Below, piece by piece: positions 1 through 64,000 of a DNA stretch of 64,000 bases. The translations under genes were made by a program, and so were the position numbers. The first letter of the stretch is position 1, and each line of letters starts with the position of its first letter. The stretch is taken from positions 124,001 to 188,000 of the forward strand of contig NZ_JADDXW010000007.1 in the NCBI RefSeq assembly GCF_017183135.1, given 5' to 3'. The notes beneath the pieces were generated by a model, which was given only the letters and a program-made list of their open reading frames with translations, was not told the DNA's origin and ran no database searches. Source of the DNA: Aurantimonas marina. Its GTDB lineage: Bacteria; Pseudomonadota; Alphaproteobacteria; Rhizobiales; Rhizobiaceae.

Positions 1-204
1 GTGACGGCGGGGCACCTCGCGCAGGAGGCCGACGAGGGTGTTGCCAGCCTGAAGCGCGCCGGCGTAGCCGTCACCGTGGCGCCGACGCTAGAGGAAGCGG
101 CGGTCCACGCCGCCGAATCGGGGCTGGCGCGACCCTCCGTTCTCGAAGAGGTTCGCGGGGCCATTGAACAGAGGCGCCGGGAGGAGGGCCGTGTAGACGG
201 CTAG
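1..204 (+). CDS. C-terminal part of an unidentified protein
   Basis: A reading frame is open from the first base to a TAG at 202-204, giving 67 residues. Most codons end in G or C, as in the genuine genes nearby, so it is probably the 3' end of a gene that begins before the window; the GTG at base 1 need not be its start. The residues suggest an alternating helix/strand fold (GVAVTVAPTLEEAA) with a charged C-terminal helix. I recognise no family. It does not resemble the C-terminus of SdhA, so sdhB downstream is not directly preceded by sdhA here. Confidence 0.45.
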   Translation: MTAGHLAQEADEGVASLKRAGVAVTVAPTLEEAAVHAAESGLARPSVLEEVRGAIEQRRREEGRVDG

Positions 205-389
205 GCCGCCGGCCCTGGATAGAGGCCGCACGGCGACATGGAAGGGGGCGTCGCCTGCCGGCGGGGCCGGTTCGCATCGGCACCGCGCCTATTCGGACGA
301 TCGGGCCACTCCTGCGCCGTTTCGTCTCTGGTGTTTTGCAGCGCACGCTTTATGTTGCGGCCAATCCAACCGGCACCGGATAAAGCGTC

Positions 390-1169
390 ATGGTCGAACT
401 CGCCCTTCCGAAGAATTCCACGATCAACCACGGCAAGGTGTGGGACAAGCCGGCGGGGGCGACGAACGTCCGCGAATTCAAAATCTACCGCTGGTCGCCG
501 GATGATGGGGAGAATCCTCGCACGGACACCTTCTACGTCGATACCGACGACTGCGGGCCGATGGTCCTCGACGCGCTGCTGTGGATCAAGAACCGGGTCG
601 ATTCCACGCTGACTCTGCGCCGCTCGTGCCGCGAGGGCATCTGCGGTTCCTGCGCCATGAACATCGACGGTTCCAACACGCTCGCCTGCACCAAGGGCAT
701 GGACGAGATTGCCGGGCCGGTGAAGGTCTATCCGCTGCCGCATATGCCGGTGGTCAAGGATCTGATCCCGGATCTGACAGTGCCCTACGCCCAGCTTCGC
801 TCGATCGAGCCCTGGCTGAAGACCGAGACGCCGGAGCCGGAGAAGGAGTGGCGCCAGAGCCACGCGGATCGCGAGAAGCTCGACGGCCTCTACGAGTGCA
901 TTCTGTGCTTCTGCTGCCAGACCTCGTGCCCATCCTATTGGTGGAACGGCGAACGCTATCTCGGCCCGGCGGTGCTGCTTCAGGCCTATCGCTGGCTGAT
1001 CGATTCCCGCGACGAGGCGACGGGCGAACGGCTCGACGATCTGGAGGATCCGTTCAAGCTGTATCGCTGTCACACGATCATGAACTGCACCCAATCCTGT
1101 CCGAAGGGGCTGAATCCCGCCAAGGCGATCGCCGAAATCAAGAAGATGATGGTCGAGCGCCGCGTCTGA
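390..1169 (+). CDS. sdhB: Succinate dehydrogenase iron-sulfur subunit
   Basis: The 259-residue product is the electron-transfer subunit of respiratory complex II, carrying electrons from the SdhA flavin to quinone on the inner face of the membrane. All three cluster motifs are intact: the plant-type 2Fe-2S loop (CREGICGSC at 80-88, plus C100), the 4Fe-4S motif C170-x2-C173-x2-C176-x3-C180-P, and the 3Fe-4S cysteines C227, C233 and C237 ([11 protein letters not shown]). Length is normal for the family. The ATG at 390 suits alphaproteobacterial SdhB. The preceding 185 bp hold no gene and probably its promoter. sdhA, sdhC and sdhD are not immediate neighbours in this window; they may lie upstream of base 1. 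Confidence 0.97.
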
Positions 1170-1313
1170 TCGCGGGTGCTTGTCGATTTCTCGCTGCGAG
1201 GGAACGCCGCGTGTGCGGCGACTCTGTCACACTGACGGTCAAAACGGCCGCGATGGGTCGTAAACGCGACGCCGGTCCAATTTCCGGACATTTTCTCCCG
1301 TCACGGATGCGGG

Positions 1314-2168
1314 ATGACGAGCATCCGATCTTTCCGCCGACTCGCGAGCGTATCCACCATCCTGTTCCCCTTCGTTCTCGCCGCCTGCGTCGGAACGCCG
1401 GAGATTGAGGATGTGATCAAGCCGATGAGCTACGGCCCGAGCCAGGAGTGTTTAGCGCGGGCGATGTATTTCGAATCCAACCGCTCCAGTCCCGACGGGA
1501 TGCTGGCGGTCGGCACCGTGGTGATGAACCGGGTGGAATCGGACCGCTATCCCGGTGATGTCTGCGAGGTCGTCGGGCAGCCGCGCCAGTTCGCCCCCGG
1601 TGTGATGACCCGCCAGATGGGGGCCGGCAAGGAACTCGCCATGCAGACGGCCGCCGAGGTACTCTCCGGCAAGCGGCATGGCGGCGTCGAGAACGCCAAG
1701 TTCTTTCATACGGCGGGACTGAAATTTCCCTATAACAACATGAACTACAAGGCGATTGCCGGCGGCAACGCGTTCTATGAAAAGGTGTCGCGCCGGCGTC
1801 GTCCAGACGTCAGGATTGCCTCTCAGGCGGAAATTCGCGGGACGGGAGCCTCCGGCGCCATCAACCGGATTCGGCGGAAGCCGACGGAGAAGACCGACGC
1901 CGAGACGCAAGTGGCCGCGGTCGCGAAGACAGAGGCGCGGACGCCGGATGACAGTCAGTTTCTGGCACTGTGGCAGGGCCTGGCCGCCGGGCAGCCCGTC
2001 CCAAGGCCGGCCAAGGCGCAGGCCGCAGCCGCTGTCCCGCAGGGGAAGTCCGCGAGGCTTTCGGGCGCGACCGCCTTGCCGGGCGTCTCGGCCGAGCCCA
2101 CGGCTGAACCCTCTCTCGCGGTGGCGAACGATCCGGCATCCGAAGTGGGCGGAAACCTCGGCCAATAG
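1314..2168 (+). CDS. Lipoprotein cell wall hydrolase (SleB/Hydrolase_2 family)
   Basis: The 284-residue protein starts with a lipoprotein signal peptide ending in the lipobox LAAC (lipidated Cys 25), so it should be anchored in the cell envelope. Residues about 40-160 match the Hydrolase_2 (SleB-type) domain, with the typical ECLARAMYFESN segment followed by GMLAVGTVVMNRV. In this family the Glu of the FES segment is the likely catalytic acid for peptidoglycan cleavage. Residues about 180-284 form a Pro/Ala-rich, low-complexity tail with no recognisable domain. It stands alone, 144 bp after sdhB. The substrate is inferred from the family; alphaproteobacteria do not sporulate, so a role in wall turnover is likelier than germination. 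Confidence 0.88.
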   Translation: MTSIRSFRRLASVSTILFPFVLAACVGTPEIEDVIKPMSYGPSQECLARAMYFESNRSSPDGMLAVGTVVMNRVESDRYPGDVCEVVGQPRQFAPGVMTRQMGAGKELAMQTAAEVLSGKRHGGVENAKFFHTAGLKFPYNNMNYKAIAGGNAFYEKVSRRRRPDVRIASQAEIRGTGASGAINRIRRKPTEKTDAETQVAAVAKTEARTPDDSQFLALWQGLAAGQPVPRPAKAQAAAAVPQGKSARLSGATALPGVSAEPTAEPSLAVANDPASEVGGNLGQ

Positions 2169-2250
2169 ACTTATATCCGGAGGCAACGCCGCCGCCGCTC
2201 TCCCGGGCGGTTGATGCGCGGGCGTTGGACGGCAATCCGGGCAGGGATCG

Positions 2251-3714
2251 ATGATCGTTGAACAGGGCAAGGATGGTCCGGCCGTCGACCGGGTCGGACC
2301 GATTCTTTATGCGCGCGGCGGCGACGGTCATCGCAACCGCCTGGCCGCGCTGGTCGTGCGGCCAGAGACAGACGAGCCGCCGCCGCTGCACGTTGGCGAA
2401 GAGGGCGTGGCGATAAAGCCCCGGCCGATCGCCACGCTGTTCGGCGTCGTGGTCTGGCGGTACGATTTCTCGTTGCCGGCAGGCCGGCCCGCCGCCTACC
2501 GGCTGGGCGGCGAGCGGTTCGAAATCGCTCCGCCCGACGATCCGGGCGTTCGGATTGCCTATGTCTCCTGCAACGGCCAGGAGCACGGCGATCTGGACCG
2601 CGGCGTCGGCGAGCGCGACGCGATGTGGAGCCGTCTCGTCGAAGAACATGGGCGCGCGCCTTTCGCACTGATGCTGCAGGGTGGCGACCAGCTCTATGCC
2701 GACGACGTATTGAGCGCGCACGAGGTGGTTCGGCGCTGGTCCGAGCGGCCAAAGCGCCAGCGGGCGGACATTGCCTTCACCGATGACGTGCGCGAGGCGG
2801 TCCGGCGCTTCTATTTTCGTCGCTATCTGACGACCTTCGCCCGTCCGGCAATGCGGACCCTGGCGGCGCGCATTCCTTCCATCATGATGTGGGACGATCA
2901 CGACATCTTCGACGGCTGGGGCAGCCATCCCGAGCCCCTGCTCGACAGTCCGGTCGGGCTAGGCCTCTTCGCGGCGGCGCGGGAGATGTTTCTTCTGTTC
3001 CAACTCGCGGCCAACGAGGGCGCCATGCCCGACATCGCGTTCGATAGAAGCGGACGGACGCTCGGCGTGGCCGTGCGCTATCCGGGCCTGTCCATCCTTG
3101 CTCCCGATCTGAGGAGCGAGCGGCGCCCGGACCGGGTGATGGGCGACGCCGGCTGGTCCGGGTTCGAACGCGCCATGGCCGCGACGCCCGATGGCGAGGC
3201 CATCCTGTTGATGTCGAGCGTTCCCGCACTCGGCCCACGGTTGAGCTGGGTGGAGGCCGTCGCCGACATCGTTCCCAAGATTCGCGAGCTGGAGGACGAT
3301 CTGCGCGATCAGTGGCAGAGCCGCGCGCACCGGGAGGAGTGGAAGCGCTTCCTGCGCCTGATCGCCGAACGCCAGGAGGGCCATCGCGGTTGTATCACGG
3401 TGGTGTCCGGCGAAATCCACCTCGCCACCCGTGGCGAGATGCGGCTGAAGGACGGCTCGACCCTGCACCAGCTCGTCGCGTCCGGCATTTCACATCCGGC
3501 GCCGCGCGATTTTTATCCAATGATGCTCGGTCTCCTGGCGCGGGTCGGCGAAAGCCCGCTGCCGAAGCGGAAAATCCGCCTTCGGCCGCTGCCGTCGCAG
3601 CGTGCGATCTATACCGCGGAGCGGAACTACTTGGTTCTCACGCTCGTGGATGCCTCCTGGACGGTGCAATGGGAGCTAGAAGACAGCGGCCGCACGCCGT
3701 TGCTCTCGCTGTAA
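2251..3714 (+). CDS. PhoD-like alkaline phosphatase family protein
   Basis: This 487-residue protein belongs to the PhoD-type metallophosphoesterases. Visible motifs are GGDQLYAD (144-151), MMWDDHDIFDGWG (about residues 210-222), a late GEIHLATRG segment and SGISHP, matching the metal-ligand blocks (GGD-Q, W-DDHD-, H) of the family. There is no signal peptide: the N-terminus is a beta-rich domain with no hydrophobic stretch. It may therefore act in the cytoplasm, unlike secreted Bacillus PhoD, on an unknown phosphodiester or phosphomonoester. It starts 82 bp after the cell-wall hydrolase on the same strand, but no shared function is evident. Confidence 0.9.
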   Translation: MIVEQGKDGPAVDRVGPILYARGGDGHRNRLAALVVRPETDEPPPLHVGEEGVAIKPRPIATLFGVVVWRYDFSLPAGRPAAYRLGGERFEIAPPDDPGVRIAYVSCNGQEHGDLDRGVGERDAMWSRLVEEHGRAPFALMLQGGDQLYADDVLSAHEVVRRWSERPKRQRADIAFTDDVREAVRRFYFRRYLTTFARPAMRTLAARIPSIMMWDDHDIFDGWGSHPEPLLDSPVGLGLFAAAREMFLLFQLAANEGAMPDIAFDRSGRTLGVAVRYPGLSILAPDLRSERRPDRVMGDAGWSGFERAMAATPDGEAILLMSSVPALGPRLSWVEAVADIVPKIRELEDDLRDQWQSRAHREEWKRFLRLIAERQEGHRGCITVVSGEIHLATRGEMRLKDGSTLHQLVASGISHPAPRDFYPMMLGLLARVGESPLPKRKIRLRPLPSQRAIYTAERNYLVLTLVDASWTVQWELEDSGRTPLLSL

Positions 3715-3953
3715 AAGGCGGCCGACGATTGTGATTCAGGCGCCGAATGTGGCCAGTTGCGATGCCGTTGCCGCGTTGACTTGGCCGACGCATCCCGATG
3801 TCCCAGGTTTGGCGGGATGTTGCGGCCAAATCGAGAAAAGTTCCATGATCACGGAATGACCCCATTGCTGCCAGGGTCCGTTCAATTTTTCGTCACAGCA
3901 ATTACCGACAAGGCCGGCGTCGCGAATGTCGCAACGCAACATTAGGACTTGTC

Positions 3954-4346
3954 ATGAAGCTTCTGCCCCAGGCCGCGCTGGCCGCCGCCCTCTTCGCCAG
4001 CACGCTGGTTACCGGATACACCGCCAGTGTCGCGCCTGTCGCCGCGCATGGTGTCCACAAAGCCGCTTCGGGCGCGGCCTCCTATTACGGCAAACGCTTT
4101 CACGGCCGCACGACCGCCAACGGCGAAAAGTTCAACATGAACTCGATGACGGCGGCGCACAAGACGTTGCCTTTCGGCACCAAGGTCCGGGTCACCAACC
4201 AGCGCAACGGCAAGTCCGTCGTCGTCCGCATCAATGATCGCGGCCCTTATGCCGGCGGTCGCGTCATCGACCTGTCCAAGGCAGCCGCCTCGAAAATCGG
4301 CATGATCCAGTCGGGCACCGCCCGGGTCACTCTCGACGTCGTCTGA
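3954..4346 (+). CDS. RlpA-like double-psi beta-barrel protein
   Basis: The 130-residue protein has an N-terminal signal peptide (hydrophobic residues 6-25, cut probably near AHG at 31-33) and then one double-psi beta-barrel domain of the RlpA family (about 40-130). Family landmarks are [19 protein letters not shown], the [12 protein letters not shown] strand and RINDRGPY; the Asp in that last motif lies at the RlpA active site. RlpA proteins are lytic transglycosylases that cut denuded glycan strands at septa. There is no C-terminal SPOR domain, so septal targeting as in E. coli RlpA is not evident. The 239-bp upstream gap holds no gene. Confidence 0.92.
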
Positions 4347-4516
4347 TCGAGCGACGCGCCGGGGCGACCGAGCGCCGCCACTGCATAGAGGCCGGTGAGG
4401 CCTGGGGATGACGGGAGCAATGGGGCCCGTCGGAACGCGAGGGGAAGGGGAGCAGGTCACTCCCTCCCGATGCCAGGCGGTGAACGCGCCGCGACGCAAT
4501 TCCTTCCGCATCAATC

Positions 4517-4578
4517 TGTTGGTTCAGAGCGTCCGCTTCCCTCGGGCTGTTGGTTCAGAGCGTCCGCTTCCCTCGGGA
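4517..4578. repeat. Perfect 31-bp tandem duplication
   Basis: Bases 4517-4547 are repeated exactly at 4548-4578, head to tail with no spacer; each unit begins CTGTTGGTTCAG and ends CTTCCCTCGGG. Only two copies are present. It lies in non-coding DNA, so it does not alter a protein. The absence of any mismatch suggests a recent slippage duplication. Confidence 0.97.
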
Positions 4579-4668
4579 TCGGGCGCTTTCCTCATCTGGA
4601 TCGGCCTTGTTCGATGCTGCCCCACTTGCTGACAGGCTGGCCGCCCGGGAACGGATACGGCCATTCGC

Positions 4669-4690
4669 CGGTTTCCTCGTCAGGAAACCG
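4669..4690 (+). promoter_or_regulatory. Hairpin abutting the ribosome binding site of the small acidic gene
   Basis: CGGTTTCCT (4669-4677), loop CGTC, AGGAAACCG (4682-4690) form a perfect 9-bp stem. The AGGAG ribosome binding site begins at the very next base (4691) and the ATG is at 4703. A stem stacked against the Shine-Dalgarno sequence could modulate translation or mark a processed 5' end. There is no following T-run, so it is not a standard terminator. Confidence 0.55.
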
Positions 4691-4702
4691 AGGAGCGCGA
4701 CG

Positions 4703-4873
4703 ATGCCGGACCCCAAAAATACCCAAGAGCCGCAAGCGCCCGATGGCGACGTTCTCGGCAACGCCGTGGAGCGGACCGACAATGCCTTTCGCGGCAAGAA
4801 GGATGGCGAGCGTCTGATCGGCAAGGACATCCCGATCGAGGAGCAGGATGCGGAGGAAGAGGAAAAATACTGA
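4703..4873 (+). CDS. Small acidic hypothetical protein
   Basis: A 56-residue protein starts at the ATG at 4703, which has AGGAG seven bases upstream; the same frame is open further upstream without a better start. It is hydrophilic, with no membrane segment or cysteine, and has a run of acidic residues near the C-terminus (EEQDAEEEEKY). The composition suggests a disordered, soluble protein. I do not recognise a family and propose no function. The strong ribosome binding site and family-like start MPDPKN support it being real. Confidence 0.6.
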   Translation: MPDPKNTQEPQAPDGDVLGNAVERTDNAFRGKKDGERLIGKDIPIEEQDAEEEEKY

Positions 4874-4943
4874 CACGGACCCGGTGCTGAAACCGACGAC
4901 CCGGCCGATTGCCCGCAAACCATGTTCCCGCTAAGCGTCGGCG

Positions 4944-5732
4944 ATGTCAGGCACCGACGCGCTTCTCCATGAACTCGACCACTGGATGGCCGAAGGCCGA
5001 ACCGTGGTTCTGTGGTGGCGCGACGACGACGCGGCGCAGCCCACTCCCGCGCTCGTCCGCCTCGTCGCGGCGGCGCGCCGTCACGGCGCGCCGCTGGCCC
5101 TGGCGGTGATCCCGGCGCGCATGTCCGATGCGCTCATTCCGTCCATCGACGACCCGCTGGTCAGCGTCCTGCAGCACGGATTCGCCCACCAGAACCACGC
5201 GGCAGCGAGCGAGCGCGCAGTGGAATGCGGCGGCGATCGGCCCGCAATGGCCGTCCTCGACGAGCTCGCTGCCGGCCGCGCGCGCCTGACCGCTGCTTTC
5301 GGGTCGCGATTTAGCCCGGTCATGGTGCCACCGTGGAATCGCATCGAGCCGGCGATCGCGACGGCGCTTCCCGATCGGGGCTTCGGTGGCCTTTCGGTCT
5401 TCGGCCCCCGCGCCGCCACCCAGGCGGGGGCCGGAAGCTTCGCGGTCAACGCTCATCTGGACCTTCTGACTTGGAAGGGTGGAGCGCGCTTCGCCGGGCG
5501 CGACAAGCTGCTCCGGCTTTGCGCGGAGCGGCTGGCCGATCGCCGCTGCGGCCGGACCGATCCCGACGAACCCTTCGGTCTTCTCACCCACCATCTCGAC
5601 CATGACGCCGAGACCTGGGCATTTCTCGACGAGATCCTGGGTTTGCTCGCCGCGCACCCGGCGGTGCGCTGGACCGAAGCCGGCACGCTGTTCGCGAACG
5701 CCGCGCCCGGCTCCAAAGCAGCGCGGCGATGA
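4944..5732 (+). CDS. Polysaccharide deacetylase-like protein (copy 1)
   Basis: The 262-residue protein resembles the NodB-fold polysaccharide deacetylases in a divergent form. WWRDDDA (24-30) supplies the Asp-rich metal/catalytic motif, HGFAHQNH (78-85) the metal-binding H-x3-H, VPPWNRI (about 129-135) the substrate-loop segment, and THHLDHD (about 213) a late histidine motif. There is no signal peptide, so it is predicted cytoplasmic, which is unusual for enzymes acting on finished polysaccharide and suggests a precursor substrate. A clear paralogue lies at 24637-25434 with the same motifs at matching spacing. It overlaps the next gene by ATGA, implying translational coupling. Confidence 0.82.
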   Translation: MSGTDALLHELDHWMAEGRTVVLWWRDDDAAQPTPALVRLVAAARRHGAPLALAVIPARMSDALIPSIDDPLVSVLQHGFAHQNHAAASERAVECGGDRPAMAVLDELAAGRARLTAAFGSRFSPVMVPPWNRIEPAIATALPDRGFGGLSVFGPRAATQAGAGSFAVNAHLDLLTWKGGARFAGRDKLLRLCAERLADRRCGRTDPDEPFGLLTHHLDHDAETWAFLDEILGLLAAHPAVRWTEAGTLFANAAPGSKAARR

Positions 5733-6580
5733 GCGTCGTCGTCAGACCGGCCGTCGAGACCGATATCGAGGCGGTGGCGCGGCTTCTTCACGAACATATG
5801 AATGCGAAGATTCCGCCCGAACGCTGGCGGCTGCTCCTCGACTATCCCTGGCGGCCGGACGGGGTCGAGCGGGGCTGGCTGGTCGAGGATCGCGGCGTCG
5901 TCGTCGGCTTCATGGCGACCATCTACAGCGACCGGGACATCGCCGGGCAAACGCGTCGCTTCTGCGACCTGTCCTCCTGGTATCTGCTTGCCGATTACCG
6001 CGGTGACGGCACCGGCGACACGCTGCTCCAGGCGGGGATGGCGAAACCGGACGTGACCTATCACACGATGACCGCCCGGCGGGCGACGGGGCGAAAGATC
6101 CGCGCGTTGGGTTTCGACATTCTCGACGATACACGCAGCCTGTTCCGGCCCCTTGCGGAACCGCGCTCCGCGCCGCTGCCCTGTATCAGCGATAGGGCTG
6201 ATATCCACACGCGGCTGACGCCGCCACAACGGGAGATGTTCGCCCGCCATGCCGGTTTCGATCTGCATCAGGCGATCGTCGACGGCGTCTGGCTGGTCTG
6301 GCAGCGCAAGCTGAAGGGCGAGGCGATCGCCTATCACGAAATTTTGCACGCCAGCGATCCGGCGTTTCTGTCGGCGAACGCGCAAGCCGTGGCCGATACG
6401 ATCGCGACCGGCGAGCGGGGCGTATTGGCGGTGGATTCGCGCTGGATTGCGCCGGCGGACGATCCCGGCACCATCGAGCGGATCGTCCTGCCGCGCTGGT
6501 ACCGCTCGCCGGACCTCGAGCGCCGCGACATCGACCACCTCTATTCCGAAGTGATCCTGCTTGATCAGAAGCTACCCTGA
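5729..6580 (+). CDS. GNAT-family acetyltransferase-like protein
   Basis: The 283-residue protein begins with the beta-strand/helix layout of GNAT enzymes (VVVRPAVETDIEAVARLLHEHM), followed by GWLVEDRGVVVGFMATIY and SSWYLLADYRGDGTGDTLL. The last sits where the acetyl-CoA pyrophosphate loop (R/Q-x2-G-x-G/A) is expected, here as RGDGTG. A second half (residues about 140-283) has no domain I can name. Its ATG overlaps the stop of the deacetylase-like gene (ATGA), so the two are probably co-expressed and may modify the same sugar or lipid. Substrate unknown. Confidence 0.7.
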   Translation: MSVVVRPAVETDIEAVARLLHEHMNAKIPPERWRLLLDYPWRPDGVERGWLVEDRGVVVGFMATIYSDRDIAGQTRRFCDLSSWYLLADYRGDGTGDTLLQAGMAKPDVTYHTMTARRATGRKIRALGFDILDDTRSLFRPLAEPRSAPLPCISDRADIHTRLTPPQREMFARHAGFDLHQAIVDGVWLVWQRKLKGEAIAYHEILHASDPAFLSANAQAVADTIATGERGVLAVDSRWIAPADDPGTIERIVLPRWYRSPDLERRDIDHLYSEVILLDQKLP

Positions 6581-6593
6581 CGGCCGGCCTGGT

Positions 6594-7946
6594 TCAGGCG
6601 GCCATGACGACGAGATCTGTAGGCTTTTCGACGCCGGCGACGCGACAGCCTACGCGTTGCGTAACCTGCTCGGCGGCGGAGAAACCCTGAATGCATGCCA
6701 GATCGTAGGTCGATCGGGTGGTGAGGGCGGACGTCGCCTCCGCCTTGTTGTGTTTCTCCAGCTTCGCCGCAAGGTTCACGGCATCGCCGATGACGGTGTA
6801 TTCCAGGCGGAACTCGTCGCCGAGCGCGGCGAAGACAACCGGGCCGGCGGTGGCTGCGCCGTTGACCCGCAGCGAGCCGTCACCGTGTTCTGCGCTCATT
6901 CGCCGCGACCACTGCCGCGCCACGTCCATGATCTCGACGAGGGCGCGCAGCGCGTCGGCCGCCGCCGTATGCGAAGGCGAGGTCGCGCCGAAAGTCGCGA
7001 GCAGGCCGTCGCCGAGATATTTGTCGACGATCCCGCCATGGCGCTGGATGATTGGGACGATCAGCGCGTGCAGGCCGACCAGGGCCGCGACCACCCGCTT
7101 CGGTTCGTTGGCCTCGACGAATCTGGTGAACCCGCGAATGTCGAGAACGATGATCGCCGCGTCCCGTTCTTCCGCGTCGCCCGCGACCACCGCCACCGGC
7201 GACTTGGTGATGGCCCGCTCGACGTCGGCGGGAAGAAAGCGGCGGATTTCCTCACGTTCGACATGCTCGAGCACCGCCGCCGCAAGCAATCGCTTGGCGC
7301 GCGTCAGCGCCAGCGCGAGAACGATGGTCAGGACGAGGATAGCGACGATCTTGTCGATTTCCGCGCCGACGAGGATGCGATCGCTTTGGATATACTCGAC
7401 GAAACTGCGGGTTATCGCCTGCATCCCCGCCGCGTGTATGGCGTAGAACGTCATGCCGACCCACCCGAGGGCGGCGATGGCGCCGATCGAGATCACCCAG
7501 ATTGGATCGAATCGCAACGCGCGGATGGCGATGAAGATAAAGACGTACATCACCGTCGGCGCTTGCAGGGAGAAGCCGGCGCTTTGGCCGTACTGGATGT
7601 GAAAATACCAGATCAGTCCGTACAGCAGCGCGATGTCGACCAGCATCGACACGACCAGGAACCAGCCGGGCAACCGGATCCGATAGGACAGAAACAGGCG
7701 GAGCGCGGTGAAGGCGAGATAGATCGCCAGACTGACCGGCACCGGCTGTTGCATCAAGGCGTCGCTCGGACGCGGGGAGATGAGATAGAGAAGCGTGATG
7801 AAAACGCCGATGGCGAACTGCACCCACCCGATCAGTCGCTCGCTGACGGCCTCGAACTCCGCGACGACCTCCTGCACCCGGTCCGGAATCGCGGCGGCGG
7901 TCCGACGCCCCGCAAAGGGGGATACGAGTTTGGCGCGTTTGCTCAT
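6594..7946 (-). CDS. Membrane-bound class III adenylate/guanylate cyclase
   Basis: This 450-residue protein has about six hydrophobic segments in its first half (near 40-56, 70-90, 95-115, 130-145, 150-172, 200-217) and a cytoplasmic class III cyclase domain at about 255-430. Metal-binding aspartates are D269 (VLDIRGFT) and D313 (KYLGDG). The purine-selecting lysine is K309, and the transition-state pair is N391 and K395, where Arg is commoner but Lys is a conservative change. It therefore looks catalytically competent, probably making cAMP. It is a single-gene unit on the opposite strand to its neighbours, convergent with the GNAT-like gene (13 bp between stops) and divergent from the glycosyltransferases. 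Confidence 0.92.
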   Translation of the reverse strand: MSKRAKLVSPFAGRRTAAAIPDRVQEVVAEFEAVSERLIGWVQFAIGVFITLLYLISPRPSDALMQQPVPVSLAIYLAFTALRLFLSYRIRLPGWFLVVSMLVDIALLYGLIWYFHIQYGQSAGFSLQAPTVMYVFIFIAIRALRFDPIWVISIGAIAALGWVGMTFYAIHAAGMQAITRSFVEYIQSDRILVGAEIDKIVAILVLTIVLALALTRAKRLLAAAVLEHVEREEIRRFLPADVERAITKSPVAVVAGDAEERDAAIIVLDIRGFTRFVEANEPKRVVAALVGLHALIVPIIQRHGGIVDKYLGDGLLATFGATSPSHTAAADALRALVEIMDVARQWSRRMSAEHGDGSLRVNGAATAGPVVFAALGDEFRLEYTVIGDAVNLAAKLEKHNKAEATSALTTRSTYDLACIQGFSAAEQVTQRVGCRVAGVEKPTDLVVMAA

Positions 7947-8128
7947 ACCCGCGATCGAATCGGCCCGCCCGTGAACGGTCCGTCGCCTTCCTATGTCGCC
8001 GTTGGCCCATCAATTGGGCGGTGCCACGCCGGGCTGGAATGTGCGAGGGATAGTGCGATCTTGCGCCTCAAAAGGAAAGTCGCCAGTGTGGCGTGCAGAG
8101 AGCACGGCACGAGCGCCAGGAGTAGTTC

Positions 8129-9382
8129 ATGAAAGCCCGGCCTCCGCGCGTCCTCATCTATAGTCACGACACGTATGGGCTGGGGCATCTGCGCCGCTGC
8201 CGCGTCATCGCGCAGGCGCTGGTTGCCCACCGTCCCGATATCGCCATCCTGCTCGTCGCCGGTTCCCCGGTGGTCGGCTCGTTCAGCTTTCCGCCGCAGG
8301 TGGATTTCATCCGCGTGCCGGGGGTCGTCAAGCTCGGCGCGGACAATTACGCGCCCTCCAATCCCGGCCTGTCGATCGAGGATCTCACCGAAATCCGCAG
8401 CGCCGTCATCAAGAAGACGGCGGAGATTTTCGACCCCGACATCTTTCTGGTGGACAAGGAGCCGCTGGGCATGCGCGGCGAGGTGGAGGCTTCGCTACGC
8501 CATCTGAAAGCCACCGGCGCGCGCCTCGTCCTCGGCTTGCGCGACATCATGGACGAGCCGTCCCGGCTGGTCGAGGAATGGACCCGCAAGGATGCCTTCG
8601 TCGCTCTCGAGGAGTTCTACGACGACATCTGGATCTATGGTCTGCCGCAGATCTGCGATCCGCTGGAGGGCATCGGCGTGTCGGAAAGGGTGCGTCAGAA
8701 GGCGGTATTCACCGGCTATCTGCACAGGGCGGACGAGCCGTCCGGCGCCCTGCCCGATCGTATCCGGATCGGCGAGAGACCCTTTGTCCTCGTCACCACC
8801 GGCGGCGGCGGCGACGGGACGATGCTGGTCGACTGGGTCCTGCGCGCCTATGAAAGCGACCCCGCGATCGGGGTTCGTGCCAAGATCGTCCTCGGCCCCT
8901 TCATGGAGCCGGGCTTCCAGGCGGATTTCCAGCGTCGGGCGGCAAAGCTCCACAGCGTCGACGTGATCACCTTCGCGGCCAGTATCGAGCCGCTGTTCGA
9001 GCGGGCCGAAGGCGTCGTCGCCATGGGCGGCTACAACACCTTTTGCGAGATTCTGTCCTTCGACAAACCGGCCGTCGTCGTGCCGCGCCGGCAGCCGCGG
9101 CTCGAGCAATATATCCGTGCTTCCCAGGCCGAGAATCTGGGCCTGTTGACGATGCTGCTCGACGACCGCCTCGACGACGCGTCGGCGATGGCGGACGCCA
9201 TCCGGGCGCTGCCGGGACAGGCCAGGCCAAAATCCGCGGCAATTCCCGGCATTCTCGACGGGCTGAAAACGGTCTGCGAGAGGGCCGACGCGTATATCGC
9301 CGCCGGTCGGACGGAGAAGGACGACGCCTACGACTGGAAGGGTGCGAGGCTGCGTCCGATCTCCAAGGCCGGGATGGCATGA
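8129..9382 (+). CDS. MurG-like glycosyltransferase (first of a trio)
   Basis: The 417-residue protein has an N-terminal Rossmann domain opening with LIYSHDTYGLGHLRRC, the G-x-G-H-x-R signature of MurG/GT28-type (GT-B fold) transferases. The C-terminal donor-binding half includes VTTGGGGDG, VVAMGGYNTFCE and VVVPRRQPRLEQYIRA, in the places where MurG binds the UDP-sugar. No membrane segment is seen. AGGAG lies 8 bases before the ATG. Its stop overlaps the start of the next gene (ATGA), giving a three-gene glycosyltransferase unit up to 11693. Acceptor and sugar are unknown. Confidence 0.85.
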   Translation: MKARPPRVLIYSHDTYGLGHLRRCRVIAQALVAHRPDIAILLVAGSPVVGSFSFPPQVDFIRVPGVVKLGADNYAPSNPGLSIEDLTEIRSAVIKKTAEIFDPDIFLVDKEPLGMRGEVEASLRHLKATGARLVLGLRDIMDEPSRLVEEWTRKDAFVALEEFYDDIWIYGLPQICDPLEGIGVSERVRQKAVFTGYLHRADEPSGALPDRIRIGERPFVLVTTGGGGDGTMLVDWVLRAYESDPAIGVRAKIVLGPFMEPGFQADFQRRAAKLHSVDVITFAASIEPLFERAEGVVAMGGYNTFCEILSFDKPAVVVPRRQPRLEQYIRASQAENLGLLTMLLDDRLDDASAMADAIRALPGQARPKSAAIPGILDGLKTVCERADAYIAAGRTEKDDAYDWKGARLRPISKAGMA

Positions 9383-10536
9383 GGATCGCATTCTATGCGC
9401 CGATGAAATCACCGCGCGATTCGCATCCATCCGGGGATCGCACCGTGGCGCGTGGCCTCGTCGAGGCGTTGCGGCTTGCCGGACACGATGTCGTGGTGCC
9501 TTCCGATTTTCGCAGCTACGATCGGGGCGACCCGTTGCGGCAGGCCCGCATCGAACGGCTCGGCCGGCGGCTCGGCGACCGAGTCATGCGTCGGAATGAC
9601 GGCCGCGCGCCGATCGACTTCTGGTTCACCTACCATCTCTATCACAAGGCCCCGGACTGGCTGGGGCCACGCGTCGCCACGGATCTCGGCATTCCCTATG
9701 CGGTCGCCGAGGCGTCGGTGGCCGAGAAGCGCAAGGGCGGGGCCTGGCACAGGGGGTATGAGGCGAGCCTTGTGGCGCTGGCGCGAGCCGACCTCGTTGT
9801 CGGTCTCAATGCGACCGATCGGCCCGGCGTGCTGTCCCGGATGCGGCCGGAGGCGCGCTATCTGGAGCTCGCGCCATTCCTCGATATCAGGCCCTATGCC
9901 GAGGCAGTGGCGAACCGGGAGACCACGCGGGCGCGGCTCGCAGCGCGCCACGGCCTCGCCGGCGACCGTCCCTGGCTGCTCACCGTCGCGATGATGCGCC
10001 AGGACCAGAAGCTCGTCTCGTACCGCTTGCTCGCCAAGGCTCTGCAATCGCCCGGCGATGCCCAGTTTCATCTGATCGTCGTCGGTGCCGGACCGGCGGA
10101 GGAACAAGTGCGCGAGGCCTTCGCCGCGCTCGGTTCCCGTGTCACCTTTCACGGCGCGGCCGACCCTGCCGAGATGCCGGCCCTTTATGCCGCGGCCGAC
10201 CTCTATGTCTGGCCGGCCATCAAGGAATCCTGGAGCATGGCCTTTCTTGAGGCACAGGCTGCGGGCGTGCCCGTTGTCGCCGGCCGCAGCGGCGGCGTTC
10301 CAGGCGTTGTCGCGGACGGAGTGACCGGATGCATCGCCCCGGAAGGGGACGCCTCTGGCTTTGCCGACGGCGTTCGGCGTCTGCTCGATCCAGCCGTGCG
10401 AGAGCGAATGGGCCGCGCCGCTCGGCAGCGCATGCTCGCGCACCACGACCTCGCCGTGGCGTCGAAGACGCTCGATGACGCGCTGGGAGAAACGCTCGCC
10501 CGCAACCGGCCCGGGCCCTTACGAAAGATGATGTGA
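9379..10536 (+). CDS. Glycosyltransferase family 4 protein
   Basis: A 385-residue GT-B glycosyltransferase. The ATG at 9379 overlaps the previous stop (ATGA) and opens MRIAFYAPMKSPRDSHPSGD, a typical GT4 N-terminus; the frame is open further upstream but that part has no family character. The donor half contains LTVAMMRQDQKLVSYRLLAKAL, VVGAGPAEE, YAAADLYVWPAIKESWSMAF and EAQAAGVPVVAG, the usual E-x7-E region binding the nucleotide-sugar. It lies between two MurG-like genes, translationally coupled to both, so the three probably act in sequence on one glycan. Confidence 0.88.
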   Translation: MRIAFYAPMKSPRDSHPSGDRTVARGLVEALRLAGHDVVVPSDFRSYDRGDPLRQARIERLGRRLGDRVMRRNDGRAPIDFWFTYHLYHKAPDWLGPRVATDLGIPYAVAEASVAEKRKGGAWHRGYEASLVALARADLVVGLNATDRPGVLSRMRPEARYLELAPFLDIRPYAEAVANRETTRARLAARHGLAGDRPWLLTVAMMRQDQKLVSYRLLAKALQSPGDAQFHLIVVGAGPAEEQVREAFAALGSRVTFHGAADPAEMPALYAAADLYVWPAIKESWSMAFLEAQAAGVPVVAGRSGGVPGVVADGVTGCIAPEGDASGFADGVRRLLDPAVRERMGRAARQRMLAHHDLAVASKTLDDALGETLARNRPGPLRKMM

Positions 10537-11693
10537 TGCGGGTTCTCTTTCACGTGCAGCATCTTCTGGGCGTCGGGCATCTGCGGCGCGGCGAGCTTCT
10601 CGCCAACGCCATGGCCGGGCGCGGCATGGCGGTGACCATCGCGCTCGGCGGCATGCCGGTGCCCGAAATGCCCTTTGCTGGCGCCGATGTCGTGCAACTG
10701 CCTGCGACCAAGCTGAAGGGCGCCGATTTCAAGGTGCTCTACGACGCCGACGGCAAGCCGGTGACGGATGCCTGGCGCGTGGCGCGGCGTGACGCGCTGT
10801 TGCATCTTTACGAAGAAATCCGGCCCGATATCGTCCTCCTGGAGATGTATCCCTTTGGGCGCTGGCGCTTCGGTTTCGAGCTCCTGCCGCTGCTCGAACG
10901 CGCCGCCCGCGACAAGCCGCGGGTCAAATGCGTCACCTCGGTGCGCGATATATTGGTCGCGACCAAGCATCCCGAACGGGCCGAGAAGGGCGCGGCGATC
11001 GCGCGCGCGCATCTGGACGCCGTGCTCGTCCATTCCGATCCCACGCTCTTCGCCTTCGAGGAGACCTATCCGCATGCGGAGGAACTCGCCGATCTCATTG
11101 GCTATACCGGCTACGTGACCGAGCCGGCCGAGCGGGTTCCCGGAGCCTCGAATGGCGAAGTGATCGTCTCGGCCGGTGGCGGAGCGGCCGCCGGTGGCCT
11201 GATGCGGGCCGCCATGGCTGCCCGTCCGTTGACGCCCCTTGCCGACCGGGTCTGGCGTTTCTTCACCGGGCCGCGCTTTCCCGCCGAGGCCTTCGAGGAA
11301 TTGTCCGCGATGGCGGACGAGCGGACCGTCGTCGCTCGTTTCGCGCCGAATTTCCAGGAACTGCTCGACGGCTGCGCCCTGTCGATTTCGCAGGCCGGCT
11401 ACAACACGGTGATGAATCTCCTGCGGGCCGAGGCGCCCGCCGTGGTGGTGCCCTATGACGAGGGCGAGGAGACCGAGCAATGGCACCGCTCGCAGCGCAT
11501 GCGGGACATGGGGTTCCTGTCCGTCGTCAAGGCGTCCGAACTCTCCCCGCCGACGATGGCGGCGGCGATCGCCGAGGCGCTGGAGCGACCAGCCGCCAAA
11601 CGTCCGTCGATCGATCTCGATGGCGCGGAGCATGCGGCACGGATGATCGAGGCGCTTGGCAAAGGCGATGATCGCAGCGGGATGACCCGGTAG
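10536..11693 (+). CDS. MurG-like glycosyltransferase (third of the trio)
   Basis: The 385-residue product begins MRVLFHVQHLLGVGHLRRGE, with the same G-x-G-H-x-R signature as the gene at 8129, and has the donor-site segments SAGGGAAAGG, ISQAGYNTVMNLL and VVVPYDEGEETEQWHRS. ATG 10536 overlaps the previous TGA (TGATG); an in-frame GTG three bases earlier is possible. The two MurG-like proteins of this group are related in layout but far from identical, suggesting two steps rather than a recent duplication. There is no signal peptide or membrane helix. Confidence 0.85.
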   Translation: MRVLFHVQHLLGVGHLRRGELLANAMAGRGMAVTIALGGMPVPEMPFAGADVVQLPATKLKGADFKVLYDADGKPVTDAWRVARRDALLHLYEEIRPDIVLLEMYPFGRWRFGFELLPLLERAARDKPRVKCVTSVRDILVATKHPERAEKGAAIARAHLDAVLVHSDPTLFAFEETYPHAEELADLIGYTGYVTEPAERVPGASNGEVIVSAGGGAAAGGLMRAAMAARPLTPLADRVWRFFTGPRFPAEAFEELSAMADERTVVARFAPNFQELLDGCALSISQAGYNTVMNLLRAEAPAVVVPYDEGEETEQWHRSQRMRDMGFLSVVKASELSPPTMAAAIAEALERPAAKRPSIDLDGAEHAARMIEALGKGDDRSGMTR

Positions 11694-11768
11694 ATGGCCT
11701 CCATGCGATCGAGAAATTGCATGACTTCGGCTGCGGGATCATGGTGCAATCGATTCGATGGCCACTCT

Positions 11769-11805
11769 GCCTCCCGCCGGGAAGTGGCGGGAGGCGCATA
11801 GGAGG
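11769..11805 (+). promoter_or_regulatory. 10-bp hairpin immediately before an AGGAGG ribosome binding site
   Basis: GCCTCCCGCC (11769-11778), a 7-base loop and GGCGGGAGGC (11786-11795) form a perfect stem. The ribosome binding site AGGAGG lies at 11800-11805, six bases before the GTG at 11812. The upper arm includes CCTCCC, which could alternatively pair with AGGAGG. A role in translation control of the double-ATPase gene is possible. No T-run follows, so it is not a canonical terminator for the upstream operon. Confidence 0.5.
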
Positions 11806-11811
11806 ATGGGC

Positions 11812-13770
11812 GTGGCGAGCGAGACGGCGATACTGGAACGCCCCATGTCGGATAGTCTGGAAACCAGCCCGTGCGACGCCTCCGCGCTTCTGTCAATCGA
11901 ATCCCTGTCGGTCGAGTTCCGTTCGATGGCCGGCATGGTAAGGGCGGTCAACGGCCTGTCGATGACGATTGGCGCCGGGCAAACCGTCGCGCTGGTCGGG
12001 GAATCCGGTTCCGGCAAGACCGTAACCTCGCAGGCGATCCTTGGAATCTTGCCGAAGGGCGCCCTGATCACCGGCGGCCAGATCCTATTCCGCGACCCTC
12101 TGCAGGGCGTCGTCGATCTCGCGGGCCTATCGCCGAGGAGTTCTCGCTTTCGGGCGATCCGCGGCCAATCCATCTCCATCGTCTTTCAGGAGCCGATGAC
12201 CTCCTTCTCGCCGCTCCATACGCTCGGCGACCAGATCGGCGAAGTGCTCGAAGTGCACGGGCGCGGCAGCGGCGCGGAAGTCCGCGAGCGCACGATCGAG
12301 ACGCTACGGCTGGTGCGGTTTCCCGAACCGGAGCGGGCGCTGAAATCCTACCCGTTCGAATTGTCGGGCGGGCTACGGCAACGGGCGATGATCGCGATGG
12401 CGCTGATCTGCAAGCCGGCGCTGCTGATCGCCGACGAGCCTACGACCGCCCTCGACGTCACCTTGCAGGCCCAGATTCTCAAGCTCCTGCGCGACATGCA
12501 GGCCGAACTCGGCATGGCCGTTTTGCTGATCACCCACGATCTCGGCGTGGTCGCCAATCTTGCCGAGGAAGTGGTCGTCATGCACCACGGCAAGGTCATG
12601 GAGTCCGGTTCCGCGACGGCGATTTTCGCGCGCCCGCAGCACCCCTATCTGATTTCGCTGATGAAGGCGGTTCCCGATCTCGACCGGGAAGAGGCGCCAC
12701 GCCTCAAGCCGATCCGCGAGATCAAGGTCGATGCCGAGGCACTGTTCACGCGGGAATCGGTGGGCGTGCCCGGCGAAGCGCTGCTTGAACTCAAGGGGCT
12801 CGGCAAGAGCTTTTCCCGGCGTGGCGACAAACGTCTTTTCTCGCGGGCGCCAACGCCGGGTGTGCATGCGCTCAAGGATGTGTCCTTGACCGTTCGCCGC
12901 GGCGAGTGTCTCGGTCTCGTCGGCGAATCCGGTTCCGGCAAGACGACGCTGGCGCGCGCCATCATGCGTGCCGTGACGGTGGATTCCGGTTCGATGGTGT
13001 TCAACACCCAGTCCGGGCCTGTCGACCTCGTTAACGCCGACCGCGCTGAACTTTTCGCGGTTCGCAACTGCCTGCAATATGTCTTCCAGGATCCGTTCTC
13101 CTCGCTCGATCCGCGCATGACCGTCGGCGCGATCCTGGCCGAACCGTTCGAGATCCATCGCAAGAGCGGCGGGTCCGAGAAGCAGGCGCGGATCGAGCGG
13201 CTGTTGGCAGCGGTGGGACTGGAAGCGCAATACGCCAATCGCTATCCGCACAGCTTCTCCGGCGGCCAGCGCCAGCGGATCGGCATCGCGCGGGCCCTAG
13301 CTTTGCAACCGGAATTGCTCATCTGCGACGAACCGGTAGCCGCTCTCGACGTTTCGGTTCAGGCGCAGATTCTCAACCTGTTGAAGGACCTGCAGCGCCT
13401 CTGTGGGCTCACCTACCTGTTCATCTCCCACAATCTGGCGGTCGTGAATTACGTCGCCGATCGTATCGCAGTGATGTGCGACGGCGAGATCGTCGAGCTC
13501 GCGCCGCGCCGGGAGTTGTTTCGTGCGCCGCTGCATCCCTACACGCAGATGCTCATGCAAGCGGTGCCGCATGCGGATCCCTCGCGGCCGCTCGACTTCG
13601 CCCGTATCCCCTCGGCCGGCGAGTCCGGCCGGCGCGAATGGCCGGAGCCGTTCACCGTTGTCGAGGGGATCGAACGGCCGCTGCTGGAGGCCCGGCCGGA
13701 TCATTTCGTGCGTGCGGCCAATCTCGAATTCCTGACCGCCATGTCCGCCGCCCCGCCAACGGCAGGCTGA
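11812..13770 (+). CDS. Oligopeptide-type ABC transporter, fused double ATP-binding protein
   Basis: About 652 residues form two complete Opp/Dpp-type ATPase domains in one chain, like YejF or GsiA. Each half has Walker A GESGSGKT, a signature (LSGGLRQ, then FSGGQRQR) and an intact Walker B ([12 protein letters not shown] and [12 protein letters not shown]), with an oligopeptide-transporter tail after each ([25 protein letters not shown]). I place the start at GTG 11812 because AGGAGG is six bases upstream; ATG 11758, 11806 and 11845 are alternatives. No permease gene adjoins it; the matching permeases and binding protein are on the other strand at 19093-23221. The next gene starts 1 bp after its stop. 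Confidence 0.9.
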
Positions 13771-13771
13771 G

Positions 13772-16477
13772 ATGGCGGTGCACGACAGCCTCGACGAAAG
13801 CGTCTTCCGCTACGTCTGGCGGCACACGCGCCGGCAACAGCTCTGGCTGTTCTTCGTTCTGCTGGTCTCGCTGCCGTTCTATTATCTGACGCTCGATCTG
13901 CCGAAACGCATCGTCAACGGCCCGATCCAGGGCGAATGGCAGCCAGGCAAGACCGAAACGATCTTCGAGGTAATCCTGCCGGTTCCGGACTTTCTCGGCG
14001 GCGGGACAGTCGCCCTGTTCGACGGGGTCGAATTCGACCGGTTCGGCGTTCTCGTCAGCCTCAGCCTGACTTTCCTGTTTTTCGTCGTCGTGAACGGGCT
14101 CTTCAAGTTCTATCTGTCGAACTACAAGGGCCAGCTCGGCGAGCGGCTGCTCCGCCGCCTGCGCTATCAACTGGTCGATCGGGTGCTGCGGTTTCCGACC
14201 GGCCGCTTCAAGCAAATCCGCGGGCCCGAGATCGCGTCGATGATCAAGGACGAGACCGAGCCAGTCGGCGGTTTCGGCGGTAGCGCGTTCGCCGATCCGG
14301 CGCTCCTGCTCAGTCAGGCGCTGACGGCTCTCGTTTTCATCTATCTGCAAAACATCTGGTTGGGCATGGTGGCGGGCGCCATCGTGCTCGTCCAGCTTAT
14401 CCTGATCCCTCAGATGCGCCGCCGCCTCATCGTTCTCGCCCGCGCACGCCAGTTGACGGCGCGGCTGCTGTCTGGCCGAATCGGCGAGATCGTCGAAAGC
14501 ATTCCCTCGATCCGCACCAACGATACTTCCAACTGGGAGCGCGCCGAACTCGGCAGCCGCCTCGGCAAGATCCTCTGGATTCGCTATGATTTCTTTCGGT
14601 GGAAGTTCCTCACCAACTTCGTCAACAATTTGCTCGCCCAGATCACGCCCTTCATCTTCTATCTCGTTGGCGGTTATTTCGTCATTGTCGGACGGCTCGA
14701 CATCGGGCAGCTCGTCGCGGTGATCGCGGCCTACAAGGATTTGCCCGGACCGCTCAAGGAACTGATTACCTGGGATCAATTCCGCGTCGACGTTCAGTCC
14801 AAATATTCGCAAATCCGCGAGCAGTTCGCGCTGGGAAATCTGCTCTCGCCGACAATCCATGCGGTATCTTATGAGGAACCACCGCGAATCGGCGGTGATA
14901 TCTCCATCGTCGGTTTGCGGATCGCCGACGATGCGGGCAACGACCTGTTGGAGCCGACGAGCTTGCGAGTTTCAGCGGGCGAGGCGCTTGCCGTCGTCGG
15001 ACCGGTCGGAGGCGGCGGCGAATACCTCGCCGAGGCGCTGGTCCGGCTGGTGGATGTTGCCGGAGGACGCATCAGTATCGACGGGCATGCCCTGGATGGC
15101 TTGCCGGATTCCTTCGTCGGGCGCCGCATCGCCTATGCGGAGGCCGGCCTCTACTTTCCCAGAATGTCGGTTCGCGAGGCGCTGGTCTACGGCCTGCGCC
15201 ACGCCCCGCTGATCCGCGAGAAACGGCGCGGACGCGAGGAGGCGATCCGGCTCGAGGAGGCGCGAAAGTCCGGCAATATCGACCTCGATATCCGGGACGA
15301 CTGGATCGACTACAAGGCGGCGGGTGTCGATGGGCCGGAGGCGTTGACGCAGCGTCTTGCCGAGGTGCTGGAGATTGCCGGGCTGGGGCTCGACATCTCG
15401 CGGCTCGGACTGCGCAACCGGCTGCCGTCCGACCTGCCGGATGAGGTGACCAAGCGTATCCTCCATGCGCGGCAGCATTTTCGCGCCTGTCTCTCGGAGG
15501 GCGGCGACGAGGAGTATTTCGAGTCTTTCCACGCGGAGCGCTATTCCGACTACGCCACGCTGTTCGAAAATCTCGTCTTCGGAATTGCCCTCTCCGAGGC
15601 CATAGAGGGGACCCCGCTTGCCGCGCGGCCGCAGATGCGAGCGGTTCTCAAGCAAACTGGGCTCGATCGGACACTGTTCGACATGGGCCGGCAGATCGCC
15701 GAGACCCTTATCGAGATTTTCGGGGACCTTTCTCCCGACAATCCGCTGATGGACAGTGTCGACCTGATCTCGCCCGACGACGTCGATCTTTACCGTTCCA
15801 CGCTTCGCCGTGTCGCTGGGGGCGGCCAGGTGTCGGACGAGGACCGCTGCGCCCTGCAGGAACTCGCCTTCGGCTATATCGAACCGCGCCATCGCATGGG
15901 CCTCCTCGACGAGGACATCAAGGCGGTGGTTCTTCGCGGCCGGGACCGGTTCCGTGAAGGCCTCGATCCGGACCTGGCCCAGGCTGTCTCCCTCCATTCG
16001 CCCGAATCGGTCAACCACGCGGCGAGCTTCCAGGACAACGTTCTGTTCGGCCGCGTCGTCGACCGCTACGCCGAAGCTTCGACGCGGATCAACGAAGTGC
16101 TGCTGGAGACGCTGCGCGAGACCGGTCTGTCCGACGTGGTATTCGAGATCGGGCTCGATTTCGACATGGGTAGTGGCGCCAAGCGTCTGTCCTCCGGCCA
16201 GCAGCAGAAGCTGGCGTTGGCTAGAGCGCTGCTCAAGCGCGCCGACCTGTTCGTCCTCAACCGGCCGATTTCCACCCTTGACGGCGACAGCCAGCGGGCG
16301 ACAATTGAGCGGGTCCTTGCATCGCGCGAGACTCTCGGTGCTGAACGGCAGACGATTTTCTGGGTCTTGAGTCATGCCGAGCATGCGGAACTGTTCGATC
16401 GGACGGTCGAATTCCGGGACGGCCGGATGACGACCTCGCAGCGCAAGGTCAGTCGCGCGATCGACGAGCCGGCCTGA
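13772..16477 (+). CDS. Exporter-like ABC protein with degenerate nucleotide-binding domain
   Basis: A 901-residue protein with an exporter-type membrane domain (hydrophobic segments near 20-40, 85-110, 170-215 and 285-325) and a C-terminal ABC domain. The ABC domain keeps the signature LSSGQ (806-810), the D-loop STLD and the switch histidine H868. Walker A, however, reads GPVGGGGEY (410-418), with the lysine replaced by G416 and Ser/Thr by E417. Walker B reads LFVLNRP, with Asp replaced by N830 and catalytic Glu by R831. About 395 residues separate Walker A from the signature, against roughly 100 normally, so an insertion of nearly 300 mainly charged, helical residues is present. ATP hydrolysis is unlikely. 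It begins 1 bp after the double ATPase and leads the cyclic-nucleotide gene group. Confidence 0.85.
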   Translation: MAVHDSLDESVFRYVWRHTRRQQLWLFFVLLVSLPFYYLTLDLPKRIVNGPIQGEWQPGKTETIFEVILPVPDFLGGGTVALFDGVEFDRFGVLVSLSLTFLFFVVVNGLFKFYLSNYKGQLGERLLRRLRYQLVDRVLRFPTGRFKQIRGPEIASMIKDETEPVGGFGGSAFADPALLLSQALTALVFIYLQNIWLGMVAGAIVLVQLILIPQMRRRLIVLARARQLTARLLSGRIGEIVESIPSIRTNDTSNWERAELGSRLGKILWIRYDFFRWKFLTNFVNNLLAQITPFIFYLVGGYFVIVGRLDIGQLVAVIAAYKDLPGPLKELITWDQFRVDVQSKYSQIREQFALGNLLSPTIHAVSYEEPPRIGGDISIVGLRIADDAGNDLLEPTSLRVSAGEALAVVGPVGGGGEYLAEALVRLVDVAGGRISIDGHALDGLPDSFVGRRIAYAEAGLYFPRMSVREALVYGLRHAPLIREKRRGREEAIRLEEARKSGNIDLDIRDDWIDYKAAGVDGPEALTQRLAEVLEIAGLGLDISRLGLRNRLPSDLPDEVTKRILHARQHFRACLSEGGDEEYFESFHAERYSDYATLFENLVFGIALSEAIEGTPLAARPQMRAVLKQTGLDRTLFDMGRQIAETLIEIFGDLSPDNPLMDSVDLISPDDVDLYRSTLRRVAGGGQVSDEDRCALQELAFGYIEPRHRMGLLDEDIKAVVLRGRDRFREGLDPDLAQAVSLHSPESVNHAASFQDNVLFGRVVDRYAEASTRINEVLLETLRETGLSDVVFEIGLDFDMGSGAKRLSSGQQQKLALARALLKRADLFVLNRPISTLDGDSQRATIERVLASRETLGAERQTIFWVLSHAEHAELFDRTVEFRDGRMTTSQRKVSRAIDEPA

Positions 16478-16525
16478 GGGGATACGGGTAACGATGATTC
16501 GGACGATTGCGGGCAGAGGGACGAC

Positions 16526-16999
16526 GTGACGCTTCTGAAATCCGAAATGGATCTTCTGCGGTCGGTCCCGATCTTCGCCGGCATCGAGCCGAGCCGGTTG
16601 AAGCTGATTGCCTTTACCGCCGATTCGATCGCCTACCGCGCCGGACAGGTGCTGGTCCGGCAGGGGCAGCCGGGAGACGCGGCTTATGTGCTGGTGGAGG
16701 GTGAGGCGGAGGTGTCGGTGGAGACGGAATCCGGTGACTATGTGGTCGCGACACTCGGATCCGGCGATGTCGTGGGCGAGATATCGATCCTTTGCGATTC
16801 TCCGCGAACGGCCACGGTGACCGCCAGCACCGACGTGTCGGCGCTGAGGGTGCGCAAGGATTCGTTCCTGCAGCTTCTGCGCCAGTTCCCGGAGATCGCG
16901 GCGGAGGTGATGCGCACCCTGGCTGAACGCCTGACCCACACCAACGAGGAACTCGTCCGGGCGCGCAATCTGGCAGCGTCACGGGATGACGACGCTTGA
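16526..16999 (+). CDS. Stand-alone cyclic-nucleotide-binding domain protein
   Basis: The 157-residue protein is a single CRP-type cyclic-nucleotide-binding domain (about 12-135) with no DNA-binding domain. The phosphate-binding cassette is intact: G84-E85 (VVGEISILCDSP) contacts ribose and R94 (PRTATVTA) the cyclic phosphate in known relatives, so it should bind cAMP or cGMP. The C-terminal helix (residues 118-150) could pack on a partner, as in regulatory subunits. The start is GTG at 16526, 48 bp after the ABC gene; its TGA overlaps the TTG start of the next gene. It probably senses the product of the cyclase encoded two genes downstream. Confidence 0.88.
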   Translation: MTLLKSEMDLLRSVPIFAGIEPSRLKLIAFTADSIAYRAGQVLVRQGQPGDAAYVLVEGEAEVSVETESGDYVVATLGSGDVVGEISILCDSPRTATVTASTDVSALRVRKDSFLQLLRQFPEIAAEVMRTLAERLTHTNEELVRARNLAASRDDDA

Positions 17000-17850
17000 C
17001 CCGCTTCCAGCTGACGATCTGGGGCGCGCGCGGCAGCATTCCCGCGCCCGCCGCCGCCAACACCCGCTTCGGCAGCGACACGAGCTGTATCGAGGTCCGC
17101 TGCGGCGACCATGTTCTGGTGCTCGATGCGGGAACGGGGGTCGTCGGCTGCGGCCGCAAGCTCTGCTATGAGGGCGTGCGGGACCTCGACATTCTTTTCA
17201 CCCACTGCCACTTCGACCATATAATGGGCCTGCCGTTCATGACTCCGCTGTACACGGAGGAGGCCGTGGTGCGGCTTCACGCCGGGCACTTCCTCGATGA
17301 AACCACCTGCCGCCGCATGGTCGAGCGTTTCATGCGCCCACCCTATTTTCCGGTAACGCCGAAGCAGTTCACCGCGCGCATCGACTATCGCGACTTTCGT
17401 CCGCCAGAGGTTCTGGAACTCGCCGACGACATCCATGTCCGCACGGTCCGGCTCAACCATCCGAACGGCGCCGTCGGGTATCGGATCGAGTATGGGGGGC
17501 GGTCGTTCTGCTACATCACCGATACGGAGCACGAATCCGGCAAGCCGGACGCCGCGATCCTGAATTTCATCGCTGGCTCGGATCTGATGATCTACGATTG
17601 TATGTATACGGACGAGGAATTTCCCACGTTCCAAGGCTTCGGCCACTCGACCTGGCAGGAGGGTGCACGGCTTTGCCGCGCGGCCGGCGTGGCAAATCTC
17701 GTCATCTTCCATCATGATATATCGCGAACCGACGCTTGGCTGGAGGCTCTCGCAATAACAGCGCGGGAGGCGTTCCCCGGAGCGATCGTGGCGCGCACGG
17801 GCCTCACTCTGGACATCGGTGAAGGCGTGCGAATCCCGGAAGGCGGCTGA
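16996..17850 (+). CDS. MBL-fold metallohydrolase, PhnP-like
   Basis: The 284-residue protein is a metallo-beta-lactamase-fold hydrolase. The first metal motif is THCHFDH (H70, H72, D74, H75); further likely ligands are H155 (LNHPNG), D176 (ITDTEHE), H217 (GFGHST) and H240 (IFHHD). The opening WGARGSIP, with SDTSCIEV and LDAGTG, matches the COG1235/PhnP group, some members of which cut cyclic phosphodiesters. Set between a cyclic-nucleotide sensor and a cyclase, it could be the phosphodiesterase of the group; that is inference. The start is a TTG at 16996 overlapping the previous stop (TTGA); the ATG at 16986 is in another frame. Confidence 0.87.
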   Translation: MTRFQLTIWGARGSIPAPAAANTRFGSDTSCIEVRCGDHVLVLDAGTGVVGCGRKLCYEGVRDLDILFTHCHFDHIMGLPFMTPLYTEEAVVRLHAGHFLDETTCRRMVERFMRPPYFPVTPKQFTARIDYRDFRPPEVLELADDIHVRTVRLNHPNGAVGYRIEYGGRSFCYITDTEHESGKPDAAILNFIAGSDLMIYDCMYTDEEFPTFQGFGHSTWQEGARLCRAAGVANLVIFHHDISRTDAWLEALAITAREAFPGAIVARTGLTLDIGEGVRIPEGG

Positions 17851-17851
17851 G

Positions 17852-19084
17852 ATGGGCCTGGCAAAGCAGGTTGACGACTGGCTGATCCGCGAGGCACTCG
17901 GCAATCCCAATCTGGAGGAGCTCTTCCATCAGCTTTGCCTGAGGCTGAGCGGCATCGGAATCCCGATCACCAGGGCCCGGCTGAACTGGCCAACCCTGCA
18001 TCCGCTGTTTCGAGCCGAAATGATCAAATGGCACCGGGACGAGGATGCGGTTCTCGAGCATTTCCATCATCAGGACGCCAACACCGAGGCCTGGCAGAGA
18101 AGCCCGCTGCGCTACATGCTGGAAGCGGACCTTCCCGTTCTTCGGCGGCGGTTGACCGGACCGGGCCAGCTTCTCGACTTCCCGCTGTTCGAGGAACTCG
18201 CGGCCGAGGGCTACACCGACTACATCGCGCTTTCGACCGAATTTTCGCAACCCACGACATTCATGGATATGCCCACGGCCGGAATCTTCGTCATTTGGGC
18301 GAGCGATCGTTCTTCCGGGTTCACCGACGAGGACATTGGCGTTCTGCAGGCGATCCAGCAGACCTTCGCTCTCGTGTCCAAGACGATCATTCAGTCGCGG
18401 ATCACGACCAACATCGTCGAGACCTATCTTGGACGTCAGGCTGGCCATAGCGTGCTCAGCGGCAATATCCGCCTCGGCGACGGGGCGACGACGAGGGCCC
18501 TGGTCTGGTATTCTGATCTGCGCGACTCCACCAGGCTAACCGGTCGGCTCGAGAGCGCCGCATTCTTGCGGCTTCTCAACGACTATTTCGAATGCGCCGC
18601 GCGTCCGGCGATCCGGGCCGGCGGCGAGGTCCTGGCCTTCATCGGCGATGCCGTGCTGGTGATCTTTCCGCTGGACGACGTGGCGGATGCCTCGGCCCTT
18701 AGCGTCAAGGTGTTGGAGGCGGTCGGTGAATCGTTCAAGATGCGCGAGGAGGCCAACGCCGCCCGGCGCGAACGCGGCCTGGAGGTCATGGATTTCGGCA
18801 TCGGCCTCAATATCGGCAACGTCGTCTTCGGCAATATCGGCGTGCCCGAGCGCCTGGCCTTCACCGTGATCGGACCGACGGTCACCGAGGTCGAGCGCAT
18901 CGAAAAACTGACCAAGACGATGGAGCTCAGCGTCCTCGCCAGCGCCGAGGTCGCCGCGCTCTTGCCCGAACGCTGGGATTCGGTCGGCGTCCATGCCCTC
19001 AACGGCATCGAGCGGCGTATGGAGCTATTCACGCCGCGTCTGGCGGAGGCCGTGCCGCTCCGCGCTGCCGGCGCGGGTGAATAA
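17852..19084 (+). CDS. Soluble class III nucleotide cyclase with altered active site
   Basis: The 410-residue cytoplasmic protein has an N-terminal sensory-like region (about 1-190, reminiscent of GAF-type domains in rhizobial cyclases) and a C-terminal class III cyclase domain (about 208-395). Metal-binding D222 (YSDLRDST) and D266 (FIGDAV) are present, as is R349 of the transition-state pair. The purine-selecting lysine position is A262 and the usual asparagine is T345 (GPTVTEVERIE), so activity or substrate may differ from ordinary adenylate cyclases. ATG 17852, with GGAAGG just upstream, is preferred over GTG 17819, which would overlap the previous gene. It closes the four-gene group and is convergent with the permease at 19093, with only 8 bp between stops. 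Confidence 0.88.
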   Translation: MGLAKQVDDWLIREALGNPNLEELFHQLCLRLSGIGIPITRARLNWPTLHPLFRAEMIKWHRDEDAVLEHFHHQDANTEAWQRSPLRYMLEADLPVLRRRLTGPGQLLDFPLFEELAAEGYTDYIALSTEFSQPTTFMDMPTAGIFVIWASDRSSGFTDEDIGVLQAIQQTFALVSKTIIQSRITTNIVETYLGRQAGHSVLSGNIRLGDGATTRALVWYSDLRDSTRLTGRLESAAFLRLLNDYFECAARPAIRAGGEVLAFIGDAVLVIFPLDDVADASALSVKVLEAVGESFKMREEANAARRERGLEVMDFGIGLNIGNVVFGNIGVPERLAFTVIGPTVTEVERIEKLTKTMELSVLASAEVAALLPERWDSVGVHALNGIERRMELFTPRLAEAVPLRAAGAGE

Positions 19085-19092
19085 TCGATGCG

Positions 19093-20247
19093 CTAATGAT
19101 GCGGGTCGACCGCGTCGCGCAACCCATCGCCGACGAAGCTGAAAGCGAGCACGGTCAGGACGACCGGCAGCATCGGCAAGAGCAGCCAGGGATAGAGCGC
19201 CACCGCCTCGATGTTCTGCGCTTCCGACAACAGGACGCCCCAACTGGTGATCGGCGGACGGAGACCCAGCCCGAGGAAGCTCAGAGCCGTCTCGGCGAGA
19301 ATCATCGTCGGGATCGACAGCGACGCCGAGGCGATCAGATGGCTCATGAAATTAGGCAGGAGGTGCCGGAAGATGATCCGCCGCGGGCTCGCGCCGAGCA
19401 TTTCGGCAGCGACGACGAAATCCTCCTCGCGCAGCGCGAAAAGCTTCGAGCGCACCGCGCGCGCCAGCCCCGGCCAGTCGAGCAGCGCCAGGATCAGGGT
19501 AATGCCGAAATAGATCAGCAGCGGGCTCCATGTGACCGGGAGCGCCGCCGAAAGGGCGAGCCAGAGCGGCAGTTCCGGGATCGACCGCAGGATTTCCGTC
19601 GTCCGCTGCACGACGGAGTCGACCCAGCCGCCGAAATAGCCTGCGAGACCGCCGATGGTAATGCCCAGAAGAAAGCTCAGCGTCACGCCGACGAGGCCGA
19701 CGGTCAGCGATATGCGCGCGCCGTAGGAAATGCGCGAAAACATGTCCCGGCCGAGACGGTCGGTGCCCATCAGGAAGAATGTGCCTTCCTCGGGAGGGCA
19801 GATAAAATGGAACCGGGCTTTCGCCATGCCCCAGAATTCATAAGGGTCGCCCTGGCAGAAGAACCGCAGCGGCAGCGGCCGGGATGTGTCTTCGCTGTAT
19901 TCGCGCTTCAGCGTCTCCAGATTGAGATTGTAGTCGAGGCGATAGACGAAGGGGCCGACGAACTGGCCTTCGTGGATGAGATGCAGCGGCTGCGGCGGAG
20001 CGAAGATAAAGTCGGTGTTGCGGGTCTGGAGTTCGTAGGGCGCGATCATCTCGATGATGACGATCGCGGCGTAGCTGAACAGAAGGAAGGCGAGCGAGAC
20101 GACCGCCACGCGGTGGCGCAGGAAGCGCCACCAGATCAGCTTCGTCTGGGAGGCCTCCATATAGGCCTGGGAGACCGTCGAGCCTGCGGCGACCGTCGCC
20201 TCCGGATCGAACGGTTCGCGCGAGACGAAATGGGGGGTGGGGCTCAT
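19093..20247 (-). CDS. Oligopeptide-type ABC transporter permease (OppC/DppC family)
   Basis: The 384-residue inner-membrane permease has one N-terminal membrane helix (about residues 42-66), a periplasmic insertion of roughly 100 residues containing CQGDPYEFWG, then the OppC core beginning GTDRLGRDMFSRISYGAR. The ATPase-contact (EAA) loop is EMLGASPRRIIFRHLLPN. The start at 20247 (MSPTPHFVSREPF) overlaps the upstream permease stop by 4 bases; the open frame continues further but antisense to that permease. It is the last gene of a binding protein-permease-permease operon that lacks its own ATPase. Confidence 0.92.
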   Translation of the reverse strand: MSPTPHFVSREPFDPEATVAAGSTVSQAYMEASQTKLIWWRFLRHRVAVVSLAFLLFSYAAIVIIEMIAPYELQTRNTDFIFAPPQPLHLIHEGQFVGPFVYRLDYNLNLETLKREYSEDTSRPLPLRFFCQGDPYEFWGMAKARFHFICPPEEGTFFLMGTDRLGRDMFSRISYGARISLTVGLVGVTLSFLLGITIGGLAGYFGGWVDSVVQRTTEILRSIPELPLWLALSAALPVTWSPLLIYFGITLILALLDWPGLARAVRSKLFALREEDFVVAAEMLGASPRRIIFRHLLPNFMSHLIASASLSIPTMILAETALSFLGLGLRPPITSWGVLLSEAQNIEAVALYPWLLLPMLPVVLTVLAFSFVGDGLRDAVDPHH

Positions 20248-21242
20248 CGCGCCGTACTCCGGCCGAGGCGAATACGCGGATCGAGTATCGCCAGCAGGAT
20301 GTCGGAGACGAACATGCCGACCACCGTCAAGAGCGCCAGGAACATCAGGAACGAGCCGGCCAGATACATGTCCTGACTGCGCAGCGAGGAGAGCAGCATC
20401 GGCCCGGTGGTCGGCAGTGACATCACCGCTGAAATGATCACCGAGCCGGAGACGATCTGCGGCAGCAGGCTGCCGAGATCGGCGATGAACGGGTTGAGCG
20501 CCATCCGCAGCGGGTATTTGAGCAGAAGCCGGCGCTCCGGCAGCCCCTTGGCGCGGGCGGTGACGACATATTGCCGGTTGAGCTCGTCGAGGAGGTTGGC
20601 CCGTAGCCGCCGGATCATGCCGGCCGTACCCGCCGTGCCGATCACCAGCACCGGCACCCACAGATGCGACAGGACCGAGCCGACCTTGGCGAGCGACCAC
20701 GGCGCGTCGATATATTCCGGCGCCATCAGTCCGCCGATCGAGGTGCCGAACCAGATATTGGCGAGATAAAGCAGGATCAGCGCGAGCAAGAAGTTCGGCG
20801 TTGCCAGGCCGAGGAATCCCAGGACGCTGAGCCCGTGGTCGCCCCAGCTGTATTGGTGCGTGGCCGAATAGATGCCTATCGGAAACGAGACGAGATAAAC
20901 GAAGATGACTGTCGCCACATTGAGCAGGATGGTCATCGGCATCCGGTCGCCGACGACGTCCGCGACCGGCTGATTGTATTCGAAGGAATAGCCGAGATCG
21001 CCCTGCACGAGGCCGGTCACCCAGACCACATATTGCTGCCAGAGCGGCTTGTCCAAGCCGTATTGCTCGCGCAGGAACGCGATCTTGTCGGCGGTGACGT
21101 TTTCGCCCTGGGCCTGGATTTCGGCGATGTAGCTGGTCAGGTAGTCGCCGGGGGGCAGCTGGATGATAATGAAGATCAGAACGCTGATCGCGAGCAGCGT
21201 CCAGGCCATGGTGACGAGACGGCTGGCGAAATAGCGGATCAC
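20244..21242 (-). CDS. Oligopeptide-type ABC transporter permease (OppB/DppB family)
   Basis: About 332 residues with the DppB layout: an N-terminal helix (RLVTMAWTLLAISVLIFIII) followed by the PGDYLTSY segment, a second block of helices, and the coupling loop RAKGLPERRLLLKYPLRMALNP. GTG at 21242 overlaps the binding-protein stop (GTGA) and gives the usual N-terminus VIRYFASRL; a longer start at 21275 would overlap that gene by 37 bases. It pairs with the OppC-like permease to form the membrane channel. Confidence 0.92.
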   Translation of the reverse strand: MIRYFASRLVTMAWTLLAISVLIFIIIQLPPGDYLTSYIAEIQAQGENVTADKIAFLREQYGLDKPLWQQYVVWVTGLVQGDLGYSFEYNQPVADVVGDRMPMTILLNVATVIFVYLVSFPIGIYSATHQYSWGDHGLSVLGFLGLATPNFLLALILLYLANIWFGTSIGGLMAPEYIDAPWSLAKVGSVLSHLWVPVLVIGTAGTAGMIRRLRANLLDELNRQYVVTARAKGLPERRLLLKYPLRMALNPFIADLGSLLPQIVSGSVIISAVMSLPTTGPMLLSSLRSQDMYLAGSFLMFLALLTVVGMFVSDILLAILDPRIRLGRSTAR

Positions 21243-23221
21243 GAGGGCGAACCTGCAGCCACGTTCGACTGGCAATCGAACCAGAACGTATCGGGATGGT
21301 AGACGCCGAAATAGGCGCCGGGATTATAGTTGTAGACGCCACGCTCCGGCACATTCCGCAGCGCGTCCGAAACGACAACGATCTGATCGACGCCTGCGAC
21401 AATGCCGATCGTGTAGACCTCATCGGCCGAGATCTGCAGCATCTTGTCCCAGATCGCCGCGAGCTCCGCGGTGTCGGTCGTCCGCATCCATTGCCGGCGA
21501 AGTTCGATGAGGCGGCGGATGCCGGCCAGGTCCGGGCCGTCGCCGGGCGCCTCGCCGCCGGTGCCGCCGGTTTCGACCCACATACCGAAGCCGGGCCATT
21601 GCATCTGTTCGGCCGTGGAGGGCGCCAGTTCAGCCGGGTCCGTGGCCGGGGTGGGCAGCCCATTATCGAGCCCCGTCCAGACCGACATCAGGGTCGAGCC
21701 GGCCTTGATGCGGTTGCGGAAGATTTCCCGCTGGGATTCGCGTATCAAAAGATCGATCCCGATCTTGCGCCAATCGTCGCGGACGAGCTGCAGGACGTCG
21801 GACTGTTCGCTGCTTTCTCCCGCCGTCTCGACGACGATGCGGATCTCGCGCCCATCCGGCAGTCGCCGCAGGCCGCCATGGGTGGCGGGCTTTAGGCCGA
21901 GGTTGTCCAGAAGCAGGTTCGCCTTGTCGGGGTCGTAGGCGGCCCAGCGGGAACCCAGTTCCGGAGCGAACAGCGGGGAGTTTGGAAGCACCGTATTGGC
22001 GCCCGGCTCGGCGAGGCCATAGAAGATTGCCTTGTTGATGTCGGCCCGGTTGATGGCGAGCGAGAGGGCCCGGCGGAACTCGGCGTCGCGGATCACCTCG
22101 CGCCAGACCGGGTCCGTCACATTGAGATTGGGATAAAGCGCGACATGGGAGCCGCGTCCCGATTCCCAGCGCCGGACCTCGTACCCGCTGCGTTTCTCGC
22201 CGCGTTTCAGGAACGGGTAGTTGGGGAAGCTGAGATAGGCGGCCTGGAGATCGGCCTCGCCGTTGGCGACCTTGGCCGGTATCAGATCGGAATTGGAGAT
22301 CGTCAGGGTGACGCGGTCGATATAGGGAAGTTGCCGGCCTTTCAGATCGACACGGTAAAAATAGGGATTGCGCTCGAAGGTCAGCCGCTCGGCCGGTGGT
22401 TTCGTCGCCAGCACCCAGGGCTGTACGGTTGGCAAATCCGGATTGTCGTTGCGATGGCTGCGATCCTTCTTGAAGTGCAGCGCGGCCCAGTTGCGCTGGC
22501 CGGCGGCCTCGATCTTGGCCTTCAGCTTTTCCGGGTCGGCATATTTCTCGTGATACTTCTTGAGATAATGGGCGGGCCGGAAGATCTCGAAGGGGAGAGC
22601 CGCGGCAAGCGAGGCGAGGAAGTTCGGATTGGGTCCCGTCCAGGCATAGCGGACCTCGTAAGGGCCGGGAAAGGTGACCTCCGGTTCCTCTCCATCGACC
22701 AGCAGCTCCGCGGGGACGCCGAACTTGGCGATGTCCCGATTCTTCGCCATGTCCTCCCAGAAATAGCGAAAGTCCTCCGAGGTGAACGGCGCACCGTCCG
22801 ACCATTTCATGCCGGGCCGCAGCCGGAAGGTGAAGATGCGCCCTTCTTCGACGTCGTAGCTCTCGGCGATATCCGGCACGATCTCGTAGCTCTCGTCGTA
22901 GCCGACGAGGCGCGCATAGCCGAAGACCGACAGGATCCGCGTATCCTTGGCGCTGGCGCCGAGCATCCGCAGCGTACCGCCGGGGCGATCGGCCGGGCAG
23001 GCGCTGTCGACCGGCAGGGCGAGTGGCGTTTGCGGCAGACGCTCCGTCACCGGCGGCAACGTGCCGTCCGCGACCTTGGCGGCGAGGGAGGCCGGTTCCG
23101 CGGCGAGGGTCTGGGCGTGGAGTGGGGTGGCAGAGCCGCCCGTCATGTCGATCGACAGGGCCACGACTGCCGCGAAAATGCTCCGCGAGCCAATCCATCG
23201 TCGCGCTGTCGGTCGGTCCAT
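21239..23221 (-). CDS. ABC transporter substrate-binding protein (SBP_bac_5 family)
   Basis: The 660-residue periplasmic protein has a signal peptide (hydrophobic stretch FAAVVALSIDMTGG, cut probably after LHAQT) and the family-5 fold. Landmarks are PDIAESYDVEEGRIFTFRLR, GMKWSDGAPFTSEDFRYFW and FRRALSLAINRADINKAIFY. At 660 residues it is longer than classic OppA/DppA, and like the large YejA-type proteins. It is the first gene of the leftward transporter operon, divergent from the glycosyltransferase at 23417. Given the surrounding glycan genes, an oligosaccharide or glycopeptide ligand is as plausible as a peptide. Confidence 0.92.
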   Translation of the reverse strand: MDRPTARRWIGSRSIFAAVVALSIDMTGGSATPLHAQTLAAEPASLAAKVADGTLPPVTERLPQTPLALPVDSACPADRPGGTLRMLGASAKDTRILSVFGYARLVGYDESYEIVPDIAESYDVEEGRIFTFRLRPGMKWSDGAPFTSEDFRYFWEDMAKNRDIAKFGVPAELLVDGEEPEVTFPGPYEVRYAWTGPNPNFLASLAAALPFEIFRPAHYLKKYHEKYADPEKLKAKIEAAGQRNWAALHFKKDRSHRNDNPDLPTVQPWVLATKPPAERLTFERNPYFYRVDLKGRQLPYIDRVTLTISNSDLIPAKVANGEADLQAAYLSFPNYPFLKRGEKRSGYEVRRWESGRGSHVALYPNLNVTDPVWREVIRDAEFRRALSLAINRADINKAIFYGLAEPGANTVLPNSPLFAPELGSRWAAYDPDKANLLLDNLGLKPATHGGLRRLPDGREIRIVVETAGESSEQSDVLQLVRDDWRKIGIDLLIRESQREIFRNRIKAGSTLMSVWTGLDNGLPTPATDPAELAPSTAEQMQWPGFGMWVETGGTGGEAPGDGPDLAGIRRLIELRRQWMRTTDTAELAAIWDKMLQISADEVYTIGIVAGVDQIVVVSDALRNVPERGVYNYNPGAYFGVYHPDTFWFDCQSNVAAGSPS

Positions 23222-23416
23222 CGATGCGTCCTCATGGCGTCGTCGCTATCAGTAAGGTTCGAGCGCCGAAGTTTTGTCAAATGACGGTTTGATCGCCGGC
23301 GGCCGCGAGGCGCTTCGCCTTGCAGGCTGGCGGTTCGTCGCCTAGATGCCGCGATGTCCCGTCTCGCGAGCGATGTCGCGATGCCGCCGCCGGCGAACCG
23401 GAGAATCAGCGATTCG

Positions 23417-24640
23417 ATGCCTCTGCGTATCGCCACACTCGTCAAAGGCTATCCGCGTCTGTCGGAGACCTTCATCGCCCAGGAAATCGCGGGGCTGGAG
23501 GATCGCGGCGTCACACAGCTGATCGTCTCGCTGCGCCAGCCGGCGGAAGCGCGGGTTCATCCCGTCCATCGCCGCATCAAGGCGGACGTCCTTTATCTTC
23601 CCGAGTATCTCAAGGACGATCCGCCCCGGGTTAGCGCCGGTCGCGATTTCGCCGAGCGTCAGCCGGGCTATGCCTTGGCGCGGCGCCTGTTCGAGGCCGA
23701 TCTTGAGCGCGACCCGACGGCCAACCGCTATCGCCGTTTCGGCCAGGCCTGCGTCCTCGCCCGCGAGCTTCCGGCCGACATCGACTGGCTGCATACCCAC
23801 TATCTGCACACCCCGGCCTCCGTCGCCCGCTATGCGGCGGCGATTCGCGGCCTTGGCTGGTCGTTCTCGGCGCACGCCAAGGACATTTGGACGACGCAGC
23901 CGTGGGAACTGACCGAAAAGCTCGCATCGGCGGCTTTCGGCGTCACTTGCACCAAGGTCAATCTCGACTATCTGCGCTCGCTTGCGGCGACACCGCGCGC
24001 GGTCGAACTCGTCTATCATGGCCTCGATCTCTCCGAGATCCGGCCGGTCGACCGAAATATCCGGCGAAGCGGTCCGTTCCGCATCGTCTCGGTCGGCCGC
24101 ACCGTCGAGAAGAAGGGCTATGGCGACCTCATCCGCGCGCTGGCTCGGCTGAAGGACCGAGACTGGAGCTTCGAGCATGTCGGCGGCGGGCCATTGACGG
24201 CAAAGCTCCAGGCACAGGCCGACAAGGCCGGCATTGGCGAGCGCATCGTCTGGCATGGCAGCCGCGAGCGCGAGCATGTATTTGCCCTGCTGGCGGGCGC
24301 CGACCTGTTCGTGCTGCCGTCCCGCATCGCCAAATCCGGCGATCGCGACGGCCTGCCCAACGTGCTGATGGAAGCGCAGGCGCACCGGCTGCCGGTTGTC
24401 TCGACGCGGGTCTCGGCGATTCCGGAACTCATCGAGGACGAACGGACGGGACTGCTTGTCGCCGAGCGCGACCCAAAGGCGCTGGCCGCAGCGATGGGGC
24501 GGCTGATGGACGATCCGCAGCTCGCCGATCGTCTCGGCCGGGCCGGCGAGGTCAAGGTTCGCCGGCAGTTTTCGCCGGAGCCCGGCATCGATCGTGTCGC
24601 GCGGCTGTTGACCGAGGCGGCCGAGCGCGCCGCCGCGTGA
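23417..24640 (+). CDS. Glycosyltransferase family 4 protein (colanic-acid type)
   Basis: A 407-residue GT4-type transferase that opens MPLRIATLVKGYPRLSETF, the usual start of the WcaL/colanic-acid-like group; an in-frame ATG at 23354 would add 21 residues without family character. Other landmarks are SAHAKDIW, SVGRTVEKKGYGDLI, DGLPNVLMEAQAHRLPVV and STRVSAIPELI (the donor-binding E-x7-E region). Its stop TGA overlaps the GTG of the deacetylase-like gene, so the two are coupled. Together they mirror the deacetylase/glycosyltransferase content at 4.9-11.7 kb and are probably part of the same surface-glycan pathway. Confidence 0.87.
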   Translation: MPLRIATLVKGYPRLSETFIAQEIAGLEDRGVTQLIVSLRQPAEARVHPVHRRIKADVLYLPEYLKDDPPRVSAGRDFAERQPGYALARRLFEADLERDPTANRYRRFGQACVLARELPADIDWLHTHYLHTPASVARYAAAIRGLGWSFSAHAKDIWTTQPWELTEKLASAAFGVTCTKVNLDYLRSLAATPRAVELVYHGLDLSEIRPVDRNIRRSGPFRIVSVGRTVEKKGYGDLIRALARLKDRDWSFEHVGGGPLTAKLQAQADKAGIGERIVWHGSREREHVFALLAGADLFVLPSRIAKSGDRDGLPNVLMEAQAHRLPVVSTRVSAIPELIEDERTGLLVAERDPKALAAAMGRLMDDPQLADRLGRAGEVKVRRQFSPEPGIDRVARLLTEAAERAAA

Positions 24641-25434
24641 GCGCCGCCCTGTTTCCCCTTGCCCGCGCGGCGCTGGAACCGGCCCGCGATGATGGCCGGA
24701 CGATCGCGTTCTGGTGGCGGGACGACGATGCGCGCCGGCCGACCGAGCCGCTCGCCCGTCTTCTGGCCTTGCGCCGCGCCGCCGGTGTGCCGCTGGCGCT
24801 CGCGGTGATCCCCGATGGCGTCGAGGTGGAACTGGCCGAAACGCTCGCCGACGAGGGTGCGGTGACCGTTCTTCTGCATGGCTGGCGCCACGCCAACCAC
24901 GCGCCGGAGGGACAAAAACGCGCCGAGTTCGGCGATCACCGGCCGACCGGCGCAATGCGCGACGAAGCGGCGGCGGGTCGCGCGGCGCTGGCCAGTCTGT
25001 TTCCCGGCCGCTTCCTGCCGGCGTTCGTGCCACCCTGGAACCGGATCGGGGAGGGGGTCCGCACCCGGCTCGTCGAGGCGGGACTGCAAGGCCTGTCCAC
25101 CTTCGGCCGCGCCGCGCCGACCGAGCCGCACCGGCTGAACACCCATCTCGACCTGATGAACTGGCGCGAGGCGAGGGGGCTGACACCGGCCGAGGCCGAC
25201 CGGCTTCTGGCCGCCGAAATCAACCATCGCCTGAATGGCGGCGGCGCCGGCGAGCCGATCGGCCTGCTCAGCCATCATCTGCAGCACGACGAGGCGGCCT
25301 GGACCCTGCTCGGCGCGCTGCTGGAGCTCCTCGCGCCGCGAGCCGAGCTTGTCTGGCCACCGGTGCCGGCGCTTTTCGATCTGGTTCCAGCCAACAGGAC
25401 TCGCCTGCGAGACCGTCGGCGGGCGATGAAGTGA
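24637..25434 (+). CDS. Polysaccharide deacetylase-like protein (copy 2)
   Basis: The 265-residue protein is a paralogue of the product of 4944-5732. Shared motifs are WWRDDDARRPT (26-36), LALAVIP, HGWRHANHAP (H81, H85, H88), VPPWNRI and LLSHHLQHDE. It uses a GTG at 24637 that overlaps the glycosyltransferase stop; the open frame upstream is antisense-like noise within that gene. No signal peptide is seen, as in copy 1. The divergence between copies outside the motifs indicates an old duplication rather than a recent one. It is probably an amidohydrolase acting on an acetylated sugar intermediate. Confidence 0.82.
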   Translation: MSAALFPLARAALEPARDDGRTIAFWWRDDDARRPTEPLARLLALRRAAGVPLALAVIPDGVEVELAETLADEGAVTVLLHGWRHANHAPEGQKRAEFGDHRPTGAMRDEAAAGRAALASLFPGRFLPAFVPPWNRIGEGVRTRLVEAGLQGLSTFGRAAPTEPHRLNTHLDLMNWREARGLTPAEADRLLAAEINHRLNGGGAGEPIGLLSHHLQHDEAAWTLLGALLELLAPRAELVWPPVPALFDLVPANRTRLRDRRRAMK

Positions 25435-25613
25435 CGAAGTCGGCGCCTTTGCTCTTGTGTCGGCGCCCAAGCCTTTGATAAGAGAGCCGCGCGCTGATGA
25501 AGCGCCGACCATGCCTCGGTTCACAAGAATGCGGGCTCGGAAGCGCAACGAGATGAACATTTGTTGCCGCCTTGCCTTCGATAAGATGCCTCGATCGATT
25601 CGGGGTTTCGGCC

Positions 25614-25703
25614 GGAGAGGTGGCAGAGTGGTCGAATGCACCGCACTCGAAATGCGGCATACGTGCAAGCGTATCGGGGGTTCGAATCCCCCCCTCTCCG
25701 CCA
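25614..25703 (+). tRNA. tRNA-Ser (anticodon CGA)
   Basis: The 90-nt cloverleaf has acceptor GGAGAGG (25614-25620) pairing with CCTCTCC (25693-25699), discriminator G, and CCA encoded at 25701-25703. The anticodon stem is CCGCA/TGCGG around loop CTCGAAA, giving anticodon CGA at 25648-25650 for codon UCG. A long variable arm and T-arm GGGGGTTCGAATCCCCC are typical of serine tRNAs. Its 3' end is imitated at 59221-59242, suggesting it served as an integration site. Confidence 0.97.
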
Positions 25704-26165
25704 GATACGCCCCCTGCCCCCCCATTCTGTGGGCTTATCTGCCGATTACCGCTTACACAGCCCACGTTCCACCCCACATTTTTTGCGGGATTGCTATAGA
25801 CGATGTACCATGTCGCGGAGGATTCGCTGGAATGGAGGGAACCTCGGGGATGCAGTCGTCGATCTCCGCAGGGCTGACGAAGGATTCTCGCTCGATTCTT
25901 CTGAGCTTCAGCTCCGTAGGCCGTAACCGGTCTCGTCTCGCTCCGACCTCAAGGAAGGAGAACTATACCGAGGTCGACGGTCTTGAGGGGCTGGAACCGG
26001 AGTGACCCGAGAATAATCATCAGTGTGAATAAGCGCAGAGACCGCCCCCGGTTCGAAGCGGCCTAATCTCTTAATTCAGCTCATAGAATTCTGCCCTGAC
26101 GGGGTCCCGCTTCGGCGCTTATTCACAGTCCGGGCCGCCGCTTCACGGCGAAGTCGAGTGCTCCA
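25704..26165. other. 462-bp non-coding stretch after tRNA-Ser
   Basis: I see no convincing gene here. It contains a 7-bp inverted repeat close to the tRNA (GTGGGCT 25729-25735, AGCCCAC 25759-25765) and a longer-range 13-bp inverted repeat at 26024/26127. Short open frames crossing the tRNA are not credible proteins. If the island model is right, this is the left junction, where an integrase gene would normally be expected and is missing. Confidence 0.55.
26024..26127. repeat. 13-bp inverted repeat, arms 78 bp apart
   Basis: TGTGAATAAGCGC at 26024-26036 is matched by its exact reverse complement GCGCTTATTCACA at 26115-26127. The 78 bp between contain no gene. The arms are too far apart for a simple terminator, though a structured RNA or a small remnant element with terminal repeats is possible. 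It sits between tRNA-Ser and the first island gene. Confidence 0.7.
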
Positions 26166-26804
26166 CTACGAGTTCGCATACATTACGAATTCCTGCGTGG
26201 ACATGGTGCGGCAATAGCCGGCGAAAGCGGCCAGGGCATTGTCGTGCCTCTCTTGGGAGTGGGTGGCGCAGGAATCGGAAACGCAGATCGGATAAAAGCC
26301 CCGATCGGCCGCGTCCCGCACCGTGTGATCGACGCACTGGTCGGTGAGAAAGCCGGTCAGCACCAGTGTGTCGATGCCGATATTGCGCAGCAGATACTCG
26401 ATATTGGTCGAGTTGAAGACGCCGGACGAGGTCTTCGGCAGCACGATGTCGTCGTCGCCGGGTGCGACGCCGTCGAGCACCCTGGCTTCCCACGACCCCT
26501 TGCCGATGAAGAATTGCGACAGCTTGTAGTCGAGACTGCGGTCGCGGCCGTCGCGGGTCATGTTCTCCATCACCGTATACATGACCTCAGCGCCGGCCTC
26601 GCGGAACGTGGTCACGAGGCGCTGCAGATTGGGCATGACTACGTGGCGCACCGTCGCGTCGAATTCCGGCAGCGCAGCGGCGACCGTGTCGTTCCAGACA
26701 TAGTTTTGCGTGTCGATGAGCAGCAGGCAGGTTCGCTTCGGGTCGAACGGGCGATGGCGGGAGAGGGCGGCGTCTTCGGGGCGTTGCATGAACGGGCCTT
26801 TCAT
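26166..26804 (-). CDS. Cysteine hydrolase (isochorismatase-like), copy 1
   Basis: The 212-residue protein belongs to the isochorismatase-like cysteine hydrolases, which include N-carbamoylsarcosine amidase and ureidoacrylate hydrolase. The triad is visible as D31 (LLIDTQNY), K124 (LPKTSSGVF) and C157 (TDQCVDH). These enzymes release ammonia and CO2 from carbamoyl groups, or hydrolyse amides. It is the last gene of the leftward operon, 12 bp after the amidase. A close paralogue with all three catalytic residues at the same positions is encoded at 37700-38344. An internal ATG (MQRPEDA) is a possible alternative start. Confidence 0.9.
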   Translation of the reverse strand: MKGPFMQRPEDAALSRHRPFDPKRTCLLLIDTQNYVWNDTVAAALPEFDATVRHVVMPNLQRLVTTFREAGAEVMYTVMENMTRDGRDRSLDYKLSQFFIGKGSWEARVLDGVAPGDDDIVLPKTSSGVFNSTNIEYLLRNIGIDTLVLTGFLTDQCVDHTVRDAADRGFYPICVSDSCATHSQERHDNALAAFAGYCRTMSTQEFVMYANS

Positions 26805-26816
26805 TGGGAGGGAATG

Positions 26817-28187
26817 TCAGATGGCGATCGGCGGATGCCAGATGTCGTGCGCCGCGAACAGGCGCTCGAATGCCTGGCCGAGGGCGAGCAGCCGGGCCTC
26901 GCTACGCGGCGGCCCGATCAACTGCAGCCCGACCGGCATGCCGGCCGCATCGAAGCCCGCCGGGAGGGTCAGGGCGCATAGGCCGAGGAAGCTCACGACG
27001 CAGGTGTTGCGCAGCGCCAGCATGTTCAGCCGCCCATAGGTCGCGTCGTCAGCCAACTCGGCAATCGGCGGCGGGGTGATCGGCGTCGTCGGCGCGAGCA
27101 GGACGTCGACGGCGCCAAGCGCGTCGACCGCTCCCGCGCCGAGCGCGGCGTAGCGGGCCTTGCGCTGCAGATACTCCCAGGCCGGCAATGCGCCGCCAGC
27201 GTCCATGCGCGTGCGGACCCGTGGATCAAGGGTCGGCAGCCATTCCGGCAGGTCGCAGGTAAGGAAGCGGCAGAGCTCCGGCGCCACGATGCCACCTTGG
27301 TGGTAGAGGTCGAAAAGCTCGGCGCAGCCAGGCAGGGCCAGTGGCCCCAGTATCGCGCCGGCGGCTTCGAGCGCCCGCGACGCGTCCCCGATCCGTTCCG
27401 TGATTCCGGGAGACGCCGTGTCGAAGAAGAAGGATTCGGCTATCCCGATGCGCAGTCCGGCGAGGCTGTTGACCTCCGGCACATTCTCGCCGTCGAGCGC
27501 CTCGAAAGCAAAGGCAGCGTCATCGACGCTGCGGGTCAGGATGCCGGGCGTGTCGAAGCTGGGGCTGAGCGGCACGATCCCGTCCAGCGACCACCGGCCC
27601 CAGGTGGTCTTCAGCCCGACCGTGCCGGTGACGCTAGCGGGGATTCGGACCGAGCCGCCGGTGTCGGTTCCGACGGCCAGCAGCGCCGTGCCCTCGCCCA
27701 GCGATACGCCGGCGCCGCTGCTCGACCCGCCGGGGGCCCGATGCATCGTCCGGTCGTGCGGGTTCCAGGGCACGGGCCAGTGCCCGCTGGTGCCCAGCCC
27801 GCCAAAGGCGAACTCGACCGTGTGGGTCTTGCCGGTAACGACGGCCAGCTGTCGGCGGAGGCGTTGCACCACGGGGCCTTCGCGGCGCCATGCGGCCGGC
27901 AGTTCCCGCGGCGAGCCGGCGAAGATCGGCAGCCCGGTGACGCCGCAGAGATCCTTGATCGATGTCGGGACGCCCTGCAGCGGCCCGGTGCGGATACCGG
28001 CGGAAAAGGCCGCGTCGGCCGCCTCGGCCTGCCGCAGGGCAAACTCCGGCGCCCAGCATTTGTAGGCATTCAGCGCAGGATCGTGCCGCGCCTGCGTCGC
28101 TTCGCAGAGTGCGACGGCCGACGACGAGCCGTCCGCCAGCTGCCGGCCGATCTCGCGCAGGCTGTGCCTGTCGACATCCGCTGTCAT
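26817..28187 (-). CDS. Amidase-signature family amidase, copy 1
   Basis: The 456-residue enzyme has the Ser-cisSer-Lys triad of the amidase-signature family: K78 (TSIKDLCG), cis-Ser S155 (APGGSSSGAG) and nucleophile S179 (TDTGGSVRIPA), with the usual 24-residue spacing. It hydrolyses a small amide. The start at 28187 overlaps the upstream RraA-like stop (ATGA); the longer open frame upstream is antisense-like noise. It belongs to the 12-gene operon and is probably cytoplasmic, acting on what the Liv-type transporter brings in. A second amidase of this family lies at 39322-40683. Confidence 0.92.
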   Translation of the reverse strand: MTADVDRHSLREIGRQLADGSSSAVALCEATQARHDPALNAYKCWAPEFALRQAEAADAAFSAGIRTGPLQGVPTSIKDLCGVTGLPIFAGSPRELPAAWRREGPVVQRLRRQLAVVTGKTHTVEFAFGGLGTSGHWPVPWNPHDRTMHRAPGGSSSGAGVSLGEGTALLAVGTDTGGSVRIPASVTGTVGLKTTWGRWSLDGIVPLSPSFDTPGILTRSVDDAAFAFEALDGENVPEVNSLAGLRIGIAESFFFDTASPGITERIGDASRALEAAGAILGPLALPGCAELFDLYHQGGIVAPELCRFLTCDLPEWLPTLDPRVRTRMDAGGALPAWEYLQRKARYAALGAGAVDALGAVDVLLAPTTPITPPPIAELADDATYGRLNMLALRNTCVVSFLGLCALTLPAGFDAAGMPVGLQLIGPPRSEARLLALGQAFERLFAAHDIWHPPIAI

Positions 28188-28954
28188 GCGTCCGGCCTCA
28201 CGGCACGGGGTGGTGTCTGTGCGCCCAGCGCCTGCCGCACGGTGGCCGGGTCGGGCATCTCGGCGGTCGCGGCAAAGCGTTCGAGGCATGGCTCCAGCGA
28301 ATCCGGCAAGGGAAACACCTCGGTGAGCGCGAAGCCGGCGAGAAGCAGCTGGCGCGAAAATCGCTCCTTCACCGCACCGGCCTCGTGGCGCGCGATCACT
28401 AGATCGACCAGCGGGCGCGGCAGCACCAAGACACCGTCCTCGTCCACGAGAATCCAGTCGTCCGGCAGGACGGTGACGTCGCCGAGGCGGACCGGGCAGC
28501 GGCTGGCCACCGGGATGAGCGTCGCATGGGCGGCCATCGGGGCGATGCCGCGCGCCAGCACCGGCAGCCCTGCCTCGTCCATGCCGGCGACATCGCGCGC
28601 CGCGCCGTCGACGATCGCACCGGAGGCCCCGCGTGTCTTGGCACGCGTCGCCAGCACATCGCCGAACAGGGCGCCGTGCAGCGATCCGCCGGCCGCCAGG
28701 ACCAGAACCTCGCCCGGTTCCAGCGTGTCGATCTCAGTGAAATGCAGCGGCGGGGCCGGACGCGTCCGCAATTCCGGGCGGCCAGGCAGGAAGGCGATGG
28801 TGCGGACCGGCCCGGCGAAGGCGGTTATGCCGCGCGTCATCGGGCGAAAGCCGGCCGCGCTACGCTCGAACATGTCGCGATCCTTCAGGAGGTCGGCGGC
28901 GAGCGTCGTGGGAATGCGCTGCAGTCGTTCAGCGATGGTGCTGCGATTGGTCAT
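28184..28954 (-). CDS. RraA-like / HMG-CHA aldolase family protein, copy 1
   Basis: The 256-residue protein is of the RraA/4-hydroxy-4-methyl-2-oxoglutarate aldolase family. Family landmarks are GSLHGALFGDVLAT, the divalent-metal/substrate motif DGAARD (G-x2-R-D) followed by GLPVLARG, and WILVDEDGVLVLP. Members are metal-dependent aldolases or oxaloacetate decarboxylases; others bind RNase E. In an operon of hydrolases and a dehydrogenase, a carbon-carbon lyase role is more likely than RNase control. It overlaps the amidase by ATGA. A second member lies at 49672-50388, also near an SDR gene. Confidence 0.85.
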   Translation of the reverse strand: MTNRSTIAERLQRIPTTLAADLLKDRDMFERSAAGFRPMTRGITAFAGPVRTIAFLPGRPELRTRPAPPLHFTEIDTLEPGEVLVLAAGGSLHGALFGDVLATRAKTRGASGAIVDGAARDVAGMDEAGLPVLARGIAPMAAHATLIPVASRCPVRLGDVTVLPDDWILVDEDGVLVLPRPLVDLVIARHEAGAVKERFSRQLLLAGFALTEVFPLPDSLEPCLERFAATAEMPDPATVRQALGAQTPPRAVRPDA

Positions 28955-29021
28955 GCACTGTCCTCGGTGAGGGAATGGGTGGAGCGCGGGATGCGGCTAC
29001 GCGGCGGTGCCGGGCACCGGC

Positions 29022-29780
29022 TCAGACCATGATGTCGCCGCCGTTCGGATGGAACGTCGCGCCGACATAGAAGGCCGAGTCCTCGCAGGCGAGGAGAAGG
29101 GCGGTGGGCGCCACCTCCGCCACTCGGCCCTGGCGGCCGATCACCAGCTCGGACTGTTTTCTCGCCGCCCATTCCGACGGTAGCTTCATGTCGGTGTCGA
29201 GCGGGCCGGGGCAGATCGTGTTGACGGTGATGCCCTCACGGGTGACCTCGTAGGCGAGGGAGCGCGAGAAACCGAGAATGCCGGCCTTCGCGGCGGCATA
29301 ATGGGTCATGCCCTCGGCGCCCTTGTAGGCGATCTGCGAGGAGATGTTGATGATCCGGCCGTAGCCCTTCCCGCGCATCGCCGGCAGCGCCGCGCGGGTG
29401 CACAGGAAGACGCTCTTCAGATCGATGCGAAGCATCTCGTCGAAGGTCGCGGTCGTCATGTCCGCCAGCAGCGACACGGTGACGATGCCGGCATTGTTGA
29501 CGAGGATGTCTGCTGCGCCCAACTCTTCGGCGATGGTGGCGAAGGCCTTCTCGACCGATGGCTCGTCGCCGACATCGGCCTCGACCGCGAGACTGCGCCG
29601 TCCCGTCGCGCGGATTCCAGCGGCGACGGCGCGGGCCCCGTTGCCATTGCGGTCGACGATCGCGACATCGGCGCCCTCGCGCGCATAGAGTTCGGCGATG
29701 CCGCGTCCCAGCCCGGTCGCCGCGCCGGTGACGACGGCGATCCTGCCATCCAGTTTGCCCAAGCCTGTCACTCCTCTCAT
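29022..29780 (-). CDS. Short-chain dehydrogenase/reductase, copy 1
   Basis: The 252-residue classical SDR has the NAD(P)-binding TGAATGLGRG near residue 16, NNAG, the active-site ISSQ serine and the YAAAK tyrosine-lysine pair. It carries PGPLDTDM and ends GATFHPNGGDIMV. The start is ATG 29780 (MRGVTGLGKLDGR); the longer open frame upstream runs antisense into the glutamine-synthetase-like gene. In the operon it would oxidise or reduce a hydroxy/keto intermediate next to the RraA-like aldolase. The 67-bp gap to the RraA-like gene has no terminator. Confidence 0.9.
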   Translation of the reverse strand: MRGVTGLGKLDGRIAVVTGAATGLGRGIAELYAREGADVAIVDRNGNGARAVAAGIRATGRRSLAVEADVGDEPSVEKAFATIAEELGAADILVNNAGIVTVSLLADMTTATFDEMLRIDLKSVFLCTRAALPAMRGKGYGRIINISSQIAYKGAEGMTHYAAAKAGILGFSRSLAYEVTREGITVNTICPGPLDTDMKLPSEWAARKQSELVIGRQGRVAEVAPTALLLACEDSAFYVGATFHPNGGDIMV

Positions 29781-29799
29781 CGTGCCTGAGGCACTGTGG

Positions 29800-31116
29800 T
29801 CAGTAGATCTCGGCGTAGCGCCGACAGATTTCCTCGGGCGCCCAATCCCGCGCGATCGCAAATTCCCCCGCCTTATTGACGCGATAAGCTTCCAGCAGCG
29901 GCTTCGGCAGGAAGCCCTGCACCGTGGCGTCAGCTGCAAGGGCCGCCATCGCCGCGTCGACGGAGGAGGGCAGGCGGGCGATGCTGCGGGCTTCGCGCGT
30001 GGCGGGCGTCATGGCTTCCGGATCCTCGCCGACCGTCGGGTCCGGCATAGTCAGATTCTCGTCGAGCCCGGCGAGTCCGGCGCGAATGATCACGGCGAGG
30101 GCGAGATAGGGATTGGCGGTCGCGTCGGCGGCCCGGAACTCGAAATTGAACTGCCGCGCCGTGGCTTCCTCTGATTGGCCGAAGGTCGGGCAGATGCGGA
30201 TGCCGGCCTCGCGGTCGCGCACGCCGATATTCGACCAGATGCCGGTCCAGGCATGGGGCACGAGCCGCAGGTAAGACACCGGGGAGGGCGCGGTGAAGGC
30301 GAGCAGCGCTGGCATGTGCCGCACGATGCCGGCGAGGAAGCTGCCGGCCCGGGCGCTGACGCCGTGGGGGCCGGAGGCCGCGTGACTGACGGGATCGCCG
30401 GCCTCGTCCCACAGGCTGAAATGGATATGCACGCCGCTGCCGAGGCCGTCCGGCGACAGGCGCGGCGAAAAGCTGACGCTGGAATCGAGGCGCCAGGCGG
30501 TGGCCCGCGCCATCTCCTTCAGGGTGACGGCCGCGTCGCAGGCGGCGAGCGGCTCCAGCGGTGGGACCGTCACCTCGAACTGGCCGGGAGCGAATTCCGA
30601 TAGATAGCTGTCCACCGGGACACCGGCGGCGGTGAGCGCGGCGAGGAAGGTCTCGCCGAACGCGCCGTGCCGCCTAACGGCGTCGAGGGCATAATTGTCG
30701 GCGGTCCGGGCATGCGCGCCGGCATAGACGAATTCGTGCTCGAAGGTGGCGCGCAGGGTCAAACCGGTCCGGGCCTTGAGCGCGGCGACCGCCTCCTTCA
30801 GCAGCGTGCGCGGACAGCAGTTCCACGGCGTGCCGTCGGTGTCGTGGACATCGCAGAGGTAGAAGCGCTCGGCCGGCGTGCCGTCGCCGAACTCGACTTC
30901 GACCCTTGTGTCGGGGTCGGGCATCAGCGTCAGGTCGCCGAAGGAGCCCCAGACGGATTCGGCGATGGTGCCGAGGGCGGTGAACATCAGATTCGTCGGC
31001 GTCCAGCCGATGCCGCCCTTCAGCCGCTTCTCGAGTAGCCGCGAAGGAAAGCCCTTGCCGCGGACCGCGCCGGACAGATCCGTATAGCAGAACATGGTCA
31101 GCGGCTCGCGCAGCAT
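29800..31116 (-). CDS. Glutamine synthetase family protein
   Basis: The 438-residue protein has the glutamine synthetase fold. The catalytic C-terminal domain shows FEHEFVY (metal-binding Glu pair), GSGVHIHFSLWD (ATP/metal-binding His) and FNFEFRAADATANPYLAL (C-terminal metal Glu/Arg region). It is too divergent, and placed in too specialised an operon, to be the housekeeping GlnA. Relatives make gamma-glutamyl amides from amines (PuuA, GlnA3, anilide and ethanolamine enzymes) in the first step of catabolism. A gamma-glutamylation role fits the N-formylglutamate-amidohydrolase-like partner two genes upstream. Product unknown. Confidence 0.88.
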   Translation of the reverse strand: MLREPLTMFCYTDLSGAVRGKGFPSRLLEKRLKGGIGWTPTNLMFTALGTIAESVWGSFGDLTLMPDPDTRVEVEFGDGTPAERFYLCDVHDTDGTPWNCCPRTLLKEAVAALKARTGLTLRATFEHEFVYAGAHARTADNYALDAVRRHGAFGETFLAALTAAGVPVDSYLSEFAPGQFEVTVPPLEPLAACDAAVTLKEMARATAWRLDSSVSFSPRLSPDGLGSGVHIHFSLWDEAGDPVSHAASGPHGVSARAGSFLAGIVRHMPALLAFTAPSPVSYLRLVPHAWTGIWSNIGVRDREAGIRICPTFGQSEEATARQFNFEFRAADATANPYLALAVIIRAGLAGLDENLTMPDPTVGEDPEAMTPATREARSIARLPSSVDAAMAALAADATVQGFLPKPLLEAYRVNKAGEFAIARDWAPEEICRRYAEIY

Positions 31117-31162
31117 GGCGGGGTCCTTCTGTCTGGCGGGGGCAATGTGCGGTCAGCCACGG

Positions 31163-32053
31163 TCAGCCTCCGAAGTTGTAGGATTTGCGGAGCTGCTCGA
31201 GCCCGGCGATCCGGTCCTTGGCCGTTTCGCCGAGCGTTTCGACGACGCCGGCCACCAGGATCTCGACCATCGCCAGCCCACTGGCGCCGCTGTCGAAGGC
31301 GCTTGGAATGCCGACCGGACAGGCGATGCAGAAATCGGCATAGGCGGCGACCGGCGAATACCAGACGTCGGTGATCAGCACGATCGAGGCGCCCAGCGCC
31401 GCCGCGCCCTTGGCGAAGTCGAGCACGTCGTCCTGATAGCGGCGGAAGTCGAAGACGACGAGCACATCGCCGGACCGCACGTCGAGGAGGTAATCGGCCC
31501 AGGCGGCGTTGGAGTCGCGGATGATGCGGGCGCCAGGCCGCAGTTCGCGCATGTAGTGGTGGAAATAGGAGGCGAGCATCCAACTGAACCGGCCGCCGAG
31601 GAAGAAGATGTTGCGGTCGAGGTCGCTGAGCTGCGCCACGATCGTCGCCAGATCCTCGCGCGAGAGGTTGCGGGCGGCGCCCTCGATATTGCTGCGCAGG
31701 GCCTCGGAGACCTGCTCCGTCAGATCAGCCTCGTCGCCGCGCGGCAGCGCCGAATAGCGCGTCAGCGGCCCCTGCAGCCTGACATGGATCTCGTCGCGTA
31801 GCGCCTCCTGGAAGGCGGCGTAGCTGGTGAAGCCGAGCCGCCCGACGAAGCGAAGGATAGTCGGGCCGCTGGTCCCGGCGCGCTTCGCGAGCCGGGCGAC
31901 CGTCTCCAGCCCGGCCACCGGATATTCGCCGAGTAGGGCATGGGCGACCCGACCCTCCGCATCGGTGAAGTTCGGCAGGTCGCGGCGCACCCGTTCCTGA
32001 ATCGAGACCTCGGGGGCGACCTCCGCCGGAGGGCCAGGGCGATCCGTCGTCAC
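31163..32053 (-). CDS. MurR/RpiR family transcriptional regulator
   Basis: The 296-residue regulator has an N-terminal RpiR-type helix-turn-helix (about residues 15-90, with ETVARLAKRAGTSGPTILRF as recognition region) and a C-terminal SIS domain (about 120-270, with FFLGGRFSWML and VLVVFDFRRYQ) that binds a phosphosugar-like ligand. GTG 32053 overlaps the upstream stop (GTGA); the longer open frame is antisense to that gene. It lies within the operon and probably controls it. The paired direct repeats in the 37.5-kb divergent promoter region are the best candidate operator. Confidence 0.9.
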   Translation of the reverse strand: MTTDRPGPPAEVAPEVSIQERVRRDLPNFTDAEGRVAHALLGEYPVAGLETVARLAKRAGTSGPTILRFVGRLGFTSYAAFQEALRDEIHVRLQGPLTRYSALPRGDEADLTEQVSEALRSNIEGAARNLSREDLATIVAQLSDLDRNIFFLGGRFSWMLASYFHHYMRELRPGARIIRDSNAAWADYLLDVRSGDVLVVFDFRRYQDDVLDFAKGAAALGASIVLITDVWYSPVAAYADFCIACPVGIPSAFDSGASGLAMVEILVAGVVETLGETAKDRIAGLEQLRKSYNFGG

Positions 32054-32841
32054 GCGGCGAGCACTCCGGAAGCGGCGACCGCGCGTGGAAAGATGTCCGC
32101 GAGAAGCTTCGCCCATCGGCGCTGGCCGGCCGCGTCGCCGATGAGATCCTGGCGGATCTCGATCTCGACGTAGGGCAGGCCGCGGCCCTCCGCGTGCATC
32201 GGTATGGTGTAGTCGGATTCGGCATTGACGCTGTAGGGCTGGTTGCGGCCGACGCACAGGTCGGTCTCGTCTTCCAGCAGCGCGATCAGCGGATCGCCGA
32301 TGCGCCAGTCCTTGTCTGCGAGAATGCCGATATCCCAAGGGCGCGGTTCCGGTTCACCGCCGAAGACCGGCGTGCAGCTGTGCATGGCGAAGAGGACCGT
32401 GGGCAACCCGCGCGCCTCGCGAGCGGCGAGGGTGGCCAGGATCTCGTCGTGATAGGGTGCTAGGATTTCGTTCTGCCGTGCGGCAATCGCCGCATTGGAA
32501 AGGTTGTGATTGCCGGGAACTAAGGTGCCGTCGCTCTCAGCCATGATCGATTGGGTCGTGCCTGGGCGCCGGTTGCAGTCGATGACGAGGCGCGAATAGG
32601 GCTGGAAGACGTAGGCGGCGTCGAGGTCGCGCGCCAGTTCGGTGGTCACGCCGTAGATGCCGATGTCGTAGGCGATGTGGCGGGCGAGCTGCGTCGCATC
32701 GAGGCCGAGCGTGCCGAGGGCTACTGGGATGGCGACGCCGGCATGGTCGGAGACGAACAGGATCGGCGACGCGCCGTGCGGGTTCTCCACGCCGGCCGGG
32801 ATCGGGTCGCCGCTCTGCAGCAATGTATCGATGGTGCTCAC
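32050..32841 (-). CDS. N-formylglutamate amidohydrolase family protein
   Basis: The 263-residue protein matches the N-formylglutamate amidohydrolase family (HutG2-like). Landmarks are FVSDHAG near the N-terminus, YSRLVIDCNRRPG, the HD of APYHDEILA and MHSCTP, which together supply the metal ligands and substrate arginines. The family removes formyl groups from N-formyl amino acids, giving formate. There are no hut genes around it, so a substrate other than the histidine intermediate is likely. It lies between the transporter genes and the RpiR regulator. Confidence 0.88.
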   Translation of the reverse strand: MSTIDTLLQSGDPIPAGVENPHGASPILFVSDHAGVAIPVALGTLGLDATQLARHIAYDIGIYGVTTELARDLDAAYVFQPYSRLVIDCNRRPGTTQSIMAESDGTLVPGNHNLSNAAIAARQNEILAPYHDEILATLAAREARGLPTVLFAMHSCTPVFGGEPEPRPWDIGILADKDWRIGDPLIALLEDETDLCVGRNQPYSVNAESDYTIPMHAEGRGLPYVEIEIRQDLIGDAAGQRRWAKLLADIFPRAVAASGVLAA

Positions 32842-32912
32842 GTTCCGGCCTCCTCATTGCCGCGGTCGGCGAACCCGAAGTCTGGCGAAAGGCCCCGGAT
32901 CCGCTGCTTGCG

Positions 32913-34076
32913 TCAGCCTTTCGGGGTGACGGTCGTGTCGAAGGCTACCTCGCCGTCGACGACCTTCATGATGGCCACCGGCTTGGAGGGCACGCGGCTG
33001 CCGTCCTTGTAGGCGATGGTGCCGGTCACGGCTTCGTAGCCGTCGGTGCTGGCAAGCGCCTTGGTCACCTCTGCCGGCTCGGCTGAACCAGCCCGCGTGA
33101 TCGCGTCGGCGACGAGACCCATCGCGTCGTAGCCGAGGGCTGCGAAGGCGTTCTCCGGCGCATTGCCGTATTCTGCCGTGTAGGCCTTGCGGAACTCGTC
33201 GGCCGGTCCGCTGTCGATGCCGGTATAGGCATGGGTGGTGAAGTAGACGTCGGTGGAGAGCTTCGGCCCCGGAACGCTGGTCAGCAGGTCGGTGTCGAAG
33301 CCGTCACCGGCCAGGATCGGCGCCGCGATCCCAGCCTCGCGGATCTGCTTCACGATGATCCCGGCGGTGTCGGGACCGGAGGACGCGAAGACGCCATCGA
33401 CGTCGCCGGAGGATTTCAGCCGCGCCACCAGTGCCGAGAAGTCCTGGTCGCTGGTCATGTAGGAATCTTCCAGCAAGACCGTGCCACCGAGTTCGGTGAA
33501 CCGCTCCTTGAAGTATTTCGACAGGCCGGTGGTGTAGTCCATGCCGTTGTCGGTCCACATGGCGATGTTGCGCAGGCCGAGTTCCTCATAGGCATATTCG
33601 GCCATGGCGTGCGCCTGCACATCGTCGCCGAAGGGCACGAGGAACATCTGGTCGCCGACCATGGTCGGCAGGTCCGGCGAGGTCGCGCCGGAGGTGACGA
33701 ACGGCACGCCGGCGGACTGGAACAGCGGCGCGGCAGCGAGCGCGAAGGTGGTGTCGCTCTGGCCGATACCGGCGGCGAGATTGTCGATGGACAACGCGCG
33801 CTTGGCGGCGGTGGCGGTTTCACCGGTGTCGTTCTTGGTGTCGATGGCATTAACATCGATCATCCTGCCGTCGAGCAGCCCACCGGCATCGTTGATCATC
33901 TTCGCCTTGAGCTTCACGCCGTTCAGCGACGGCCCGTCCAGCGAGGCGAGGCCACCGCTGGAGACGTTGTAGAGCGCGGCGATGGAGATCGGCTCCTGGG
34001 CGCGGGCCGGCATAGAGGCGGCCGCCGCGATCGCGGCGACGGCTACCGCCGATAGTCTTGATTTCCAGTTCTGCAT
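32913..34076 (-). CDS. Branched-chain amino-acid-type ABC transporter binding protein
   Basis: The 387-residue periplasmic protein has a signal peptide (RLSAVAVAAIAAAASMPARA, cut before QEPIS) and a LivJ-type (Peripla_BP_6) fold, with ISIAALYNVSSGG, FVTSGATSPDLP and FAALGYDAMGLVADAI in the expected places. ATG 34076 has AGGAG nearby; a longer frame at 34145 runs into the permease gene. LivJ-type proteins bind amino acids, amides, urea or aromatic acids, so the ligand is open. The gene is fifth in the leftward operon, after the four other Liv components. Confidence 0.92.
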   Translation of the reverse strand: MQNWKSRLSAVAVAAIAAAASMPARAQEPISIAALYNVSSGGLASLDGPSLNGVKLKAKMINDAGGLLDGRMIDVNAIDTKNDTGETATAAKRALSIDNLAAGIGQSDTTFALAAAPLFQSAGVPFVTSGATSPDLPTMVGDQMFLVPFGDDVQAHAMAEYAYEELGLRNIAMWTDNGMDYTTGLSKYFKERFTELGGTVLLEDSYMTSDQDFSALVARLKSSGDVDGVFASSGPDTAGIIVKQIREAGIAAPILAGDGFDTDLLTSVPGPKLSTDVYFTTHAYTGIDSGPADEFRKAYTAEYGNAPENAFAALGYDAMGLVADAITRAGSAEPAEVTKALASTDGYEAVTGTIAYKDGSRVPSKPVAIMKVVDGEVAFDTTVTPKG

Positions 34077-34090
34077 GGGACTGCTCCTGG

Positions 34091-35122
34091 CTAGCCGGCT
34101 GATCCGGCGGGGGTTTTGGATCGCGACATGAGGCGCCCGATCCATGCGAACAGATTAGGCTCGGCGGTGCCGAATAGCCCGGCGGGGCGATAGATCAGCA
34201 CCAGCAGCACGGCGAGGGCGACGATGATCTGGCTGGCGCCGAAGATCCCGGCGGCTTCCTCGGCTGGGCGCAGGATCTCGGTGAACAGCGTCAGAGCCGC
34301 GGCGGCGATGGCCGCGCCGGTGATCGAGCCGGTACCGCCCAGCACCACCATCACGACGAGCTGGAAGGCGAGCAGGAAGGAGAAGGAGGACGGGCTGATC
34401 AGGGTGACCAAATGCACCCAGAGGCCGCCGGCGATGCCGGCGAAGAAGGCGCCGAGGGCGAAGGCGAGGACCCGAGTGCGCGCCACCTTCACGCCGAGGC
34501 AGGCGGCGGCGAGCTCGTTCTCGCGGATCGCCAGCATGGTGCGCCCGAGGGATGAATGCTTCACCTGCCAGCAGACATAGATTGTCACCAGCACGAACAG
34601 GAATACCCACCAGAGCGTGGTCTCGGCCGGCAGTCCGCTGAGGCCGAGGGCGCCGCGGGTGATGCCGCGCAGATTCACAGCGAAGCTCTGGACGATGAAG
34701 ATCAGGCCGAGGGTGGCGACGGCGAGATAATGGCCGCGCAGGCGCAGCACCGGGAAGCCGACGATCACCGCCGCAGCGGCGGCCACGACGCCACCGGCGA
34801 GGAGGGCAGGTAGAAACGCCCATTCCTGTGCGACGAGCAACCCTGGCAGATCCGGCAGCATCAGGCCCTTGCGCGCCGACGGCATGGCCAGGATGGCAGT
34901 GACGTAGCCACCGATGGTCATGAAGGCGGGATGGCCAAGGGAGAACAGGCCAACGAAGCCGTTGGTGACATTGAGGCTCACCGCCAGGATGACGTTGAGC
35001 CCGGCGAACTGGATGATCGATAGGATGTACGGATCGAAATTGGCCCTGGCCGCCCAGACCAGCACCGCGCCGATGGCCGCCATCGTGGCAAAGCGGGGCA
35101 GGAAGGTGTCGCGCCTACTCAT
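34091..35122 (-). CDS. Branched-chain-type ABC transporter permease (LivM family)
   Basis: The 343-residue membrane protein has LivM character: about eight to ten hydrophobic helices, the conserved early segment LNVILAVSLNVTNGFVGLFSLG, and the ATPase-contact stretch around AIRENELAAACLGVKVARTR. ATG 35122 overlaps the LivH stop (ATGA); upstream open frame belongs to noise over LivH. It forms the inner-membrane pore with LivH. Confidence 0.92.
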   Translation of the reverse strand: MSRRDTFLPRFATMAAIGAVLVWAARANFDPYILSIIQFAGLNVILAVSLNVTNGFVGLFSLGHPAFMTIGGYVTAILAMPSARKGLMLPDLPGLLVAQEWAFLPALLAGGVVAAAAAVIVGFPVLRLRGHYLAVATLGLIFIVQSFAVNLRGITRGALGLSGLPAETTLWWVFLFVLVTIYVCWQVKHSSLGRTMLAIRENELAAACLGVKVARTRVLAFALGAFFAGIAGGLWVHLVTLISPSSFSFLLAFQLVVMVVLGGTGSITGAAIAAAALTLFTEILRPAEEAAGIFGASQIIVALAVLLVLIYRPAGLFGTAEPNLFAWIGRLMSRSKTPAGSAG

Positions 35123-36015
35123 GCCCGGCCCTCCGTGTTGCGACCGAGAAAGCCGTTCGGCATCACCAGGAGGACGAGGATCAGCGCCCCGAACACGAAC
35201 GCGTTGCGATAGCCGGAGAATTCCGGCGGCAGCAACCCGACGAACAGCACCTCCGACAGGCCCAGAACATAGCCGCCGAGCATCGCGCCGGGGATCGAGC
35301 CGACGCCGCCGATCACCGCCGCGACGAAGGCCTTCAGGCCGGGCAGCAGCCCCATCAACGGGCTGATCTGGCCGTATTTGCTGCCCCACATCAGCCCGGC
35401 CGTGGCGGCGAGGGCGCTGCCGATGGCAAAAGCCATGGTGATCATGCGGTCGATATTGATGCCCATCAGCCGCGCGACGTCATAGTTCTCGGCCGTGGCG
35501 CGCATGGCGACGCCGACCTTGGTGAAGCGAACGAAGCAGACCAGGGCGATCATCAGCACGATGGCCAGAATGACGATGACGACGTCGATGACCCGGAAGC
35601 TGAGCGTTCCGAGGGTCAGCAGCTGGCCGAGATAGGCCGGCACCACGAAGGTGCGCGGCTGGGCACTGATCGTGATGACTGCGAGGTTCTCCAGGATGAT
35701 CGCAACGGCGAGCGAGGCGATGAAGCCGGTCACCTGCGGGGCGCCGCGCATCGGCCGGAACGCCGCCCGCTCGATGATGACGCCGGCCAGCGCCCCGGCT
35801 GCAAGAACGATCGCCACCGCGACAGGGAAGGGCGCATGCGCCACGGCGAGGCTCGCCAGTGTGGCGAAGGCGCCGATGGTGAAGATGTCGCCATGAGCGA
35901 AATTGATCAGCCGGACGATGCCGTAGATCATCGAGAAGCCGATCGCGATCAGCGCGTACATCGAGCCGAGGATCAGGCCGTTGACGAGCTGGGCGAGAAT
36001 GTAGGAACCGGTCAT
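35119..36015 (-). CDS. Branched-chain-type ABC transporter permease (LivH family)
   Basis: The 298-residue LivH-type permease contains NGLILGSMYALIAIGFSMIY, the RLINFAHGDIFTIGAF motif and GGVGSIPGAMLGGYVLG, all standard for the family. The coupling loop is MRATAENYDVARLMGINIDR. ATG 36015 shares one base with the LivF stop (TGATG on the coding strand). The longer open frame is antisense to LivF. Confidence 0.93.
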   Translation of the reverse strand: MTGSYILAQLVNGLILGSMYALIAIGFSMIYGIVRLINFAHGDIFTIGAFATLASLAVAHAPFPVAVAIVLAAGALAGVIIERAAFRPMRGAPQVTGFIASLAVAIILENLAVITISAQPRTFVVPAYLGQLLTLGTLSFRVIDVVIVILAIVLMIALVCFVRFTKVGVAMRATAENYDVARLMGINIDRMITMAFAIGSALAATAGLMWGSKYGQISPLMGLLPGLKAFVAAVIGGVGSIPGAMLGGYVLGLSEVLFVGLLPPEFSGYRNAFVFGALILVLLVMPNGFLGRNTEGRA

Positions 36016-36740
36016 CAGGCCGCCCCGAGATAGGCGCGTCGGACGTCGGCGTCCTGCGCGAGTTCCCTGCCGGTGCCCGACAGGACGAGGGAACCAGCCT
36101 CTAGGACGTAGGCGCGGTCTGCGATGTCGAGGGCCATGGCGGCGTTCTGCTCGACGAGGAGGACGGTAACGCCCTCGCTGCGGATCCGCTCGAGGATATC
36201 GAAGATCTGCTCGACGAGCTGGGGGGCAAGGCCGAGGGAGGGCTCGTCGAGCAGCAGCAGCTTCGGCCGGCTCATCAGCGCACGGCCGATCACCAGCATC
36301 ATCTGCTCGCCGCCGGAGAGCCGATCGCCGGGAACGGACCCGCGCGTCTTCAGGATCGGAAACACCCCCTGGATGTCCCGGATTTCCTGCTCGATCGCGG
36401 CCTTGTCCTTGCGCAGATAGGCGCCGATCCGCAGGTTTTCCGTGACCGTGAGATTGGCGAAGACCTGACGCCCCTCCGGACAATGGGAAATGCCGGCAGC
36501 GACGATCTGGTCGGCCTTCATCCGGCCGAGATCGAGCGGTTCGGCGCTCGGTTCGGGCGTGAACAGGATCCGTCCGCTCTCGGGGCGCAGCAGGCCGGAG
36601 ATCGCGGCCAGCGTCGTCGTCTTGCCGGCCCCGTTGGCGCCGATCAATGCGACGATCTCGCTCTTCTCGACGGTGAGGTCGATGCCGCGCAACGCGTGGG
36701 TGCCCCCACGTCTGACGTTGAGATCCTCAAGCCGCAGCAT
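36015..36740 (-). CDS. Branched-chain-type ABC transporter ATPase (LivF family)
   Basis: The 241-residue ATPase has Walker A GANGAGKTT, signature LSGGEQQ-like (LSGGEQMML), Walker B LLLLDEPSLGLAP and the LLVEQN switch-histidine region where LivF proteins carry Q-N. ATG 36740 is preferred to GTG 36746 because AGGAAGG stands six bases before it. It overlaps the LivG gene by 14 bases and pairs with it as the two ATPases of the transporter. Confidence 0.93.
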   Translation of the reverse strand: MLRLEDLNVRRGGTHALRGIDLTVEKSEIVALIGANGAGKTTTLAAISGLLRPESGRILFTPEPSAEPLDLGRMKADQIVAAGISHCPEGRQVFANLTVTENLRIGAYLRKDKAAIEQEIRDIQGVFPILKTRGSVPGDRLSGGEQMMLVIGRALMSRPKLLLLDEPSLGLAPQLVEQIFDILERIRSEGVTVLLVEQNAAMALDIADRAYVLEAGSLVLSGTGRELAQDADVRRAYLGAA

Positions 36741-37527
36741 CGGCACCCTTCCTGCGACGGCCGAGATAGGCCTCGATCACCTTCGGATTGCTCTGGATCA
36801 GCTCGGGCGTCCCCGAAGCCAGCACTATGCCCTGGTTGACGACGATGATGTGCCGGCAAAGCCCCATCACCATCTTCATGTCGTGCTCGACGAGAAGCGT
36901 GGTGATGCCGAGTTCGCCGTGGAGGCGGCGGATGGTCTCGCCGAGATCGGTAGTTTCCTGCGGATTCATGCCGGCGGTCGGCTCATCGAGAAGCAGGAGG
37001 CTCGGCTCGGTTGCGAGCGCGCGGGCGAACTCGACCTTGCGCTGGTCGCCATAGGGCAGGCTGCCGACGATCTCTTCCGCGCGGCGGGCGAGACCGAGTA
37101 CCTCTAGGGCCGCCATGGCGCGCTCCCGGATGTCGCGCTCGGCCTTCTGCGCCGAGGGTAGGCGCAAAACGGTGGGCACGAAGCCCGACCCGTGGCGCAT
37201 GTGAACGCCGACCATGACATTGTCGATCACCGGCAGTTCGCGGAACAGCCGGATGTTCTGAAAGGTGCGCGCCATGCCGAGCCATGCGTTGCGTTCCGGC
37301 GGATTGCCGCCGACCGCCTCGCCGCGAAAGCGGATTGCGCCCGAACTCGGCTTGAGCACCCCGGTGAGAAGATTGAAGGCGGTGGTCTTGCCGGATCCGT
37401 TCGGGCCGATCAGCCCAGCCAGTTCGCCCTCGGCCAGCGAGAAGGTCACGCCGTCGAGCGCTTTCACGCCTCCGAAATTCTTGCGGAGGTCGTCGACCGT
37501 CAGGAGGGCTCCGGATGCCGATGCCAT
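36727..37527 (-). CDS. Branched-chain-type ABC transporter ATPase (LivG family)
   Basis: The 266-residue ATPase has Walker A GPNGSGKTT, the LivG-type segment RTFQNIRLFRELPVIDNVM, a signature LPYGDQRKVEFARAL (Y replaces the usual S/G, which is common in LivG) and Walker B LLLLDEPTAGMNP followed by LLVEHDM. ATG 37527 gives MASASGALLTVDDL; a TTG at 37548 is less likely. It is the promoter-proximal gene of the 12-gene leftward operon, transcribed from the 37.5-37.7 kb divergent region. Confidence 0.92.
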   Translation of the reverse strand: MASASGALLTVDDLRKNFGGVKALDGVTFSLAEGELAGLIGPNGSGKTTAFNLLTGVLKPSSGAIRFRGEAVGGNPPERNAWLGMARTFQNIRLFRELPVIDNVMVGVHMRHGSGFVPTVLRLPSAQKAERDIRERAMAALEVLGLARRAEEIVGSLPYGDQRKVEFARALATEPSLLLLDEPTAGMNPQETTDLGETIRRLHGELGITTLLVEHDMKMVMGLCRHIIVVNQGIVLASGTPELIQSNPKVIEAYLGRRRKGADAAA

Positions 37528-37580
37528 TGAGGAGATGTGCCCCGCCAAGTTCGTATGCAGGCCGTTACGGTCCAGCTATC

Positions 37581-37624
37581 TTCCATTTGTTAGAAAGCTA
37601 GCACGCATATTTCATTTGTTACAA
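37581..37624. promoter_or_regulatory. Candidate operator: two near-identical 15-bp direct repeats
   Basis: TTCCATTTGTTAGAA (37581-37595) and TTTCATTTGTTACAA (37610-37624) differ at only two positions and are 29 bp apart, close to three helical turns. They lie in the AT-richer gap between the leftward Liv operon and the rightward cysteine hydrolase gene, each containing a quasi-palindromic TTGTTA(C/G)AA core. This is a plausible operator for the operon's RpiR-family regulator; the assignment is inferred from position only. Confidence 0.5.
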
Positions 37625-37699
37625 GCCGGCTTGTGCACTAAAAAAGCTTGCCCGACACGAAGGCAAATGTCGCGGCGGCCTGTGATCGGAGGAGTGGGG

Positions 37700-38344
37700 A
37701 TGGCGAACTACAGTCGAGAAATTCCGGTGGTGCGGGAACAGACGGCACTGCTGTTCATCGACGTGCAGAACTATACGGCCGACCGGAATGGCGGCGAGTT
37801 CAAGGGCTCCGGCGGGCCGAGCGAGGCCGAGCGGGCCTATTATTTCGACCGGATGGAAAACCTCGCGCTGCCGAATATGCAGCGGCTTCAAGCGGCCTGT
37901 CGGGCGGGCGGCGTCGAAGTCCTCTACACGCTGATCGAAAATCTCACCGCCGACGGCCGCGACCGCAGCCTCGACTACAAGATCTCCGGCATCGACGTAC
38001 CGAAGGGCTCCTGGGACGCAAAGGTCGCCGAAGCCATCGCGCCGGGGCCGGACGAGATCGTTCTTCCGAAGACCTCCTCCAGCGTTTTCATCTCCACGAA
38101 CATCGATTACGTACTGCGCAATCTCGGTGTGAAGCAACTGATCCTGTGCGGGGTCGTGTCCGACCAGTGTGTCGAATCAGCGGTCCGCGACGCCTGTGAT
38201 CTGGGCTATCTCGTGACCCTTGTGCCGGACGCCTGCGCCACCTTTACCGAGGAACGCCAGCAGGCCTCGGTGAAGGCGATCGCCGGCTATTGCCGCCAGC
38301 GCACGACGGACGAGCTTCTAGCCGAACTGAGGGCGGAAGCCTGA
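37700..38344 (+). CDS. Cysteine hydrolase (isochorismatase-like), copy 2
   Basis: The 214-residue protein is a paralogue of the product of 26166-26804, with D21 (LFIDVQNY), K124 (LPKTSSSVF) and C157 (SDQCVES) as the triad and long shared blocks such as DGRDRSLDYK and IVLPKTSS. ATG 37700 follows a GGAGG ribosome binding site; the open frame upstream crosses the divergent promoter region. It starts a two-gene rightward unit opposite the Liv operon. The two copies bracket the whole 12-gene operon. Confidence 0.9.
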   Translation: MANYSREIPVVREQTALLFIDVQNYTADRNGGEFKGSGGPSEAERAYYFDRMENLALPNMQRLQAACRAGGVEVLYTLIENLTADGRDRSLDYKISGIDVPKGSWDAKVAEAIAPGPDEIVLPKTSSSVFISTNIDYVLRNLGVKQLILCGVVSDQCVESAVRDACDLGYLVTLVPDACATFTEERQQASVKAIAGYCRQRTTDELLAELRAEA

Positions 38345-39264
38345 TGGAACGGCGCGACCTCGGGCGGGTGCTGATCACCGGCGCCGCCGGCTTCGTCGGT
38401 GCAGCCCTGGTCGAGACCCTGCGCGCCGACGGTATCGTGGTGATAGCCTCCGATGTCGGGGCGCCTAGCGCGGCGGGCCTCGTGCCGTGCGACATCACCG
38501 ACGGCGATGCCGTCGCCGCGATGGTTGGAGGCAGCGCGCCCAACACGATCATCCATTGTGGCGCGGTCTCCGGCCCGATGGTCATGGCCGACCGGCCCTT
38601 GGATATCTGGCGCATCAATGTCTTGGGCACTGCGCATGTGCTGGAAGCAGCCCGGCGACAAGGGGTCGGCCGTGTAATCGTCTGCTCGACGAGCGAGGTT
38701 TATGGCAGCCGCAACGAAGGGGTTGTCGATGAGCAAACCCGGCCCGAGCCCGACAATGTCTATGGGGCCAGCAAGCTGGCGGCCGAGCAGGCGGTGATCG
38801 GCTACCGCCGGGAACATGGCCTCGACGCAGCCGCGATCCGCCTGTCGTGGATCTACGGTCCGGGCCGCCGCACCCCGACCGATCTCGAACGCCTCCTGCG
38901 AAACGCGCTCGGCGGCCGGCCGACGGTTTTCGGCGGACGGCCGCAGGACGTGACCCATTACCTCTTCCTAGATGACGCCGTGGGCGGTCTCCTCTGCGCT
39001 GCCACGGCCGGATCGGTCGGATGGCCGGTCTGTAATGTGACCACGGGCAGGGGGAAGCCGCTTGCGGATGTCGTTGCGGCGATCCGTACGGTCCTACCGA
39101 ACCTGCAGGTGGAGTTCAGCGGCACAGAGCCGACGGTTGTGCGGCCGAGCGGCTTCGACCAGACCCGCACCGCGCAATCCTTAGGATTTCGGCCGGAGAT
39201 CGATTTTGAAACGGGCATAGGACGCATCATCGAAGCGCTTCGTCGCGCGCCCAACGTCTTGTAA
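38344..39264 (+). CDS. NAD-dependent epimerase/dehydratase family protein
   Basis: The 306-residue extended SDR has the dinucleotide motif TGAAGFVGAA at about 12-21, the STSEVYGS serine region and the YGASK catalytic Tyr-Lys pair (about residues 139-143), then SWIYGPGRR. It resembles UDP-glucose 4-epimerase-like and uronate-dehydrogenase-like proteins, but the substrate cannot be fixed from sequence. ATG 38344 overlaps the previous stop (TGATG), so it is coupled to the cysteine hydrolase. The gap to the convergent amidase gene is 57 bp. Confidence 0.87.
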   Translation: MERRDLGRVLITGAAGFVGAALVETLRADGIVVIASDVGAPSAAGLVPCDITDGDAVAAMVGGSAPNTIIHCGAVSGPMVMADRPLDIWRINVLGTAHVLEAARRQGVGRVIVCSTSEVYGSRNEGVVDEQTRPEPDNVYGASKLAAEQAVIGYRREHGLDAAAIRLSWIYGPGRRTPTDLERLLRNALGGRPTVFGGRPQDVTHYLFLDDAVGGLLCAATAGSVGWPVCNVTTGRGKPLADVVAAIRTVLPNLQVEFSGTEPTVVRPSGFDQTRTAQSLGFRPEIDFETGIGRIIEALRRAPNVL

Positions 39265-39321
39265 TCATCGCCGGGCATCATGCCGATTGAATCGCACCGG
39301 CGCCGCTGCGCCTCTGCCGGT

Positions 39322-40683
39322 TCACGGCCGGTCTTCGGCGAGGCGATTGCGCTCTTGCATGGCAGCCTGCAGTGTCGCCGCCACGGCCATGGCGAGATCC
39401 TCACGGCCGTGTCGCGCGCAGATCTGCATGCCGATCGGCAGGCCGTCCGCGGTCGTGGCCACCGGCACAGAGATTGCGCAGAGATCGAGATAGTTCGCCA
39501 GTCGCGTCAGCCGCGACATGGGGAAGACCGCCTCGTCGACATCGCTTAGGGAGCAGGCGGGGAAGGGCGTCGTCGGCAGCAGGATGACCTCGCCGGCGCC
39601 GAGAACGTCGTCGAGTGCGCCGAGCGCCTCGTGCCGCGCAGCGACCCGCGTGGCATGGGCTGCGTCGTCTATGACGGCTCCCTGCCGGACGCGGCTGCGC
39701 GCGGCCGGGTCGAGCGGCATGTCGGGATCGTCGACGAGATGGCTGAGCGCGCCATAGGCCTCCTTCGCCATGATCGCCCCGGTATCGGCCTGATAGTCGA
39801 CGAATGCACGCGGCAGGATGAGAGACTGCACCGACACGCCCGTCTCGGACAATGCGGAGATGCTGGCGAGAAACGCGGCAGCCACGCTCGGGTCGAGCGG
39901 GTCCAGTTCCGCACGCGACGGCGTCCTGACGATGCCGGTTGATGTGCGCGGAACCGAGGGGCGGGCCTGCGGCTCGCGCATCGCCTCGAAGATGAGCCGC
40001 GCATCGTCGATGTGGTGGGTGAGGGGGCCGATCGTGTCGAAGGCCGGCGACAGCGGCGCGACGCCCATAGTGGGGACCGCGCCGTGGCTGGTCTTCAGGC
40101 CGATCGTCCCGCAGAGCGCGGCCGGAATGCGGACCGAGCCGCTCGTATCGGAGCCGATCGCCGCCGGCACCATGTTGGCCGCGACGGCCACCGCCGAGCC
40201 GCTGCTGGATCCGCCGGCCACGTAATGGTCCTCTGCGACCCGCGGGTTGCGCGGCGAGCCAAGTGCCGCGTTGGTGCCCCAGCTGCCGAAGGCAAACTCC
40301 ACCATCTGGGTCTTGCCGATTAGCACCATGCCGGCGTCTTCCAGCCGGCGCAGGAACGGCGCGGTCGTGGTTGCGGGCATCGTGCCATAGGCGCGCGAAC
40401 CAAATCCGGTGACCCGGCCCTTCATGTCGGCGAGGTCCTTCACCGCGATGGGAATGCCGTGCAGAGGACCGCGCACCCGTCCCTCGGCGCGCTCGGTATC
40501 CAGCCGGCGGGCAGCGGCGAGTGCGGCTTCGGGATAGACCGCCACGAAGGCGTGTAGCGTACCGTCCTGCGCCTCGATCCGGGTCAGGCATTCCGTGACC
40601 AGCGCCTCGCTGGTCAGCTCTCCCGCCGCTATGCGGCGCGCGAGTTCCGCAAAGGGCAATGCAACGATATCTGTCTGCAGCAT
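39322..40683 (-). CDS. Amidase-signature family amidase, copy 2
   Basis: The 453-residue enzyme has the triad K82 (IAVKDLAD), cis-Ser S159 (VAGGSSSGSA) and nucleophile S183 (SDTSGSVRIPA). Like copy 1 (26817-28187) it has the FDTIGPL/FDTPGIL-type segment after the active site, but the two differ through much of the rest, so their substrates may differ. It is a single gene reading left, divergent from the second Liv transporter, from which it is separated by 217 bp with a 9-bp inverted repeat. Confidence 0.92.
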   Translation of the reverse strand: MLQTDIVALPFAELARRIAAGELTSEALVTECLTRIEAQDGTLHAFVAVYPEAALAAARRLDTERAEGRVRGPLHGIPIAVKDLADMKGRVTGFGSRAYGTMPATTTAPFLRRLEDAGMVLIGKTQMVEFAFGSWGTNAALGSPRNPRVAEDHYVAGGSSSGSAVAVAANMVPAAIGSDTSGSVRIPAALCGTIGLKTSHGAVPTMGVAPLSPAFDTIGPLTHHIDDARLIFEAMREPQARPSVPRTSTGIVRTPSRAELDPLDPSVAAAFLASISALSETGVSVQSLILPRAFVDYQADTGAIMAKEAYGALSHLVDDPDMPLDPAARSRVRQGAVIDDAAHATRVAARHEALGALDDVLGAGEVILLPTTPFPACSLSDVDEAVFPMSRLTRLANYLDLCAISVPVATTADGLPIGMQICARHGREDLAMAVAATLQAAMQERNRLAEDRP

Positions 40684-40765
40684 GGCGGAATTCTCCGGCG
40701 TGGTTCGCCGTGAAGGGGGTGTGGACCCGAGTCATATCCGATCCGTGCTTTCGCGCCTGCCCTTA

Positions 40766-40810
40766 AACTGTCGCGAAGTGTCGCTCCAAGCGAGCCCCCT
40801 TGCGACAGTT
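40766..40810. promoter_or_regulatory. 9-bp inverted repeat in the amidase/LivH divergent region
   Basis: AACTGTCGC (40766-40774) is matched by GCGACAGTT (40802-40810), an exact inverted repeat with a 27-base spacer. It lies in the 217-bp gap between the leftward amidase and the rightward Liv genes. Arms about 3.5 helical turns apart could bind a regulator, possibly the HTH protein encoded at 45695, or form a leader hairpin. No experiment or known motif supports a choice. Confidence 0.4.
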
Positions 40811-40900
40811 GCCGCGCTGCAAACCCATTGTCCCGTTTGCGGAAAGCGTCCATCGTTCCCGCTGCCCTGCCGTTTCCCCGCAGAACCGAAGAGCACCAGC

Positions 40901-41803
40901 ATGAGCCTCCTGGCGATCTCCGAACAGGCGATCAACGGCCTGATCATCAGTTCCTTCTACGCGCTTACCGCGCTGGGGTTGGCGGTCATCTTCGGCGTCC
41001 TCAGGATCGTGAACTTCGCCCATGGCGAACTCTACATGCTTGGCGGGTATGCCTATTACCTGGCGATCAGCGCGCTTGGCCTGCCGCCGCTCTTCGCGCT
41101 TCTGGTCGCGGCGGTGGCTTTGTTTGCCGTGGGGGCCGCGATCGAATGGCTGCTGATCCGTCCGATCCATACTGGCAAGATCGACCGGCCCGAAGAATAT
41201 GCCATCATGATCACCTTCGCCCTGTCGATCTTTCTCCTGAATCTCGCCAACAGCGTCTTCGGCCCCTGGCCCCAGCGACCGGAGCCCCTGATGCGCGGCC
41301 GCGTCGAGATTGGCGAGTTGATCATCAGCGGTGACCGACTCGCTGCCGCCGCAGCCGCGGTCATCCTCATGACTGCCGTCATCATCGCGCTGCGCTATAC
41401 CTGGGCCGGTAAAGCCGTCCGCGCCGTCAGCCAGGACCGCATGGCCGCAGAGATCTATGGCATCAGTGTGCAGCGGGCGGGGCTGATCGCCTTCGGTGTC
41501 GGCGCCGCTCTGGCAGGGCTTGCCGGCGCGCTGATCGGCCCGGTCTTCAACGTCACGCCGCCGATGGGCGTGGTGCCCGTCATCAAGGCCTATATCATCG
41601 TCGTTCTCGGCGGGCTCGGATCTGTGCCCGGCGCGATCATCGGGGCGGTGATCCTCGGACAGGTGGAAAGCTTCGCCACGATCCTGATCCCCGACCCGAG
41701 CCGGGCGCTCGCCTACAAGGACGCCTACGGGCTTCTCGTGCTGGTCGCGGTGCTGCTTTTGCGTCCGCAGGGCCTCTTCGGTCGCGCGGAGCGCCGGGCG
41801 TGA
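40901..41803 (+). CDS. Branched-chain-type ABC transporter permease (LivH family), system 2
   Basis: The 300-residue permease shows LivH landmarks: INGLIISSFYALTALGLAVI, RIVNFAHGELYMLGGYAYY, the coupling loop VSQDRMAAEIYGISVQRAGL and GGLGSVPGAIIGAVILG. ATG 40901 gives the normal N-terminus MSLLAISEQAING; the upstream open frame lies in the promoter region. Its stop overlaps the GTG start of the LivM gene. First gene of a four-gene rightward transporter operon. Confidence 0.93.
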   Translation: MSLLAISEQAINGLIISSFYALTALGLAVIFGVLRIVNFAHGELYMLGGYAYYLAISALGLPPLFALLVAAVALFAVGAAIEWLLIRPIHTGKIDRPEEYAIMITFALSIFLLNLANSVFGPWPQRPEPLMRGRVEIGELIISGDRLAAAAAAVILMTAVIIALRYTWAGKAVRAVSQDRMAAEIYGISVQRAGLIAFGVGAALAGLAGALIGPVFNVTPPMGVVPVIKAYIIVVLGGLGSVPGAIIGAVILGQVESFATILIPDPSRALAYKDAYGLLVLVAVLLLRPQGLFGRAERRA

Positions 41804-42741
41804 GCGGGTACGCATCGCCGAAACTCGCCGGTTTCGCGTCTCTTGCCCTCGGCTTCGCCGTGCTGCCCTTCGCCGGGCTTTCCGACTACTGGATCTATAC
41901 GGTCACGATCGGCTTCTACTACGCGCTTCTGGCCGCAAGCTGGTCGCTGCTCGTCGGCTATGTCGGTCGGATCAGTTTCGCCCAGGCGGCAATGAGCGGT
42001 CTCGGCGGCTACGCCTCGGCGCTTAGCGTCATCCATCTAGGGCTGCCGGTCGGCCTCGGCCTCGTCACGGGCGTCGTCGTGGCGGCAGGCGTCGGCTTCG
42101 CGCTGGGCTGGCTGACGCTTCGGCTGCACGGCGCCTATCTCGGCCTGACCACGATCGCCTTCGGCGAAATCCTGCGCATTACTGTCACTGCCGAGCACGG
42201 CATCACCGAGGGTAGCCTGGGGCTGCGGGTACCGGCGCTCATCCCGGGCGGCAGCCGGTTCGACTACTACTATTTCTTCCTGGTGGTGACGGTCGTCTGC
42301 CTCGTCGCCATGGGGCTGCTCCTGCGTTCGCGGATCGGCCTGTTCTTCCAGTCGATCCGCGAGGACGAGGACGGGTCCGCCAGTCTCGGCGTCGACGTGA
42401 CCCTGTGGAAATGCGTCGCCTTCGCCGTGTCCAGCGCGTTTGCGGGCCTTGCCGGCGGGCTTTACGCGCATTTCGTGCAGCTCATCACGCCGTCAATGAT
42501 GTCGCTACAGGAGATGGGAATCGTCCTGGCGATGGCCGTCATCGGCGGATTTCACAACATTCTATACGCCGCCCTCGGCGGGATGCTGCTGCAGGTCCTG
42601 CTCGAGATGCTGCGTGAGGTGGAGCAATGGCGGCTGGTGGTGTTCGGCCTCGTCGCCATCCTGATGCTGCGCTTCGCGCCGAACGGTATCTTCGGCACGC
42701 TCGTCGACGCCTTCGCAAGCCGGAGGAAGCGGGATGCCTGA
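41800..42741 (+). CDS. Branched-chain-type ABC transporter permease (LivM family), system 2
   Basis: The 313-residue membrane protein has LivM features: YYALLAASWSLLVGYVGRIS, FAQAAMSGLGGYASAL, LRLHGAYLGLTTIAFGEILR and the coupling segment SIREDEDGSASLGVDVTLWK. It starts at GTG 41800 overlapping the LivH stop (GTGA), and ends 8 bases inside the next ATPase gene. It differs from the LivM at 34091 throughout, so the two Liv systems are not a recent duplication. Confidence 0.93.
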   Translation: MSGYASPKLAGFASLALGFAVLPFAGLSDYWIYTVTIGFYYALLAASWSLLVGYVGRISFAQAAMSGLGGYASALSVIHLGLPVGLGLVTGVVVAAGVGFALGWLTLRLHGAYLGLTTIAFGEILRITVTAEHGITEGSLGLRVPALIPGGSRFDYYYFFLVVTVVCLVAMGLLLRSRIGLFFQSIREDEDGSASLGVDVTLWKCVAFAVSSAFAGLAGGLYAHFVQLITPSMMSLQEMGIVLAMAVIGGFHNILYAALGGMLLQVLLEMLREVEQWRLVVFGLVAILMLRFAPNGIFGTLVDAFASRRKRDA

Positions 42742-43465
42742 ACAACTCGTCATACGGGAACTGAGCAAGCGGTTCGGCGGTGTCGTCGCGCTGAACGCCA
42801 TCGATCTGTTGGTGGAAGCGGGCGAACTGGTCGGCCTGATCGGGCCGAACGGCTCCGGCAAGACAACGCTCCTGAACATCGTCAGCGGCTATTACGATGC
42901 CGACGGCGGCACGATCGACTACGACGGGAAGCCCGTCGCCGGTCTGTCGCCGCATCGTCTGGCGCGGATCGGCATCGGCCGCTCCTTCCAGATCACCAAG
43001 GTCTTCCGCCGCTTGACCGTCCTGGAGAACATGCTCGTGTCGGGCCTGTCGGACTGGAGCGAGAGCCGGGCTGCCGCAACCGAACGCGCCATGGAAGTGC
43101 TCGCAGACCTCAACCTGACCCGTCTCGCCCACGAACGGGCGGGCAATCTGTCCGGTGGGCAGGCCAAGCTACTGGAATTTGCCCGGATCATGATGCTCCA
43201 GCCGAAAATCGTCCTCCTGGACGAGCCGTTCGGCGGCGTTCATCCGGAGCTCAAGCGCTTCATGTACGAACGCATCCGTGAGTGGAATGCGAATGGCGTG
43301 ACGATCATCCTAATCAGTCACGACATGGGCTCCATCTTCGGCCTCTGCCGACGGGTGGTCACCCTGAGCTACGGAGACATCATCTGCGACGGCACGCCCG
43401 ACGAAACGCGCGCCAATCCAGCCGTTCTGGAGGCCTATCTGGGGGACCGTCATGACGCAGCTTGA
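42734..43465 (+). CDS. Branched-chain-type ABC transporter ATPase (LivG family), system 2
   Basis: The 243-residue ATPase has Walker A GPNGSGKTT, the LivG-type segment IGRSFQITKVFRRLTVLENM, signature LSGGQAKLLEFAR and Walker B IVLLDEPFGGVHP, then LISHDMG. It overlaps LivM by 8 bases and the next ATPase by 14, so the operon is tightly packed. FGGVHP is a less common variant of the LivG T-A-G-x-N-P segment after Walker B. Confidence 0.93.
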   Translation: MPEQLVIRELSKRFGGVVALNAIDLLVEAGELVGLIGPNGSGKTTLLNIVSGYYDADGGTIDYDGKPVAGLSPHRLARIGIGRSFQITKVFRRLTVLENMLVSGLSDWSESRAAATERAMEVLADLNLTRLAHERAGNLSGGQAKLLEFARIMMLQPKIVLLDEPFGGVHPELKRFMYERIREWNANGVTIILISHDMGSIFGLCRRVVTLSYGDIICDGTPDETRANPAVLEAYLGDRHDAA

Positions 43466-44171
43466 GGTCTCGAATTTGCGCGCCGGCTACAGCCGGGACA
43501 TCGACATCCTCAGCGGCGTCAGCGTCATCGCCCGGCCGCGGCAGCTGACGACGATCATCGGCGCCAATGGCGTTGGAAAGTCGACGCTGCTCAAGACCAT
43601 CATCGGGCAGTTGCGGCCGCATGCCGGATCGATCCATTACGGCGAAAAAGATCTGTCAGGTGTCGCGACGCGCAATCTGGTGCGCATGGGGATCGCCTAT
43701 GTTCCCCAAGGTCATGCGCTGTTCAAGGACATGACGGTGGTGGAAAACATCGAGATCGCTACGTGGTCGTTCCGGTCCGACCGGCCGCGCTGTCGCGCCG
43801 CGACCGAACGCGTGTTCGAGCGGGCGCCGTATCTGAAGGAATTTCGCCAGCGCCGGGCCGGCCTGATGTCGGGGGGGCAGCAGCGGCTCATGCAGCTGGA
43901 GCTGGCGCTGATGAGCGATCCGGAGCTGATGCTGATCGACGAGCCGACCGTCGGCCTCGATCCGAAGCGGGCAGGGGTGATCTACGATCATCTGCGGAGG
44001 CTGGTCGGAGAGGGGGGGCGGACGGTCCTGATGGTCGACCAGAACGTCATCGCGGGCACCGACGTTGCCGACTACATCTACGTCCTGGAACTCGGCGCGA
44101 ACAAGATCGAGGGCAGCAAGGCGCACTTCGACGAGACTTACCGCGACACGATTGCAGACTGGCTGTTCTGA
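43452..44171 (+). CDS. Branched-chain-type ABC transporter ATPase (LivF family), system 2
   Basis: The 239-residue ATPase has Walker A GANGVGKST, signature MSGGQQRLMQLELAL, Walker B LMLIDEPTVGLDP and LMVDQN at the switch position. It is the last gene of the second Liv operon and is followed by a strong hairpin terminator at 44223-44254. The binding protein for this transporter is encoded just beyond, on the opposite strand. Confidence 0.93.
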   Translation: MTQLEVSNLRAGYSRDIDILSGVSVIARPRQLTTIIGANGVGKSTLLKTIIGQLRPHAGSIHYGEKDLSGVATRNLVRMGIAYVPQGHALFKDMTVVENIEIATWSFRSDRPRCRAATERVFERAPYLKEFRQRRAGLMSGGQQRLMQLELALMSDPELMLIDEPTVGLDPKRAGVIYDHLRRLVGEGGRTVLMVDQNVIAGTDVADYIYVLELGANKIEGSKAHFDETYRDTIADWLF

Positions 44172-44222
44172 CGAAGCGCCGTCCGTCCGGCCTGCGTTTC
44201 CGCCATCAGCTCCTGCCAAACG

Positions 44223-44254
44223 AAAACCCCGCCGGTCTGCACCGGCGGGGTTTT
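44223..44254. terminator. Bidirectional rho-independent terminator
   Basis: AAAACCCCGCCGGT (44223-44236), loop CTGC and ACCGGCGGGGTTTT (44241-44254) form a perfect 14-bp stem with A- and T-runs at its two ends, so it can stop transcripts from either side. It lies between the LivF stop (44171) and the convergent binding-protein stop (44280). Confidence 0.95.
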
Positions 44255-44279
44255 CTGTGTCGGGGCGGACTGTCGCCGG

Positions 44280-45497
44280 TTACGGCTTGAGGACGATCTC
44301 GTCGGTGGTCGCCTCAGCCCGCGGCCACAGGATGGCGGAGTCCGACGGGGTCTGGTTCGCCTCGGTGTACTGGATCACGAAGATCGGCACGTCCGGCCAC
44401 TGCTGGAACTTCCAGGCCGGGTCCTTGTCCTGTGGGAAGTAGATCTCGCCGCGCGTGCCGTTCCAACGAAGCTGGCGCAGCGCTTCCTGCAGCGCGGGTC
44501 CGTCAGTGATTCCGGCCGCCTTGATAGCTTCCGCGATGACCATGACGCCGTCATAACCTTCCATGGCGACAGCGTTTGCAGGGCGGTCGAACTCGGTCTG
44601 ATAGGCTTCCGAGAATGAGCGGGACAGCTCCGTATCCGGCTTTCCAGGAAGCCCGGCAGGATTGCCGATCACGTATTTTCCTGCATCGCCCATGACGTTC
44701 CAGAATTCCGGCTCGAGGACGTCGGCGCCGGCGGCGAAGATCGCCGTATCCTTGGAGGGGGCGAGGCCCAGGTCATAGGCTTGGCGCAGCATGAGAAGCA
44801 GGTTCGAGCCCGTGAAGCCGGCCACGATCAGGTCGGGCTGGGGATCGGCGCGCTTGAGTTGCAGGAGCTGCGGCGTGAAGTCACTGACTGTGCGCTCGGC
44901 GGTGAACGAGGTGACGTTCGCGCCGGTATCCTGAAGGTTCTTGGTGAACACGTCGATGATACCGAAACCCCAGTCGGAGTTTTCGGAGATGATCGCGATG
45001 TTCTTGAACCCGGCTTCCTTCACCCAGTCCGCCGCGACCGAATAGACTAGCGAGTTGGCTACGGTGATGCGGAAGACTTCCGGGATGCCGGCCGCCGTGA
45101 CCGCATCGGACCAGCATTCGCCAGCGATGAACGGGATGTCGTATTTCTCCGCGACGGGACCGACGGCGGAGCAGACGGCGCTGTGCGCGCTACCGGTCAC
45201 CGCCACGACGCCCTCGCTCGACGCCAGACGTTCGAAGGCGGCGACGCCCTTTTCAGGAACGCCCGACGTGTCCTCGACGACGAGCTCGATCTGCTTACCG
45301 AGAAGGCCGCCGTTCTTGTTGATCTCCTCGACGGCGATGGTCATGCCGTCGCGCAGGGATTCCCCCGTCTGCACACCGCCGGGGGGCGAGAGCGGCGCGA
45401 TGCCGCCGATCTTGATGGTCTCCTGAGCCCAGGCCGCGGACGTGCCGAGGGCAAGGGTTACCAGGGCCGTGGCTGACAGTTTCGCGATTCTGGTCAT
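44280..45497 (-). CDS. Branched-chain-type ABC transporter binding protein, system 2
   Basis: The 405-residue LivJ-type periplasmic protein has a signal peptide (LSATALVTLALGTSAAWA, cut before QETIK), then IKIGGIAPLSPPGGVQTG and EEINKNGGLLGKQIELVVED, typical of Peripla_BP_6. ATG 45497 has AGGAGAG upstream; the longer open frame at 45623 is promoter DNA. It is separated from its permeases by the shared terminator and read from its own promoter in the 197-bp gap facing the HTH regulator. The ligand is likely an amino-acid or amide compound, as with system 1. Confidence 0.92.
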   Translation of the reverse strand: MTRIAKLSATALVTLALGTSAAWAQETIKIGGIAPLSPPGGVQTGESLRDGMTIAVEEINKNGGLLGKQIELVVEDTSGVPEKGVAAFERLASSEGVVAVTGSAHSAVCSAVGPVAEKYDIPFIAGECWSDAVTAAGIPEVFRITVANSLVYSVAADWVKEAGFKNIAIISENSDWGFGIIDVFTKNLQDTGANVTSFTAERTVSDFTPQLLQLKRADPQPDLIVAGFTGSNLLLMLRQAYDLGLAPSKDTAIFAAGADVLEPEFWNVMGDAGKYVIGNPAGLPGKPDTELSRSFSEAYQTEFDRPANAVAMEGYDGVMVIAEAIKAAGITDGPALQEALRQLRWNGTRGEIYFPQDKDPAWKFQQWPDVPIFVIQYTEANQTPSDSAILWPRAEATTDEIVLKP

Positions 45498-45694
45498 GGC
45501 CTCTCCTGTTGACTGGCGAGAGCGCGAAAGTGCGGCACTCGCGGCACCGTCCTGCCCACGATTTAGGCGTGCCCAGAACGAGACCTTGTTTGAAGTGTGG
45601 GCCGAGAACCGGCACGGGCGCAATCACCAGAAACGACTTGATCCGAAGCAGTCTGAAGTTTCAATAGCGTCACTCAGCGACAGGAGCCGCGCCG

Positions 45695-46543
45695 ATGAAC
45701 GCCGATTTTATCCCGAATCTTAGATTGCTGTGCAGCTACCAGCGCTCGATGGCGGATGTCTGCCGGAAACTGCAGATGAACCGCCAGCAGTTCATGAAGT
45801 ATCTCGGCGGCGGCGCCTTCCCCTCAGGCCGAAGCCTGCGCCGCATCTGCGACTATTTCGGCGTCGACGAGTACGAGATCCTGATGCCGCACGACCAGTT
45901 CCGGGACATCGTCCGGCTGCGGCCCGTCCGGCACGAGACCAATGACCTGCTGCCGCCTGCGGTGAAACGTATCGCCGAGCAGGCGGCGCGCCAGCATGCG
46001 CAGCTGGCGAAATATTGCGGCTATTACTACAAGTACTTCTATTCGTTCTCCACGCCGAGCTTCGTGCTACGGTCGCTTGTCTGTGTCGGCCAGGTCGGCG
46101 AAATGACCTATTACAAGACGATCGAACGATTGACTCCGGCCGGCAATCGGCATGCGCCGGGCGATCTGTTCAAGTACAGCGGCGTGGTCCTGCCGGTCGG
46201 CGACAGGATTCACATGATTGATCATGAATCGGTGGTGGGCAACGAGATGTCCCAGACGATCCTCTATCCGCCCTATCGCAATCGGGTCTCAACGCTGATC
46301 GGGCTGATGATCGGTATCACCGCGACGGAGGCGCACCAGCCGGTGGCCGCCCGTGTGGTGATGGAATATCTCGGTCGCCGCGTCGATCACCGTCAGGCGA
46401 TCCGGGGCTGCGGACTCTACGAGGAGGACGCGCTGGAGATTTCCCGGCCGATGCTTCACTATCTCCGCGAGCCGTCGCCAACGGACGGCTTCCTCATCCG
46501 GGCGGGCTCGACCTACGAAAAGGTCCAGGTACGAAACCGATAG
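45695..46543 (+). CDS. Helix-turn-helix (XRE-type) transcriptional regulator
   Basis: The 282-residue protein has an N-terminal XRE-like helix-turn-helix (about 10-65: YQRSMADVCRKLQMNRQQFM, then GRSLRRICDYFGVDEYEIL). A long C-terminal region with many aromatic residues (YCGYYYKYFYSFSTPSF) has no domain I can name. The lack of hydrophobic segments suggests a cytoplasmic ligand sensor. It is divergent from the system 2 binding protein and sits between the Liv and TRAP operons, so it could control either. Confidence 0.82.
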   Translation: MNADFIPNLRLLCSYQRSMADVCRKLQMNRQQFMKYLGGGAFPSGRSLRRICDYFGVDEYEILMPHDQFRDIVRLRPVRHETNDLLPPAVKRIAEQAARQHAQLAKYCGYYYKYFYSFSTPSFVLRSLVCVGQVGEMTYYKTIERLTPAGNRHAPGDLFKYSGVVLPVGDRIHMIDHESVVGNEMSQTILYPPYRNRVSTLIGLMIGITATEAHQPVAARVVMEYLGRRVDHRQAIRGCGLYEEDALEISRPMLHYLREPSPTDGFLIRAGSTYEKVQVRNR

Positions 46544-46692
46544 GCTAGGGACCGGGGACGCACCGGCCTGCCGCCGACAGCACGATTCCCTTGCAATGTT
46601 GCTCCTTGTTGCTTGGCCATTGTCCTGCCGGCCGGGTCGCCGCTTGGCGAACAAGCTCCAGAAGGCAAGAACCGGACTTTTTCGATTTCGAC

Positions 46693-46708
46693 TTGTAAAA
46701 ATTTGTAA
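46693..46708 (+). promoter_or_regulatory. TTGTAA direct repeat upstream of the TRAP operon
   Basis: TTGTAA occurs at 46693-46698 and again at 46703-46708, exactly one helical turn apart, in an AT-rich stretch about 50 bp before the dctP start. The position suits an activator or repressor site for the TRAP operon; the FadR-type regulator encoded at 50364 is the nearest candidate. AGGAGGAGG just before 46757 is the ribosome binding site. Confidence 0.35.
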
Positions 46709-46756
46709 GGGCAATAAAAGGAAATCCTCACAAATATGAACAATTAGGAGGAGGAC

Positions 46757-47746
46757 ATGCTTGTGACCCCATCAAACTTTGTGAAAGCGCTGGTACTGGC
46801 GGCCAGCCTCGGCATGACGGCGGCGCCCGCACTCGCGATCGAATGGCGCGGCTGGAACATCCATGTCGAGGACTATCCGGTTTCCATCGGCATGGAATCC
46901 TTCATGAAGGAAATCGCCGAAAAGACAGGCGGCGAGATCACCGGCAAGGTCTACCACAATGGCGTGCTCGGCGATCAGCCCGACGCCATCGAACAGACCC
47001 GGCTCGGCGCCATCGATTTCGGCGAATTCAGCCTCGGCCCCATGGGTCAGTCCATCCCCGAGACCAACGTCGTTTCGCTGCCCTTCATCTTCAAAAGCAT
47101 TCCGGAAATGTACAAGCTGATGGACGGCGAGGCCGGCGAGGCGATCGGCAAGGGCATGGAAGCCAAGGGTCTGGTTCCGGTCGGTTGGTATGGTGCGGGC
47201 GCGCGCTCGTTCTACAACTCGATCAAGCCGATCAATACGCCCGACGACGTCCAGGGCATGAAGGTCCGCGTGATGAACAACGACCTCTTCGTCGGCATGA
47301 TCGAATCGATGGGCGGCAACGCAACGCCGATGGCGTTTGCGGAAGTGTTCCAGTCGCTGAAGACCAATGTGGTCGACGGCGCCGAGAACAACCCGCCTTC
47401 CTACGAGTCGACCAACCACTATGAAGTAGCGAAATACTACTCGCTGACCGAACACCTCATCATCCCGGAATGCCTGTGCGTGTCGAAGGCCGCGTGGGAC
47501 AAGTTGACGTCGGAGCAGCAAGCCATCGTCAAGGAAGCCGGCCGCACCAGCGCCGAATTGCAGCGTAAGCTGTGGGCCGAGCGTGAACAGGCCAGCATAG
47601 AGAAGGTTGTCGCCGGCGGTGTCGAGGTCAACGAGGTTGCCGACAAGGCGCCCTTCCAGGATGCCATGGCTCCGGTCTACGAGCAGTTCCTCGCGGCCAA
47701 TCCCGGCCTGACGGACCTCGTCAACCTCATCCGCAACGCCGAGTGA
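46757..47746 (+). CDS. TRAP transporter substrate-binding protein (DctP family)
   Basis: The 329-residue periplasmic protein has a signal peptide (about 1-27, ending APALA) and the DctP fold. The conserved substrate arginine lies in the GMKVRVMNN segment (about residue 175), followed by VVDGAENNPPSYEST, a form common in binding proteins for sugar acids. A very strong ribosome binding site (AGGAGGAGG) precedes the ATG. With DctQ and DctM downstream it forms a complete sodium-driven transporter; the hexuronate genes at 52-58 kb make a uronate ligand plausible. Confidence 0.93.
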   Translation: MLVTPSNFVKALVLAASLGMTAAPALAIEWRGWNIHVEDYPVSIGMESFMKEIAEKTGGEITGKVYHNGVLGDQPDAIEQTRLGAIDFGEFSLGPMGQSIPETNVVSLPFIFKSIPEMYKLMDGEAGEAIGKGMEAKGLVPVGWYGAGARSFYNSIKPINTPDDVQGMKVRVMNNDLFVGMIESMGGNATPMAFAEVFQSLKTNVVDGAENNPPSYESTNHYEVAKYYSLTEHLIIPECLCVSKAAWDKLTSEQQAIVKEAGRTSAELQRKLWAEREQASIEKVVAGGVEVNEVADKAPFQDAMAPVYEQFLAANPGLTDLVNLIRNAE

Positions 47747-47820
47747 CGGATTGCCCGGCAGCCCGGCCTTCCCGCGAGGGCTGGGCCGCCGGGGACATCT
47801 CGCAAGGGAAAGATCCGTAG

Positions 47821-48348
47821 ATGCACCACGCATCGACAGTTACGCGTATCGAAGACGTTCTCGCCAGGATCAGCGCCGCATGCATCTTCATCGCGTCCTG
47901 CGCCCTGGTGGTACTGATCGCGACATTCGGCTGGCTGGTCTTCGGCCGCTATGTGCTCAACGTGACGCCGACCTGGGTGGAGCAACTTGCCCTCGTGCTG
48001 GTTGGCTACATTGCTTTCCTCGGCGCGGCAGCGGGAATCCACGAAGACAGTCACCTCGGCGTCACCATGTTCCGGGATGCGCTGGGCGAGCCGGTCCGCA
48101 CGGCCGTGACGATCGCGGTCGACCTGGTGTTGGCGGGCTTTGGTGCGGTGATGTTCCTCGCCGGAATTGACCTGATGCGCTTCGGCTGGGACACGCTTCT
48201 GCCGATGCTCAACATTCCACTGAGCTTCCGCACGCTATCGGAAGTCTTCTGCGGGGGGCTGATCGTGCTGTTTGCCGGCACGCGGGCCATTCTGCGAATC
48301 CTCAATTTCCCCCGATCCGATCGGGCCGCGACCGACGAGGCGCCCTGA
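47821..48348 (+). CDS. TRAP transporter small permease (DctQ family)
   Basis: The 175-residue membrane protein has four hydrophobic helices (about 22-45, 55-75, 95-118 and 135-155), the standard DctQ topology, with WLVFGRYVLNVTPTWVEQLA as the typical first loop. It lies 74 bp after dctP and 2 bp before dctM, and forms the membrane unit with DctM. Confidence 0.92.
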   Translation: MHHASTVTRIEDVLARISAACIFIASCALVVLIATFGWLVFGRYVLNVTPTWVEQLALVLVGYIAFLGAAAGIHEDSHLGVTMFRDALGEPVRTAVTIAVDLVLAGFGAVMFLAGIDLMRFGWDTLLPMLNIPLSFRTLSEVFCGGLIVLFAGTRAILRILNFPRSDRAATDEAP

Positions 48349-48350
48349 TT

Positions 48351-49628
48351 ATGGGTCTCGCAATCCTGCTGGGAATATTCGCCGTTGGCGTGGTTGTCGG
48401 CATGCCCGTCGCCTTCGCCATGGGCATCGCCGCGGCTTCCGCTTTCTTTTACGAAGGTTTTCCGACCCTGATGACGTTTCAGCGGGCGATGGCCGGCGTC
48501 ACGGTGTTTTCGCTTCTCGCCATCCCGTTCTTCGTCTTCGCTGGCGAGATCATGCTGCATGGCGGCATCGCCGTGCGCCTAGTGCGATTCGCCGCGGCGC
48601 TGGTCGGCCATATCAGGGGCGGCCTGGCCATGGTCAATATCTTCTCCAGCATGCTGTTCGGCGGCATATCCGGCTCGGCCATCGCCGACATCTCGGCGCT
48701 CGGATCGCTGCTGATCCCGGTGATGAAGGAGCGCGGTTACCGTCCCGAATACGCCGTCAACGTGACGGTGACGTCGTCGATCGCCGGCATCGTCATTCCG
48801 CCCAGCCACAACATGATCATTTTCGCGGTCGCGGCCGGAGGTGGCATTTCAATTTCCAAACTGTTCCTGGCCGGGGTAGTGCCGGGCATCCTGATGTGTG
48901 TGTGTCTTGCCATTGCGGCCTACGTGCTTGCGGTAAAGCACAAATACCCCGCCGAACCGTTTCCCGGCGGCGCCGAACTGGCACGCACCGCGCTCGATGC
49001 ATTGCCCGGACTGGTCACCGCCGTGATCATCGTCGGGGGCACGCTTTCGGGGGTTTTCACCGTCACCGAGTCCGGCGCTTTCGGCGCGATCTACGCGCTG
49101 CTTCTGACCACCTTCTACTACCGCAGCCTGAGCTGGCGTGGCTTCATCACCGCCGTCACCTCCTCGGTGCGCACGACCGCCATGGTGATGATCCTGATCG
49201 CCTTCGCCAGTTCCTTCGCCTATCTGCTGGCTCTCTATCAGGTGCCGGCCAAGCTCAGCGACCTGCTGGTCACGATCTCGGACAACAAATACGTCATCTT
49301 GCTGATGATCAACGTGATCTTGCTGCTGCTCGGCATGATCATGGATATGGCGGCGCTGATCCTGATCTGCACGCCGATCTTCCTGCCGATCGCCAAGAGC
49401 CTGGGCATGGCGCCGGAGCATTTCGGCATCATGCTGCTGATCAATCTCGGCCTTGGCCTGTGCACACCGCCGGTGGGCACGTGCCTGTTCGTTGGCTGTG
49501 CGGTCGGCAAGGTGCGGATCGAGGACGCCGTCCGCACAATCTGGCCGTTCTACCTGGCAATCCTGGGGGCCTTGCTTCTCGTGACCTACGTGCCCGGCTT
49601 TTCCATGTGGCTGCCAGGGCTGTTCTGA
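48351..49628 (+). CDS. TRAP transporter large permease (DctM family)
   Basis: The 425-residue protein has roughly twelve hydrophobic helices and family motifs such as SMLFGGISGSAIADISALG, VTSSIAGIVIPPSHNMIIFA, GMIMDMAALILICTPIFLP and GLGLCTPPVGTCLF. It is the sodium-coupled transport subunit. Its C-terminal segment closely resembles the stranded fragment at 56493-56651, showing that at least two such genes once existed in this stretch. Confidence 0.94.
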   Translation: MGLAILLGIFAVGVVVGMPVAFAMGIAAASAFFYEGFPTLMTFQRAMAGVTVFSLLAIPFFVFAGEIMLHGGIAVRLVRFAAALVGHIRGGLAMVNIFSSMLFGGISGSAIADISALGSLLIPVMKERGYRPEYAVNVTVTSSIAGIVIPPSHNMIIFAVAAGGGISISKLFLAGVVPGILMCVCLAIAAYVLAVKHKYPAEPFPGGAELARTALDALPGLVTAVIIVGGTLSGVFTVTESGAFGAIYALLLTTFYYRSLSWRGFITAVTSSVRTTAMVMILIAFASSFAYLLALYQVPAKLSDLLVTISDNKYVILLMINVILLLLGMIMDMAALILICTPIFLPIAKSLGMAPEHFGIMLLINLGLGLCTPPVGTCLFVGCAVGKVRIEDAVRTIWPFYLAILGALLLVTYVPGFSMWLPGLF

Positions 49629-49671
49629 GTCGGACACTGAAGCGCGGCAACATACCGAAGAGGAGAGCGAA

Positions 49672-50388
49672 ATGACCGACCTGTCGGGCGAAACGCGCAG
49701 AACCCTGATGGGCGTCAGTACCGCAACCTTGACGACCGCTCTATTCAAGCGCGGTTTCAGAAACGTCTTCCTTCAGGGGCTTGGCCGCCTGGCGCCTGGC
49801 CCGAACATGGTCGGCTTTGCCTATACGCTGCGCTACATCCCCGCTCGCGAGGATCTCGACGTGCTGGCTTCCTTTGCCGACCGCGAGAACCCGCAGCGCA
49901 AGGGCGTCGAGGAATGTCCGGCCGGCGCGATCTTCGTCATCGATTCGCGCGGCGACGCGTCGGCAGCATCGGCCGGCTGCATCCTCGCCGCGCGGTTGCA
50001 GGCGCGCGGCTGTGCGGGGCTGGTGACGGACGGTGGATTTCGCGACTCACCGGAGATTGCCGACCTCGGCATGCCGGCCTTTCACCAGAGGCCGAGTGCG
50101 CCGACCAATTTGACCAAGCACCATGCCGTGGCGCTCAACGAGCCTATTGCATGCGGCGGGGTATCGGTGTTCCCCGGTGACACGCTAGTGGGCGACAGTG
50201 AAGGGGTGGTGTGCATACCGGCGCACCTGACCGTCGAGGTGGCCGCCGAAGCGGCGGAAATGACGGTCTTCGAAGACTACGTAATGGAAATGGTGAAGGG
50301 CGGTGCGTCGAGCTATGGGCTTTACCCGCCGACCGGAGCCACAACGATGGACGAATTCAGGGCATGGCGACAGGTAAACGGCAGATAG
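49672..50388 (+). CDS. RraA-like / HMG-CHA aldolase family protein, copy 2
   Basis: The 238-residue protein belongs to the RraA/aldolase family, with AGCILAARLQARGCAGLVTD, the metal/substrate motif DGGFRD, GMPAFHQRP and VFPGDTLVGDSEGVVCIP. It lies between the TRAP genes and a FadR-type regulator, with an SDR after that, a grouping typical of sugar-acid catabolism. An aldolase or decarboxylase role is more likely than RNase E control. Its 3' end overlaps the regulator gene by 25 bases. Confidence 0.87.
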   Translation: MTDLSGETRRTLMGVSTATLTTALFKRGFRNVFLQGLGRLAPGPNMVGFAYTLRYIPAREDLDVLASFADRENPQRKGVEECPAGAIFVIDSRGDASAASAGCILAARLQARGCAGLVTDGGFRDSPEIADLGMPAFHQRPSAPTNLTKHHAVALNEPIACGGVSVFPGDTLVGDSEGVVCIPAHLTVEVAAEAAEMTVFEDYVMEMVKGGASSYGLYPPTGATTMDEFRAWRQVNGR

Positions 50389-51125
50389 GCGGTGCATCGC
50401 CAGCATCAGGCCGCCGGTCCGGCCGCCTTTTGCGCGACGGGACGCTTCCCGACCGTGCCTATGAGCGGATTTTGGCGATGATCGCCGATGGCGCAATCGC
50501 GGTCGGCGACAAGATGCCGTCCGAGCACGAGCTGTGCAGCGAACTGGAGGTCTCGCGTCCGGTGCTGCGGCAGGCGCTTAAGCAATTGCGCGCCGACGAC
50601 GTAATCGTGTCGCGACAGGGCTCGGGGTCCTACGTCGTGCGCCGACCGGAAAAGGCGATCCTCGACTTTGCCCCGGTGGGCTCTGTCGCCGATATCCAGC
50701 GGACCTTCGAATTCAGGGCCGCCATCGAGGGTGAAGCCGCCTATCTGGCGGCGGTTCGCAGGACCGATTCGGACATGCTGCGCCTCAATGCCGCGCTTCA
50801 GGAACTCGACCGCTGCATCGAGGCGGGTGAACTCGGCGTCGATGCCGACGAGGATTTTCATGTCGCGGTCTGCGAAGCCTCTGGCAACCGCTACTTCACC
50901 GTCGCGCGGACCTCGATGAAGGCGAACATTCTGACGGGCATGAACCTGACCCGCAATCTGTCGCTGACCAAGCCGCGCGAGCGGCTGGCGCTGGTGCAGA
51001 AGGAGCACTACGCGATTTTCGACGCCATCCGGCACAAGAATCCCGCCGCGGCGCGCAACGCGATGCGCAGCCATGTCGAGAACGCCCGCAAGCGCGTCTT
51101 CGAAGGCAAGATCGCGTCCGCCTGA
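50364..51125 (+). CDS. FadR-subfamily GntR transcriptional regulator
   Basis: The 253-residue regulator has an N-terminal winged helix (about 25-95: MPSEHELCSELEVSRPVLRQ, then GSGSYVVRRP) and a C-terminal FCD ligand domain (about 105-240), in which the histidine of DEDFHVAVCEASGN and that of MRSHVENARK are likely metal ligands. ATG 50364 lies inside the end of the RraA-like gene. It probably regulates the TRAP/RraA/SDR operon in response to a sugar acid; the ligand is unknown. Confidence 0.9.
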   Translation: MATGKRQIGGASPASGRRSGRLLRDGTLPDRAYERILAMIADGAIAVGDKMPSEHELCSELEVSRPVLRQALKQLRADDVIVSRQGSGSYVVRRPEKAILDFAPVGSVADIQRTFEFRAAIEGEAAYLAAVRRTDSDMLRLNAALQELDRCIEAGELGVDADEDFHVAVCEASGNRYFTVARTSMKANILTGMNLTRNLSLTKPRERLALVQKEHYAIFDAIRHKNPAAARNAMRSHVENARKRVFEGKIASA

Positions 51126-51158
51126 GCCGTGAACACGATGTCAAACTGGAGCAAGAAA

Positions 51159-51905
51159 ATGAACCTCAAGGGAAAAACGGCGGTCGTCACAGGTGGCGGG
51201 CGCGATATCGGTCGGGCCTGCGTGATGCGCCTGGCTGAAGCCGGCGCGCAGGTGGCGATCAACTACCACAGCAGCAGCGCCGGCGCTGACAGCGCAGTCA
51301 AGGAGATCGTTGCGGCTGGAGGACAGGCTTTTGCCATGCAGGGCGACATGACCAAGCCGGCCGATGTGCAGGCTTTGGTCGATCGCGCCATTGCGGAGTT
51401 CGGCAAGATCGACATCGTCATGCCGATCACCGGCGGCATCGTCGCACGCAAGGCGATTGCCGAAATGACCCTCGATCACTGGCAGGCAGTGATGGATCTG
51501 AACGCAACGTCGGCGTTCCTGCTAATCAAGGCGGCACTTCCGCACATCCCGGAAGGCGGCGCCATCGTCAACATGGCATCACAGGCCGCAAGAGATGGCG
51601 GCGGCGGCGGCGCCATTGCATATGCTGCGTCCAAGGGCGCGGTCCTGACCATGACGCGTGGAATGGCAAAGGAACTGGGTCCGAAAATCCGGGTGAACGC
51701 GCTGTGCCCCGGCATGATCGATACGGATTTCCACAACGTGTTCACCAAGCCGGAAGCGCGAACGCACGTGGCAGGCATTACGCCGCTCAAGCGTGAAGGC
51801 TCTTCTGAGGACGTCGCCAATCTCGCGGTCTATCTTGCCTCGGACGAAGCGGCTTTCATCACTGGTGCTTGTATCGATATCAATGGTGGGTTGCTGTTTT
51901 CGTAG
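51159..51905 (+). CDS. Short-chain dehydrogenase/reductase, copy 2
   Basis: The 248-residue classical SDR begins MNLKGKTAVVTGGGRDIGRA, the NAD(P)-binding motif at its normal position. ATG 51159 has GGAG about 9 bases upstream and is preferred to GTG 51129 or ATG 51138. The active-site serine is in NMASQ and the Tyr-Lys in YAASK. The usual NNAG is replaced by PITGG, an uncommon variant. It closes the TRAP/RraA/FadR cluster, where oxidation of a sugar acid or its lactone is likely. Confidence 0.9.
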   Translation: MNLKGKTAVVTGGGRDIGRACVMRLAEAGAQVAINYHSSSAGADSAVKEIVAAGGQAFAMQGDMTKPADVQALVDRAIAEFGKIDIVMPITGGIVARKAIAEMTLDHWQAVMDLNATSAFLLIKAALPHIPEGGAIVNMASQAARDGGGGGAIAYAASKGAVLTMTRGMAKELGPKIRVNALCPGMIDTDFHNVFTKPEARTHVAGITPLKREGSSEDVANLAVYLASDEAAFITGACIDINGGLLFS

Positions 51906-52159
51906 AAGGGCAGTCCGCTTCGGCAAATTCGTCGATCAGCGCGTGGCGTCAGCGGCCGTTGATCTTCTTGCCGGCATCGGAACCTGTGGCGTCGCGGGCG
52001 CCTTGGTGGTTTTGAGGGTCTCACCATCAATGATCGCCGCCAAGGAGACTTGCGGCGCCACCGCGCTCAATGCCGGTTTGGCTGGGCTAAAACGGACGGT
52101 CGGGCGAAGGCGAGGAGGAAAAAGTCCGGCGAGAGGGAATTCGCCAGCCTCGCCGACCA

Positions 52160-53065
52160 CTATCGCATCAAGGCGCCGTAGTGCCGTACGACCTGCGCGG
52201 CCAGCGCATGGCCCTTGCGCGCGGCCTCGACCGGCGGCAGACCGCTGAGGCGGGCGGCGAGATATGCGGCGCTGAAGCTGTCGCCGGCGCCGGTCGTATC
52301 GAGTGGCTGTGTGACCGTTTCGGCGGCGACGTCCTGGCGTTTGTCGGCATAGGCGACGAGAGCCGGATCGCGACCGTCCTTGACCACGACTTCGCCTGCT
52401 CCGAGCCCGAGATAGCGCTCCGCCGTCGCGGCCGGCGAAGCGTCGTCGAAGGCGGCTTCCTCGTCCGGAAAGCTCGGCAGGCAGATGGTCGCGGCGCTGG
52501 CCGCCGCTTCGATCGCGCGGTGCATTTCGGCGGGATCAGGCCAGAGGCGAGGGCGGAGATTGGGGTCGAAGGCAACGGTTTTCCCGGCCGCCTTCGCCGT
52601 GCCGAGTCTTTCGAGCAGCGCAGCCCGGTCAGCGGGGGGCAGGATCGCCAGGGTAATGCCGGAAAAATAGAAGGCATCGCCGGTCCCGATCGCTGCGTCG
52701 AGGTGTTCCGGATCGGCGGCGAGCTGCTTCGCAGCGCTGGTGTCGCGCCAATAGGAGAAGCTGCGCTCGGCGCCGTCCAGATGGATCATGTAGAGACCCG
52801 GCATGGCGCCATCGATGCGCCGCACGCGGTCGGTCTCGATACCGGCATCGGCGAAGAAGCCGAGCATCTCTTCGGATGTCGTGTCGGTGCCGAGCGCGGT
52901 CAGATAGGCGACCCGCCAGTCCGCGCCGAGTTGGCGGCGCAGATACCAGGCGGTGTTGAAGGTGTCGCCGGCAAAGCCCTTACGATAAAGGCCCTGTCCG
53001 GCGGAGGCCAGTTCGATCATGCATTCGCCGATCGAAACCACGCGGCGCATCGGTATGCCGGTCAT
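52160..53065 (-). CDS. kdgK: 2-keto-3-deoxygluconate kinase (PfkB family)
   Basis: The 301-residue sugar kinase shows both PfkB signatures: the early GFAGDTFNTAWYLRR region and the late DTTGAGDSFSAAYLA, whose Asp is the catalytic base. The closeness to bacterial KdgK (SIGECMIELA, FDPNLRPRLW) and its place after uxuA assign it to phosphorylation of 2-keto-3-deoxygluconate to KDPG. ATG 53065 overlaps the uxuA stop (ATGA). The 254-bp gap before 52160 contains nothing I can identify. Confidence 0.9.
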   Translation of the reverse strand: MTGIPMRRVVSIGECMIELASAGQGLYRKGFAGDTFNTAWYLRRQLGADWRVAYLTALGTDTTSEEMLGFFADAGIETDRVRRIDGAMPGLYMIHLDGAERSFSYWRDTSAAKQLAADPEHLDAAIGTGDAFYFSGITLAILPPADRAALLERLGTAKAAGKTVAFDPNLRPRLWPDPAEMHRAIEAAASAATICLPSFPDEEAAFDDASPAATAERYLGLGAGEVVVKDGRDPALVAYADKRQDVAAETVTQPLDTTGAGDSFSAAYLAARLSGLPPVEAARKGHALAAQVVRHYGALMR

Positions 53066-54258
53066 GCGGCGCTCCCTTCGAGGGCTTCGATGGTGGCCAT
53101 GACGCCGCGCAGTTCCGCGAGCCCGCGCATCCGCCCGACCACCGGATAGCCGGGATGCGTGCCCCGGCCGATATCGGAGAGAAGCTCGTGGCCGTGGTCC
53201 GGCCGCATCGGAATCTGCCAGTCGGCGCGCCCCTCGGACCGGCGGCTGCGCTCCTCGGCCATCAGCACGCGTACCAGCGCCACCATGTCGGTGTCGCCGG
53301 CCAGATGGTCGGCCTCCTCGAAGGAGCCGTCGGCATCCTTGGCGACGTTGCGCAGATGCGCAAAATGGATCTTGTCGGCGAAGCGCCTGGCGATGGCCGG
53401 AACGTCGTTGGCCGGATTGGCGCCCAGCGAGCCCGAGCAAAGCGTCAGGCCGTTGGAAGGGGAGGGGACGGCGTCGAGCACGAAGGCGATGTCCTCGGCA
53501 TTGGAGACGATGCGCGGCAGGCCGAACAGCGATCGCGGCGGATCGTCGGGATGGACGCAAAGGCGCATGCCGGCCGCCTCTGCGGTGGGGACGACCGCTT
53601 CGAGAAAGCGAACGAAGTTGGCGCGCACGTCGTCGCGGGTCACGCCGTCATAGCGCTTCAGGATCTCCCGGAGCCCCAGTACGTCGTAGCGCGCATAGGC
53701 GCCGGGCAGGCCAGCCATGATGGCGGCGAGGAGCCGGTCGTGATCGGCCGAATCCGAGGCGTCGAACCAGGCCCTGGCGCGCGTCAGGACCTCGGGCGAG
53801 ACCTCTTCCTCGGCGCCCGGCCGTTCCAGCATGAACACGTCGAAGGCGGCGTATTCGTGCAGGTTGAAGCGCAGGCTGGTGCCGCCGCCGGGAACCGGCG
53901 CGGCGAGTTCGGTGCGCGTCCAGTCGAGCAGCGGCATGAAATTGTAGCAGACGGTCCGGATGCCGCAGGCGGCGAGATGGCGCAGCGATTGGCGATAGGT
54001 CTCGAACAGCGGTTCGAGATCGCCGTCGCCGAGCTTGATGCGCTCGTGGACCGGCAGGCTTTCGACGACCTCCCAGGTCAGGCCGAGCGACGTGTCCGCC
54101 TCGATCAGCGCCTTGCGTGTCTCGATCGCTTCGACTGTCCAGACCTCGCCATAGGAAATCTCGTGCAGCGCATTGACGACGCCGCGCGCTCCAGTCTGGC
54201 GTATTTCGCTCAGAGCGATCCTGTCGGCCGGCCCGAACCAGCGCCATGTTTCCTGCAT
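53062..54258 (-). CDS. uxuA: Mannonate dehydratase
   Basis: The 398-residue protein matches UxuA, which dehydrates D-mannonate to 2-keto-3-deoxygluconate with a divalent metal. Landmarks are WRWFGPADRIALSEIRQTGA at the N-terminus, CYNFMPLLDWTRT, RLCVHPDDPPRSLFGLPRI and the metal-binding FAHLRNV and RPDHGHELL segments. Length is normal for the family. It lies between the regulator and kdgK, all reading left. Confidence 0.95.
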   Translation of the reverse strand: MQETWRWFGPADRIALSEIRQTGARGVVNALHEISYGEVWTVEAIETRKALIEADTSLGLTWEVVESLPVHERIKLGDGDLEPLFETYRQSLRHLAACGIRTVCYNFMPLLDWTRTELAAPVPGGGTSLRFNLHEYAAFDVFMLERPGAEEEVSPEVLTRARAWFDASDSADHDRLLAAIMAGLPGAYARYDVLGLREILKRYDGVTRDDVRANFVRFLEAVVPTAEAAGMRLCVHPDDPPRSLFGLPRIVSNAEDIAFVLDAVPSPSNGLTLCSGSLGANPANDVPAIARRFADKIHFAHLRNVAKDADGSFEEADHLAGDTDMVALVRVLMAEERSRRSEGRADWQIPMRPDHGHELLSDIGRGTHPGYPVVGRMRGLAELRGVMATIEALEGSAA

Positions 54259-54270
54259 ATATACCTCTTG

Positions 54271-55011
54271 CTATCCGTCCCCGTCCGGCGCCAGGCCGTT
54301 TGGCGATCCATCGCCCGTATCGTCGAAAAACTGGTCGAACTCGTGCTTGAGCCGCACCAGATGGTCGTTGATGCGCGATAGATGGAGCCGCGTCGCGGAT
54401 TCGGCGGCGTCCGCGTCGCGTGCCTTCAGCGCGTCGAAGATCGCCAGATGGTCCTCGTAAACGGCGGGCTGGCCGAAGGCGAGCGAGAGGAAGCGGGTGC
54501 GATCCATCTGCGCCTTCTTCTCGTCGATCAGGTCCCAGGCGAAGTCGCAGCCGGCACCCTCGGCGATGATCCTGTGGAAGTCATCGTCCAGCCGGTGAAA
54601 CTCCTGGCGGTCGTCGGCCACCTGCGCCGCCCGCTGGTCCTTCAGATTGTCCGTCAGCCGCTCGATCAGCGGGCCTGTGTCGCGAGCGCAGGCTTTGCTC
54701 ACGACCGCCACCTCGAGCGCCTCGCGTATGAAGCGGGCGTTGAGCACTTCGCGTACCGAAATCTTGACCACTTCGGTCCGACGCTGCGGCTGGATCTTCA
54801 GGTAGCCGACCCGCCCGAGACGGAGGAACGCTTCGCGCACCGGCTGGCGGGAGACGCCCATGTGACGAGCGATCTCGGCCTCGGAAATTCGCGTTCCCGG
54901 TGACAGGCGTAGTTCCAGGATCGCGCGACGCAAATCATGGAACACTGCCTCGGCGATCGTCCCGCGGGCGGGCAGCATCGGTGTGTTCGGAAAGGCGGTT
55001 TCGAGCGACAT
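54271..55011 (-). CDS. FadR-subfamily GntR regulator of the hexuronate genes
   Basis: The 246-residue regulator has a winged helix (about 15-85: ISEAEIARHMGVSRQPVREA) and an FCD domain (about 95-225). It is the first gene of the leftward regulator-uxuA-kdgK unit, divergent from uxaC, the usual place for a uronate repressor such as UxuR/ExuR. ATG 55011 has GAGGAAG upstream; the longer open frame lies antisense over uxaC. The inverted repeat at 55041-55057 is its likely operator. Confidence 0.9.
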   Translation of the reverse strand: MSLETAFPNTPMLPARGTIAEAVFHDLRRAILELRLSPGTRISEAEIARHMGVSRQPVREAFLRLGRVGYLKIQPQRRTEVVKISVREVLNARFIREALEVAVVSKACARDTGPLIERLTDNLKDQRAAQVADDRQEFHRLDDDFHRIIAEGAGCDFAWDLIDEKKAQMDRTRFLSLAFGQPAVYEDHLAIFDALKARDADAAESATRLHLSRINDHLVRLKHEFDQFFDDTGDGSPNGLAPDGDG

Positions 55012-55040
55012 GGCTTCCTCTTGACTCGCTTTGGATACTA

Positions 55041-55057
55041 CCATACCAGTTTTATGG
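55041..55057. promoter_or_regulatory. Candidate operator CCATA-N7-TATGG between the regulator and uxaC
   Basis: CCATA (55041-55045) and TATGG (55053-55057) form an exact inverted repeat with a 7-base spacer, 30 bp from the regulator start and 27 bp before the uxaC ATG. The 72-bp divergent gap must hold both promoters, so a repressor bound here would block both. It has the half-site style of GntR-family operators, but the match is by eye. Confidence 0.45.
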
Positions 55058-55083
55058 CAAGCTCGCCCTGCGCGAAGGACACG

Positions 55084-56490
55084 ATGGCGCTTCTGAACCC
55101 CGACAGGCTGTTTCCGGCGGAGGAGAAAACCCACTCCGTGGCGCGCGCGCTCTACGAAACGGTGCGCTCGCTGCCGATCGTCAGTCCGCACGGTCACACC
55201 GATCCGCGTTGGTTCGCCGAGAACGAGGCGTTTCCCGACCCCGCCCGGCTGTTCGTGACGCCCGATCATTATATCTTCCGGATGCTGGTCTCGCAGGGCG
55301 TGTCGCTCGCCGACCTCGGCGTGCCCTCGGCCGACGGAACGCCGGTCGAGACGGATGGGCGCGCCATCTGGCGCCGCTTCGCCGGCCACTATCATCTCTT
55401 CCGCGGCACGCCGACCCGGCTGTGGCTGGACCATGCCTTCGAGACGTTGTTCGACCTCGACATCCGGCTGTCGGCGGAGACGGCGGATCACTATTACGAT
55501 CGCATCGCCGACTATCTGCGGCGCAAGGAGTTTCGGCCGCGCGCGCTGTTCGAGCGGTTCGACATCGAGGTCATGGCCACCACCGAGAGCGCGCTCGACG
55601 ACCTCGCTTGGCACCGCACGATCCGCGACAGCGGCTGGACCGGCCGCGTCGTCACGACGTATCGTCCGGACGCGGTCGTCGACCCGGATTTCAACGGCTT
55701 TGCCGACAATCTCGTCCGCTTCGGCGAGATCACCCGTTGTGACACAACGTGTTTCGCCGGCTATCTCGACGCCCATCGCGTCCGGCGGGCGTTTTTCCGC
55801 GAGCACGGCGCCACCGCCACCGACCACGGCCATCCGACGGCGCTGACGGCCACCCTTTCACCCGCCGAAGCCGAGGCCCTTTATGGCCGTGTGCGCGGCG
55901 GCCAAGCTTCGGCGGCCGACCGTGAGCTGTTCCGCGCCCAGATGCTGACCGAGATGGCGCGGCTGTCGGTTGAGGACGGCATGGTCATGCAGATCCATGC
56001 CGGCTCATGGCGCAATCATTCGGACCAGATCGCCGCCCGGTTCGGCCGCGACAAGGGTTTCGACATCCCGCAGCCGACCAACTACGTCGCGGCGCTGAAG
56101 CCGCTGCTTGACGCGGTCGGGCTGGAGCCGGGCCTGACGATCATCCTCTTCACCCTCGACGAGACCGTCTATTCGCGGGAACTGGCGCCGCTGGCCGGTG
56201 TCTATCCTTGCCTGAGGCTCGGCCCGCCCTGGTGGTTCCACGATTCTCCCGAGGGGATGAAGCGGTTCCGCGAACAGGCCACTGAGACAGCCGGCTTCTA
56301 CAACACCGTTGGTTTCAACGACGACACTCGCGCTTTCTGCTCGATTCCCGCCCGCCACGATGTCGCCCGGCGGGTCGACTGCGCGTATCTTGCCGATCTG
56401 GTGACGACCGGACGCCTCGCCGAGGACGAGGCGTTCGAGGTGGCATACGATCTGGCCTACCGCCTCGCCAAAGAGGCCTACAGGCTCTGA
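55084..56490 (+). CDS. uxaC: Glucuronate (uronate) isomerase
   Basis: The 468-residue enzyme converts D-glucuronate to D-fructuronate (and galacturonate to tagaturonate). Family landmarks are PIVSPHGHTDPRWFAEN (metal-binding histidines), DHYIFRMLVSQG, MVMQIHAGSWRNHS and PPWWFHDSPEGMKRFRE. Length is typical. ATG 55084 has GAAGGA upstream; longer frames run into the divergent promoter. Its stop coincides with the start of a stranded DctM fragment, after which uxuB follows. Confidence 0.95.
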   Translation: MALLNPDRLFPAEEKTHSVARALYETVRSLPIVSPHGHTDPRWFAENEAFPDPARLFVTPDHYIFRMLVSQGVSLADLGVPSADGTPVETDGRAIWRRFAGHYHLFRGTPTRLWLDHAFETLFDLDIRLSAETADHYYDRIADYLRRKEFRPRALFERFDIEVMATTESALDDLAWHRTIRDSGWTGRVVTTYRPDAVVDPDFNGFADNLVRFGEITRCDTTCFAGYLDAHRVRRAFFREHGATATDHGHPTALTATLSPAEAEALYGRVRGGQASAADRELFRAQMLTEMARLSVEDGMVMQIHAGSWRNHSDQIAARFGRDKGFDIPQPTNYVAALKPLLDAVGLEPGLTIILFTLDETVYSRELAPLAGVYPCLRLGPPWWFHDSPEGMKRFREQATETAGFYNTVGFNDDTRAFCSIPARHDVARRVDCAYLADLVTTGRLAEDEAFEVAYDLAYRLAKEAYRL

Positions 56491-56492
56491 CC

Positions 56493-56651
56493 ACCGGCGC
56501 CGCACTCTTCGCCGGCTGCGCCGTCGGCCGCATCTCGGTCCGGCAAGCGGTGGGCACGATCTCGCCGTTCTACGGCGCCGAAGTGCCGGTATTGGGCCTC
56601 GTCACCTACGTCCCAGCGGTTTTGCTGTGGCTTCCGTCCTTGTTCAAGTGA
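56493..56651 (+). pseudogene. C-terminal fragment of a TRAP large permease (DctM)
   Basis: Read in the frame beginning at 56493, the sequence encodes 52 residues including TGAALFAGCAVGRISVRQAV, then GLVTYVPAVLLWLPSLFK and a stop. This aligns with the end of the intact DctM at 48351-49628 (VGTCLFVGCAVGKVRIEDAV, LLVTYVPGFSMWLPGLF). There is no start codon or upstream part. It directly abuts the uxaC stop and ends 5 bp before uxuB, so a deletion seems to have removed most of a TRAP transporter between the two genes. Confidence 0.85.
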
Positions 56652-56656
56652 GCTCC

Positions 56657-58174
56657 ATGTCCCGCCTTTCCTACAAGACGCTGGAGAATTTGCCGCCGGC
56701 GGTCGCTCGCCCCTCCTACGATCCGCGCGTCACGACCGCCGGCATAGTCCACCTCGGCGTCGGCGCGTTCCACCGCGCCCACCAGGCGGTCTATCTCGAC
56801 GATCTGCTGGCAAGGGATCCGCAATGGGCGATCGCCGGTGCCTCGCTCCGCCGGGCCGACATGCGCGATGCGCTGGCGCCGCAGGACAATCTCTACACCG
56901 TGGCGATCCGCTCGGGCGAGGCGACGCGGCTGCGGGTGATCGGCTCGCTGAAGATGATCCTCGTCGCGCCGGAAGATCCGGAGGCGCTGCTTGCCGCGCT
57001 GTGCGATCCGGCGATCCGCATCGTCTCGCTGACCGTCACCGAAAAGGGCTATTGCCACGATCCGGCGACCGGTGATCTCGATCCGGACCATCCCGACATC
57101 ACGGCCGATCTCGATGCGCCGATGCGCCCGACATCGGCGCCGGGGCTTCTCGCCGAGTCGCTGCGCCGCCGCAGGGCCGCAGGCATCGTGCCGTTCACGG
57201 TGATGCCCTGCGACAATCTTCCCGAGAACGGGCCGACGGCGCACCGGATCGTCACGCAATATGCCGCGCTCCGCGACGGCGGCCTCGCCGGTTTTATCGA
57301 GCGCGACGTCGCCTTTGCGGGGACCATGGTCGATCGCATCGTGCCGGCGACCAGCGAGGACGACATCACCCAAATTTCCGCGGCGCTCGGTGTCGCGGAT
57401 GCGTGGCCGGTCGCTACCGAACCGTTCAGCCAATGGGTGATCGAGGATCGCTTTCCCACCGGACGGCCCGACTTCGCGTCCGTCGGTGCCGAGATGGTCA
57501 CCGACGTCGAGCCCTATGAGCGCATGAAGCTCAGAATGCTCAACGGCGCCCATTCGACGCTGGCCTATCTGGGCTACCTCGCCGGCTACGAGACGGTCTC
57601 CGAAACGATGGCCGACCCGGCCTATGAGCGGCTCGTCCGGGATCTGATGACAGACGAGGTGATGCCGACGCTGGAGATGCCGGGCACCGACCTTGCCGCC
57701 TATCGCGACGCGCTGATCGCCCGCTTCCACAATCCGGCGCTCCAGCATCGTACTTGGCAGATCGCCATGGACGGTTCGCAGAAACTGCCGCAGCGGCTTT
57801 TGGGAACGATCCGCCACCGGCTTGCAAGGGGGGAGGCGGTGGACCGGCTGGCGCTCGGCGTCGCGGCCTGGATGCGCTATGCCACCGGCATCGACGAAAC
57901 CGGCGCACCGATCGACGTGAAGGACCCGCTGGCCGGACGGTTGCGCGCCATCGGCGACGAAGCGGGGCGCGACCCGGCGAAGCTCGCCGCCGCCTATCTC
58001 GGCGTCGAGGCGGTGTTTGGCCGTGACCTGAGCGACCACCCGGAATTCGTGCGCGCGGTGACCGCCGCGCTCGCCTCGCTTTTCCAACGCGGTGCGGCGG
58101 CGACCGTGGCGGCTATGATGCGGCCTTCGACTTTTCCGATCGCCGCGTCCAGTCCAAGGCGGCCCGATCCATGA
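56657..58174 (+). CDS. uxuB: Mannitol dehydrogenase family protein, probable fructuronate reductase
   Basis: The 505-residue polyol-specific long-chain dehydrogenase has the NAD-binding VHLGVGAFHRAHQAVYLDDL near residue 35 and the catalytic K-x4-N-x2-H motif in MKLRMLNGAHSTLAYLGY. Members reduce fructuronate, tagaturonate or mannitol-type polyols. With uxaC upstream and uxuA divergent, fructuronate reductase (giving mannonate) is the best call. It overlaps the next, broken gene by ATGA. Confidence 0.88.
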   Translation: MSRLSYKTLENLPPAVARPSYDPRVTTAGIVHLGVGAFHRAHQAVYLDDLLARDPQWAIAGASLRRADMRDALAPQDNLYTVAIRSGEATRLRVIGSLKMILVAPEDPEALLAALCDPAIRIVSLTVTEKGYCHDPATGDLDPDHPDITADLDAPMRPTSAPGLLAESLRRRRAAGIVPFTVMPCDNLPENGPTAHRIVTQYAALRDGGLAGFIERDVAFAGTMVDRIVPATSEDDITQISAALGVADAWPVATEPFSQWVIEDRFPTGRPDFASVGAEMVTDVEPYERMKLRMLNGAHSTLAYLGYLAGYETVSETMADPAYERLVRDLMTDEVMPTLEMPGTDLAAYRDALIARFHNPALQHRTWQIAMDGSQKLPQRLLGTIRHRLARGEAVDRLALGVAAWMRYATGIDETGAPIDVKDPLAGRLRAIGDEAGRDPAKLAAAYLGVEAVFGRDLSDHPEFVRAVTAALASLFQRGAAATVAAMMRPSTFPIAASSPRRPDP

Positions 58175-59117
58175 CGATCGCCCGCGTCTCCAAAGGCTTC
58201 ACGCAGCAGGAGCCGATCCCCGAGGTCGGCATCGCGGCGGCGATCGAGGTGATGCGCTCGGGGCGACGTCACCGCTACAACGAAGTGCCCGGCGAGGAAT
58301 CGCAGGTGTCCGCGCTGGAGCGGGAACTGGCGGAGTGGCAGGGCAGCGCATATGCGCTGGCCCGCAGTTCGGGCGGGGCGGCGCTTCGCATCGCGATGCG
58401 CGCGGCGGGGATCGGCGCGGGCGACGTTGTTCTGACCAACGTCTTCACGTTGGCGCCGGTGCCGGGCGCGATCGTGACGGTCGGGCAAGACCCGTGCTGA
58501 TCGAGATCACCGAAGATCTGCGGATGGATCTGGACGATTTCACGGCGAAGATCGCCAAGCATCGTCTGGCGGCGGTCATGGCTTCGCACATGCGCGGGCA
58601 TCCGCGCGACATGGACTGGCTCACCGTCATCTGCGCGGAGGCCGATGTGCCGCTGTTCGAGGATTGCGCGCAGTACCATGGGCGCCAGGTGGAGCGGTCG
58701 GCGCAGCGGCTCCTTCGGGCTCGCCGGAGCCTTCAGTTCTCAGATCTACAAGCATCTGAACTCGGGCGAGGGCGGGTTTCTCGTGTCGGATGGCGCCGAT
58801 TTCATGGCGCGCGCGATCATACTGTGGGGATCCTACATGCTCTATGCCCGGCATGGCGCCGCGCCGTCGGAGGATCACTTTCGTCAAGCGCGCCTCGACA
58901 TGCCGAATACCTCGGCACGGATGGACAATCTGCGTGCCGCGTTGCTGCAGCCCCAGTTGGCGCAAATAGAAGATGCGATCAGCCGCTGAACGACCGATAT
59001 CGCGCGACCGCCGACGTCCTGGCCACCTGCCCACAAATTGTGATGCCGATCCGGCCCGCGCGGGAAGCTTTTGTCGGCAGCTCGATTCAGAGGCCGGCTT
59101 GGTGCGCCGGGGGGTGA
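58171..59117 (+). pseudogene. Frameshifted DegT/DnrJ/EryC1 aminotransferase family gene
   Basis: Three frames together read as one DegT-type PLP enzyme. 58171 to about 58490 encodes the N-terminus (ARSSGGAALRIAMRAAGIG). The frame then shifts (stop at 58498-58500) to LIEITEDLRMDLDDFTAKIA, ending with PLFEDCAQ. A second shift near 58671 restores GSFGLAGAFSSQIYKHLNSG (PLP-lysine region) to 58989, and a third near 58985 leads to LNDRYRATADVLATCPQIV and REAFVGSSIQ. Single-base indels explain each shift. The C-terminus is missing. It is non-functional unless these are sequencing errors. Confidence 0.85.
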
Positions 59118-59220
59118 CGCTCGACGGCGCGAAACTATCCTACTTGTCACCCTGCTGTTACAGGGAGGGTCGGATTTTCCACCGAGGACTACGTCGGATC
59201 AGTGGTTTAGATAAAAAACG

Positions 59221-59242
59221 GGGTAGAATCCCCTCTCCGCCA
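59221..59242 (+). repeat. tRNA-Ser 3'-end-like sequence (candidate right attachment site)
   Basis: GGGG-TAGAAT-CCCC-TCTCCGCCA resembles the T-arm and 3' acceptor of the tRNA-Ser gene at 25614-25703; the last 13 bases, including CCA, are identical. No matching 5' half of a tRNA is present upstream, so it is a fragment. Lying just after a decayed gene, it fits an attachment-site remnant at the right end of an island. Confidence 0.6.
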
Positions 59243-59649
59243 TTGAAAATCCCATAAGCATCGGTGGGTTCTGTCAGCGCCAGCCGTAACGGAAAACTGC
59301 CTCTCTGAGTCGGGGAGGAGATGTGTAGCGCGCAAAATCATGTGCACACGCGCGCAACTTCAAATGCACCCCGTTTCCCGCGTCGTCTAATCTTTTCGAC
59401 GCGGTTTGAAGGGCACTGGCGAAAGTTGTTTAGTACCACGTCGACCGACTCGCCGTTCGGCCTGCTGACAAGATCAAAGGGCTGCAGTTTCACACGGCTT
59501 TCACGGTCGGATCAAGGATATGCTGCGGAGCCGGTCTGGTTGAGCCGGTAGCGCGGAACACCAGTGCAAACCTTTCGTCGGCACAGAACCCGCGCCAGCA
59601 TCCGAGGCGCCTTCTCGCGGCCGACCGAGTTGGCGTGATAGGGCGTGGT
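59243..59649. other. 407-bp non-coding stretch right of the tRNA-like fragment
   Basis: No credible gene is seen. Short open frames here lack ribosome binding sites and recognisable content. The stretch separates the tRNA-like fragment from the stop of the leftward TRAP operon and should contain that operon's terminator, but I see no strong hairpin with a T-run. Confidence 0.5.
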
Positions 59650-60975
59650 TCAGACGAGAGCGAGCGTCAGGACTGGTACGGTTGCAACGGCAAGAAGCGT
59701 CACCAGCATGACAACAATATAAGGCATGGCACCGAGGAAGATCGTCTCGACGCCCACATCCGCGTCGTCGAGTGTCGTGTGGACCGTAAAGACCGATATC
59801 CCGAATGGCGGTGTCAGAAGGCCTATCTCGACCGCGAGCACCGTGACCACGCCGAACTGGATCAGGTCAAATCCGAAGGTTTTCGCGATCGGCGCTGCGA
59901 TCGGAACCAGGATCAAGAGGATAGAGGTCGAATCGAGGATCATCCCCATCAGAAGGACGATGATCACGTAGAGTAGAATGAAGCCCCAGGCGCCAAGACC
60001 GCCGGCTGCGACAAGCTCGCCGATGGCATTGGGGATGCCGGCGACGGCGAGCATGCGGCTGTAGAAGCCGGCGGCGATCAGCAAGACGAGGATCGAGACG
60101 GAGACGACACCGGTTTGCTTCAACACCTGCCACATCTTGGTGCGGTCCAGTTTCCGGCGGACAAGCGCGATGACGAGGGCGCCGAAGGCCCCGACGCCGC
60201 CGGCTTCGGTCGGCGTGAAGAAGCCGGTATAAAGCCCGCCAAGGACGAGAACCACGAGAAGCAGGATGGGCACGAGCTTCAACGTCATCTCGCCAATGGT
60301 GAGCACAGTCTCGGCCTCGCCGCGTCGCTCCTTCGCGTGGGCCGGATCGGTAAAGACGCTCGCGGGCCGGAATCTCGCCATCAACAAGATCGCGGCGACG
60401 AAGCCGAGCGCGAGCAGGATGCCGGGAATGATGCCGGCGATGAACATCGCGCCAATCGAGACTTCCGCCAAAACACCGTAGATGATCATCAACAGGCTCG
60501 GCGGGATCAGCATTCCTAGAATCGACGAGCCCGCGACGGTGCCGGCGGAAAAGCCGGCAGTATAACCGTGACGCCGCATCTCGGGGACCGCGATCTTGGT
60601 AAAAACAGCGGCCGAGGCAATCGATACGCCGGTAACGGCGGCAAAGACCGTGTTGGCTGCGACGGTCGCGATGCCAAGGCCGCCAAGCAGGCGCCGCAGA
60701 AGCGTTTCGGCGACTTGGAAAGTATCCTTGCCGACATCGGAAACGCTGACGATCAGCCCCATCAGAACGAAGAGCGGAATCGTGGCGAACAGGAAATCGG
60801 AGACACCACTATAGGCGGCGAGCGATAACAGCCGCATCGCCAGTTCGAAATTCTCGCGGATGATCCAAATGCCCGCGAAACCGGCGGCGAAAAGCGCGAT
60901 CGCGATCTCCATGCCGAGAAGCACCAGCAGAATCAGCGCGCCGATGAGCAGAAAACCAACAGTGAGGGTGGTCAT
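59650..60975 (-). CDS. TRAP transporter large permease (DctM family)
   Basis: The 441-residue protein has about twelve hydrophobic helices and family segments such as FLFATIPLFVLMGLIVSVSD, GVSIASAAVFTKIAVPEM, SILGMLIPPSLLMIIYGVLA, MGMILDSTSILLILVPI and GLLTPPFGISVF. It is the transport subunit of the third TRAP-related locus in the window. Its ATG overlaps the DctQ stop (ATGA). It is not closely similar to the DctM at 48351. Confidence 0.94.
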   Translation of the reverse strand: MTTLTVGFLLIGALILLVLLGMEIAIALFAAGFAGIWIIRENFELAMRLLSLAAYSGVSDFLFATIPLFVLMGLIVSVSDVGKDTFQVAETLLRRLLGGLGIATVAANTVFAAVTGVSIASAAVFTKIAVPEMRRHGYTAGFSAGTVAGSSILGMLIPPSLLMIIYGVLAEVSIGAMFIAGIIPGILLALGFVAAILLMARFRPASVFTDPAHAKERRGEAETVLTIGEMTLKLVPILLLVVLVLGGLYTGFFTPTEAGGVGAFGALVIALVRRKLDRTKMWQVLKQTGVVSVSILVLLIAAGFYSRMLAVAGIPNAIGELVAAGGLGAWGFILLYVIIVLLMGMILDSTSILLILVPIAAPIAKTFGFDLIQFGVVTVLAVEIGLLTPPFGISVFTVHTTLDDADVGVETIFLGAMPYIVVMLVTLLAVATVPVLTLALV

Positions 60976-61544
60976 GCGGAACCGGCCGGCGCCCGGCGCA
61001 TTTCCGTGAGGGCGACCTTCAGGTAAGCGATCAAGGTGATCGCCGATCCCGCGACGATCAGCGCCCAGAATGGGAAAGTCGGCAGCGTGAAGACACCCTG
61101 AACACCGAAAAACTCGTCATTTTGCCAAGCGCGCACCATCCCTGGCCAAGTCGCATAGATGATCGCGCCGAAAATTGCCGCGCCGGTCAGCGCAAAGAGC
61201 GTGTCGATCCCCTTCACCAGCTCAGGCGAGCGTGTGCGCAGCATGCGGGAAAGGAAGTCCGCCCGGGTCATGCGGCGCGCCAGAACCGCGGCTGACATCT
61301 GCAGGAAGACGATCGCAACCACCGAATGGGCGGAGAACTCCGCGACGCCGGTAATCGGATGATTGAAGAAGTTGCGGCCGAGCACGTCGGCGACGACGAG
61401 CAGCATTAAACCGAAGATCCAGAGTGTGCCGATCGCGGCGAAGACCGAGACGATCAATCCCAAAAGCCCTCTGTCGCTCCGACGGGTCTCTGCTATCGGC
61501 GGTTCCGGCCGCGTTTCGTCCGTCACGCTTTTCTCCAACGGCAT
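60972..61544 (-). CDS. TRAP transporter small permease (DctQ family)
   Basis: The 190-residue protein has an N-terminal cytoplasmic, charged stretch of about 28 residues and then four hydrophobic helices, with VADVLGRNFFNHPITGVAEF as the usual DctQ first loop. It lies 124 bp downstream of the binding-protein gene and overlaps dctM. Confidence 0.9.
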   Translation of the reverse strand: MPLEKSVTDETRPEPPIAETRRSDRGLLGLIVSVFAAIGTLWIFGLMLLVVADVLGRNFFNHPITGVAEFSAHSVVAIVFLQMSAAVLARRMTRADFLSRMLRTRSPELVKGIDTLFALTGAAIFGAIIYATWPGMVRAWQNDEFFGVQGVFTLPTFPFWALIVAGSAITLIAYLKVALTEMRRAPAGSA

Positions 61545-61668
61545 GGTTGAAAATTGATTGCGCGCACAGGGCCCCCGGCGGCGTGACGCGGGCCGAGAAT
61601 GTCACATACGTGACCCTGGCGGCGACGGCATGACCGCCGCCGGGGCGACCGCGGATGTCCGACCTGGC

Positions 61669-62736
61669 TCAGCGGTCGGCGTCCCAGTCGCGCAACGGCT
61701 TGGCTCCGCGTTCGCGAAGCGCGTCGAAATAGGCTTTCAGCACGGTCTTGCCCGCTTCGCCGGTCTGGTCGAGCCAAGGCTGGACGATATCGGGAAGCTT
61801 TTCCACCCAGGCTGTCTTCTCAGCGTCCGGCAATTCGGTGATCGCAAGGCCCGCCTTCTGCATTTCGTCGATCGCGGTCGTGGCTTTCTCGGTGACGTAT
61901 TCGCCGTGGCGCTTCGAGGTGATCTTGCCGGCCTCGCGAAATGCCGCCTGGACCGCTTCCGGCTGGCTGTCGAAGAAGTCCTTGTTGACCGCGATGCCCC
62001 CGAAATACATCGATCCGATGCCGACGCGGGTCAGCTTCGGCGCGACTTCGTAGACGCGGGTCGGCAGGATGCCGCTGGCAAAGGACAGGGCGCCTTCGGA
62101 GACGCCGGTCTGTATGTCGGTGTAGTAAGTCGTCAGCGCGCCATCGAGCGGCGTCGCTCCGGTATCGGCGAGCCAATTCGCCGAGGTGCCCGGCGCATTG
62201 ATGCGATGATTGGCGAGATCGGCGAGCGTGTCGATCTCGAAATTGGCGTAGACGTCGTAGCTGTCGGTAATCAGCGAGGAGAGGTGAACCATGTTTTGGG
62301 CCGCCCAGCTGTCGCGCAGTTCGGGCAGCTCATCGGAGAGCTTGTCGAAGATGTCGATGATCATCGTGTGATCGGACGTGGCGAAGGGCGTGAAGTAGGT
62401 CACGTTCTGGAGCGGCATTTCCGAGCCCTCCCAGACCGTGCCGACCATGCCGACATCGACGATACCGTCGCGCACCGCCTCGCGGGTGTCGGTGTATTTA
62501 TAAAGGGTACCGCCGTAATTCTCGACCCAGTCGACCTGATATTCGTTGCCGCCCTCCTTCAGGATGCGGTTCACCTCGGGCTGGAAGACGTTCTTCATCG
62601 CCCAGACCCAGATATTGGCCTCCGGATGGCTGGAGCCGATATTAGCGGTGATCATCTCCTGCGCCCCAACCGGTGAAGCGAGCATCGAACCGGCCAGAAG
62701 CGCTGCTGCCGCGGCGTGGCATGTGAAGTGTTTCAT
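61669..62736 (-). CDS. TRAP transporter substrate-binding protein (DctP family)
   Basis: The 355-residue periplasmic protein has a signal peptide (ending SPVGA, before QEMITA) and a DctP-like fold: GSSHPEANIWVWAMKNVF, an LADLANHRINAPGTSANWL segment in the conserved-arginine region, and DIQTGVSEGALSFASGIL. It follows the molybdenum-hydroxylase gene by 50 bp on the same strand, with GGAGGAA before its ATG. The ligand is unknown; association with a hydroxylase suggests an aromatic or heterocyclic acid. Confidence 0.9.
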   Translation of the reverse strand: MKHFTCHAAAAALLAGSMLASPVGAQEMITANIGSSHPEANIWVWAMKNVFQPEVNRILKEGGNEYQVDWVENYGGTLYKYTDTREAVRDGIVDVGMVGTVWEGSEMPLQNVTYFTPFATSDHTMIIDIFDKLSDELPELRDSWAAQNMVHLSSLITDSYDVYANFEIDTLADLANHRINAPGTSANWLADTGATPLDGALTTYYTDIQTGVSEGALSFASGILPTRVYEVAPKLTRVGIGSMYFGGIAVNKDFFDSQPEAVQAAFREAGKITSKRHGEYVTEKATTAIDEMQKAGLAITELPDAEKTAWVEKLPDIVQPWLDQTGEAGKTVLKAYFDALRERGAKPLRDWDADR

Positions 62737-62786
62737 GTGTTCCTCCCAGAACGTTGGTCTCGTTTGTTGCGTGGCATTGCCTGTCG

Positions 62787-64000
62787 TCAGTCCGCCATCG
62801 CGCCGATCGCCGTCAGCACCCGCTCGGGCGTCATCGGCATCTCGGTGATCCTGCCGCCGAAGGGGCGGATGGCATCGTTGATGGCATTCATGATCGCAGC
62901 CGGCGCCCCGGCGGTGCCGGCCTCGCCCGCGCCCTTGGCGCCGAGCTCGCTCTCGGCAGTCGGTGTTTCCACATGGCCGACGACGATATCCGGCATTTCC
63001 GCCGACATGGGCACGAGATAGTCGGCCATGGTGGCGTTGGTCAGCTGACCACTCGCGTCATAAAGGCTCTCTTCATACAGCGCGTCGCCGATACCTTGCA
63101 CGATGCCACCGCGGATCTGCTCATCGACCAATTGCGGGTTGATCACCCGGCCGCAGTCTTCGACGCACCAATGCCCGAGCAGCTTGACGAAGCCGGTTTC
63201 GGTATCGACCTCGACATAGCTCGCCTGAACACCGTTGGTGAAGGCGAAGGGATATTCGCTAGTGATGTAGTGGCGCGTGACGACGAGTTCGCGCGGCAGG
63301 TCTTTCGGCAGCGTGTCGCCGCGGAAATAGACGACGCGGCCAAGCTCGGCGAGCGTCATTCGCTCGGCTCCGCTTGCCGCATCAACGATCTGACCAGAGC
63401 GTATGTCGAGATCGTCGGGCGTCGCTTGGAGCATCACCGCCGCGACGCCGAGGATGTTCTGCCTGAGCGCACGTCCGGCCTGCAAGGCTGCTTCGCCGCC
63501 GATGCCGGTGCCGCGCGACGCCCATGTTCCGCCACCGAACGGGGTTGTACGCGTATCGCCGGTGACGATTTTGATCTGACCGATCGCGACGCCGACGGAT
63601 TCGGCGACGATTTGGGCGAGCATCGTCTCGGTGCCCTGGCCCTGTTCGGTGACGCCGGATAGCGCAACGACGCTGCCGTCCGGGTCCATGCGGACGGTAC
63701 AGCCGTCTTGCGCGGAAATGCGCGCCCCACCGATGCCGTACATGAAGGGGCTGGGATTTGTCAGCTCAATGAAGCTGGCGATGCCGATGCCGCGATGGAT
63801 GCTCTTGCTGCGGTGCGCCCTTTGGTCGGCCCGAAGGCCGTCGTAGTCCATCAGTTCGATGATCTTATCGAGGCTTTGATGGTGGGACAGCCCTTCGAAC
63901 CTTAGATTTGCGACGGAGGTGACGGGGTAGGCGTCGTCGCGGTAGAGATTGCGTCGGCGGATTTCGATCGGGTCCATGCCGATCGCCTCGGCGGCCATAT
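62787..64000 (-). CDS. Xanthine dehydrogenase family molybdopterin-binding subunit (C-terminal part)
   Basis: The visible 404 residues are the C-terminal half of a molybdenum hydroxylase large subunit (XDH/CoxL family); the gene starts beyond the window. Landmarks are GMDPIEIRRRNLYRDDAYP, SGVTEQGQGTETMLAQIVAE, GDTRTTPFGGGTWASRGTG, VEDCGRVINPQLVDEQIRGG and GAKGAGEAGTAG, the last carrying the glutamate that acts as base at the Mo centre. It hydroxylates a heterocycle or aldehyde or oxidises CO; the substrate cannot be told from this part. It precedes the TRAP genes in one leftward operon. Confidence 0.93.
   Translation of the reverse strand, partial: MAAEAIGMDPIEIRRRNLYRDDAYPVTSVANLRFEGLSHHQSLDKIIELMDYDGLRADQRAHRSKSIHRGIGIASFIELTNPSPFMYGIGGARISAQDGCTVRMDPDGSVVALSGVTEQGQGTETMLAQIVAESVGVAIGQIKIVTGDTRTTPFGGGTWASRGTGIGGEAALQAGRALRQNILGVAAVMLQATPDDLDIRSGQIVDAASGAERMTLAELGRVVYFRGDTLPKDLPRELVVTRHYITSEYPFAFTNGVQASYVEVDTETGFVKLLGHWCVEDCGRVINPQLVDEQIRGGIVQGIGDALYEESLYDASGQLTNATMADYLVPMSAEMPDIVVGHVETPTAESELGAKGAGEAGTAGAPAAIMNAINDAIRPFGGRITEMPMTPERVLTAIGAMAD

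Follow-up and report, generated by a model that had tools for sequence, protein, structure and literature searches.

An ABC-fold protein with decayed ATPase motifs is paired with a predicted cyclic-nucleotide sensor in a glycan locus of Aurantimonas marina

The core of the system described here is a pair formed by an ABC-fold membrane protein and a cyclic-nucleotide sensor encoded next to it. In the window, the 64,000-nucleotide stretch of A. marina DNA that we analysed, the motifs of the ATPase domain are decayed and the pair lies among glycan genes. We give close to an even chance to the reading that the pair is an ABC unit under cyclic-nucleotide control, its motor decayed, that serves a surface-glycan locus; the gating, the ligand and the glycan role that it assumes are inferred.

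The four genes and their surroundings

Four open reading frames, all on the forward strand and spaced by 48, -4 and +1 bp, confirm the four co-directional genes of the initial annotation. The first (13772..16477, +) encodes a 901-residue membrane protein. Its Pfam matches (ABC_membrane 6e-13 and ABC_tran 6e-13 in two stretches), an AF2 model with a mean pLDDT of 83 and Foldseek matches to TmrAB, MsbA and TAP agree on the membrane domain and ATPase domain fold of an exporter. The sensor (16526..16999, +) is a stand-alone protein of 157 residues, recognised by Pfam (cNMP_binding, 9e-25), by its matches among solved structures and by alignment; Pfam finds no domain in it beyond cNMP_binding. It is followed by an MBL-fold hydrolase of 284 residues with a TTG start (16996..17850, +; Lactamase_B_2, 9e-21) and by a soluble class III cyclase of 410 residues with an ATG start (17852..19084, +), for which an alternative GTG start is possible at 17819.

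The wider setting of these genes is a glycan locus. Upstream lie a 262-residue protein conserved in such loci (4944..5732, +; deacetylase-like by eye, without a Pfam match), a second class III cyclase (6594..7946, -; hydrophobic N-terminus and the usual DKYLGD and GDAVN motifs, by eye), a MurG-like glycosyltransferase (GT28 C-terminal; 8129..9382, +), a GT4-type glycosyltransferase (9379..10536, +), a second MurG-like one (10533..11693, +) and an Opp/Dpp-type double ATPase (11758..13770, +) that ends 1 bp before the ABC gene. Downstream are OppC-, OppB- and substrate-binding-protein-like genes (19093..23221, -), the first two assigned by Pfam and the last by clustering and the annotation of relatives, and a GT4 glycosyltransferase (23354..24640, +) whose top profile is EpsE, at a score under the EpsE cut-off. 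The flanking glycosyltransferases, the additional cyclase and the Opp-type transporter were absent from the initial annotation, as were the decayed Walker motifs and the unusual cyclase residues described below.

The MurG-like glycosyltransferase at 8129..9382 tracks the ABC protein across genomes almost one to one. Among 249 genomes sampled from the order it occurs in 78 of the 83 that carry the ABC protein and in 1 of the 166 that do not, at E-value cut-offs of 1e-40 for the ABC protein and the hydrolase and 1e-50 for the glycosyltransferase, weaker homologues being scored as absent. With one genome per family (n=52), the only way in which the Fisher tests of co-occurrence address kinship, both genes are found in 23 genomes, the ABC protein only in one, the glycosyltransferase only in one and neither in 27. 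Of 20 loci belonging to other orders of Alphaproteobacteria, 15 have the same type of glycosyltransferase just upstream, and glycosyltransferase clusters lie within the fetched stretch at 59 of 85 loci of the order; a Ruegeria ABC-sensor fusion has no annotated glycosyltransferase within 9 kb. The ABC protein is also encoded on plasmids of rhizobia (pRL11 of R. johnstonii 3841, and in S. meliloti). One paper describes pRL110056 as an O-antigen gene required for root colonisation (PMC11103875), and this gene may be part of such a glycan locus.

The ABC protein and its sensor

A cyclic-nucleotide-binding domain adjoins the ABC protein or is fused to it at all 165 loci compared, in each case by profile. 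These comprise 85 loci from the window's order and 80 from named genomes, the latter being the best-scoring of at least 540 confirmed matches, and several contigs are in both sets. The 85 were fetched from 95 ABC places outside the window; of the ten left out, most are fragments at contig ends or partial second copies, and two of them, fetched later, stand outside the 85. The sensor gene comes next after the ABC gene, in the same direction, at 82/85 loci of the order and 80/80 of the named best-scoring loci, and at the remaining three the sensor domain is inside the ABC reading frame. Eight of nine long ABC frames that were scanned hold ABC_membrane and cNMP_binding in one chain, the sensor being C-terminal. 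A quick tree, in which long branches meet, puts the fused rows at two or more separate positions, which may represent one old fusion with later splits. In the 20 loci from other orders the sensor adjoins the ABC protein in 17, is fused to it in one and was not seen in two. The pairing exceeds chance, and the initial view that sensor and ABC protein belong together holds, natural fusions included. So does the intact phosphate-binding cassette claimed for the sensor: E85 and R94 are both present, and an alignment of 166 rows that counts the window among them has the corresponding Glu in 159 and the Arg in 164. Binding of a cyclic nucleotide is predicted from this cassette.

The ABC protein had been called exporter-like, a term that describes its fold. 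Its Walker A stretch, GPVGGGGEYL (residues 410-419; 14999..15028, +), has neither the Lys nor the Ser/Thr. A large insertion in the ATPase domain, has bounds that we set at residues 481-740 (15212..15991, +); residues 575-665 resemble 735-812 (hhalign probability 98.7, E 3.8e-16). A signature, LSSGQQQ (806-812), is followed by a decayed Walker B, LFVLNRP (826-832), without Asp or Glu (16187..16267, +, for both).

We followed this decay in a near set, made of the best-scoring 80 of the 540 matches, not drawn at random, plus the window (n=81), and in a wider set of the 85 order loci plus the window (n=86), the window thus counting in both. Throughout the near set, as ranked, the Walker A Lys is absent (81/81), the Walker B Asp is replaced by Asn (81/81) and the catalytic Glu is missing (0/81). 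The wider set lacks the Lys in 85/86 rows, with Arg in its place in 48/86 and the one exception at locus L107 (GSGKS); the following Ser/Thr is found in 34/86, the Walker B Asp in 41/86 and the catalytic Glu in 7/86. Among the 20 other-order loci, the Lys is retained in 16, the Asp in five, the Glu in 11 and both acidic residues in two. A full GxxxxGK[ST] in the ATPase domain occurs in 0/81 near (best 80 of 540 plus window), 1/86 wider and 0/20 other-order proteins; the window protein alone has a chance match, GEWQPGKT, outside that domain. Control exporters have the motif in 30/30 cases with motif-aided frames and in 27/30 with motif-blind frames, the three misses being stretches sliced off before the motif at contig ends.

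The membrane part is better conserved than the ATPase part, the reverse of control exporters. Mean pairwise identity is 72% for the membrane part and 49-53% for the ATPase pieces in the near set (best 80 of 540 plus window), and 53% against 33-34% in the wider one. The 30 control exporters of the same order, a mixture of several exporter groups, give 36% against 61% (motif-aided) or 60% (motif-blind), and nine NdvA-type controls over the cut-off give 45% and 60%. From the signature to Walker B, identity is 67% in the near set, as selected, and 43% in the wider set.

These figures bear on the possibility that the ABC protein still binds ATP, perhaps hydrolysing it slowly, and is a true exporter of glycan or glycolipid that the sensor merely modulates. 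Such an exporter would fit the Lys kept at L107 and in most other-order loci, the Asp and Ser/Thr frequencies of the wider set and the LSSGQ signature of the window protein itself. Against it stand the uniform loss of Lys, Asp and Glu in the near set and an ATPase part less conserved than the membrane part, and we consider it unlikely, though worth keeping in mind. The decay is graded and uneven across the family: with the Lys in 16 of 20 other-order loci and the Asp-Glu pair in two, ATP binding may persist in some members.

The hydrolase and the cyclase

Whether the four genes are found apart in most relatives has a divided answer: ABC protein and sensor stay together, while hydrolase and cyclase are apart from the described order. 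The hydrolase directly follows the sensor in 43/85 loci of the order and 33/80 named loci (best 80 of 540 matches), and the series of sensor, adjacent hydrolase and a cyclase on the same strand no more than 8 kb away is complete in 27/85 and 30/80, respectively. Within the roughly 7 kb fetched downstream, neither hydrolase nor cyclase was found at any of the 20 loci from other orders; 18 of those genomes carry the hydrolase elsewhere (E-value 1e-30, also used for the sensor set, weaker homologues counted as absent). The strict four-gene order is lineage-restricted and not general.

The hydrolase is nevertheless tied to the pair genome-wide. It was found in 76/249 genomes of the order at 1e-40, namely in 66 of the 83 with the ABC protein and in 10 of the 166 without. 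One genome per family (n=52) gives 17 with both, 7 with the ABC protein only, one with the hydrolase only and 27 with neither. In the class sample, where the ABC protein is present in 96/289 genomes, 44 of the 193 without it have the hydrolase (cut-off 1e-50, as in the phylum sample, weaker homologues again scored absent).

Its assignment to the PhnP group needs correction. PhnP-family proteins and YhfI are both near fold neighbours, but a cyclic-nucleotide phosphodiesterase profile scores above PhnP (48.0 against 35.4 bits), all far below cut-offs; the protein reaches 48 of the 400 bits that NCBIfam NF041851 requires and is no equivalog. PMC9293780 defines atypical class II phosphodiesterases, such as Rv1339, by PF12706 plus a [T/S]HxHxDH motif. 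The hydrolase shares these traits and a kinship with RNase Z: it carries PF12706 and THCHFDH, its metal ligands are kept, and the His, Asp and His positions are invariant (93/93). Its nearest solved structure is 6kns, and its resemblance to these enzymes makes it a putative cyclic-nucleotide phosphodiesterase. Two ribonuclease Z profiles score 80.8 and 68.8 bits, under their cut-offs of 252 and 292.95. No ribonuclease Z match in the window's genome passes the cut-off, and the best one there is the hydrolase gene itself, so that a tRNA role may also be considered.

The cyclase was correctly recognised as soluble and class III: Guanylate_cyc matches at 3e-8, and the two metal-binding Asp and the Arg are kept in 33/33 each. 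The sites that we take to be base-selecting hold Lys in 3/33 and Asp or Thr in 0/33; the window residues are A262 and P342.

The sensor could instead tether the hydrolase or the cyclase at the membrane, making a sink for the cyclic nucleotide, or a feedback loop, at that site, with the ABC protein as a mere anchor. The 4-bp overlap of the hydrolase start with the sensor stop in the window suits this idea, and so do three genomes of one genus that keep sensor and hydrolase without the ABC protein at the cut-off. In those genomes, however, the two genes lie at separate places; in the other orders the sensor adjoins or is fused to the ABC protein in 18 of 20 loci and adjoins the hydrolase in none, and sensor-ABC fusions exist, which makes tethering quite improbable. 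That the four genes are ordinary operon neighbours with no functional link is very improbable: it would agree with the lineage-restricted order, against pairing at all 165 loci (85 of the order, best 80 of 540), the fusions and co-occurrence even of unlinked copies.

A proposed signal-controlled glycan machine and its relation to known systems

The decayed motifs, the pairing or fusion with a sensor and the sugar-polymer genes nearby suggest a glycan machine controlled by a signal and not an ordinary ATP-driven one. We hypothesize that ABC protein and sensor make up one membrane unit, in contact also where they are separate chains, and that this unit serves synthesis or export of surface glycan. 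The ATPase domain, in the clade to which the window belongs, would have ceased to be a normal motor, and the bound sensor would set its conformation, at least partly. The level of a cyclic nucleotide, presumably made by the cyclases of the locus and removed by the MBL enzyme, would thereby switch glycan assembly or passage. A bolder version, in which ATP hydrolysis has been abandoned and the sensor opens and closes a ligand-gated ABC protein controlling surface-glycan passage or polymerisation in many alphaproteobacteria, seems to us rather unlikely. A weak search of the open-access literature found no description of such an ABC-sensor system.

The ABC protein shares its membrane and ATPase fold with Type IV exporters (TmrAB, MsbA, NdvA), and NdvA, a glucan exporter, is among its solved matches by sequence. 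It differs from them in the decayed Walker A and B, in the insertion, which spans about 260 residues and includes a helical segment that is duplicated, and in the separate or fused sensor. In CFTR and SUR an ABC fold whose ATP site is degenerate serves as a channel or regulator; they retain a working site and are not known to carry a cyclic-nucleotide-binding domain. In contrast, the near set (best 80 of 540 plus window) has neither the Lys nor the Walker B Asp-Glu. The SthK and Mll3241 channels, whose binding domains are among the sensor's solved matches, ranked under protein kinases A and G, offer a parallel for a soluble domain controlling a membrane protein; they are tetrameric cation channels, whereas the presumed target here has an ABC fold. 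As for Pycsar, a defence system in which a pyrimidine cyclase stands beside a killing effector with a cyclic-nucleotide-binding domain, the window cyclase obtains scores with models of PycC, the sensor aligns solely with the cyclic-nucleotide-binding part of PycTIR, and the anti-Pycsar enzyme Apyc1 has a fold similar to the hydrolase (rank 43). Unlike Pycsar, the four proteins scanned have no TIR or other killing domain, and the system is tied to glycan genes and found in a third of the class sample.

If the proposed reading is true, an ABC transporter fold would be driven by a second messenger and not by ATP turnover, and the class III cyclases of rhizobia and their relatives would gain a concrete non-transcriptional target. 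Since the ABC protein is widespread and present in workable rhizobia, this can be tested now.

Pairing of the ABC protein with a cyclic-nucleotide sensor

The four genes of the initial annotation are present, share one orientation with spacings of 48, -4 and 1 bp, and encode the domains claimed for them, as found by Pfam: an ABC protein (13772-16477), a cyclic-nucleotide-binding (CNB) sensor (16526-16999), an MBL-fold hydrolase (16996-17850) and a soluble class III cyclase (17852-19084). The host genome measures 4.03 Mb and is closely related to Aurantimonas marianensis, whose ABC protein is 94% identical.

We drew on 85 loci from the window's order and on the 80 best of at least 540 confirmed matches in named genomes. 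Almost all loci of the two sets belong to that order and some contigs occur in both; the named set includes one gammaproteobacterium (Plasticicumulans) and one Cypionkella. The sensor gene is co-directional with the ABC gene and follows it in 82/85 order loci and 80/80 best named loci. The three remaining order loci carry the CNB domain inside the ABC reading frame (Pfam, on one of them). Among long ABC frames scanned, eight of nine join both domains in a single chain, the sensor being C-terminal, and fused chains include those of Azospirillum lipoferum and Ruegeria sp. TM1040. Fused forms appear at no fewer than two places in a quick tree, a scatter that may reflect one old fusion with later splits. 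The order-sample locus L107 (G072:C40; ABC frame 8988-12125, minus strand) encodes a fused protein whose long branch joins close to the base of this tree, and may show the ancestral state.

The core of the locus is the ABC protein plus the sensor. Nothing argues more strongly for an action of the sensor on the ABC protein than their constant pairing and natural fusions. The phosphate-binding cassette of the sensor is intact (Glu in 159 and Arg in 164 of 166 aligned rows).

Graded decay of the ATPase motifs

In the window and the 80 best named loci, the Walker A lysine is absent throughout (81/81; Ala 39, Gly 34, Thr 4, Ser 4) and in 78 the next residue is acidic (Glu or Asp). Asn replaces the Walker B Asp in all 81, and the catalytic Glu is equally absent (81/81; Arg in 71). 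Across the window and the 85 order loci, only L107 keeps the lysine, within a canonical GSGKS, while 48/86 have Arg; Ser or Thr follows that position in 34/86, and Walker B has Asp in 41/86 and Glu in 7/86. The lysine is retained in 16 of 20 loci from other alphaproteobacterial orders, with Ser or Thr next to it in none (0/20); there, Walker B shows Asp in 5/20, Glu in 11/20 and both together in 2/20. Thus, the motifs have decayed by degrees, most of all in the clade of the window. By its sequence, the ABC protein is degenerate, to an uneven degree.

For the near set (the window plus the 80 named loci), pairwise identity averages 72% across the membrane part versus 49-53% in the ATPase pieces, and for the wider set (the window plus the 85 order loci) 53% versus 33-34%; the stretch from signature to Walker B reaches 67% and 43%, respectively. 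Thirty control ABC exporters from the same order show the reverse pattern, with 36% in the membrane part against 61% in the ATPase (motif-aided frames) or 60% (motif-blind frames). The structure model adopts an exporter fold, and the ATPase-domain insertion contains a duplicate of the helical segment preceding the signature. At residues 62-88 of the modelled protein, after the first long helix and before the second, the model shows a small beta-strand element that probably lies outside the cytoplasm.

Every component is a member of a known family. A limited literature search found no description of an exporter-fold ABC protein whose motor has decayed and which is constantly accompanied by a cyclic-nucleotide sensor.

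Genes accompanying the pair

The ABC protein occurs in 83 of 249 genomes of the order and, in a phylum sample, in 21/299, every one within the window's class. A MurG-like glycosyltransferase (8129-9382 in the window) is found in 78/83 order genomes with the ABC protein versus 1/166 without it (Fisher p 2e-57, kinship ignored), and the hydrolase in 66/83 versus 10/166 (p 4e-33, kinship ignored). Taking one genome per family (n=52), counts for both, ABC only, other only and neither are 23/1/1/27 for the glycosyltransferase and 17/7/1/27 for the hydrolase. In the class sample of 289 genomes, the hydrolase is present in 87/96 with the ABC protein versus 44/193 without.

The proposed co-occurrence of all four families stood for the sensor, whose domain profile matches at the ABC protein in 165/165 loci, and genome-wide for the hydrolase. 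It did not extend to the fetched stretches of the 20 other-order loci, where neither hydrolase nor cyclase was found (0/20), with a hydrolase profile that detects 92/165 control loci. Of the 20 genomes concerned, 18 nevertheless encode the hydrolase, and in no fewer than eight it sits at a distance of 14 to 24 kb from the ABC gene. The MurG-like glycosyltransferase is immediately upstream of the ABC gene in 15/20.

The locus extends beyond four genes. On the 5' side lie two MurG-like glycosyltransferases flanking a GT4 enzyme, another class III cyclase encoded on the opposite strand, and an Opp-type double ATPase whose gene ends at 13770, 1 bp ahead of the degenerate ABC gene that starts at 13772. 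On the 3' side are Opp-type permeases, a binding protein and a further GT4 enzyme, whose top profile is the exopolysaccharide enzyme EpsE, at a score under that profile's cut-off. A comparable neighbourhood is seen in many relatives, where Opp-type genes are repeatedly near the ABC gene; on two annotated Rhizobium plasmids it additionally includes genes for a nucleotide-sugar dehydrogenase and for a cyclase. A 262-aa protein (4944-5732), conserved in these loci, looks deacetylase-like by eye and had no match in Pfam.

Hydrolase, cyclases and a proposed mechanism

The nine hydrolase positions examined, each a His or an Asp, are conserved (93/93). It carries PF12706 and the motif THCHFDH; PMC9293780, which takes 6kns as template, defines the atypical class II phosphodiesterases through three features: PF12706, the [T/S]HxHxDH motif and kinship with RNase Z. 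The structure 6kns is the closest solved one to the hydrolase by sequence and fold alike, a PhnP-family enzyme being practically equal by fold. The hydrolase is the sole match in the host genome to the NCBIfam cyclic-nucleotide-degrading phosphodiesterase model, far under cut-off. Ribonuclease Z profiles score it higher (80.8 and 68.8 bits), still far under cut-off, and gave no match above cut-off in the host genome.

In the soluble cyclase and 32 relatives, both metal-binding Asp and the Arg are conserved. Of the two base-selecting positions, one has Lys in 3/33 and the second has Asp or Thr in 0/33, so the sequence does not tell the nucleotide. The usual lysine position holds Ser, Ala, Glu or Lys in this subfamily. 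The second cyclase has the usual motifs, read by eye.

In the mechanism that we consider most likely, the cyclases of the locus would make a cyclic nucleotide which would bind the sensor, and the sensor, seated on the ABC protein, would set its state. Pairing, motif decay and co-occurrence are observed, whereas contact, ligand, gating and the glycan role are inferred. Against this mechanism, three genomes of one genus (L238, L239 and L240) lack the ABC protein yet carry both sensor and hydrolase, one fused form has no glycosyltransferase annotated within 9 kb, and other orders retain the lysine, as 41/86 order proteins do the Walker B Asp. Sensor and hydrolase lie at separate places in the three genomes, and next to the sensor gene of L238 no new partner is apparent. 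Under the proposed mechanism, the hydrolase would terminate the cyclic-nucleotide signal, and the ABC protein would serve a glycan built by the glycosyltransferases that track it.
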